34,633 bases of DNA, taken from contig CALWDO010000033.1 in NCBI GenBank assembly GCA_944376715.1, forward strand, positions 1 to 34,633, read 5' to 3'. Source of the stretch: an uncultured Lachnoclostridium sp. (GTDB taxonomy: Bacteria > Bacillota > Clostridia > Lachnospirales > Lachnospiraceae). Position 1 is the stretch's first letter. Each line of letters starts with the position of its first letter. Shown here in pieces: positions 1 through 34,633 of this stretch. Under the pieces are notes generated by a model. That model ran no database searches and was not told where the DNA came from. It saw only the letters and a list, made by a program, of their open reading frames with translations. The position numbers and the translations under genes were made by a program.

Positions 1-302
1 AGAATCAGCTGAAACTGTTCCATCTTGTCGTTTACAGGTTCCGGTTCACGGACAACGACGGGTGGTACTTTTCCTTGCTCCATCTCGGGCAGAAGCGCTT
101 TGATAGCTTTTAACTGAAGCCCCTGCTCTTTCAGTTCTTTGATCTGATGGAACATGCGGATGTTCTCTTCTGTATAACAGCGATGACCCATTTCGTTGCG
201 TTCTACGGGAAGTTCCAGTTCCTCTTCCCAGTAGCGGAGAACGTGGGCTTCCACGTCCACCATTTTCGCAGCGTCGGAGATCATGTAACGCCTGGTATCC
301 AT
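1..302 (-). CDS. MerR-family transcriptional regulator (partial, C-terminus beyond window)
   Basis: The minus-strand frame is open from an ATG at 302 down to the window edge and gives about 100 residues. It begins with a winged-helix MerR DNA-binding domain: MISDAAKM as the first helix-turn-helix, then LRYWEEE, RNEMGHRCYTEE and IRMFHQIKELKEQGLQLKAIK, the usual MerR wing and helix order. A Pro/Val-rich linker follows, and the effector domain is outside the window. The start is preceded by GGAGGG about 6 nt upstream. A promoter for it lies at 342-369 and overlaps the promoter of the divergent DUF1858 gene, so it may control that gene as well as itself. The inducer cannot be told. The family call is firm; the specific role is unknown. 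Confidence 0.85.
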   Translation of the reverse strand, partial: MDTRRYMISDAAKMVDVEAHVLRYWEEELELPVERNEMGHRCYTEENIRMFHQIKELKEQGLQLKAIKALLPEMEQGKVPPVVVREPEPVNDKMEQFQLI

Positions 303-341
303 ACACATCCCTCCACCTGTGAAATTGTACGATTCTTATAA

Positions 342-369
342 ATTATATCATACTCCCTTGATTTTGCAA
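342..369 (-). promoter_or_regulatory. Sigma-A-type promoter for the MerR-family gene
   Basis: Read on the minus strand, TTGCAA (364-369) and TATAAT (342-347) are separated by 16 nt and lie about 40 nt upstream of the regulator's start codon. The -35 abuts the -35 of the divergent promoter at 358-386. Confidence 0.6.
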
Positions 370-386
370 GTGAATGGAGGTATAAT
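358..386 (+). promoter_or_regulatory. Sigma-A-type promoter for the DUF1858 gene
   Basis: TTGATT (358-363) and a perfect TATAAT (381-386) have 17 nt between them, with the start codon 45 nt further on. The element is interleaved with the minus-strand promoter at 342-369. Confidence 0.65.
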
Positions 387-431
387 GCTGAATGGTAACT
401 ATTCGACAATTTATGCAGGAGGTTATTGAAT

Positions 432-635
432 ATGGCTAAGATTTCCAAAGACATGATCATCGCAGATCTGGTAAAGATGGATCAGAATATTATACCGATT
501 CTTATGAGAGAGGGGATGCACTGCATCGGCTGCCCGTCCGCACAGGGTGAGAGCCTGGAAGAGGCTGCTCTGGTTCACGGCATGAATCCGGACGTGCTGG
601 TTGCAAGACTGAACAATTTCCTCGGCGAAGAATAA
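432..635 (+). CDS. Small DUF1858 domain protein with CxxC motif
   Basis: This 67-residue protein is almost entirely one DUF1858-type domain, the family often called hybrid-cluster-protein-associated redox disulfide proteins. The hallmarks are the N-terminal ISKDMIIADLV segment, the CIGCPSA motif with Cys31 and Cys34, and the ESLEEAALVHG helix. Members are small cytosolic proteins with a putative redox-active or metal-binding cysteine pair; the biochemical role is not settled. ATG at 432 is chosen because AGGAGG at 418-423 sits 8 nt before it; the in-frame TTG at 426 is too close to that site. A strong terminator follows at 658, so the gene is probably monocistronic. The MerR-family regulator is its divergent neighbour. 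Confidence 0.85.
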   Translation: MAKISKDMIIADLVKMDQNIIPILMREGMHCIGCPSAQGESLEEAALVHGMNPDVLVARLNNFLGEE

Positions 636-657
636 TCGGTACTGAAGAACAAAAATA

Positions 658-706
658 CCGCGGAGACTGATCCCGTAAGGGAAAAGTCTCCGCGGTTTTT
701 GTTTTT
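658..706 (+). terminator. Rho-independent terminator, likely bidirectional
   Basis: A perfect 11-bp stem (CCGCGGAGACT at 658-668 and its complement at 685-695) is followed by TTTTTGTTTTTT. It lies between the DUF1858 gene and the convergent mecA, whose stop is at 723. The A-rich stretch upstream could serve as the U-tract for the opposite strand. Confidence 0.92.
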
Positions 707-722
707 TGTACGTTGTCTTTCG

Positions 723-1457
723 TCAGATCCTGGAAAGCGCATCCAGAGCGTTCTGCCGGAGCAGAAGCGTGTAATGTTCCGCCATATAAGCTTCATTGGC
801 AGGCGTGTATTTCCCGCTGGAACCGTATTCCGAAAGTATATTGCATACTTTGTTGAACTCTTCCGGAGTATGGCCGGATTTGGAAACGACCAGATGGAAC
901 TGGCCTGTCTCGGGATTCTTATACAGACGATTGTCGCCATGGTAAATGTCCCGGAGAATCCTGGCGGCTTCCAGAAGCGGTTCCATTTGAGGAAACAGGT
1001 AAAGCTTCTGAAGATTCAGCTCGCTGGCTATCTCTGCAGCCTGCTCTTCGCGGTTGTCTTTGGGCGCATTCTTCAGCCGGTGCTCGATCAGTTTCTGGAA
1101 CAGATCCAGTACTTCGTCTGCGCCATCGGGAAGAAAATCCTTCACGCGGTCATCCTGCGGATCAGAGGATCCCTGGGAGAATCTGGAAAAACGCGTGTCC
1201 AGTTCTTCCGGATCGGATACTTTGGTGATATCTAATATAATGCACTCATTGGGCATGGGTATCGCTTCGATCATTAACGGGATGTTGTCAGCCTCAAATC
1301 CAAACTGATGGGAAGCCTGTTCCATCATGTCTCTGAACAGGGAACGGGCCTTCTCTGAGCCGTAGGCAATCTCGCTGAGTTTCATGTGACGGACTTCCAG
1401 GTCATCACGGGTCAGTGTACAACGTATTTTGTTTTCATTGATTTTTTCAATTCTCAT
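723..1457 (-). CDS. mecA: Adaptor protein MecA
   Basis: This 244-residue protein has the MecA layout. The N-terminal domain starts MRIEKINENKIRCTLTRDDL and continues with the MEQASHQFGFEADNIPLMIEAIP segment. An acidic, low-complexity linker follows at about residues 90-125, and the C-terminal ClpC-binding domain ends ALSRI. MecA family members are adaptors that deliver substrates such as ComK to the ClpCP protease and help assemble the ClpC hexamer. The family call rests on the N-terminal motif, the length and the two-domain layout. Which targets it serves here is not visible; in clostridia, roles in competence-like or stress control are plausible. The start codon has only a weak upstream purine stretch, but a good promoter lies at 1492-1520. 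Confidence 0.9.
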   Translation of the reverse strand: MRIEKINENKIRCTLTRDDLEVRHMKLSEIAYGSEKARSLFRDMMEQASHQFGFEADNIPLMIEAIPMPNECIILDITKVSDPEELDTRFSRFSQGSSDPQDDRVKDFLPDGADEVLDLFQKLIEHRLKNAPKDNREEQAAEIASELNLQKLYLFPQMEPLLEAARILRDIYHGDNRLYKNPETGQFHLVVSKSGHTPEEFNKVCNILSEYGSSGKYTPANEAYMAEHYTLLLRQNALDALSRI

Positions 1458-1491
1458 GCGATCACAACCTGTTGATTTTATAGTTTAATAT

Positions 1492-1520
1492 AGTATAAAC
1501 AAAAAAGGAAAATATGTAAA
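1492..1520 (-). promoter_or_regulatory. Sigma-A-type promoter for mecA
   Basis: On the minus strand, TTTACA (1515-1520) and TATACT (1492-1497) are spaced by 17 nt and lie 35 nt upstream of the mecA start codon. Confidence 0.65.
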
Positions 1521-1573
1521 GTCTGCGTACTTGTGAAAAAAAGGAAAAAATCTGAAATTTTTATGAAAATGCC

Positions 1574-1601
1574 TTGAAAAACAGCAGCCGGTATGTATAA
1601 T
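1574..1601 (+). promoter_or_regulatory. Sigma-A-type promoter for the GH18 protein gene
   Basis: TTGAAA (1574-1579) and a perfect TATAAT (1596-1601) have a 16-nt spacer. The start codon at 1924 is more than 300 nt away, which leaves a long untranslated leader. Confidence 0.6.
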
Positions 1602-1923
1602 GAAACTGTAAGTCTTTATTCTTAATTCTTTTCACGAATCGTGAAAGTTCCCATTGTTACAGGTATATAAGGGGGGATGTGGAGATCGTTGTCTGCACGT
1701 CATAATATATCACGAATCTTCCTTTTGGGATGTGTGCAGACGGCAGAGAAGCCAGGACAGAGCTGTCAGGGGAAAGGGGTATATAACAGATTTTTAAGAA
1801 GAAAAGTTTATCTGTGTCCAAGATTATTGTGGTAGGAACGGCGGCTTTGTGGTAAAATCGACTTTATAGGAATGGAATATAGGGCGACAAGCCCGCGTAC
1901 ATAAGAAAATCTGGAGGGTACCG
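1602..1923 (+). other. Long structured 5' leader of the GH18 protein gene
   Basis: About 320 nt carry no convincing gene. They do hold secondary-structure and operator-like elements. One is a 17-bp palindrome, TTTCACGAATCGTGAAA (1630-1646), just downstream of the promoter, with TCACGAATC repeated at 1710-1718. Another is a long-range 8-bp stem, GTCTGCAC (1691-1698) with GTGCAGAC (1734-1741). A short GACAG/CTGTC hairpin lies at 1758-1769. No riboswitch class was recognised by eye. GGAGGG at 1913-1918 is the ribosome-binding site for the ATG at 1924. Confidence 0.5.
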
Positions 1924-3690
1924 ATGGCAAGAAGAGAGAGACAGGAGAGGGAGTTCCGTGAGCGAAGAAGGCCCAGGAAAAGAAAACGGCGGCTGAATCC
2001 GAAAGCTGTGCTGGTTCTGGCTGTCATTCTTCTGGTTTTGGCAGTCTGCCTGTTTATAGGCGGGAGGATGCTTTATGAAAAGTATTCGCCTTCAAAGGAG
2101 ATGGCGGATCCGAATGAGTATTTTCAGCTGACGGATGACCAGGATATGGCGGTGATCCTGAATGATGAAATATTAGAGGACAAGGCCCGGCTGATTGACG
2201 GCAGGGTATATCTGAATGTGGAGACGGTGTACCAGTATCTGGATGAGCGCTATTATTGGGACGCTGCGGAGAATCTGTATCTTTATGCACTGCCTACGGA
2301 GCTGGTCAGTGTGGGCGTCGGCAGCAGCGAATATACCGTGGCAAGATCCACTCAGAGCGTGGACTATGTGATCCTGCGTGTGGACGGAAGCGACGCCTAT
2401 GTGGCGGCTGATTTTCTGAAAAATTATACCAACTTCACATATGAGTACTGGGAAGAGCCCAATCGTGTTTATATCGTAAATGAATTTGGCACGAGGGACG
2501 TGGTGACGGCGCAGACCAATGCTCCGGTGCGGTATAAGGCCGGCATCAAAAGCCCGATCCTGACCAATGTGGAGAAGGGGACGGTGCTCTATAAGCTGGA
2601 GGAGCCGGAAGAGATCGACGAATGGACCCGAGTGTTGACGCCGGACGGATATATCGGCTATATCCGGGACGGCAAGATATCCGCGGTGACGCAGACTACG
2701 ATTGAGGAACCGGAGTTTGAAGAACCGGAATATACCAGCATTTCTAAAGACTACAAGATCAATCTGTCCTGGCATCAGGTGACCAATCAGGACGCCAACG
2801 GGCAGTTGCTGAACCGCATCGCAAATACCAAAGGGCTGACGACGATTTCACCCACCTGGTTTTCTATTGCGGATACGGACGGCAATATCTCTTCGCTGGC
2901 CAGCCAGGAATATGTAAATTACGCCCATCAGCAGGGACTGGAAGTATGGGCTCTGGTGGATAACTTCACAGACGGCGTAAGCACTTATGATACACTTTCC
3001 AGGACATCCAGCCGGCAGCGGCTGGTAAACCAGCTGATTGCTGCGGCGATCCAGTATGGGCTGGATGGCATCAATGTGGATTTTGAACTGATCACGGAGG
3101 ACTGCGCGAGAGCGTATATTGAATTTATCCGGGAACTGTCGATTATGTGCCGGATTAATGGAATCGTCCTTTCTGTTGATAATTATGTCCCGACGGCGTC
3201 TTCCGATCATTATTCCAGGGAGGAACAGGGAATATTTGCAGATTACGTGATCATTATGGGTTATGATGAGCATTACGCCGGATCTGAAGAAGCAGGTTCC
3301 GTCGCTTCTTATAATTTTGTAAAGAGTGGAATTGAGCGGATGCTGGAAGAAGTTCCGTCAGAAAAGGTGATCAACGCGGTTCCGTTCTATACCCGTTTCT
3401 GGAAGACGGACGCGGACGGTACGGTGAGCAGCGAGGCCCTCGGTATGGATTCTGCGGATGAACGTCTTGCCAACAACGGAGTAGAACCTGTCTGGGATGA
3501 AGAAACCCGGCAATATTATGCAGAGTTTGAATATGAAGGAAGCACATATCAGATGTGGCTGGAGGAAGAACGCTCTATCGAAGAAAAGATGACGCTGATC
3601 CGGGAATACAATCTGGCAGGCGTGGCGTCCTGGCGGCTGGGCTATGAACGCTCTACCATCTGGGATGTGATCCTCAGATATGTGAATTAA
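1924..3690 (+). CDS. Membrane-anchored SH3 / glycoside hydrolase family 18 protein
   Basis: This 588-residue protein begins with a very basic cytoplasmic stretch (residues 1-27) and a single membrane helix at about 28-50. The rest should therefore lie outside the cell. An N-terminal region resembling copper-amine-oxidase-N-like domains (VILNDEILEDKARLIDGRVYL) is followed by an SH3-like segment near residues 195-245 and an acidic EEPEFEEPE linker. A GH18 barrel begins at about residue 275. The active-site strand reads LDGINVDFE with Glu388 as the proton donor. Asn in place of the middle Asp of the DxxDxDxE motif is usual for YaaH/SleL-type spore or cell-wall GH18 enzymes. A peptidoglycan N-acetylglucosaminidase role is likely. 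It lies just upstream of a CwlD-like amidase, in keeping with wall or cortex remodelling. Confidence 0.85.
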   Translation: MARRERQEREFRERRRPRKRKRRLNPKAVLVLAVILLVLAVCLFIGGRMLYEKYSPSKEMADPNEYFQLTDDQDMAVILNDEILEDKARLIDGRVYLNVETVYQYLDERYYWDAAENLYLYALPTELVSVGVGSSEYTVARSTQSVDYVILRVDGSDAYVAADFLKNYTNFTYEYWEEPNRVYIVNEFGTRDVVTAQTNAPVRYKAGIKSPILTNVEKGTVLYKLEEPEEIDEWTRVLTPDGYIGYIRDGKISAVTQTTIEEPEFEEPEYTSISKDYKINLSWHQVTNQDANGQLLNRIANTKGLTTISPTWFSIADTDGNISSLASQEYVNYAHQQGLEVWALVDNFTDGVSTYDTLSRTSSRQRLVNQLIAAAIQYGLDGINVDFELITEDCARAYIEFIRELSIMCRINGIVLSVDNYVPTASSDHYSREEQGIFADYVIIMGYDEHYAGSEEAGSVASYNFVKSGIERMLEEVPSEKVINAVPFYTRFWKTDADGTVSSEALGMDSADERLANNGVEPVWDEETRQYYAEFEYEGSTYQMWLEEERSIEEKMTLIREYNLAGVASWRLGYERSTIWDVILRYVN

Positions 3691-3712
3691 AGCGTTCGGA
3701 ATAGGAAATCTG

Positions 3713-3753
3713 CCGCCGCATATACTTTTAGAGAGAGTATATGCGGCGGTTTT
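3713..3753 (+). terminator. Perfect 14-bp hairpin with short T-run, overlapping the amidase start codon
   Basis: CCGCCGCATATACT (3713-3726) pairs perfectly with 3736-3749 around a 9-nt loop, and TTTT follows at 3750-3753. It looks like an intrinsic terminator for the GH18 gene, but its right arm contains the ATG at 3741 used for the amidase. The T-run is short, so read-through is likely. Confidence 0.75.
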
Positions 3754-4448
3754 CTATGTGGAAAAAGGAACATCTGGAACTGATCATGTCGGTGGCGCTG
3801 ATCCTGTGCGCATGTCTGCTGGCCGGAAGAGGCTGGGAGATGGCGCTGGGAGAACGGGTAACGGAGGGAACGGATCAGAAAGTGGTGATTGTAGACGCCG
3901 GTCACGGGGGACGGGATCCCGGCAAGGTGGGCGTGGACGGATGCCTGGAAAAAGATCTGAATCTGGAGATCGCGAAAAAAGTACAGGCGGTCTTGGAACA
4001 GCAGGATGTGAAAGTGATCATGGTCCGGGACACAGATATGGGACTTTATGAAGAGCAGACTTCCAACAAAAAGGTACAGGATATGAAAAACCGCTGTGCC
4101 CTGATCAATGAGACCGCGCCGGACTGTGTAGTCAGTATCCATCAGAACAGTTACCACGAAGAATATGTAAGCGGAGCCCAGGTTTTTTACTACAGCAGTT
4201 CCGTCGAAGGGAAAGCGCTGGCGGAAGCGCTGCAAAGTGAGCTGATATCCTATGCGGATACTGAGAATCACCGCCAGGCAAAGGCCAATGACAGTTATTA
4301 CTTGTTAAAAAAGACGGAAGCGCCTATCGCTATCGTGGAATGCGGGTTCCTGAGTAACTGGGAGGAGGCGGCAAAATTGCAGGATGACGGCTACCAGAGC
4401 CGGATCGCCTGGGCTATATCCATGGGGATTCTGATGTATTTAAACTGA
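3741..4448 (+). CDS. cwlD: N-acetylmuramoyl-L-alanine amidase, CwlD-like
   Basis: A 235-residue zinc amidase of the Amidase_3 family. Residues 11-30 form an N-terminal signal or membrane segment. The catalytic domain carries VDAGHGGRDPG (His55), a metal-binding Glu in CLEKDLNLEIA (Glu70), SIHQNS (His134) and the catalytic Glu200 in IVECGFLSN. It cleaves the bond between N-acetylmuramic acid and L-alanine. Length and single-domain architecture match CwlD, which with PdaA makes muramic-delta-lactam in spore cortex; PdaA is not in the window. A weak GAGAGAG precedes the ATG at 3741, which is buried in the 3713-3749 hairpin. An in-frame ATG at 3756 is an alternative start without a clear ribosome-binding site. 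The spore role is inferred from architecture. Confidence 0.85.
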   Translation: MRRFSMWKKEHLELIMSVALILCACLLAGRGWEMALGERVTEGTDQKVVIVDAGHGGRDPGKVGVDGCLEKDLNLEIAKKVQAVLEQQDVKVIMVRDTDMGLYEEQTSNKKVQDMKNRCALINETAPDCVVSIHQNSYHEEYVSGAQVFYYSSSVEGKALAEALQSELISYADTENHRQAKANDSYYLLKKTEAPIAIVECGFLSNWEEAAKLQDDGYQSRIAWAISMGILMYLN

Positions 4449-4516
4449 TTCGTTGATTTTTCTGTTTTGTGATGTTACACTGGGAAAAACAGCAGCGAAG
4501 AAATCAGGTGAAAACA

Positions 4517-5566
4517 ATGGAGACAGAAGTAATCAAGATAGACAGAGACCATCCGGATATGCAGGCGTTTAAAAAAGCGGGACAGATCCTGAAGGAAGGT
4601 GGTCTGGTGGCATTTCCCACGGAGACGGTCTACGGTCTTGGAGCGAACGCCCTGGATGAAGAAGCGTCCCGTAAGATCTACGCGGCCAAAGGGAGACCCT
4701 CTGACAATCCGCTGATCGTACACATCGCCAGGATGGAGGATCTGGATAAGATCGTGAAAAAGGTACCGGAAGAGGCGCTAAAACTTGCGCAGCGTTACTG
4801 GCCGGGGCCCATGACGTTGATTATGGAAAAGAGTGAATGTGTGCCGTATGAGACGACGGGCGGACTGGATACGGTGGCGGTGCGGATGCCTTCGGATCCG
4901 GTGGCCAGAGAATTGATTCTGCAGGGAGGCGGTTATGTGGCGGCGCCCAGCGCCAATACTTCCGGCCGTCCCAGTCCCACTACTGCACGGCATGTGTATG
5001 AGGATATGGCAGGAAAGATCCCGCTGATTCTGGACGGCGGCCCGGTGGAGATCGGACTGGAATCCACCATCGTAGACCTGACAGACCGCGTTCCGACAGT
5101 TTTGCGTCCGGGATATATCACCATGGAGATGTTAAAGGATGTTCTGGGAGAAGTGCAGATGGACAGGGGACTGATTTCCTCGGATTCCAATGTCCATCCG
5201 AAGGCTCCGGGTATGAAATACCGCCATTATGCGCCGAAGGCAGACCTGAAGATCATAGAGGGGCCTGTGGAGAATGTGATCGCCTATATCAATGAAAAGG
5301 CTTCTGAGAAGGAGCGGCCTGGAATTATCTGTACGGAAGAGACGAAGGACAGATATTTATACGGGGATGTAAAGTGCATCGGTTCCCGGACCGATGAAAA
5401 CGCCATCGCCAGCCATCTGTTCGCGATCCTGAGAGAGTTTGATGCAGACGGAGTAGACGCCATCTATTCAGAATCTTTCGAGTCTCCGGGACTGGGACAG
5501 GCTATCATGAACCGGCTTTTGAAAGCAGCCGGGCACCAGCGCGTGGATGTGTCAAAGAAAGTATAA
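4517..5566 (+). CDS. sua5: L-threonylcarbamoyladenylate synthase (Sua5/YwlC type)
   Basis: This enzyme makes threonylcarbamoyl-AMP from threonine, bicarbonate and ATP, the first step of the t6A37 modification of ANN-decoding tRNAs. The 349-residue protein has a YrdC domain (about residues 14-200) with FPTETVYGLG, the KGRPSDNPL loop (residues 58-65) and PSANTSGRPSPT (144-155). A C-terminal Sua5 domain begins near PGMKYRHYAPKADL, so it is the long Sua5 form rather than the short TsaC form. ATG at 4517 is chosen because AGGTG at 4506-4510 is 6 nt upstream; the in-frame extension back to 4469 has no ribosome-binding site. The gene lies close upstream of upp with only 27 nt between them, suggesting co-transcription. 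Confidence 0.92.
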   Translation: METEVIKIDRDHPDMQAFKKAGQILKEGGLVAFPTETVYGLGANALDEEASRKIYAAKGRPSDNPLIVHIARMEDLDKIVKKVPEEALKLAQRYWPGPMTLIMEKSECVPYETTGGLDTVAVRMPSDPVARELILQGGGYVAAPSANTSGRPSPTTARHVYEDMAGKIPLILDGGPVEIGLESTIVDLTDRVPTVLRPGYITMEMLKDVLGEVQMDRGLISSDSNVHPKAPGMKYRHYAPKADLKIIEGPVENVIAYINEKASEKERPGIICTEETKDRYLYGDVKCIGSRTDENAIASHLFAILREFDADGVDAIYSESFESPGLGQAIMNRLLKAAGHQRVDVSKKV

Positions 5567-5593
5567 AAGATATATATACAGGAGGATAAGAAA

Positions 5594-6223
5594 ATGTCAA
5601 AAATCACTATTATGGATCATCCGTTGATCCAGCACAAAATCGGGATCATCAGAAGAAAAGAGACCGGTTCCAAAGACTTCCGCCAGCTGATTGGCGAGAT
5701 CGCCATGCTGATGTGTTATGAAGCGACGCGGGACCTGAAACTGTCGGATGTGGAGATCGAGACTCCTATGTGCGCCATGACAGCGAAGGAACTGGCAGGA
5801 AAGAAACTGGCGGTCGTACCGATCCTGCGTGCCGGACTGGGCATGGTGGACGGTATGCTGACCATGATTCCGGCGGCAAAGGTGGGACATATCGGACTGT
5901 ACCGCAACGAAGAGACGCTGGAACCGGTGGAATACTACTGCAAACTGCCTCAGGACTGCGCGGAAAGGGAGGTCTTTGTGGTGGATCCCATGCTGGCTAC
6001 AGGCGGTTCTTCCTCCGCGGCCATCACTATGCTGAAAGAAAAAGGTGTGCGCCATATCCGCTTTATGTGTATCATCGCGGCTCCGGAAGGCGTGAAAAGA
6101 ATGCAGAAAGAACACCCGGATGTAGACCTTTATATCGGAGCCCTGGACGACCATCTGAATGAGCACGGTTATATCGTACCGGGACTGGGAGATGCCGGAG
6201 ACCGCATCTTTGGAACGAAGTAG
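5594..6223 (+). CDS. upp: Uracil phosphoribosyltransferase
   Basis: This pyrimidine-salvage enzyme converts uracil and PRPP into UMP. The 209-residue protein has the expected length. It carries the PRPP-binding loop [12 protein letters not shown] (Asp131 in the DPMLATGG core) and the uracil-binding [13 protein letters not shown] stretch near the C-terminus. AGGAGG at 5580-5585 lies 8 nt before the ATG. It is sandwiched between sua5 and the dCMP deaminase gene, only 8 nt apart from the latter, which makes a small nucleotide-metabolism unit. Nothing unusual was seen. Confidence 0.97.
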
Positions 6224-6231
6224 GAGGCGCT

Positions 6232-6717
6232 ATGGGAGAGAAAAGAACAGACTATATTACCTGGGATCAGTATTTTATGGGAATCGCGGAGCTTTCGGCC
6301 ATGCGGTCCAAAGATCCTAATACTCAGGTGGGAGCGTGCATCGTCAGCAAGGATAATAAGATTCTGTCCATGGGATACAATGGCTTTCCCAAAGGATGCG
6401 ATGACGATGAATTTCCCTGGAACCGGGAAGGGGATCTCTACGACAGCAAATATGCGTATGTGACTCACAGCGAGCTGAATGCCATCCTGAATTACCGCGG
6501 CGGGAGCCTGGAAGGAACGAAGATCTATGTGACGCTGTTTCCCTGCAATGAATGCGCCAAGGCGATCATTCAGGCGGGGATCGCGGAGATCGTGTACGCG
6601 GACGACAAATACAACGGAACCCCCGGAACTTTGGCGTCCAGAAGGATGCTGAAGGCGGCGGGAGTAAAATTGACGCCATATAAGAGCGATCATCGGAAAT
6701 TAGAATTAGAAGTTTGA
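6232..6717 (+). CDS. Deoxycytidylate (dCMP) deaminase, ComEB-like
   Basis: This cytosolic zinc enzyme deaminates dCMP to dUMP, feeding thymidylate synthesis. The 161-residue protein has the cytidine-deaminase-type zinc site: His79 and Glu81 in THSELNAI, with Cys105 and Cys108 in FPCNECAK. The N-terminal MRSKDPNTQVGACIV and MGYNGFPKGCDDDE stretches are typical of dCMP deaminases of the ComEB type. GGAGG directly precedes the start, and the gene follows upp by 8 nt, so the two are likely co-translated. Ser80 replaces the Ala of the usual HAE motif, which is common in this family. The product is assigned with confidence; dCMP as substrate is inferred from the family. Confidence 0.93.
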   Translation: MGEKRTDYITWDQYFMGIAELSAMRSKDPNTQVGACIVSKDNKILSMGYNGFPKGCDDDEFPWNREGDLYDSKYAYVTHSELNAILNYRGGSLEGTKIYVTLFPCNECAKAIIQAGIAEIVYADDKYNGTPGTLASRRMLKAAGVKLTPYKSDHRKLELEV

Positions 6718-6734
6718 CAAAATCTGAACAAGAT

Positions 6735-6752
6735 TTGTTAATTGATTAACAA
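6735..6752. promoter_or_regulatory. 18-bp palindrome matching the clostridial Rex operator
   Basis: TTGTTAATTGATTAACAA has perfect 8-bp arms around TG and fits the known clostridial Rex pattern TTGTTAANNNNTTAACAA at every fixed position. It ends 7 bp before the -35 of the V-ATPase promoter. Rex is the NADH/NAD+-sensing repressor; its gene is not in the window, so regulation is inferred from sequence only. Confidence 0.6.
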
Positions 6753-6759
6753 ACATTTA

Positions 6760-6788
6760 TTGCCGACTGGAAAATCCTGTGCTATAAT
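6760..6788 (+). promoter_or_regulatory. Sigma-A-type promoter of the V-ATPase operon
   Basis: TTGCCG (6760-6765) and a perfect TATAAT (6783-6788) are exactly 17 nt apart. Transcription would begin near 6795, giving a leader of about 110 nt before the GTG at 6906. Confidence 0.8.
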
Positions 6789-6810
6789 ATCCAGAAATAA
6801 TCAAAAACTG

Positions 6811-6858
6811 AAAGTCATGCTTTTCGTGCCTGGGTGAAAATGCATGACTTTGGATTTT
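6811..6858 (+). promoter_or_regulatory. Leader stem-loop of the V-ATPase operon (attenuator or riboswitch candidate)
   Basis: AAAGTCATGC (6811-6820) pairs with GCATGACTTT (6842-6851). The inner TTTTC (6821-6825) pairs with GAAAA (6836-6840), leaving one bulged T and a 10-nt loop, GTGCCTGGGT. GGATTTTT follows. This could be an imperfect terminator or part of a sensory RNA. A Na+-responsive riboswitch class is known upstream of Na+-handling genes, but I cannot match its consensus by eye. Confidence 0.6.
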
Positions 6859-6905
6859 TGTGGGTATCATGGAAACAAAAAGCGAAAGTATAAGGTGGTG
6901 AAAAT

Positions 6906-7214
6906 GTGCTGGAAGATACTTTAAAATCCGTGAAAGAGGCAGAGGCCAAAGCCGATCAGACTGTCAGGGAAGCGGAAGGCAAAGCGGAGGCGATTCTGGC
7001 GGAGGCGAGAGAAAAGGCTCAGGAGATGAGAGAAGACGCTTCTCTGAGGGCAAGAACCAGAAAACAGGAGGAGCAGGAAGCTGCTCAGGAAGAGGGAGCG
7101 AAACGTCTGAAAGAAGCGGCGGAGGAAGCGAGAAGAGAAGTAGAGGCGCTGCGGAGCCTGGCGTCCTCCAAACGGGAGGAAGCCGTGAACGCCGTGATTT
7201 CCGCATTGATTTAA
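6906..7214 (+). CDS. V-type ATP synthase subunit G/H (peripheral stalk)
   Basis: A 102-residue, almost entirely helical and charged protein, rich in Glu, Ala and Lys. The heptad-like pattern EAEAKADQTVREAEGKAE continuing to about residue 80 indicates a long coiled coil. In A/V-type ATPases this subunit pairs with subunit E to form the peripheral stalk that joins the catalytic head to subunit I. It is the first gene of the operon, as in other bacterial ntp clusters. The start is GTG at 6906, supported by AAGGTGG at 6891-6897. The ATG at 6904 is out of frame and reads only six codons. The assignment rests on position, length and coiled coil, because sequence conservation in this family is low. 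Confidence 0.75.
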   Translation: MLEDTLKSVKEAEAKADQTVREAEGKAEAILAEAREKAQEMREDASLRARTRKQEEQEAAQEEGAKRLKEAAEEARREVEALRSLASSKREEAVNAVISALI

Positions 7215-7245
7215 AAACGCCGGATAAGGAAGGAGGGATGTGGAT

Positions 7246-9746
<2,501 letters not shown>

Positions 9747-9769
9747 GGAACAAAAAGGAGTGCTTAAGA

Positions 9770-10363
9770 ATGACCGGACTGGAAAAGATAATCAACCGGA
9801 TTCAGGAAGAAGCGGACGCCGTCGCAGCAGGTAAAGTAGAGGCAGCCAGGGCAGAAGCAGACCGGATAATCGCAGAGAACAAGACGGTCTGTGATTCTGT
9901 AGACGCAGAGACCACAGAGAAGATCACAGCAATGAAGGCGAGTTATGACAGCCGGGTAGCCTCTTCGGCGGAGCAGTCCAGAAAACTGGCTCTTCTGCGG
10001 GCAAAGCAGGAGATCATCGCTGAAGTCCTGGACGAAGCTTTAGAACGGCTGCGGAAAGAAGATACGGCAAACTATTTCCTGAATATGGAGAAAATATTAA
10101 AGAAATACGCGCTGCCGGAAGATGGCGAGATCTATTTTTCGGCGCAAGATCTGAAAAGAATGCCGGATGGATTTGAGAAAAAGATCCAGGCGGCTGCGAA
10201 AGAAAGAGGCGGAAGCCTGACACTTAAGAAAGAGCCGAAAGATATTGCAGACGGATTCTTGCTGGTCTATGGAGGCGTAGAGGAAAACTGCACATTGAAG
10301 GCTCTGATGGATGCAAAGAAAGACAGACTCCAGGACAGAGTGAACGAGATCCTGTTTATGTGA
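9770..10363 (+). CDS. ntpE: V-type ATP synthase subunit E (peripheral stalk)
   Basis: A 197-residue subunit E homologue. The N-terminal half (about residues 5-90) is a charged helix rich in Ala, Glu and Arg that pairs with subunit G/H. The C-terminal half (about 100-197) is the globular cap that binds the top of subunit B, ending DRLQDRVNEILFM. It lies 23 nt after ntpK and is preceded by AAAAGGAG. Its position between K and C is the standard bacterial ntp order. Nothing unusual was seen. Confidence 0.93.
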   Translation: MTGLEKIINRIQEEADAVAAGKVEAARAEADRIIAENKTVCDSVDAETTEKITAMKASYDSRVASSAEQSRKLALLRAKQEIIAEVLDEALERLRKEDTANYFLNMEKILKKYALPEDGEIYFSAQDLKRMPDGFEKKIQAAAKERGGSLTLKKEPKDIADGFLLVYGGVEENCTLKALMDAKKDRLQDRVNEILFM

Positions 10364-10393
10364 CAGGCGATTCGCGTAAGAAGGAGGGTTATG

Positions 10394-11365
10394 ATGTCAA
10401 AAAATCAATATGCCTATGCAGTCGCGCGAATCCGTGCTCTGGAGGTCTCTCTGTTTTCCGCGTCAACCATTGAACAGCTGATGGCCTGCAAAGATGAAGA
10501 GGCATGTCTGCGTTTTCTGGCAGATAAGGGCTGGGGCGGACCGGACGTGCCGTTGGAAGCCGACGCAATCCTTGGCAGGGAGCGGGAAAAAATCTGGGAA
10601 ACTATTGGTGAAATGCATATGAACATGGATGTCTTCGACGTACTGTCCTATACCAGCGATTTCCATAACCTGAAGGCGGCAGTAAAAGAAGTATGCACCG
10701 GCAAGAGCGGAGGCACCGTCTTTTATGAAGGAACCCAGATTCCGGGAGAAGAGATGCTCAGAATCATCCGTGAAAAAGATTATGGAGCTTTGCCGGAGTC
10801 TATGCGGGAAGCGGCGGCGGAAGCGGTGGATACTCTGCTGCGTTCCTGCGACGGACAGCTCTGCGACGTGATCATCGACCGGGCGACTATGGAAGCGATT
10901 CTGAGCGCGGGAGAAAAATCCAAAGAAGATGTGGTCCGGGACTATGCCAGATCTACGGTAGCAGTGACGGATATCAAGATAGCTGTCCGCTGTGCCAGGA
11001 CCGGAAAATCTCTGGAATTTATGAGACGGGCCATGGCTCCGTGCCCGGGACTGGATGTGGAACGGCTGGCTCATGCGGCGCTGGCCGGTGAGGAATCCGT
11101 GATAGAGTATCTTCAGACTGAAGGCTTCGCAGAGGCGGCTGACGCGCTGAGAGAATCCGCATCCGCATTTGAGCGTTGGTGTGATAACCGGGTGATCCAT
11201 GCGATCCGCCCCCAGAAGTACAATTCGTTTTCGGCGGGACCATTGGTGGCGTATGTGATCGCGAGAGAGAATGAAATAAAAACGGTGAGAATCATCCTGA
11301 CCTGCAGGCAGAACGGCCTGCCGGATGACGCGATCCGGGAAAGGATAAGGGAGATGTATGTATAA
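10394..11365 (+). CDS. ntpC: V-type ATP synthase subunit C
   Basis: A 323-residue homologue of subunit C (the d-type subunit), a mainly helical funnel that seats the central stalk on the rotor ring. The N-terminus SKNQYAYAVARIRALE and the C-terminal ENEIKTVRIILTCRQNGLPDDAIRERIREMYV stretch are family hallmarks; the latter normally closes the protein. Two ATGs lie at 10391 and 10394 behind AAGGAGGG (10381-10388); the second has the better 5-6 nt spacing and is chosen. The 3' end overlaps the subunit F start by 8 nt. Confidence 0.93.
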   Translation: MSKNQYAYAVARIRALEVSLFSASTIEQLMACKDEEACLRFLADKGWGGPDVPLEADAILGREREKIWETIGEMHMNMDVFDVLSYTSDFHNLKAAVKEVCTGKSGGTVFYEGTQIPGEEMLRIIREKDYGALPESMREAAAEAVDTLLRSCDGQLCDVIIDRATMEAILSAGEKSKEDVVRDYARSTVAVTDIKIAVRCARTGKSLEFMRRAMAPCPGLDVERLAHAALAGEESVIEYLQTEGFAEAADALRESASAFERWCDNRVIHAIRPQKYNSFSAGPLVAYVIARENEIKTVRIILTCRQNGLPDDAIRERIREMYV

Positions 11366-11678
11366 GATAGCAGTCGTCGGGGCATATGACAGTATTTACG
11401 GATTTGCCGCGCTGGGGCTGGATACATTTCCGGTATCCGATCCGCAGAAGGGTGAGGAGATTCTGCACCGGCTGGCATCGGGCAAATACGCGGTGATCTA
11501 TGTGACGGAAGCACTGGCGGCGGAGATTCCCCATGCCATAGAGAGATATCGGGAGCAGACACTTCCGGCAGTGATCCAAATCCCCGGCGTAGCCGGAAAT
11601 ACAGGAGCAGGCGTGGCCGGAGTGAAGAAATCTGTGGAACAGGCAGTAGGTTCTGATATCTTGTTTGGAGAACAGTAG
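11358..11678 (+). CDS. ntpG: V-type ATP synthase subunit F (central stalk)
   Basis: A 106-residue subunit F homologue (called NtpG in Enterococcus). It begins MYKIAVVGAYDSIYGFAALGLDTFPV, a Rossmann-like strand and loop typical of the family, and ends with the IPGVAGNTGAGVAGVKKSVEQAVG segment that makes the C-terminal helix. It binds subunit D in the rotor shaft and has a regulatory role in related enzymes. The start lies inside the end of ntpC (8-nt overlap), so it is translationally coupled. The length is as expected. Confidence 0.92.
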   Translation: MYKIAVVGAYDSIYGFAALGLDTFPVSDPQKGEEILHRLASGKYAVIYVTEALAAEIPHAIERYREQTLPAVIQIPGVAGNTGAGVAGVKKSVEQAVGSDILFGEQ

Positions 11679-11696
11679 AAGGAGGTACTCCATTTC

Positions 11697-13463
11697 ATGA
11701 GTAAAGGTACGATAAAGAAAGTAGCCGGCCCGCTGGTGATCGCGGAAGGCATGCGGGACGCCAATATGTATGACGTGGTGCGCGTGAGCAGCCAGCGCCT
11801 GATCGGCGAGATTATCGAGATGCATGGGGATCAGGCTTCCATACAGGTATATGAGGAGACTGCGGGACTCGGACCGGGAGAACCGGTAGAGTCTACGGAG
11901 ATGCCCTTGTCTGTGGAACTTGGACCGGGACTGATCGCCAGTATTTATGACGGTATCCAGCGTCCGCTGGACGAGATTATGAAAATCTGCGGAAATAATC
12001 TGCAGCGGGGAGTCGAAGTGCCGTCCCTGGACCGTCAGAAAAAGTGGAGCTTTGTTCCCACGGCGAAAGTCGGGGACGAGGTGGAAGCGGGAGACATCAT
12101 CGGTACCGTACAGGAGACATCGGTGGTGGAACAGCGTATTATGGTTCCGTATGGAGTCAAAGGAACGATCAAAGAGATCAAGGCAGGAGACTTCACGGTA
12201 GAAGAAACTGTAGCGTCCGTGGAGACCGAGGAGGGCCTTCGGGAGATCAGCCTGATGCAGAAATGGCCGGTCCGCAGAGGCCGCCCGTATAAAAAGAAAC
12301 TTCCGCCGACCATGCCGCTGATCACAGGACAGAGAGTCATCGACGCGTTCTTCCCTATCGCCAAGGGAGGCGTGGCGGCAGTGCCGGGACCGTTTGGAAG
12401 CGGCAAGACAGTGATCCAGCACCAGCTGGCAAAATGGGCAGAAGCGGACATTGTGGTATACATCGGCTGCGGCGAGCGCGGCAATGAGATGACCGACGTA
12501 TTGAATGAGTTCCCGGAACTGAAAGACCCGAAGACCGGGAAATCCCTGATGGAGAGGACAGTATTGATCGCCAATACCTCCGATATGCCGGTGGCCGCCC
12601 GCGAGGCGTCCATTTATACGGGTATTACGATTGCGGAATATTTCCGTGATATGGGCTATTCTGTAGCGCTGATGGCGGACTCCACGTCCCGCTGGGCAGA
12701 AGCTCTGCGTGAGATGTCGGGCCGTCTGGAAGAGATGCCGGGTGAAGAAGGTTATCCGGCATATCTGGGATCCCGTCTGGCACAGTTTTATGAACGCGCC
12801 GGCCATGTGATTAATCTGGGCAAAGACGGAAGAGAAGGCGCGCTTTCGGTCATCGGCGCCGTATCCCCGCCCGGAGGAGATATTTCCGAGCCGGTATCCC
12901 AGGCAACTTTGCGTATCGTCAAAGTGTTCTGGGGCCTGGATTCCAACCTGGCTTACAAGCGCCATTTCCCGGCGATCAACTGGCTGACCAGTTATTCTCA
13001 GTATCTGGACAATGTCTCCGGATGGTTTGAGCAGAATGTGTCTGAAGAATGGATGGAAGACCGCCAGAAGATGATGCGGCTGCTTCAGGAAGAAGCGGAA
13101 CTGGACGAGATCGTACAGATGGTGGGTATGGACGCTCTGTCCGCGCCAGACCGGCTGAAGATGGAGGCTGCCCGTTCCATCCGGGAGGATTTCCTTCATC
13201 AGAACTCCTTCCATGAAGTGGACACATACACTTCCCTGAAGAAGCAGCTTCTGATGATGAAACTGGTGCTGGCATATTATGAAAAGGCTACGGAAGCGCT
13301 GCAGAACGGAGCGAAAGTCCATGATCTGATCAACCTACCTGTGCGGGAGCAGATCGGGCGTTTTAAATATACTCTGGAAGAGAACGTGGAAAAAGAGTAC
13401 GCAAATGTAATGAGCACGCTGGAGACCCAGACGAAAGACGCATGCGGAAAGGAGGACTTGTAA
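11697..13463 (+). CDS. ntpA: V-type ATP synthase catalytic subunit A
   Basis: A 588-residue catalytic subunit. The order is an N-terminal beta-barrel (about residues 1-70), the bulge domain typical of V/A-type A subunits (about 110-190), a nucleotide-binding domain with the P-loop GPFGSGKT at 231-238, and a C-terminal helical domain. The AGEGERGNEM-like segment reads [11 protein letters not shown], and [33 protein letters not shown] holds the usual catalytic and arginine-handling stretch. It hydrolyses or makes ATP in the A3B3 head. AAGGAGG lies about 10 nt before the ATG. Subunit B follows with no gap after the stop codon. Confidence 0.97.
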
Positions 13464-14837
13464 ATGCCGAAAGAGTACAGAACCATACAGGAAGTGGCCG
13501 GTCCTCTGATGCTGGTGCAGGGAGTGGAAGGCGTTACTTATGATGAATTAGGAGAGATCGAGCTGGTAAACGGAGAGACCCGCCGGTGCAAGGTGTTGGA
13601 AGTGGACGGCACCAATGCCCTGGTACAGCTTTTTGAGAACTCCACAGGTATCAATCTGTCCAACAGCAAGGTGCGTTTTCTGGGAAGAGGCATGGAGCTG
13701 GGCGTATCGGAAGATATGCTGGGACGTGTCTTCGACGGCATGGGACGTCCGGCCGATGACGGCCCGGAGATTCTGCCGGAAAAGAGAATGGATATCAACG
13801 GTCTGCCTATGAATCCGGCAGCCAGAAGCTATCCGAACGAGTTTATAGAGACCGGTATCTCCGCCATCGACGGACTGAATACACTGGTGCGCGGACAGAA
13901 GCTGCCGATCTTCTCGGCATCCGGTCTGCCCCATGCGCAGCTGGCCGCACAGATCGCCAGACAGGCAAAAGTGCGGGGAAAAGACGAAAAATTTGCCGTG
14001 GTATTTGCGGCTATGGGTATTACTTTTGAAGAATCCAATTACTTTGTGGAAAGTTTCCGGGAGACCGGAGCCATCGACCGGACCGTGCTTTTCATGAACC
14101 TGGCAAACGACCCGGCGGTAGAGCGGATCGCTACCCCTCAGATGGCGCTGACAGCGGCGGAGTATCTGGCGTTTGACAAGGATATGCATGTGCTGGTGAT
14201 CCTGACAGATATCACCAACTATGCGGACGCGCTCCGTGAAGTATCCGCGGCCCGCAAAGAGGTGCCGGGACGCCGCGGATATCCCGGCTATATGTACACC
14301 AGTCTGGCGAGCATCTACGAGCGCGCCGGCCGTCAGAGAGGCAAGGAAGGGTCCATCACCATGATCCCGATCCTGACCATGCCGGAAGACGACAAGACCC
14401 ACCCGATCCCGGACCTGACCGGATACATCACAGAGGGACAGATCATCCTGAGCCGTGAACTTTATCGCAAGGGTGTGAATCCGCCTATTGATGTGCTGCC
14501 GTCCCTGTCCCGTCTGAAAGACAAGGGTATCGGAGAAGGAAAGACCAGAGCCGACCACTCCAATACCATGAATCAGCTGTTTGCGGCGTACGCACGCGGA
14601 AAAGACGCGAAGGAGCTGATGACGATCCTGGGAGAAGCGGCGCTGTCCGATATTGATTTGATCTACGCAAAATTTGCGGATGAATTCGAGAAGGAGTATG
14701 TATCCCAGGGCTTCCAGTCAGACAGAAGCATCGAGGAGACGCTGGATATCGGATGGAAACTGCTGTCGATCCTGCCCAGAAGCGAGCTGAAGAGAATCGA
14801 CGACAAGTTCCTGGATCAGTATTATGGCAAAGTGTAG
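13464..14837 (+). CDS. ntpB: V-type ATP synthase subunit B
   Basis: A 457-residue non-catalytic subunit that alternates with A in the head. It has the beta-barrel start [21 protein letters not shown]. The nucleotide domain lacks a true P-loop and reads [20 protein letters not shown], as usual for B. It also carries the [20 protein letters not shown] stretch with the arginine that reaches the A-subunit site. The ATG is immediately after the ntpA stop, and AAAGGAGG (13448-13455) lies inside ntpA. Length and layout are typical. Confidence 0.97.
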
Positions 14838-14856
14838 AGAAAAGAGGTGACTGGAC

Positions 14857-15540
14857 TTGGCATCTAAGCAGGTGAACCCCACCCGTATGGAGCTGGGCCG
14901 TCAGAAGAAAAAACTGGCGACAGCGACCAAAGGGCACAAGCTCCTGAAGGATAAGCGGGATGAGCTGATGCGCCAGTTCCTGGAACTGGTCCGTGAAAAT
15001 ATGGCGCTCCGGCAGCGTGTGGAAGAAGGAATCCGCAGCGCGAATACTAATTTTGTCGTGGCGAAAGCAGCCATGTCGGAGGAAACGCTGCATACGGCGC
15101 TGATGGCGCCCAAACAGGAGGTCTACCTGGATGTGGACAATAAAAATGTCATGAGCGTAGATATCCCGGTATTTGATTATAAGACCAGGACCGCGGATGA
15201 GAATGACATCTATTCTTACGGATTTGCCTTCACGTCCAGCGACCTGGACGACGCGGTAAAATCTCTGGCGGATATTCTGCCGGATATGCTCCGGCTGGCG
15301 GAGACTGAGAAAGCATGTCAGCTCATGGCGTCGGAGATCGAGAAAACTCGCCGGCGCGTGAACGCGCTGGAGCATGTGATCATTCCCGAGGCGCAGGCGA
15401 ATATTAAATATATCACCATGAAACTGGATGAGAACGAACGTTCCACACAGATACGGCTGATGAAAGTAAAAGACATGATGCTGGAAGACGCGCATCATTA
15501 TAAAGAAAAACAGGCGGCATATGCCGCGGAAGAGGCGTAA
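14857..15540 (+). CDS. ntpD: V-type ATP synthase subunit D (central shaft)
   Basis: A 227-residue subunit D homologue. Two long helices at the N-terminus (VNPTRMELGRQKKKLATA and onward) and the C-terminus (about 145-215, including NALEHVIIPEAQANIKYI) form the coiled-coil rotor shaft; the middle segment is the short globular part. The start is TTG at 14857, supported by AGAGGTGA at 14843-14850. It is the last gene of the operon and is followed by a hairpin at 15545. Confidence 0.93.
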   Translation: MASKQVNPTRMELGRQKKKLATATKGHKLLKDKRDELMRQFLELVRENMALRQRVEEGIRSANTNFVVAKAAMSEETLHTALMAPKQEVYLDVDNKNVMSVDIPVFDYKTRTADENDIYSYGFAFTSSDLDDAVKSLADILPDMLRLAETEKACQLMASEIEKTRRRVNALEHVIIPEAQANIKYITMKLDENERSTQIRLMKVKDMMLEDAHHYKEKQAAYAAEEA

Positions 15541-15544
15541 AATG

Positions 15545-15573
15545 CAGGAGAGTCCGGATGGACTCTCCTGTTT
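15545..15573. terminator. Hairpin terminator between ntpD and the convergent LysR gene
   Basis: CAGGAGAGTCC (15545-15555) pairs perfectly with 15560-15570 around a GGAT loop, then TTT. The T-run is short, but the 11-bp stem lies exactly between the two convergent genes, so it probably acts on both strands. Confidence 0.75.
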
Positions 15574-15577
15574 GCCG

Positions 15578-16522
15578 TTATGATAAGTCTTTTTTGGCCA
15601 TTTTCAGAAATTCTTCCATGGCGCGTGTCACATACTTTCCTTTTTTATGATAGAAATATATAGTGCGCACAGACAGTACGGGGTCCAGCCGAAAGAAAAA
15701 GGTGTCCGGGCCGGCAGGAGCCTTTCGGATCAAGGTATCGCTGACAAACGTAATCCCCATCCCATAACAGGCCAGATGATAGGCGGTAGCCTGTTGATCC
15801 AGCTCCAGAATGATATCCGGTGAGAAGCTCTGCTGCCTGCACAGCATGTCTGCGCACCGGCGGGTGTCGTTTCCGCGCCGAAGAAGCAGGAACGGAGCAT
15901 GCTCAAATGCCTGCAGGCATATCTGAGAAATTTCGGAATTTTTGTGGTAATTTTCCAGGATGTCTGCGGATGTGAGCGGTTTGGGGGCATACTGCCGTTC
16001 GGGAAGGTATTTTTCGGGGACGGCCAGCAGAACCTGATCCGTAAAAAGCGGATATCTGGCGCATATGTTTTCGCTGAGTTCTTCACTGTCGATCATCAGG
16101 TCCAGGGAACCATCCAGGAGCTGCTCTGTGAGAACGGGTGAATTAGCTTCCGCCAGATGAATGTCAATATGAGGATATTTTCGTGTAAAATGACTGATAC
16201 AGGAAGGCAGGACGTAGGAAGCGAAAAGGTTGCTTGCGCCGATAGATAACTGCCCGGTTTGAAGCTCGTTCTGACCATTCATATAGTTTTCAAATTCATT
16301 TTGAATGTCCATGATTTTTTCCACGCAGCGGATATATTCGCGGCCGCAGTCTGTCAGCCGGATCGGGGAGGTACTGCGGTCAAAGAGCGGCGAACCGATG
16401 CGGTTCTCGATCTTTTTAACCACAGCGCTCAGCGAGGGCTGCGATATATACAGATTCTGCGCGGCTTTGGAAAAACTTCTTTCTTTGTATACTTCATAGA
16501 TGTAATGCATTCCCTGGAACAT
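15578..16522 (-). CDS. LysR-family transcriptional regulator
   Basis: A 314-residue LysR regulator. The winged helix is at residues 1-60: MHYIYEVYKERSFSKAAQNLYISQPSLSAVVKKIENRIGSPLFDR is the classic LysR helix-turn-helix and wing. The periplasmic-binding-like effector domain starts near LQTGQLSIGAS (about residue 90). ATG at 16522 is chosen because AAGGAG lies about 8 nt upstream; the open frame could run back to 16624 without a site. It is divergent from aspA with a 20-bp palindrome between them, so it probably controls aspA and itself. The effector is unknown; aspartate or fumarate would be natural guesses. Confidence 0.92.
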   Translation of the reverse strand: MFQGMHYIYEVYKERSFSKAAQNLYISQPSLSAVVKKIENRIGSPLFDRSTSPIRLTDCGREYIRCVEKIMDIQNEFENYMNGQNELQTGQLSIGASNLFASYVLPSCISHFTRKYPHIDIHLAEANSPVLTEQLLDGSLDLMIDSEELSENICARYPLFTDQVLLAVPEKYLPERQYAPKPLTSADILENYHKNSEISQICLQAFEHAPFLLLRRGNDTRRCADMLCRQQSFSPDIILELDQQATAYHLACYGMGITFVSDTLIRKAPAGPDTFFFRLDPVLSVRTIYFYHKKGKYVTRAMEEFLKMAKKDLS

Positions 16523-16634
16523 ATATGCGCTCCTTTTTGTATGAATCCCGACAGTATATAGTGCGTGCAAGCCGGTATCATATGAGTAAATTTTAAGATC
16601 AGTATATGGGAACAGAAGGTTCAAGTCAATTGAT

Positions 16635-16654
16635 ATATAGATAAATATCTATAT
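16635..16654. promoter_or_regulatory. Palindromic operator candidate for the LysR regulator
   Basis: ATATAGATAAATATCTATAT has perfect 9-bp arms around AA. It lies between the divergent LysR and aspA starts, just upstream of the weak aspA -35, a usual place for a LysR activation site. Confidence 0.5.
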
Positions 16655-16657
16655 TAT

Positions 16658-16686
16658 TTATAAATTAATTGGTATTTGAATATAAT
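16658..16686 (+). promoter_or_regulatory. Promoter of aspA
   Basis: A perfect TATAAT (16681-16686) is preceded at 17 nt by a poor -35, TTATAA (16658-16663). The weak -35 beside a palindrome fits activator dependence. Confidence 0.5.
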
Positions 16687-16735
16687 CTTGCCCGCGCATA
16701 CAATGATAGCAGCAAAAGGACAGGAGGATATACAG

Positions 16736-18136
16736 ATGAGATATCGGACAGAAACAGATTCCATAGGAAGCAGAGAAGTACCGGAGGATGCATATTACGG
16801 CATACAGTCCATGCGTGCGGCGGAAAATTTCCGTATGACAGGACTGCATATCCATCCGGAAATGATCCGGAGCATGGCAGATGTGAAAGCGGCTGCGGCC
16901 ATCACCAATTATGAGACGGGATCTCTGGATGAGGAGAGGGAGAAGACAATTCTCCGTGCATGCTCTGAGATGAAGGAGGGCAGATTCGACAGTGAAATTA
17001 TCGTGGATCCGATCCAGGGAGGGGCAGGAACCTCACTGAATATGAATGTGAATGAAGTCCTTGCGAACCGCGCCATAGAATTACTGGGAGGTATTAAAGG
17101 GGATTATAAAATGGTTCATCCAAATGATCACGTTAATATGTCTCAGTCTACGAATGACGTATTTCCTACTGCCGGAAAAATAGCAGCCTGCCGCCTTGTA
17201 CAGAGGGCGGAAAAAGAGCTGAGGAGGCTGCAGAAGGCACTGGAAGGAAAAGCAGTCGAATTTTATCCGGTTATCAAAATGGGAAGAACACAGCTTCAGG
17301 ACGCGGTACCCGTCCGTCTGGGCCAGGAATTTGCCTCCTATGCGGCGGCAGTGGGAAGAGATATCAAGCGTATGGAGACGGCAGCGGGGGAGATGCAGAC
17401 TGTCAATCTGGGTGGAACCGCAATCGGCACGGGTATCAATGCGATGCCCCGGTATGTACAGCGTGTTGTTTACAATCTGGAACAGATAACCGGTCTGAAA
17501 TTGACACAAAGTGAGAATATGATCGATGGAACTTCCAATCTGGATCCTTTTGTGGCGGTATCCGGAAGCGTGAAAGCCTGTGCGGTGACATTATCTAAAA
17601 TAGCCAGTGACCTGCGCCTGATGTCATCGGGCCCGCGGACCGGTCTGGGAGAGATCCTGCTTCCCGGAAAGCAGAATGGTTCTTCGATCATGCCGGGAAA
17701 AGTCAACCCGGTGATTCCGGAAGTGGTTAATCAGGCGGCTTTTCAGATTTTCGGCAATGATGTGACGATTACGCTGGCGGCGGAATCGGGGCAGCTGGAA
17801 CTGAACGCTTTTGAACCGGTAATATTCTACAATCTGTTTCAGGCAGTGGATTTGCTGGGACACGCAGCCGCGACATTTACAGATAATTGTATCAATGGAA
17901 TCCAGGCAGATGAGGACCGGTGCAGGGATATGGTAGAGAACAGCGTGGGGAGAGTGACTGCGTTGTGTCCGTATCTGGGATATACAAAAGCGGCAGAGAT
18001 TGCCAAGAAAGCCGTGAAAGAGAAAAGAAATATCCGGGAACTGATTTTGGAAGAGGAATTGATGGGCGCCGAAGAACTGGACAGGGTGCTGGACCCGTAT
18101 GCCATGACGGAACCGGGAATACCGGGAAGAAAATGA
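16736..18136 (+). CDS. aspA: Aspartate ammonia-lyase (aspartase)
   Basis: This enzyme deaminates L-aspartate to fumarate and ammonia. The 466-residue protein belongs to the fumarase/aspartase superfamily. The three conserved regions are IQGGAGTSLNMNVNEVLANRA, the HPNDHVNMSQSTNDVFPTA stretch, and the flexible catalytic loop GSSIMPGKVNP at residues 315-325. The QGGAGTS reading favours aspartase over fumarase. AGGAGG at 16722-16727 lies 8 nt before the ATG at 16736, so the in-frame upstream extension to 16676 is not used. The LysR gene is divergent. The link to the asparaginase-like enzyme further on is metabolic only, because the two are in different operons. Confidence 0.92.
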   Translation: MRYRTETDSIGSREVPEDAYYGIQSMRAAENFRMTGLHIHPEMIRSMADVKAAAAITNYETGSLDEEREKTILRACSEMKEGRFDSEIIVDPIQGGAGTSLNMNVNEVLANRAIELLGGIKGDYKMVHPNDHVNMSQSTNDVFPTAGKIAACRLVQRAEKELRRLQKALEGKAVEFYPVIKMGRTQLQDAVPVRLGQEFASYAAAVGRDIKRMETAAGEMQTVNLGGTAIGTGINAMPRYVQRVVYNLEQITGLKLTQSENMIDGTSNLDPFVAVSGSVKACAVTLSKIASDLRLMSSGPRTGLGEILLPGKQNGSSIMPGKVNPVIPEVVNQAAFQIFGNDVTITLAAESGQLELNAFEPVIFYNLFQAVDLLGHAAATFTDNCINGIQADEDRCRDMVENSVGRVTALCPYLGYTKAAEIAKKAVKEKRNIRELILEEELMGAEELDRVLDPYAMTEPGIPGRK

Positions 18137-18158
18137 TAAATAAAACGGCAGATGAATG

Positions 18159-18177
18159 TCGGTTAATACCGATTTTT
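18159..18177 (+). terminator. Small terminator downstream of aspA
   Basis: TCGGT (18159-18163) pairs with ACCGA (18168-18172) around TAAT, followed by TTTTT. The stem is only 5 bp, so termination may be partial. Confidence 0.5.
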
Positions 18178-18265
18178 AATCCCTTATATGCAGAGCGCAA
18201 AATTTTATTTCTATGCTCTCGAAATGGTGGTAAAATAAAAACGAAAAATTGATATGGAGGCAAAA

Positions 18266-18598
18266 ATGATAATGGGATTAGCAATCATTTCTATTTTAGC
18301 TTTTATTATAGTCAGCTTAGGAGTTTGTCAAATAATGAAAAAAGATGGACCAGTGGGCTTCGATAATTTAATAGATCCACCGAAAAAAGATGAAATTGCG
18401 GATATTATTACGTGGAATAAGAAACATGGAATTATGTGGATTTCATATGGAATATGTATAGAACTGGGGCTTTTGTTAGGTTATGTTATGCCGATAGACG
18501 CAATAAAAATGATTTTGATGGCAGCAGGAATTGTGGTACCTTTGCCATTTATGTTTATGAGACATAAGAGTTTGGTAAAGAAATATAAAGACGTCTAA
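18266..18598 (+). CDS. Small hypothetical membrane protein
   Basis: I do not recognise the family. The product is 110 residues. It has one N-terminal membrane helix (residues about 3-22), a soluble stretch with KKDGPVGFDNLIDPPKKDEIADII, then two hydrophobic segments near residues 55-75 and 78-95, and a basic tail. The start is ATG at 18266, 5 nt after GGAGG (18256-18260); that site is inside the alternative ATG at 18254. The gene is AT-rich in its third codon positions, unlike the GC-ending codons of its neighbours, which suggests acquisition from elsewhere. It stands alone between terminators, with no partner that hints at a function. Confidence 0.7.
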   Translation: MIMGLAIISILAFIIVSLGVCQIMKKDGPVGFDNLIDPPKKDEIADIITWNKKHGIMWISYGICIELGLLLGYVMPIDAIKMILMAAGIVVPLPFMFMRHKSLVKKYKDV

Positions 18599-18602
18599 AT
18601 TT

Positions 18603-18642
18603 CAGGGGAAGGTATGGCTCGTATGAGTCATACCTTCCCCTG
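18603..18642. terminator. Long hairpin between the small membrane protein and the ROK regulator gene
   Basis: Two 18-nt arms (18603-18620 and 18625-18642) pair fully, with one G-U pair, around a GTAT loop. No T-run follows on either strand. It lies between two convergent genes and probably blocks or processes both transcripts. Confidence 0.6.
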
Positions 18643-18679
18643 TATAGAACCGCCTATTTTCCGATGGTCCCCAGGTTTG

Positions 18680-19864
18680 TTAGAGAGTGCTTTTCAACAG
18701 CTCTTTCAGATGGACATCCTGCACATGCTGTGATACGCCGATGATGCTGCTCTGGTATTTTTTGTAAAAGTGCTGGACGACCAGCCGTTTACGGAATGGA
18801 TAGAACAGAGGCAAAGGCTCTTTTATAATTTCCTCAAACATATCCCAGTACTGGTCGATGCTTTCTCCGCAGATCAGGACAATATCCGGATTGTAGACGC
18901 AAGCCATATTATTGATGGCTGCTTTGACATATGTGCATGCTTCGCTGACCAGTTCCCGTGCCCAGGAGATTCCTTTGACCCAGGCGCTGTGGATTTCCTC
19001 CAAAAGGAGGATATCCGGGTTGTATTTCTGGGCGCGCCTGATCAGGTATTCCTCGGCAATAAAAGTTTGAAGACACCCGCGGTTGCCGCATCCGCAGAGC
19101 ATGCCTCCTGGCTCCATAATCGTATGCCCGATTTCAGAAAATGGATTGCGTCCGGGCGGGGAGAGAAGAGCTCCCTGGTAACTGATGGCTGAACCGACGC
19201 CGGTTCCGATGCAGATGCAGGCTACGGCTTTCTCCTTGTACTCTGGATGGAGGACGCACTGCCCGATCAGGGCGGAATCGCAATCATTTTCCACAAGTAC
19301 GTTTTCCATATGGAATTTTTCAGCGACAGCCAGGCGCAGATTGACGTCGCGCCATTTTAACTGGGAGGTAATCAACAACATATCGGAATCGTTCATTGTG
19401 CCGACTACGCTGACACCGATGCCGCAGATGTGCGTCGGATCGATCCCGGAATCTGTAAGCGTACCCTGATATAGCTGATAGGCGATATCGAGCACCTGCT
19501 CGATGCTGGGCGAGGAAGTATCCATTTTCAAATACTGATCCGCGATGACCTTCTTACGGAAATTCAGGATAGATACATGAATATAAGTGGAGTCGATGTT
19601 GATTCCCACAGAATAGAACGCAGACTCGTTGATATCCAAAAGCGTAGCTGTCCGACCGACTTTTTTCTCGTCGGAAGGCATCTCGCGGAGCAGATTCACT
19701 TTCTGCATATTGTTCACAAAACGGGTAATGCTGGTGGGGCTCATACCGGAAACTTTCGCCAGATCCGCTCTGGAAATCGGAGTTTTATCATAAAGTATAT
19801 TAAAAATGGTGATCAGATTTGCAAGTTTCATATCTGTCTGATCTTGCGTCAACCCTTTTCTCAT
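18680..19864 (-). CDS. ROK-family transcriptional regulator (NagC/XylR type)
   Basis: A 394-residue regulator. The N-terminal winged helix (about residues 12-65) includes ISRADLAKVSGMSPTSITRFVNNM. The C-terminal ROK domain keeps VENDCDS (Asp194), the GTGVG phosphate loop (220-224) and the zinc motif CGCGNRGC (257-264). Such proteins repress sugar genes and are released by a sugar or sugar phosphate. It is divergent from the 20102-27945 operon, whose seventh gene encodes a ROK kinase, so local control of that operon is likely. AAAAGGA about 8 nt upstream supports the start. The effector is unknown. Confidence 0.92.
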   Translation of the reverse strand: MRKGLTQDQTDMKLANLITIFNILYDKTPISRADLAKVSGMSPTSITRFVNNMQKVNLLREMPSDEKKVGRTATLLDINESAFYSVGINIDSTYIHVSILNFRKKVIADQYLKMDTSSPSIEQVLDIAYQLYQGTLTDSGIDPTHICGIGVSVVGTMNDSDMLLITSQLKWRDVNLRLAVAEKFHMENVLVENDCDSALIGQCVLHPEYKEKAVACICIGTGVGSAISYQGALLSPPGRNPFSEIGHTIMEPGGMLCGCGNRGCLQTFIAEEYLIRRAQKYNPDILLLEEIHSAWVKGISWARELVSEACTYVKAAINNMACVYNPDIVLICGESIDQYWDMFEEIIKEPLPLFYPFRKRLVVQHFYKKYQSSIIGVSQHVQDVHLKELLKSTL

Positions 19865-19902
19865 ACAAGTGTCCTTTTCCCTGTAATAGATATTATAATT
19901 CT

Positions 19903-19931
19903 ATCTTAATTGTCTTTTTCAGAGATGTCAA
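19903..19931 (-). promoter_or_regulatory. Sigma-A-type promoter for the ROK regulator gene
   Basis: On the minus strand, a perfect TTGACA (19926-19931) and TAAGAT (19903-19908) are 17 nt apart, 39 nt before the start codon. Confidence 0.6.
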
Positions 19932-20044
19932 TGAAATCGGATAATAAATTTCAGCAGAAAATAAATTAAACATAATATTTTTTGATAATGTCAAAAGTGC
20001 TTAAAAATGTATAAATTATTTAATAACCGCAGTGGAGAAATATA

Positions 20045-20073
20045 TTGACATTGTAAAAATTGCGGCGTATAAT
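20045..20073 (+). promoter_or_regulatory. Consensus sigma-A promoter of the 20102-27945 operon
   Basis: TTGACA (20045-20050), a 17-nt spacer and TATAAT (20068-20073) form a perfect consensus promoter. So strong a promoter implies that expression is set by repression, presumably by the divergent ROK protein. The AT-rich stretch 19940-20040 upstream includes AATAAATT repeated at 19943 and 19960. Confidence 0.88.
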
Positions 20074-20101
20074 GTCTAAATATAGAAAGGAGATGTGCAA
20101 A

Positions 20102-21490
20102 ATGACAGTTCTGACCGCCGCAGATGGGATTTTCCTTCGGGAAGAAAAAATGCCTGTTGTGGAATTTGCAAAAGAGGACTATGAACAGCGGATCAGCCGC
20201 CTTATCAGACGTATAGAAGAGCGGGGGCTGACCCATATGGTCATCTACGGAGACCGGGAGCATTTTTCCAATGTGGAATATTTTACCCGTTACGACTGCC
20301 GTTTTGAAGAAACTCTCTTTGTAGTCGGTGCAGATGGCCGCCGGTCTATCGTGGTCGGAAATGAAGGTATGGGATACAGCCGTGTGATACCGGTGGATGT
20401 GGACCGGTATCTGTACCAGAATTTTTCCCTGCAGGGACAGCCAAGAGACCGTCTTGAGCCGCTGGAAGAAATCCTTAAAAAGACCGGGCTTGGAGAAGGA
20501 AGCCGTGCGGGGATTGTGGGAATCAAATATTTCCGCGCTGAGGATATAGACGGAGACCCTTCCCAGACTTATGACCTGCCTCAGTATATTCTGGACGCGA
20601 TAAAAAAGACGGGTACTAATATGGTGAATGCTACGGAAGAGATCACCGGCGTGCCGGACGGTATCCGGCTGCGCCTGTATACGGCGAAGGAGATCGCCTG
20701 GGCGGAATCAGCGGGCAACAGAGCCGCTTCGGTAGTGCAGAGACTGATTAAAAATATGAGGGAAGGGATTCGGGAATATGAGCTGGCAGAATCGGCAAAG
20801 GTCGGATTCGACCCGCAGAATACATGGCCGCTGGTGAATTGTGGGGATGAGAGCGTAAGTATCGGGATGGGTTCTCCCAGGGACATACCGCTCGTTGCCG
20901 GGGAGCCGGGAGGCGTCTGCTACAGTGTGCGCGGGAACCTGACGTCCAGGGTCGCGGTGCTCGCATACGGGAAAGAGAGCTGCAAAAAGGAGCTTCAGCC
21001 ATATCTGGACAGCTTTTATGGAAAATATTTTGAGGCGCTGGCGGCGTGGTACGAGGCGCTGCATGTGGGCGCCACGGGAGGCGAACTGCACGACGCCGTC
21101 ATGGATATCATCGGAGGAGAAGAATTTGGCGTTACTCTGAACGCGGGGCATAATACAGGGACAGAAGAATGGAGCAACGCCATTTCTTATAAAGGCTCCC
21201 GGATACCGGTAGCCGACGGGGCGTTTATGCAGGCGGACATCATCGCCCACGGGGAGGATCCGGTGCGGACCGCTATCTGCGAAGACGCGGTGGTCGTGGC
21301 CGGAGAAGAACTCAGAAACGCTCTGCGGACGGAGTATCCGGAAACCTATGAGCGGATTCAGGCAAGAAAGAAAGCGATGAAAGAAGTACTGGGAATCCGG
21401 CTGCATGAGGACGTGCTTCCCATGAGTAATCTGAACGGCGCGTATTTCCCGTTCCTGCTGAATACGGGCCTGGTATATGCAAAAGAGTAA
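20102..21490 (+). CDS. Creatinase/M24-like pita-bread protein A (metal ligands missing)
   Basis: A 462-residue protein with an N-terminal creatinase-type domain (about 20-180) and a C-terminal pita-bread domain (about 195-462) as in Xaa-Pro aminopeptidases and creatinase. The M24 metal site needs two Asp, a His and two Glu. Here His350 (AGHNTG) and Glu394 (CEDAVVV) remain. The Asp-Gly...Asp pair is replaced in GGVCYSVRGNLTSRVAVL, and the first Glu position reads MQADI. It may therefore be a metal-free hydrolase like creatinase, or catalytically changed. ATG at 20102 sits 8 nt after GAAAGGAG. It is the first gene of the operon and a paralogue of 26563-27945. The substrate is unknown. Confidence 0.8.
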   Translation: MTVLTAADGIFLREEKMPVVEFAKEDYEQRISRLIRRIEERGLTHMVIYGDREHFSNVEYFTRYDCRFEETLFVVGADGRRSIVVGNEGMGYSRVIPVDVDRYLYQNFSLQGQPRDRLEPLEEILKKTGLGEGSRAGIVGIKYFRAEDIDGDPSQTYDLPQYILDAIKKTGTNMVNATEEITGVPDGIRLRLYTAKEIAWAESAGNRAASVVQRLIKNMREGIREYELAESAKVGFDPQNTWPLVNCGDESVSIGMGSPRDIPLVAGEPGGVCYSVRGNLTSRVAVLAYGKESCKKELQPYLDSFYGKYFEALAAWYEALHVGATGGELHDAVMDIIGGEEFGVTLNAGHNTGTEEWSNAISYKGSRIPVADGAFMQADIIAHGEDPVRTAICEDAVVVAGEELRNALRTEYPETYERIQARKKAMKEVLGIRLHEDVLPMSNLNGAYFPFLLNTGLVYAKE

Positions 21491-21503
21491 AGGAGAGACT
21501 GCC

Positions 21504-22523
21504 ATGTATACTAAATTGATAAGCGAATATCGTTTTGACCCTTCGGAGGATCCCAAAAGCGCTGCTTTTGACTTGATGCATTACGGGTACGTCTGCATCG
21601 TAGATGAACATTCTAATGTATTGTACAGCGCGGGCGACTGCGACGACCTGGTATTTTACCGTTCTGCGTCCAAGCCGATCCAGGCGCTGCCGGTGTTTGC
21701 GCACGGGCTGGATAAAAAATACGGGCTTGAAGAGAAAGAATCCGTAATCCTGTCCGCATCCCATGCGGGATGTCCCTGCCATGTGGAGGCGGTGGAAAGC
21801 GTTCTGAAAAAAGCCGGGTTCACAGAGGATATCCTGTGTATGAATCCCGCCGTTCCGGCAGATGTAAAGGCGAATGAAGACAGAATCCGCCAGGGCATTC
21901 CGCCCAGGAAGATTTTCCACAACTGTTCCGGGAAACATGCGGCGCTTCTGCTGGTGCAGAAATATCTGGGCGGAGTCCCGGAGGACTACTGGAAAGTAGA
22001 CACGCCGGTATTTGAAGAGATTGCCAGAACCATTCAAACCATGGCCGAGACAGATACGATGAAGGTGGGCGTGGACGGCTGCGGCGTTCCGGTATTCGCG
22101 GTGGGGATGAAAAATATCGCCGTTTCTTACAAGAATCTTGCATGTATCGACACGATCCAGGACGAGGCGCTTCAGAAGGCTGCTGCGACCAATGTGGACA
22201 GAATTATGAAACATCCGGAGATGATCCGGGGGAACGGATTCCTCTGTACGATTATGAATGAAGATCCCAATATCATCGCCAAAGGCGGAGCCAATGGGGT
22301 ATATGGTTTCGGCCTGAAGAAACAGCGGCTGGGAGTGGCATTCAAATTCATAGACGGCACGGAAGAAGCATGGTCCTTTATGGCGAAGGAAATCCTGAGC
22401 GCACTGGGAGCGCTGACGCCAGAGCACGAGAAGCGTCTGGACACTCTCCATCCGAAATATTTTGTCAATGACAATCAGAGAGTAGTGGGAGAGCGAAGAT
22501 GTGAGATAAAGATATCTATTTGA
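21504..22523 (+). CDS. Asparaginase of the PF06089 (AnsA / R. etli) type
   Basis: A 339-residue protein of the asparaginase family unrelated to the common E. coli enzymes. Family motifs present are RSASKPIQALP (Ser54, Lys57), SASHAGCPCH (Ser86), HNCSGKHAALL (Cys141, Lys144), VDGCGVPVFA (Cys193) and AKGGANGVYGFG (Lys260). These match the Ser-Lys pairs and cysteine/lysine metal site reported for the Rhizobium etli enzyme, so activity on an amide of asparagine or a related compound is likely. ATG at 21504 has AAAGGAG overlapping the previous stop. The context beside a sugar-type ROK kinase leaves room for a modified asparagine as substrate. Confidence 0.85.
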   Translation: MYTKLISEYRFDPSEDPKSAAFDLMHYGYVCIVDEHSNVLYSAGDCDDLVFYRSASKPIQALPVFAHGLDKKYGLEEKESVILSASHAGCPCHVEAVESVLKKAGFTEDILCMNPAVPADVKANEDRIRQGIPPRKIFHNCSGKHAALLLVQKYLGGVPEDYWKVDTPVFEEIARTIQTMAETDTMKVGVDGCGVPVFAVGMKNIAVSYKNLACIDTIQDEALQKAAATNVDRIMKHPEMIRGNGFLCTIMNEDPNIIAKGGANGVYGFGLKKQRLGVAFKFIDGTEEAWSFMAKEILSALGALTPEHEKRLDTLHPKYFVNDNQRVVGERRCEIKISI

Positions 22524-22564
22524 GGTGCAGATAGATATTGTTATAAAGAAAAGGAGGAAAAGAG

Positions 22565-23416
22565 ATGAAGAAAGGTGTAGCAAAAAGAATATTGGCATTG
22601 GGTTTTGCGCTGGTATTGGCGGCAGGATGTTTGTCCGGCTGCGGATCTGGACAAGAGGGCGGCGGTGAGTCCGCCGGAGCGGCAAGCTCCAGCAGATTGA
22701 ACGATATCATCGAAAAAGGCAAGATCACCATCGGCGTCAATCCGCCCGGAGAACCGGTCTGCTTCTACGATGATGAAGGCAACCTGATCGGATACGATGT
22801 GGACTGGGCTTATAAGTTAGGGGAAACTCTTGGCGTAGATGTGGAGCTGGTAGAAGTGAACGGTGAGAACCGGATCAGTATGGTAAGTTCCGGAAGGGTA
22901 GACGTGATTTTTGCAAATATCACCGGCAGCCTGGAACGTGCAAAGAGCATCAATTTTTCGATCCCGTATCTGAAAACTGGCGTCAAGATGGCGGTAAGGC
23001 CGGGACTGGAAGACGTGCAGGAGATCTCTGACCTGAATGATCCGCAGTTTAAGGTGGCTCTGGCGAGCGGTACCACTGGCGAAGAACTGGTGCTGGAGCA
23101 GGCGCCGGAAGCAGAGATCATCTATGTGGCAAGCCTTTCAGACCAGTGTCTGGCTCTTCAGGAAGGCAGATGCGACGCGATCCTGGAAGACGGCACCTCT
23201 CTGGATTATCTGGCCAGCCAGTCCGACTACATGGAAGTGCGCGAAACGACCTACACGTCTGATCCGATCTGCATCGGATATGCGAAGGGAGATCCGGATT
23301 TTGGAAGATATCTGGATATGTTCGTTTCCTATATGATCAGTGAAGGATTCCAGGCCGATACCTACTACAAGTGGTTCGGAGCAGAATATGCCAGCCCGAT
23401 GGAGCATCCGTGGTAA
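22565..23416 (+). CDS. Amino-acid ABC transporter substrate-binding lipoprotein
   Basis: A 283-residue family 3 (SBP_bac_3) binding protein. The signal peptide ends in a lipobox, LSGC, with Cys26 as the likely lipid anchor. A Gly/Ser/Ala-rich linker follows to about residue 42. The mature part carries IIEKGKITIGVNPPGEPVCFYDDEGNLIGYDVDWA and VDVIFANITGSLERAKSINFSIPY, typical of polar amino-acid binders. It lies outside the membrane and hands the ligand to the two permeases downstream. A ribosome-binding site, AAAGGAGG, precedes the ATG. Ligand identity cannot be read from the sequence. Confidence 0.94.
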   Translation: MKKGVAKRILALGFALVLAAGCLSGCGSGQEGGGESAGAASSSRLNDIIEKGKITIGVNPPGEPVCFYDDEGNLIGYDVDWAYKLGETLGVDVELVEVNGENRISMVSSGRVDVIFANITGSLERAKSINFSIPYLKTGVKMAVRPGLEDVQEISDLNDPQFKVALASGTTGEELVLEQAPEAEIIYVASLSDQCLALQEGRCDAILEDGTSLDYLASQSDYMEVRETTYTSDPICIGYAKGDPDFGRYLDMFVSYMISEGFQADTYYKWFGAEYASPMEHPW

Positions 23417-23448
23417 ACGGTTGGACGGTAAACAAGGGGGATACGCAT

Positions 23449-23478
23449 ATGGGGAGATTCCGCACAGGATCTCCCCAT
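23449..23478 (+). other. Intercistronic stem-loop between binding-protein and permease genes
   Basis: ATGGGGAGAT (23449-23458) pairs perfectly with 23469-23478 around a 10-nt loop. There is no T-run, so it more likely protects the binding-protein mRNA or slows read-through than ends transcription. Confidence 0.65.
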
Positions 23479-23502
23479 CCTTATATATGAAAGGATGTTG
23501 TT

Positions 23503-24168
23503 ATGTACAGATTAAGCTTTCGGTTCCTGGAAAATCCACAGTATCAGGAACTGTTGAAGGAAGGCGTCATCAATACGCTGATCATCACTTTCTTCTGCCT
23601 GATCTTTGGATTCCTGATCGGACTGATCGTAGCCATGATGCGCAGATCGAAGATGAAAGTTCTAAGAGGATTTGGTGCGTTCTGGGTGGATTTCCTGAGA
23701 AATACGCCGTTTCTGGTGCAGCTTTTCTTCTTTTACCACAGCCTTCCGAGGCTGGGGATAGAGCTGGATCCGGTGATTGTGTCTATTATCGCGCTGAGCA
23801 TCAATACCAGCGCAGGCAACTGCGAGGTTATCCGTGCCGGTCTGATGGCGGTCAAGAAAAGTTATTATGAATGCGCGGCAGCGCTGGGACTCAGCACTTT
23901 CCAGACGGTTCGCCACGTGGTGCTTCCAATTTCACTGCGGGTGGCGTTTAAACCTCTGGTAAGTAATTTTGTCAACCTGATCCTGACTACTTCTACATGC
24001 TTTTCCATCACGGTAGTGGAACTTATGGGAGCTTCTAAAATTATCAACGGAAGGGTTGACCGTCCGTTTGAGATTTATCTGCTGCTTCTGGTAGCGTACT
24101 GCTGCATTACCTTCCTGATCTCTATGATCTCCAAGGCAGTGGACAGGAAGATCGCGATTACATTGTAG
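23503..24168 (+). CDS. Amino-acid ABC transporter permease 1
   Basis: A 221-residue inner-membrane permease of the His/Glu/Gln/Arg/opine family. It has about five membrane helices, with the family's N-terminal GVINTLIITFFCLIFGFLIG and FLRNTPFLVQLFFFYHSLP. The coupling loop SYYECAAALGLSTFQTVRHVVLPISLR, containing the EAA motif, contacts the ATPase. It pairs with the permease at 24184 to make a heterodimeric channel. The gap after the binding-protein gene is 86 nt and holds a hairpin; the other genes of the importer are closely spaced. Confidence 0.94.
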   Translation: MYRLSFRFLENPQYQELLKEGVINTLIITFFCLIFGFLIGLIVAMMRRSKMKVLRGFGAFWVDFLRNTPFLVQLFFFYHSLPRLGIELDPVIVSIIALSINTSAGNCEVIRAGLMAVKKSYYECAAALGLSTFQTVRHVVLPISLRVAFKPLVSNFVNLILTTSTCFSITVVELMGASKIINGRVDRPFEIYLLLLVAYCCITFLISMISKAVDRKIAITL

Positions 24169-24183
24169 AAAGGAGAATGTTCT

Positions 24184-24861
24184 ATGCAGGAAGTTCATGT
24201 GATGGGGCAATACTCCCAGCTGGCGGTAGGCGATATATATACGTTCCTGGAAGCCTGCGGGGTCACGCTTCTGGTAACTTTGGTATCTCTGGTGCTGGGT
24301 ACCCTGTTGGGAACGGCACTGGGACTGGTACGGTGCTCGAAAAATAAAATTATCAGTTCGCTTCCGCTGATTATAATGGAACCTCTCAGAAACTCACCGC
24401 TGGTTGTCCAGCTTTTTCTGGTATATTATGGCCTGCCTATGGTGTTCGGGATCCTGCTGGACGCGTATCCGGCGGCAATCCTTACGCTGTCGCTGAACAC
24501 AGCCGCTTTTTTCGCCGTACTGGTGCATAATTCGATTACGGCGATCCCGGTATCTCAATGGGAGGCGGGATATGCACTGGGACATGGAAAAGCGTCCACT
24601 TTTGTAAATGTGATATTCCGCCAGGCGCTGCGCCTTCTGATACCGCAGGCGATTACGCTTTACATTAATCAGCTTCAGTGCTCGTCGATGATTTCTCTGA
24701 TCAGCCTTCGCGACATCTGCCGGATCGGCCAGCTGGTGTCGGTGCGGACAATGCAGCCATTTCTGGTGTGGGGGATCGTGTTCGCGCTGTATTATGTGAT
24801 CTCGTTCCCGTTGGCACGTCTTGCCAGCTATTTAGAGAAGAGAGTTAATTTTTCATACTGA
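24184..24861 (+). CDS. Amino-acid ABC transporter permease 2
   Basis: A 225-residue partner of the preceding permease, of the same family. It carries MEPLRNSPLVVQLFLVYYGLP and the EAA-type loop QWEAGYALGHGKASTFVNVIFRQALRLL. The first helix region is GVTLLVTLVSLVLGTLLG. GAAAGGAG precedes the ATG by about 8 nt. Only 15 nt separate it from the first permease, and the next gene starts 13 nt after its stop, so they are co-translated. Nothing unusual was seen. Confidence 0.94.
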   Translation: MQEVHVMGQYSQLAVGDIYTFLEACGVTLLVTLVSLVLGTLLGTALGLVRCSKNKIISSLPLIIMEPLRNSPLVVQLFLVYYGLPMVFGILLDAYPAAILTLSLNTAAFFAVLVHNSITAIPVSQWEAGYALGHGKASTFVNVIFRQALRLLIPQAITLYINQLQCSSMISLISLRDICRIGQLVSVRTMQPFLVWGIVFALYYVISFPLARLASYLEKRVNFSY

Positions 24862-24874
24862 TGAGGTGAATGCT

Positions 24875-25609
24875 ATGGCAATGATTGAAGTAAAAAATAT
24901 AACAAAAAGTTATGGAGACCATACTGTGCTGAAGGATTTCAGCGTAGATTTCGACCAAAGCGGCGTGACAGTGATCCTGGGTCCCAGCGGGACAGGAAAG
25001 AGTACGCTTCTGCGGTGCATCAATGGCCTGGAGAAAACCAATTCCGGAGATATCCTTGTGGACGGCCTTTCGGTCAATGACAAGAAGAACTTAAAGCAGA
25101 TCCGTATGACCTGCGGCATGGTGTTCCAGCATACAGTAATCTTTCCTCACCTGAACGTGATGGAAAACCTGATCATGTCCCCGATGAAGATTCTGAAGAC
25201 TCCGAAGGGGGAAGCCATCGACAAAGCGCGGTATTATCTGAAGAAGGTAGGATTGGAGTCCAAAGAAAAATCTATGCACAACGAGCTTTCCGGCGGGGAA
25301 CAGCAGCGTATCGCCATCGCACGCGCATTGATGATGAACCCGAAGGCGCTTCTCCTGGATGAGATCACATCTGCGCTGGACCCGGAAATGACCCGGGAGG
25401 TGCAGAACGTACTGGAGAGTCTGGCTGCGGACGGGGTGTGCATGCTTTGTGTGACCCATGAAATGTCGTTTGCACGGGATGTGGCGAGCAGGATTCTGTT
25501 CCTGGATGGGGGAAGCATTGTCTGCGACGCCCCAAAGGATGAGTTTTTCGGGAAGATACGTCAGGAAAACGACAGAATCAACAAATTCTTGAGTTTTATA
25601 GGAGAGTAA
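24875..25609 (+). CDS. Amino-acid ABC transporter ATPase
   Basis: A 244-residue GlnQ/HisP-type ATPase. Walker A GPSGTGKS is at 36-43, the Q-loop Gln85 is in VFQHTVIFPHL, the signature LSGGEQQR is at 138-145, and Walker B with the catalytic Glu is in LLLDEITSALD. The switch His lies in CVTHEM. The Walker B reads DEI rather than the usual DEP, a mild variation. GAGGTGA at 24863-24869 favours the ATG at 24875 over the GTG at 24866. It powers the importer encoded by the three genes before it. Confidence 0.95.
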   Translation: MAMIEVKNITKSYGDHTVLKDFSVDFDQSGVTVILGPSGTGKSTLLRCINGLEKTNSGDILVDGLSVNDKKNLKQIRMTCGMVFQHTVIFPHLNVMENLIMSPMKILKTPKGEAIDKARYYLKKVGLESKEKSMHNELSGGEQQRIAIARALMMNPKALLLDEITSALDPEMTREVQNVLESLAADGVCMLCVTHEMSFARDVASRILFLDGGSIVCDAPKDEFFGKIRQENDRINKFLSFIGE

Positions 25610-25620
25610 GGCTGAAGTTT

Positions 25621-26559
25621 ATGAAGGTAATTTTTGGGGTAGATATCGGAGGGACCAATATCAAGATCGGAAGATTCACCCCGGACGGGGAGCTTCTGGA
25701 GAAATGGTCGGTAAAGACAGATTTATCAGACTGCGGAAAAAAGATTATTCCGCAGGTAGCAGGCTGCATATCAGAAAATATGGCGGAGAATAACCTGTGC
25801 GAAGAGGATATGGAAGGGATCGGTATGGGGATACCGGGTCCTGTAGACAAAAACGGATATGTAAAGAAATGTGCCAATTTGAACTGGAATGATTTCAACC
25901 CGGTGGAAGAACTGAAGAAATTTTTCCCGGACTGCCGCGTCCGCGCGGGCAATGACGCCAATGTGGCCTCCCTGGGAGAATATTTCCGGGGCGCGGGGAA
26001 AGGCTCATCCAGCATGATGATGGTTACATTGGGCACCGGAGTAGGAGGAGGAGTGATCATCGGCGGAAAGATCATCATCGGCGCCCACGGGATCGCGGGC
26101 GAGATCGGGCATATCTCGGTCACAGATGCGGAGGAGGACTGCAACTGCGGAAACAGGGGCTGCATAGACCAGTGGGCGTCTGCCACAGGGATTGTCCGGG
26201 AGGCCGGGAGACTCCTGGAAGCCGACGACAAACCGTCGATGCTGCGCCAGGCAGAGAAGCTGACCTCCAAAGACGTCTGCAGCTTTGCAAAACAAGGGGA
26301 CAATCTGGCGGTGGAGTGCATCAACCGGTGTATGTATCCGCTGGGGAAGGGACTGGCGTATTTTTCCCATGCTTTTGATCCGGAAGTCTATGTGATCGGC
26401 GGAGGTGTATCTCTGGCCGGAGAGATCATCGTGGATGCCGTGCGGAGGGGATATGAGGACAATCTGTATCTGATCCGTAAAGGAGCGGATATAAGGCTGG
26501 CAGAACTTGGGAACGACGCGGGAATCATTGGCGCGTGCGCGCTGGCATCAGGTGAGTAG
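25621..26559 (+). CDS. ROK-family sugar kinase (glucokinase-like)
   Basis: A 312-residue ROK kinase. The ATP motif DIGGTN is at 8-13, the catalytic Asp112 is in GNDANVA, the second phosphate loop is GTGVGGG, EIGH is at 161-164, and the zinc motif CNCGNRGC is at 174-181. All catalytic features are intact and there is no DNA-binding domain, so it should phosphorylate a sugar or sugar derivative with ATP. Glucose or an N-acyl-amino sugar would be typical for the family. Its place inside an amino-acid importer operon, with no sugar transporter or isomerase, is unusual and is the main hint that the imported compound carries a sugar. Confidence 0.9.
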   Translation: MKVIFGVDIGGTNIKIGRFTPDGELLEKWSVKTDLSDCGKKIIPQVAGCISENMAENNLCEEDMEGIGMGIPGPVDKNGYVKKCANLNWNDFNPVEELKKFFPDCRVRAGNDANVASLGEYFRGAGKGSSSMMMVTLGTGVGGGVIIGGKIIIGAHGIAGEIGHISVTDAEEDCNCGNRGCIDQWASATGIVREAGRLLEADDKPSMLRQAEKLTSKDVCSFAKQGDNLAVECINRCMYPLGKGLAYFSHAFDPEVYVIGGGVSLAGEIIVDAVRRGYEDNLYLIRKGADIRLAELGNDAGIIGACALASGE

Positions 26560-26562
26560 AAT

Positions 26563-27945
26563 ATGAATATTGTATATAAAAAGGTAAACATGCCTCCGGT
26601 ACATACAGATTATGTGCCGGTCGCACTGACAAAAGAGACAATGGAATCCCACAGGCGGCAGGTTCTTTCCCGGATGGAAGAGAAGGGGCTGGACGCACTG
26701 CTGGTTTATGCGGACCGGGAGCATGGAGCAAACTATGCGTATCTGACGGGATTTGAACCCAGATTTGAAGAAAGCGTACTGATTCTGTACAAAGACGGCT
26801 CTTGCTGTCTGATGCTGGGAAATGAGAATCTGAAGATGTGCGGCTACAGTTTTATAAAAGCTGCGCCTGTACATGTACCGCATTTTTCCCTCCCATATCA
26901 GCCGATGGATACAGATAAAAGCCTGCCGGAGCTTTTTCGGGAAGCGGGGCTTCTGAATGGGATGAAGATCGGGTGCGCCGGATGGAAGTGGTTCACCAGC
27001 AGGTATGATGAGAACGGGCAGATGCTGGATATCCCGTCGTTTATCACGGACGCTGTCCGAAGACTCTGCCCGGACAGCGTGCTGACAAACGCGGCGGATA
27101 TCTTTCTGGATCCTGTAAGGGGCCTTCGGATCTTCTCCAATGCGAATGAGATCGCTCATTATGAATTCGGGGCCGGCCTTGCGTCGGCCAGGGTGCTGGA
27201 GGCTTTGAATTATGCGGAACCTGGGAAAACAGAGATGGAAATTGCGGATAAACTTTGCTGCATGGGACAGCCGACGACGGTGACAACGATCTGCGCAACA
27301 GGAGAACGGTTTACGGACGCGGTGGTTTTCCCGCGGAATAAAACAGTTCAGCTGGGAGACAAATTTTCGCTGACTTTGGGATTGAGAGGGGGGCTTACTT
27401 CCCGCGCTGCATATATGGTGTCCCGAAGAGAAGAACTTCCGGAAGAAGCGCGCGATTATATGGAACGGCTGGCAGTTCCTTATTATAATATGGCGATGAA
27501 ATGGTATGAAGCAGCAGGAATCGGAGTGAAATGTGCAGAGATATATCAGATGGCGGAAGAACTGCTGCCAAAAGAGTTGTATCATTGGACACTGAATCCG
27601 GGACATTCTACCGGTGCGGACGAATGGGTATCCTCTCCTATGTATCCGGGTTCGGAAGTGATCCTGCAAAGCGGTATGATGCTGCAGATGGATATTATCC
27701 CGTCAGTGTCGGGATATGGCGGAGCCAATGCGGAGGATGGAATCGCCATCGCGGATGAAAAGCTGCGAGGGGAACTTAAAGAGAGATATCCCGATGCCTG
27801 GAAACGGATGCAGGACCGCCGGGAGTATATGGAGCGAGAGCTGGGCATCCGGCTTAAGGAAGAGATCCTGCCTTTGAGCGACCTGTGCGGGTATATGCGC
27901 CCGTATATCCTGAACCGTGAATATGCGCTGGCAAAGGGGGAGTAA
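26563..27945 (+). CDS. Creatinase/M24-like pita-bread protein B (paralogue of 20102-21490)
   Basis: A 460-residue paralogue of the first operon gene. Both share the N-terminal YADREHGANYAYLTGFEPRFE block (YGDREH... in protein A) and the C-terminal GIRLKEEILPLSDL block. The pita-bread core keeps His348 (NPGHSTG) and Glu391 (AEDGIAI). The Asp ligands are absent in LGDKFSLTLGLRGGLTSRAAYM, and the first Glu site reads MLQMDI. Protein A shows the same losses, so they predate the duplication or were selected in both. It starts 3 nt after the ROK kinase stop. A heterodimer with protein A is possible, since the family is often dimeric. The reaction is unknown. Confidence 0.8.
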   Translation: MNIVYKKVNMPPVHTDYVPVALTKETMESHRRQVLSRMEEKGLDALLVYADREHGANYAYLTGFEPRFEESVLILYKDGSCCLMLGNENLKMCGYSFIKAAPVHVPHFSLPYQPMDTDKSLPELFREAGLLNGMKIGCAGWKWFTSRYDENGQMLDIPSFITDAVRRLCPDSVLTNAADIFLDPVRGLRIFSNANEIAHYEFGAGLASARVLEALNYAEPGKTEMEIADKLCCMGQPTTVTTICATGERFTDAVVFPRNKTVQLGDKFSLTLGLRGGLTSRAAYMVSRREELPEEARDYMERLAVPYYNMAMKWYEAAGIGVKCAEIYQMAEELLPKELYHWTLNPGHSTGADEWVSSPMYPGSEVILQSGMMLQMDIIPSVSGYGGANAEDGIAIADEKLRGELKERYPDAWKRMQDRREYMERELGIRLKEEILPLSDLCGYMRPYILNREYALAKGE

Positions 27946-27956
27946 CTCCCCCTTGC
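27931..27956. terminator. GC-rich hairpin over the operon's last stop codon
   Basis: GCAAAGGGGG and CCCCCTTGC pair (five G-C pairs plus flanking pairs) around AGTAACT, which contains the TAA stop. There is no T-run. It lies between convergent genes and may end both transcripts. Confidence 0.5.
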
Positions 27957-27984
27957 CGTATTAAAGGTTTTGCCAGTGCAGGTG

Positions 27985-28872
27985 TTAATTCTTGCAGATC
28001 ACGCGTGCATATTTTTTCGGCGAGTCTTCCAGAACGCGTATTTCTCCTTCCCGGATCATGTGCCCGATCCTGGAGGCGTACCACAGATCGTTTTGAAAAA
28101 CAGGGTATTTGCCCAGAATGTTTCCGATCAGTCTCGCCTCCTTGATGGGCGTCTCTGTCAATTCCTTTCGGATGAGAAAATCATAAAAATCTTCAGGGAC
28201 TCCGGTCAATTCCCCGTTTATCACCGCGCGCAGAGGACTGTTGTCTTCTTTCAGGCTTGTCCAGAAGCCGGCATACATGGTCCGTTCTGCTTCCGTGAGC
28301 GTTTTCTGCAGGGGCAGAAAGCTGCTGAACTGATCATGGCTGACTTCGCCCCAGTTTTTGATACGCTGCAGGGAATGGTCTTTCCACTCGCAGTGATGGG
28401 GAAGCTCCACTACATGGATCGTACAGTCTGTGTGCTTTAATTCCGAACAGATCCAGTAAAGCCCGCACAAAGAATAAGGCGCATAACTGTACCAGATACG
28501 CACTTCATTATTGTCTCTCAAAAGAGTAAGAAACCGGCTGTATGATTGAAAATATCCATGGATTTCCTCTTTCAGGCTTTCCCGGAAAGCTTCGGAGTCG
28601 GTCCATGAATTTTCTATATGCAGGGACTGAATCAGTTCCAGACGGTAGGTGCTGTCTGCAGGTTTTTGGATATCTCCGATATCCAGAAGAAAGGGAAGGC
28701 CGATCACTTCCGCGGGAGTCCCCGGAATAGGAACCCATTCCTTTGGCGGCAGCATATGCGCGGGAGGATTGCCGATGACAGAGACGGGACCGTCTGACCT
28801 GCACAGGCTTTTCATGCTTTTTGCACATTTCATAGAACCGGTTTCGCTTTCGCCAAATAATACTTCTATCAA
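27985..28872 (-). CDS. DUF1835/DUF3658 domain protein
   Basis: A 295-residue cytosolic protein. The N-terminal part (MIEVLFGESETGSMKCAK... to about 130) matches the DUF1835 pattern with its VLFGxSxxGSLKxA-type opening. The C-terminal third (from about FYDFLIRKEL) resembles DUF3658. The biochemical function of this family is not known to me. The start is TTG at 28872, supported by AAGGGGGA about 8 nt upstream and a good promoter at 28905-28933. It is divergent from the polyamine importer operon. No membrane segment or signal is visible. Confidence 0.8.
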   Translation of the reverse strand: MIEVLFGESETGSMKCAKSMKSLCRSDGPVSVIGNPPAHMLPPKEWVPIPGTPAEVIGLPFLLDIGDIQKPADSTYRLELIQSLHIENSWTDSEAFRESLKEEIHGYFQSYSRFLTLLRDNNEVRIWYSYAPYSLCGLYWICSELKHTDCTIHVVELPHHCEWKDHSLQRIKNWGEVSHDQFSSFLPLQKTLTEAERTMYAGFWTSLKEDNSPLRAVINGELTGVPEDFYDFLIRKELTETPIKEARLIGNILGKYPVFQNDLWYASRIGHMIREGEIRVLEDSPKKYARVICKN

Positions 28873-28904
28873 GATACTTTCCCCCTTTATCTGTTGACGG
28901 TTTC

Positions 28905-28933
28905 AGCATACTGTCCGAAAAACATTCTGTCAA
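28905..28933 (-). promoter_or_regulatory. Sigma-A-type promoter for the DUF1835 gene
   Basis: On the minus strand, a perfect TTGACA (28928-28933) and TATGCT (28905-28910) are 17 nt apart. Confidence 0.65.
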
Positions 28934-28960
28934 TCCCAGAAGATTTGATTTTTCGCACCG

Positions 28961-28989
28961 TTGTAATTCTATGGAGGATAAGATACAAT
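28961..28989 (+). promoter_or_regulatory. Sigma-A-type promoter for the potABCD operon
   Basis: TTGTAA (28961-28966) and TACAAT (28984-28989) are 17 nt apart, about 70 nt before the potA start. Confidence 0.6.
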
Positions 28990-29059
28990 GAAATAAAAGT
29001 GTGAAAAAGGGATAAGGAAAATTTGTACATAAGAGAAAGTGTTTTGAAAGGAGAACGGC

Positions 29060-30640
29060 ATGGCGAAAAAACTGGTGGAGTTCCGGAATATTGTAAAGAA
29101 CTTTGACGGCCAGATTGTCCTGAAGGGGGTTAATCTGGATATTTATGAGAATGAATTTGTGACGCTCCTCGGTCCCAGCGGGTGCGGAAAGACCACGCTT
29201 CTGCGTATATTGGGAGGCTTTCTGGATCCGGACGAGGGCGAAGTGATCTTTGACGGTGAGGAGATCAGCAATAAACCTCCCTATGAGAGGGAATTGAATA
29301 CTGTGTTTCAGAAATATGCGCTGTTTCCTCATCTCAGCGTGTATGAAAACATTGCCTTTGGCCTGAAGATCAAGAAGGTGGCCAAGGATATCATCGATCA
29401 GAAAGTCATGAAGATGCTGAAACTGATCGGCCTGGAAGGGTATGAGAATAAGAACACGACTTTATTGTCCGGAGGACAGCAGCAGCGCGTCGCCATTGCA
29501 AGAGCGCTGGTGAACGAGCCGAAGGTGCTGTTGCTGGACGAGCCGCTGGCGGCGCTGGATCTGAAGCTGCGCAAGGAAATGCAGTATGAATTGAAGCGGA
29601 TTCAACAGGAGGTGGGGATTACTTTTATTTTTGTCACCCATGACCAGGAAGAGGCGCTGACTATGTCTGATAAGATCGTGGTCATGAATAACGGCGAGAT
29701 CCAGCAGGTGGGAGCACCGGAAGATATATATAATGAACCGGTCAACCAGTTTGTGGCCAACTTTATCGGTGAAAGCAATATTCTGCCCGCTGTTATGGTA
29801 GAAGACTATAAAGTCCGGTTTGACGACATTACGTTTGACTGTGTAGATTTTGGCTTTAAAGAAAATGAGCCGGTGGATGTGGTGATCCGTCCGGAGGATA
29901 TCGACATTGTGGACGTGGCGGACGGGAAGATGACCGGAGAGGTACTGAGCGTTTTGTTTAAGGGCGTACACTATGAGATTATTGTGGAGACAGTGCCGGG
30001 AACCAGCGTCACGGTTGACATGCGGGTGATTCGCAACCATGACGTGAGCAGCGAAGACGGCAGCGAGAAGATCAGCGCCAATGATTTCTATGTGGATGTG
30101 GACGATGTGGGAGAGCTGGACGAAAAGGAAGTCATCGCGCTGTCCAATGCACAGGCGTGGGATCCGGGCAGTGATGAGTTTATCTCTATCGCAAAAGTAG
30201 AGTATGAGGTGCCTGAGAAAGAAGGCCAATATCCGGTGGTGTTCTCTACTGCCAAAGGCACGAAGATCGAGCGGACGATCTTTGTGGTAGATCAGCCTTT
30301 TGTGAAGAATGAAAAGGCTAATGAGGGCATCATGGCGTTTAACTTCTTCAAGACAGTAGATGAGATCACAGAATCTCAGGCGCTGGATACGGATCTGAAG
30401 ACCTGGGCCAATGCGCAGGGCTGGAAGCTGAGCGATGAAAATCAGAGTATCGATATCAGCGTGGACTATGATTTTGAACCGGAGCAGGTGAAAGAGGGAG
30501 TCTATAAGATCACGTTCTGGACAACCGGCCAGGAGTTTAAGATCCATACCACCGACTATACGGAAGTGGGACAGCAGGTGGGACTTACATTTTTCCCGGA
30601 AGATATTCACGTGATGTCTAAGGGGGTATACGGAGGATGA
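29060..30640 (+). CDS. potA: Spermidine/putrescine ABC transporter ATPase PotA with Ig-like insertion
   Basis: A 526-residue PotA, against about 350-380 in most bacteria. The ATPase part is normal: Walker A GPSGCGKT at 38-45, signature LSGGQQQR at 136-143, Walker B LLLDEP at 157-162, and switch His194. The C-terminal TOBE regulatory domain starts near residue 240. It is split after [19 protein letters not shown] (about 293-311) and resumes at [19 protein letters not shown] (493-511). Between them is an insertion of about 170 residues with two related segments: [20 protein letters not shown] through FVV (about 363-410), and [20 protein letters not shown] through FWT (about 451-488). These resemble Ig-like repeats. 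AAAGGAG supports the ATG, and the stop overlaps the potB start. Confidence 0.92.
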
Positions 30641-31476
30641 AACGATTCGCACAGCTTGCGCTGCCGTACATCGTATGGGCGGCTTTGATGCTGGTGCTTC
30701 CCATGGCGCTGATCGCCGTATATTCTTTTATGGATCAGGGAAACAGCATCATACCTTTTTCTTTTACATTGAAGCATTATGTACGGTTCTTCACCGATCC
30801 GGATTTTCTGCTGATTCTCTGGAGATCGATTTTGATCGCGGTGAAGACGACGGTGATCTGCCTGCTCCTGGGATACCCGATTGCATATTTTATTGCGCGC
30901 AGTTCGGAACGGCTCCAGAATATGCTGATTCTCTGCATCACCATTCCTATGTGGATCAATATGCTGGTGCGTACTTATGCCTGGATCGGACTTTTGAGTG
31001 AAGGCGGACTGGTGCAGCGTTTTCTCGGGCTTTTTGGCCTGGGAGATATGGAACTTCTGTATACGGAAGGTTCGGTACTGCTGGGAATGGTATATAACTT
31101 CCTGCCCTTTATGATTCTGCAGATTCAGACAGCGCTCAGCAAGATGGACCATTCTTTGCTGGAAGCCAGCGCGGATCTGGGAGCGAATCCCCGCCAGACT
31201 TTTCAGCGCGTGATCCTGCCGCTGTCGCTGCCGGGCGTGATCAACGGGATCACGCTGGTGTTTCTGCCTGCGGTGAGTTCCTTCTTTATTCCGAAACTGC
31301 TGGGAGGCGGCCAGTATTTCCTGATCGGAAATATGATCGAAAATCAGTTTATCACAGTAGGCGAGTGGAATTTCGGCAGTGCGATCTCCATGATTATGGC
31401 AGTGATTATGATGCTGCTGATGATGGCAGTGCGCCGGATCGAGATCCGCAACCAGGGCGGAAAGGAGGATGAGTGA
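30637..31476 (+). CDS. potB: Spermidine/putrescine ABC transporter permease PotB
   Basis: A 279-residue permease with about six membrane helices. It has the PotB-type start [24 protein letters not shown] and the EAA loop [27 protein letters not shown], which docks on PotA. It begins with ATG overlapping the potA stop by 4 nt (ATGA), and its own stop lies inside the start of the next gene. It works with the PotC half of the following fusion to form the channel. The polyamine substrate is inferred from family and gene order. Confidence 0.93.
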
Positions 31477-31480
31477 CCGT

Positions 31481-33373
31481 ATGAAAAGAGGAAAACGGCC
31501 GTTCGGAAAATTCCTGATGATTCTGGCAATCGCATTTTTTTATCTGCCGATCTTGTATATGATTGTATTCTCCTTCAATGATGGAAAATCATTGACGGTT
31601 TTTTCGGGATTTTCGCTGCGCTGGTACCGGCATATGCTGGAGTCCGGAGATATGATGGAGTCTCTTTATACTACGTTCAGCATCGCGGTTCTTGCCACGA
31701 CGGTCTCCACTGTGGTGGGAACCATCTCGGCGATCGGACTGAGTAAATCCAAAAAGATTGTCCGCGATGTGATGGAGCAGGTGAATAATCTGCCGCTGAT
31801 GAATCCGGAGATCGTGACGGCTATCGGTCTTATGCTGTTGTTCATTACCTTTAAGGTGGAGAAGGGATATGTGACCATGCTGCTGGCGCATATTGCGTTT
31901 TGTATTCCTTATGTGATGCTCTCTGTTATGCCGAAGATCCGTTCTCTGGACCCCAATCTGGCGGACGCGGCCATGGATCTGGGCGCCACGCCCTGGCAGG
32001 CATTGACGAAGGTGATTGTCCCGCAGATTACGCCGGGAATTGTCTCCGGAGCGCTGATCGCATTTACCATGTCCGTGGATGATTTTATCATTTCATATTT
32101 TGTGACAGGACGGGGCGTAAAAAATCTGAGTATCATGGTATACACCATGAGCAAACGTGTTAATCCGAGTATCAATGCCATCTCTACACTGGTGGTCCTG
32201 ATCATTACTATTGTACTGGTAATTATCAATGTGGCGCCGATACTGGCAGCAAAGCGGACGGTGAAGACGGAGGTAAAACATCGGAAGACATGGATCCCGG
32301 TCACCGGAGGCATAGTATTGGTGGTCGCCGCGGTTTGTTTCGCGCAGTTTGGAGGCGGCGCTCTGGAACGCCCGTATGAGGGACAGACGCTTCATATCTA
32401 TAACTGGGGAGAATATACCGGAGAGAATATTATCCGGGATTTTGAAGAAGAGACCGGAGCTACCGTCGTGATGGATAATTTTGATTCCAATGAACAGATG
32501 TATATCCGGGTGGCAAACGGAGAGTCTTATGATATTCTGGTGCCCAGCGATTACATGATCCAGCGCCTGATCGAAGAAGGTCTTCTGCAGAAACTGGACA
32601 AGAGTAAACTGGATTGTCTGGACAAGCTGTCCGACGCGGTAAAAGGACTGCCCTATGATCCGAATAACGATTACTCTGTCCCCTATTTCTGGGGAACAGT
32701 GGGAATTGTATATGACAAGACAAAGGTGGATATCGAAGATCTGGAAAGGGAAGGGTATAATATCTTTCTGGATGAGAAGTATAAGGGGGATATTTACCTG
32801 TACGATTCGGAAAGGGATTCTTTCATGATGGCCCTGAAAGCGCTGGGATATTCCATGAACACAGAGGACGAAGAGGAACTGCAGGACGCCTATGACTGGC
32901 TGGTACAGTGTGTGCAGACTATGGAACCCGAGATTGTGACCGACGAGATCATCGACAATATGGCACAGGGAAGAAAAGCGCTGGGCCTGATCTATTCCGG
33001 AGACGCCACTTACGTCATGTCGGAAAATGAAAATATGGGATATTATATGCCGGAGACCGGAACAAACCTGTGGTCCGATGCCATGGTGATCCCGAAGAAT
33101 GCCCGTAATGTGGATCTGGCCCATGCATTCATCAATTACGCGACGGATTATGACGGCGCGTACGACAATTCCAGCTATGTGGGCTATACTTCCGCCAACC
33201 AGGAAGTCATGGATGTACTGTCCGGAGAAGGCGGCGAATACGAGGGAATCAACGCTTATATTCCCCGGAGCGATAATCCCAACGACGAAGTTTTCACGTA
33301 TAATGAACAGACCAGAAAGATTATCGGGGATCTGTGGAGCAGGGTGAAGATTGCGGCGAGCAATGCGGATTAG
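31481..33373 (+). CDS. potCD: Fused spermidine/putrescine permease and binding protein (PotC-PotD)
   Basis: About 630 residues combining two usually separate proteins. Residues 1 to about 258 are a PotC permease with six membrane helices and the EAA loop DAAMDLGATPWQALTKVIVPQITPG. A short cytosolic linker and a seventh membrane helix (about 271-292) lead to a PotD-type binding domain starting at GQTLHIYNWGEYTGENIIRDFEEE and ending in VKIAASNAD. The odd seventh helix places the binding domain outside, replacing a lipoprotein anchor. ATG at 31481 is preferred because GGAGG (31464-31468) directly touches the upstream in-frame ATG at 31469. The last 53 nt overlap the convergent acetyltransferase gene. 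Confidence 0.92.
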   Translation: MKRGKRPFGKFLMILAIAFFYLPILYMIVFSFNDGKSLTVFSGFSLRWYRHMLESGDMMESLYTTFSIAVLATTVSTVVGTISAIGLSKSKKIVRDVMEQVNNLPLMNPEIVTAIGLMLLFITFKVEKGYVTMLLAHIAFCIPYVMLSVMPKIRSLDPNLADAAMDLGATPWQALTKVIVPQITPGIVSGALIAFTMSVDDFIISYFVTGRGVKNLSIMVYTMSKRVNPSINAISTLVVLIITIVLVIINVAPILAAKRTVKTEVKHRKTWIPVTGGIVLVVAAVCFAQFGGGALERPYEGQTLHIYNWGEYTGENIIRDFEEETGATVVMDNFDSNEQMYIRVANGESYDILVPSDYMIQRLIEEGLLQKLDKSKLDCLDKLSDAVKGLPYDPNNDYSVPYFWGTVGIVYDKTKVDIEDLEREGYNIFLDEKYKGDIYLYDSERDSFMMALKALGYSMNTEDEEELQDAYDWLVQCVQTMEPEIVTDEIIDNMAQGRKALGLIYSGDATYVMSENENMGYYMPETGTNLWSDAMVIPKNARNVDLAHAFINYATDYDGAYDNSSYVGYTSANQEVMDVLSGEGGEYEGINAYIPRSDNPNDEVFTYNEQTRKIIGDLWSRVKIAASNAD

Positions 33374-33875
33374 AGACGCAGTATACCAGATGGGGCATAT
33401 CCATATGATAATAATGCTTCACAATCCTGCCCACGATCTCCATGCCGTTTCTTCCTGCTACGTTTCTGGAGGCGGTGTTGTTATCGCGGATAATGGAATA
33501 TACTTCGCCTGCATGGAGTACGCCAAATGCGTATTCTTTGCAGGCGATTGCCGCTTCTGTGGCGTAGCCCTGATGCCAGCAGTCTTTCCGGAAGAGATAT
33601 CCCACTTCCAGGACCTGTTTCCCATTAAAATCCTGCCAGGTAAGTCCGCACTGGCCGATCATTTGGCCGGTCGCCTTCAGGATCACGGCCCACAGGCCGA
33701 AACCATCTGTCCGATAACGTGTGATCTGCCGGTCCAGCCATTCCCATGCCTCTTCATCACTGAAAGCATGCTCATACGCATACATAACCTCTCTGTCCTG
33801 GAGCATGGCGCAGAGCGCCTCAAAATCAGAAGGCTCCATTTCCCTTAAATATAAACGCTCTGTAGATAAAATCAT
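33321..33875 (-). CDS. GNAT-family N-acetyltransferase (RimJ/RimL-like)
   Basis: A 184-residue GNAT protein of the Acetyltransf_3 type. It opens MILSTERLYLREMEPSDFEAL. The acetyl-CoA-binding region is seen as EVGYLFRKDCWHQGYATEAAIACKEYAF, where QGYATEA fits the Q/RxxGxG/A loop. The closing NNTASRNVAGRNGMEIVGRI block is typical of RimJ/L relatives. The substrate is not predictable. The last 17 or so residues (CVSNPHCSPQ and onward) are Pro/Ser/Cys-rich and lie antisense to the end of potCD, so this tail looks like a recent extension. The start overlaps the stop of the upstream ATPase gene by 4 nt, so the two are co-translated. Confidence 0.85.
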   Translation of the reverse strand: MILSTERLYLREMEPSDFEALCAMLQDREVMYAYEHAFSDEEAWEWLDRQITRYRTDGFGLWAVILKATGQMIGQCGLTWQDFNGKQVLEVGYLFRKDCWHQGYATEAAIACKEYAFGVLHAGEVYSIIRDNNTASRNVAGRNGMEIVGRIVKHYYHMDMPHLVYCVSNPHCSPQSSPCSTDPR

Positions 33876-34618
33876 TCTCTGTCTTCCTCCAACAATTTCT
33901 GTATTAAAATATCCCGGTTATTGATAAACAGTTCTGTGACCTGATAGCTTTCGGTTTCCTCATAGCAGCATGACCGGATCCGACCATCGTCAAAAGTCAG
34001 GATCTGTGCTCCCGGGATTCCCAGCAGGATAGGCGAATGGGTGGCGACGATGAACTGAGAGCCGTGTTCCGCCATTTTCGCCATCTGGATAAACAGGGTG
34101 AGCTGCCGCTGGGGAGACAGCGCCGCTTCCGGCTCGTCCATGAGAAAAAGTCCGCTTTGCTCAAAAGACTGGAAGTAGGACAAAAAACTTTCACCGTGGG
34201 ACTGTTCATGCAGGGACTTGCCCCCGAAACGGGAATAGTAGGCGGACTTGTCCTCGCCGTCCCTATATTCTTCCGCTTTAGTAGCCACGTTGAAAAAGCT
34301 CTCGGCACGGAAAAAATAGCCGGAATGAGGACGGCGGAAGCCTTTTTTCATCCGAAGCGCCCGGCTAAGTTCCGAGACATCGTCATAAGTGCTGAAACGA
34401 TAATTTCGGGTGCCGCCCTCCGCGTTAAAACCGTAAGCTACTGCGATGGCTTCCAGAAGAGTAGATTTTCCGGTACCGTTTTCACCGGCGAAAAAAGTAA
34501 TCAGATGCTCAAAGGCCAGTTCCTCGACGGAACGAAGAGCGGGAATGTGTTTCAGGTAAGAATGTTCTGAGATCTCGTCCCAGTTGATGGAGACGGCCTG
34601 TATAAATTGCCGGTTCAT
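33872..34618 (-). CDS. AAA-type ATPase of the ABC/RecF-like superfamily
   Basis: A 248-residue soluble ATPase. Walker A GENGTGKS is at 45-52, the Walker B/catalytic Glu is in LFLMDEPEAAL (157-167), and a terminal switch His is in ATHSPILL (His194). A short signature-like HGESFLS lies at 141-147 just before Walker B, as in ABC-type and SMC/RecF-like ATPases. There is no membrane segment, so it is not a transporter subunit by itself. Such stand-alone AAA_21/AAA_23-type proteins are often annotated only as predicted ATPases. The partner gene downstream is a GNAT acetyltransferase, which overlaps it by 4 nt; a functional link is unproven. Confidence 0.85.
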   Translation of the reverse strand: MNRQFIQAVSINWDEISEHSYLKHIPALRSVEELAFEHLITFFAGENGTGKSTLLEAIAVAYGFNAEGGTRNYRFSTYDDVSELSRALRMKKGFRRPHSGYFFRAESFFNVATKAEEYRDGEDKSAYYSRFGGKSLHEQSHGESFLSYFQSFEQSGLFLMDEPEAALSPQRQLTLFIQMAKMAEHGSQFIVATHSPILLGIPGAQILTFDDGRIRSCCYEETESYQVTELFINNRDILIQKLLEEDRE

Positions 34619-34633
34619 AAATCCAACCTCATG

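Follow-up and report, generated by a model that had tools for sequence, protein, structure and literature searches.

What compound is handled by an operon that brings an amino-acid importer, an asparaginase, a sugar kinase and two M24-fold proteins together is the question raised by a contig from an uncultured Lachnoclostridium sp. (GCA_944376715.1, CALWDO010000033.1), whose whole analyzed stretch of 34,633 nucleotides we refer to as the window. Glycated and glycosylated amino acids enter the gut from food and from host glycoproteins, and we know of few bacterial routes for their use. The first-pass annotation of this DNA had suggested such a sugar-amino acid adduct as the substrate.

Gene content and layout of the operon

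We observe eight open reading frames on one strand between positions 20102 and 27945, with intergenic gaps of -14, 41, 86, 15, 4, 11 and 3 nt, and these form a single operon that is divergent from a ROK repressor gene. The eight-gene operon proposed in the first-pass annotation is borne out by these same-strand reading frames, by the short gaps, and by a sigma-70-like promoter-like site, TTGACA-17-TATAAT (20045..20073, + strand), which matches the consensus at 12 of 12 positions and is the sole 12/12 site in a scan of the region that returned 18 sites, against 12.0 in shuffles. An AAAGGAG, read by eye, lies ahead of the start at 20102. The divergent gene (18680..19864, - strand) encodes the ROK-family (NagC/Mlc-like) transcriptional regulator that had been claimed, with a PF00480 match of 104.5 bits, weak winged-helix matches and NCBIfam Mlc/NagC matches under cut-off; its own putative promoter, TTGACA-17-TAAGAT (19903..19931, - strand), is a consensus match at 10 of 12 positions. 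Inverted repeats (19980-19994/20045-20059 and 20040-20055/20068-20083, within 19980..20083) lie around and upstream of the operon promoter-like site and are a candidate operator, in AT-rich DNA where chance matches are possible. A 12-pair hairpin predicted by consensus scan between the binding-protein and permease genes (23449..23478, + strand) possibly serves transcript processing or attenuation.

The first gene encodes M24a (20102..21490, + strand, 462 aa) and the last M24b (26563..27945, + strand, 460 aa). Their family scores are weak (PF00557, 23.4 and 36.5 bits, respectively), yet the AF2 models of both (pLDDT 86.1 and 95.3) match the folds of prolidase, creatinase and ectoine hydrolase (DoeA) in Foldseek, and both are predicted to have a pita-bread fold with a creatinase/prolidase N-domain. 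The earlier description of two pita-bread, C-N hydrolase-like proteins is thus supported at the level of predicted fold, and it is in these fold matches that their likeness to creatinase would lie. The importer genes, also as described earlier, encode a polar amino-acid binding protein (SBP_bac_3; 22565..23416, + strand) with an N-terminus that is lipoprotein-like by eye, two profile-matched permeases of the HEQRo, polar amino-acid type (23503..24168 and 24184..24861, both + strand) and a profile-matched GlnQ-like ABC ATPase (24866..25609, + strand), for a cargo that we infer. The SLERAK and ILEDG motifs of the binding protein correspond in alignment to ERK and D-S of AncCDT-1, so that it keeps, as a member of SBP_bac_3, the motifs with the Arg and the Asp that we take to hold the alpha-carboxylate and the alpha-amino group, respectively. 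Since both motifs are kept, a side-chain-modified asparagine would suit this protein better than fructose-asparagine.

Profile searches found neither a sugar importer nor a phosphosugar-isomerase-type (SIS) deglycase among the eight genes, in agreement with the first-pass annotation; four SIS matches lie on other contigs of the source genome. Outside the operon, the neighboring aspartate ammonia-lyase gene aspA (16676..18136, + strand; NF008909, 689.5 bits against a cut-off of 510) is a possible sink for released aspartate. In genome G312, which contains no M24a match, aspA also adjoins V-ATPase genes.

Two gene modules and a putative conjugated asparagine

The second gene encodes a class 3 (ReAV-type) L-asparaginase (PF06089, 286 bits; 21477..22523, + strand) with all the key residues that had been ascribed to it. 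Alignment to an 8cly chain matched S63, K66, S95, C150, K153, C202 and K269 to the residues that serve ReAV in catalysis and zinc binding, and none of them varies in the 4 aligned rows: both Ser-Lys tandems (S63-K66 and S95-K269; S48-K51 and S80-K263 in ReAV) and the three zinc ligands (C150, K153 and C202; C135, K138 and C189 in ReAV) are present, and the spacings of 3 and 32 residues in S48-K51-S80 are preserved. We know of no PF06089 asparaginase that cleaves a glycosylated amide. An asparaginase gene adjoins an M24-fold gene in four other loci (L022, L170, L171 and L148), none of which has a kinase. Both L170 and L171 carry the asparaginase, an M24 protein and a homologous amino-acid importer in the same gene order, with importer-module identities of 42-74% between L170 and the window and binding proteins 50% (L170) and 49% (L171) identical to that of the window. 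In L148 the asparaginase is paired with another M24 protein, M24c, and in L022 it is joined to M24b itself across a 9-nt gap, with no importer in the DNA examined at either locus; the window asparaginase is 77% identical to that of L022 and 41% to those of L170 and L148. Among the seven PF06089 loci from the asparaginase searches, three contain no M24 gene in the DNA examined.

The kinase gene (25621..26559, + strand) encodes an intact ROK sugar kinase, as the first-pass annotation held, with a TIGR00744 score of 269 bits against a cut-off of 260 and with DxGGT (DxGxT in the family motif), the catalytic Asp in GND, ExGH and CxCGxxGC all present. In its zinc motif, CxCGxxGCID, Asp183 replaces the usual Glu. 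This GCxD form is found in 13 of 13 M24b-linked kinases, whereas all 23 background proteins of the glucokinase family have Glu; 12 of the 13 linked kinases form one clade (support 99/97) that does not include L114 of the source genome. Despite its score over the TIGR00744 cut-off, therefore, the kinase neither groups with the glucokinases nor carries the Glu after GCx. By profile scores it is nearer to glucokinase than to GlcNAc-kinase models. A second glucokinase-family protein over the cut-off is encoded elsewhere in the genome, so the housekeeping function need not fall to the window kinase. The published ROK motif, CxCGxxGCx(E/D), includes the Asp variant in the available text (PMC5458393), and a new substrate may therefore not follow from it.

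Among the 80 M24b loci, 11 have a ROK kinase gene immediately 5' of M24b and one more has it at another place within 8 kb; the other 68 show none over that distance, with a flank shorter than 8 kb on a side in 11 of the 80. Of the 11 kinase-M24b loci (L019, L020, L021, L026, L028, L034, L037, L042, L045, L061 and L087), all without an asparaginase or amino-acid importer within 8 kb, L034 has CUT1-type permeases, and the clusters of the other 10 contain RbsA/RbsC-type sugar importer genes. Across the 80 loci, the genes near M24b include RbsC-like sugar permeases in 14 (a label based on similarity to one reference chosen by eye), MlrC in 13 and a glucose-type PTS in 6, and such partners are missing from many of the M24b loci of Enterobacteriaceae and Bacillales.

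The operon therefore unites two modules that occur apart elsewhere, asparaginase-M24(-importer) and kinase-M24b. Among the genomes searched, the complete eight-gene set was found here alone, and no cluster containing both kinase and asparaginase was found outside the source genome. Conservation of the kinase with the rest of the cluster, on which the first-pass annotation had staked its reading, holds for M24b in the 11 loci and fails for L170, L171, L148 and L022. The adduct itself fares likewise: one module ties M24 proteins to sugars and the other ties them to asparaginase, so that the sugar half and the asparagine half of the idea, with M24 at the C-N step, each have independent support from gene neighbors, but the asparaginase-importer part has no kinase elsewhere.

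From the gene content, active-site residues, predicted folds, two recurring modules, kinase clade and missing M24 bridging-metal pair, which are what the analysis shows, we infer a substrate, an order of steps and the bond cut by each M24 protein. Our tentative reading, to which we give rather less than an even chance, is that the operon serves catabolism of a conjugated asparagine, most likely one with a hexose-type sugar on its nitrogen (similar to GlcNAc-Asn or Glc-Asn). Either the conjugate or its sugar would be sensed by the ROK repressor, and the ABC importer would recognize the free amino-acid end of the conjugate for uptake. Cleavage of C-N bonds by the class 3 asparaginase and the M24-fold hydrolases would then give aspartate, ammonia and a sugar, which the ROK kinase would phosphorylate for glycolysis, while the neighboring aspartase would convert aspartate to fumarate. 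If true, this is an import-hydrolysis-phosphorylation route made of other protein families.

Alternatively, though we think it rather unlikely, two independent pathways may share one promoter, with the asparaginase, M24a and importer serving an asparagine derivative or asparagine-containing dipeptide, while another compound is handled by the kinase-M24b pair, which would have been acquired from a sugar cluster. Each module does stand alone elsewhere, and genome G214 carries both on separate contigs, C66 (L171) and C78 (L014/L045). Against this separation, M24b and asparaginase also associate where there is no kinase, in L022, and in the window the kinase and M24b trail the importer by gaps of only 11 and 3 nt behind the same promoter.

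Active sites and possible reactions of the M24-fold proteins

The metal ligands of M24 metallopeptidases are Asp, Asp, His, Glu and Glu. Examination of these positions demonstrated that the bridging Asp pair is absent from both window proteins, with the His kept, the first Glu replaced by Asp and the second Glu kept: M24a has C and L at the bridging positions, and M24b has T271 and L278 (L278 being the best-anchored assignment) together with H348-D377-E391. In two alignments that partly share the same proteins, an Asp at the first bridging position or anywhere in M24b residues 271-286 occurs in 0 of 48 rows (A3) and 0 of 19 rows (A6). Without the bridging pair, a dinuclear site like that of M24 peptidases is not expected to form. 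Because both metal-bridging aspartates are absent while His-Asp-Glu is kept, the aligned M24a/M24b-type proteins are, on sequence grounds, not ordinary metallopeptidases. The His, Asp and Glu and 34 further columns are invariant across the 48 rows of A3, which points to a conserved active site.

That these are true dipeptidase-like hydrolases of an asparagine-containing di- or pseudo-peptide, comparable to prolidase, with the asparaginase deamidating freed asparagine and the kinase a bystander, is unlikely. Their nearest folds are prolidase and dipeptidases, such proteins are annotated on public plasmids as M24 family metallopeptidase or aminopeptidase P, and the importer is of the polar amino-acid type; but small-amino-acid binding proteins usually do not take peptides, and the bridging Asp is absent at or near both positions in 48/48 and 19/19 rows.

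We consider improbable an ectoine- or creatine-like substrate, for which the M24 proteins would hydrolyze an amidine or guanidine like DoeA or creatinase and the asparaginase would act on an amide intermediate toward aspartate. Both enzymes are among the fold matches, and ectoine catabolism, as outlined in the available text (PMC5924519), also joins an M24-fold hydrolase to a dedicated importer and ends at aspartate; 4 of the 80 M24b loci contain arginase-family genes, and near the Shinella homologue lies an arginine-deiminase-family gene. Such a substrate leaves no role for a sugar kinase, and the DoeA row (L172), with E, P, Y, M and E at the metal-site positions, differs at 4 of 5 from M24b (T, L, H, D and E; M24c has T, A, H, D and E).

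A fra-like use of fructose-asparagine (an Amadori compound), in which the kinase acts first and an M24 protein then stands in for the FraB deglycase of Salmonella, is very improbable: the operon has no SIS deglycase, to our knowledge no M24-fold enzyme carries out ketoamine deglycation, and the site that the binding protein appears to keep is for a free alpha-amino group, of which fructose-asparagine has none. The pairing of kinase with asparaginase does recall fra (PMC4072780, in the text available), but we regard fructose-asparagine as less likely than glycosyl-asparagine, and this reading of the first-pass annotation is not favored. Least probable of all, M24a and M24b might be non-enzymatic pseudo-peptidases with a binding or regulatory role, like the Spt16 pita-bread domain, which is among the weaker M24a fold matches; the lost metal pair agrees with this, and the invariant His, Asp, Glu and 34 columns argue against it.

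The glycosyl-asparagine reading can be widened, although we hold the wider claim to be doubtful: the M24-like proteins of Bacillota, Enterobacterales and Rhizobiales loci, misnamed metallopeptidases, would make up a large class of pita-bread enzymes, as yet undescribed, that have a non-dinuclear (His-Asp-Glu) site and cleave C-N bonds in conjugates of sugars with amides or amino acids. The window operon would then be a complete glyco-asparagine pathway in which two such proteins work together with a class 3 asparaginase and a ROK kinase from a dedicated clade. If true, this would be the first role for widespread so-called metallopeptidases without metal-bridging residues.

Comparison with known systems

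The window kinase shares with the ROK glucokinase family (TIGR00744) its passed cut-off and the ROK kinase motifs, but the end of its zinc motif that contacts the sugar has Asp rather than Glu, and its clade is separate from the other glucokinase-family protein of the genome; we predict that Asp-bearing ROK kinases differ from glucokinase in their sugar. The asparaginase has both Ser-Lys tandems and all three zinc ligands in common with ReAV/ReAIV of Rhizobium etli, of which ReAV is reported to be without glutaminase activity, and differs from them, as described in the available text (PMC8602277), in sitting in an operon with an importer, a kinase and M24 proteins. In ectoine catabolism (EutD/DoeA) a dedicated importer likewise feeds an M24-fold C-N hydrolase and the route ends at aspartate, but the part of the source available describes neither the sugar kinase nor the asparaginase that the window has, and DoeA has different residues at the lost metal site (PMC5924519). 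Salmonella fra, like the window, has an asparaginase, a sugar kinase and an importer in one operon; its FraB phosphosugar-isomerase-type (SIS) deglycase is missing from the window operon, its transporter is dicarboxylate-type rather than an amino-acid ABC system, and the available text mentions no M24 protein (PMC4072780).

By analogy, the closest demonstrated logic appears to be that of Lactobacillus casei alf-2, for fucosyl-GlcNAc-Asn catabolism, which requires a glycosylasparaginase and a ROK kinase (PMC6960285, in the text available, here and below). Both loci contain an asparagine-releasing amidohydrolase, a peptidase-family gene, a ROK sugar kinase within the cluster, an aspartate-consuming enzyme and an importer for a glyco-amino acid, the last with a putative cargo in the window. 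They differ in that alf-2 has an autoprocessed glycosylasparaginase (PF06089 in the window), a dispensable M20 peptidase (M24-fold), an MFS permease (amino-acid ABC importer), a GntR regulator (ROK) and a fucosidase, which is absent from the eight window genes; aspA of the window lies outside the operon, unlike its counterpart in alf-2. The SugK kinase of alf-2 phosphorylates GlcNAc and not glucose, and it is the GlcNAc-Asn alternative of the first-pass annotation that best fits the alf-2 logic.

Organization and boundary of the operon

The window is one whole contig of 34,633 bases from a 2.9-Mb genome that is 88% complete, and at positions 20102–27945 it carries eight genes that run in one direction with intergenic gaps of -14 to 86 nt. 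Profile families identify these, in order, as M24a (20102–21490), a PF06089 asparaginase (21477 gene), an SBP_bac_3 binding protein (22565 gene), two HEQRo permeases, a GlnQ-like ATPase, a ROK kinase (25621 gene) and M24b (26563–27945). A promoter-like site at 20045–20073 matches the consensus at 12 of 12 positions, with inverted repeats around and upstream of it, and a ROK regulator gene (18680–19864), which has a promoter-like site of its own, is divergent from the operon. This layout, the families encoded and the promoter-like sites confirmed the first-pass annotation of an eight-gene operon under a ROK regulator. A strong 12-pair hairpin (23449–23478) lies between the binding-protein gene and the first permease gene, a location in which hairpins are often seen where an excess of binding protein is needed. 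Directly downstream and convergent is a gene for a DUF1835/DUF3658 protein (27985–28872, minus strand), and positions 29060–33373 encode a spermidine/putrescine-type ABC importer, the ATPase of which (526 aa) has a long extension past its TOBE domain.

On the other side of the regulator, an aspartate ammonia-lyase gene (aspA, 16676–18136, 689.5 bits) adjoins V-ATPase genes and is accompanied by a LysR regulator gene (15578–16624, minus strand). Of 26 relatives searched, 4 have a match at E <= 1e-100 (own genome included). In one relative, G312, the frame is 43 aa shorter, and the DNA matches the V-ATPase genes, aspA and some of the LysR region at 86–90% identity, with this match stopping at window position 18135 and recombinase-like genes (labelled by eye) following past aspA. 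We considered aspA as an operon member and excluded it, because the oppositely oriented regulator separates it from the eight genes and because G312 carries aspA without an M24a match. With the G312 homology ending at aspA and recombinase-like genes beyond it, the operon side may be a site of accessory insertion.

M24-like proteins and the asparaginase active site

The AlphaFold2 models of M24b (pLDDT 95.3) and M24a (pLDDT 86.1) match prolidase, creatinase and ectoine hydrolase structures, and both are therefore pita-bread proteins, as first proposed, weak Pfam scores notwithstanding. Aligning M24b to the Pyrococcus prolidase 1pv9 puts T271 where that enzyme has its first bridging Asp ligand, and the last three ligand positions are taken by H348, D377 and E391. 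The alignment is gapped around the second bridging Asp, which is best placed at L278 by an alignment anchored on a conserved Arg; A282 was rejected for this position, which the 1pv9 alignment alone puts further on. The absence of the bridging pair holds whichever second position is used, because no Asp occurs anywhere in M24b residues 271–286 in 48 of 48 rows of one alignment of M24-like proteins (A3) and 19 of 19 rows of another (A6), which contain partly the same proteins, and the H, D and E are invariant in both. In M24a the bridging positions are occupied by C and L, with H, D and E kept. With no bridging Asp in the aligned rows, M24a and M24b are not expected to form the dinuclear site of M24 peptidases, and their mechanism may use a single metal on H-D-E or be metal-free. 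M24c, a protein found at other loci, is of a different M24 subfamily (18–27% identical to M24a and M24b), with T and A at the bridging positions and H, D and E kept.

The asparaginase was matched to ReAV, the Rhizobium etli class 3 L-asparaginase whose catalytic residues and zinc ligands are described (PMC8602277). All key residues ascribed to it at first reading were found, i.e., the four catalytic residues S63, K66, S95 and K269 and the three zinc ligands C150, K153 and C202, none of which varies among the 4 rows aligned.

Two modules with M24-fold proteins in common

Scanning genome contigs for relatives of M24b found 413, and we counted neighbours within 8 kb in the best 80 of these loci, 11 of them with under 8 kb of flanking DNA on at least one side. 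Neighbour labels reflect similarity to reference genes; MlrC, Amidohydro_2, arginase, M20 and one PTS were checked with Pfam/NCBIfam, the others by eye, and ROK kinases were told from ROK repressors by a length rule and profile labels. Among these 80 loci we observe an RbsC-like sugar permease in 14, MlrC (M81) in 13, a ROK kinase in 12, a glucose-type PTS in 6, Amidohydro_2 in 6, M20 in 5, an arginase-family protein in 4, an FGGY kinase in 3 and an asparaginase in 1. The RbsC count was used in place of the "RbsA" label (26 loci), which also caught unrelated ABC ATPases, and an earlier count of 17 kinase loci from a single-linkage cluster was discarded, as ROK kinases and repressors fell together in it. 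In 11 of the 12 loci with a ROK kinase this gene immediately precedes M24b in the same orientation, and the one locus where it lies elsewhere in the 16 kb (L024) serves as a built-in control for this adjacency. No ROK kinase was seen in the remaining 68 of these 80 loci, and many Bacillales and Enterobacteriaceae copies of M24b among them are without any of these partners. A Citrobacter M24b gene had no match in E. coli complete genomes.

Several arrangements recur. For example, ROK kinase, M24b, an Rbs-type importer, MlrC and a ROK repressor form one cluster at L014/L045, L061 and L087, and MlrC and M24b also occur with a glucose-type PTS (L038, L040, L043, L050, L070 and L084). At L019, L020, L021 and L023 an arginase-family protein, LacI, sugar ABC genes and Amidohydro_2 precede M24b; the L023 copy is without a ROK kinase. 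Our search with M24a gave matches in 3 of 98 relatives and in 6 of 391 class genomes (counting the own genome; some hits are M24b-like), where the neighbours include MlrC, sugar ABC genes and a PfkB kinase (L108), or a Dpp-like importer with an M20-like gene (L109); these labels were assigned by eye, PfkB by profile. Among plasmids, 64 records matched, with names such as "M24 family metallopeptidase", "aminopeptidase P family protein" and "Xaa-Pro aminopeptidase" among the matches listed. The M24b homologues on Agrobacterium pAt1 (L152) and Rhizobium pRlX3 (L153) adjoin annotated ROK regulators and sugar ABC genes, L152 additionally having an M20 hydrolase and an alpha-glucosidase nearby, and the Enterococcus and Rahnella plasmid copies examined lie among unrelated genes.

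The window kinase keeps every ROK motif, in agreement with its first description as an intact ROK sugar kinase. All 13 M24-linked kinases (the window's, the 11 adjacent ones and that of L024) read GCx-Asp, and all 23 glucokinase-family proteins used from relatives read GCx-Glu; for the latter, 37 matches were listed and 30 loci taken, from which the window's own and six with a stop inside the listed match were left out. A maximum-likelihood tree groups 12 of the 13 as one clade (support 99/97), with the Paenibacillus kinase L034 outside it on a long branch and the own genome's other glucokinase-family protein (L114) separate from the clade. That other family member (305.7 bits), with the normal Glu, led us to reject the kinase as a misplaced housekeeping glucokinase. 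The published ROK motif permits E or D at the GCx(E/D) position, and the corresponding Glu588 of human ManNAc kinase is listed among the sugar-coordinating residues (PMC5458393). The change from Glu to Asp suggests another sugar, without proving it.

The second module consists of ASPARAGINASE and M24, with or without an amino-acid importer. Searching 299 family genomes with the binding protein identified two others, at 50% identity (L170 and L171), where asparaginase, M24c, binding protein, two permeases and ATPase follow the same order as in the window, behind a divergent regulator that is of AraC type in L170. Identity between the window and L170 is 42% for the asparaginase, 50% for the binding protein, 58 and 65% for the permeases and 74% for the ATPase. 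Neither the kinase nor M24b was found in these two stretches. In G836, from another family of the order (L148/L182), the asparaginase is followed after 55 nt by M24c (61% tblastn match), and the 1.8 kb of contig that is left gives no importer match; L148 strengthens the link between asparaginase and M24 but is also without the kinase. Conservation of the kinase with the asparaginase-importer part of the cluster thus did not hold, the kinase being absent from all three of these loci. An M24 gene adjoins the asparaginase in 4 of the 7 PF06089 loci from the asparaginase searches (window, L170, L171 and L148), and L179, L180 and L181 gave no M24 hit by tblastn in the DNA examined. L022, a locus of an Oscillospiraceae MAG found via M24b, has an asparaginase 78% identical to that of the window, ending 9 nt before M24b (67%), with neither kinase nor importer in the locus DNA examined and, besides its M24b, no further M24a relative in its genome at E <= 1e-10. 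Close asparaginase relatives are rare: at E <= 1e-70 they are present in 2 of 392 order genomes, and at E <= 1e-30 a four-row profile matched 5 of 299 family genomes, each count taking in the own genome.

Possible substrate and known systems

The window joins both modules, which G214 carries on separate contigs, and the full gene set was seen once, in the window, among the genomes searched, which number 1,839. What the modules share is M24-fold proteins without the metal pair, found with asparaginase in one and with sugar kinases, sugar importers and further amide hydrolases in the other. If there is a single substrate, a sugar-conjugated asparagine would be the most economical choice, and we put forward a single pathway tentatively, ranking it above the somewhat less probable alternative that two modules are co-transcribed without a common substrate. 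The binding protein keeps the Arg and Asp motifs that presumably hold the alpha-carboxylate and the alpha-amino group. From sequence comparison, these motifs fit a side-chain-modified Asn better than fructose-asparagine, the alpha-amino group of which is substituted.

We found no description of an M24-like family with creatinase, M81/MlrC, ROK and sugar transport, nor a related report of an operon with asparaginase, M24, an amino acid ABC transporter and ROK, in the open-licence PMC literature. On the tested features the operon does not belong to fra, the Salmonella fructose-asparagine system, and this, with the binding-protein motifs, argues against the parallel drawn by the first-pass annotation. 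It does not belong on the tested features to alf-2 either, the Lactobacillus casei cluster that needs the glycosylasparaginase AsnA2 and the ROK kinase SugK for use of Fuc-GlcNAc-Asn and also encodes an aspartate decarboxylase (PMC6960285). Nevertheless, alf-2, the route of which has been demonstrated, is a parallel in logic, and the operon may work in a like way, with the aspartase gene here adjoining it without belonging to it.
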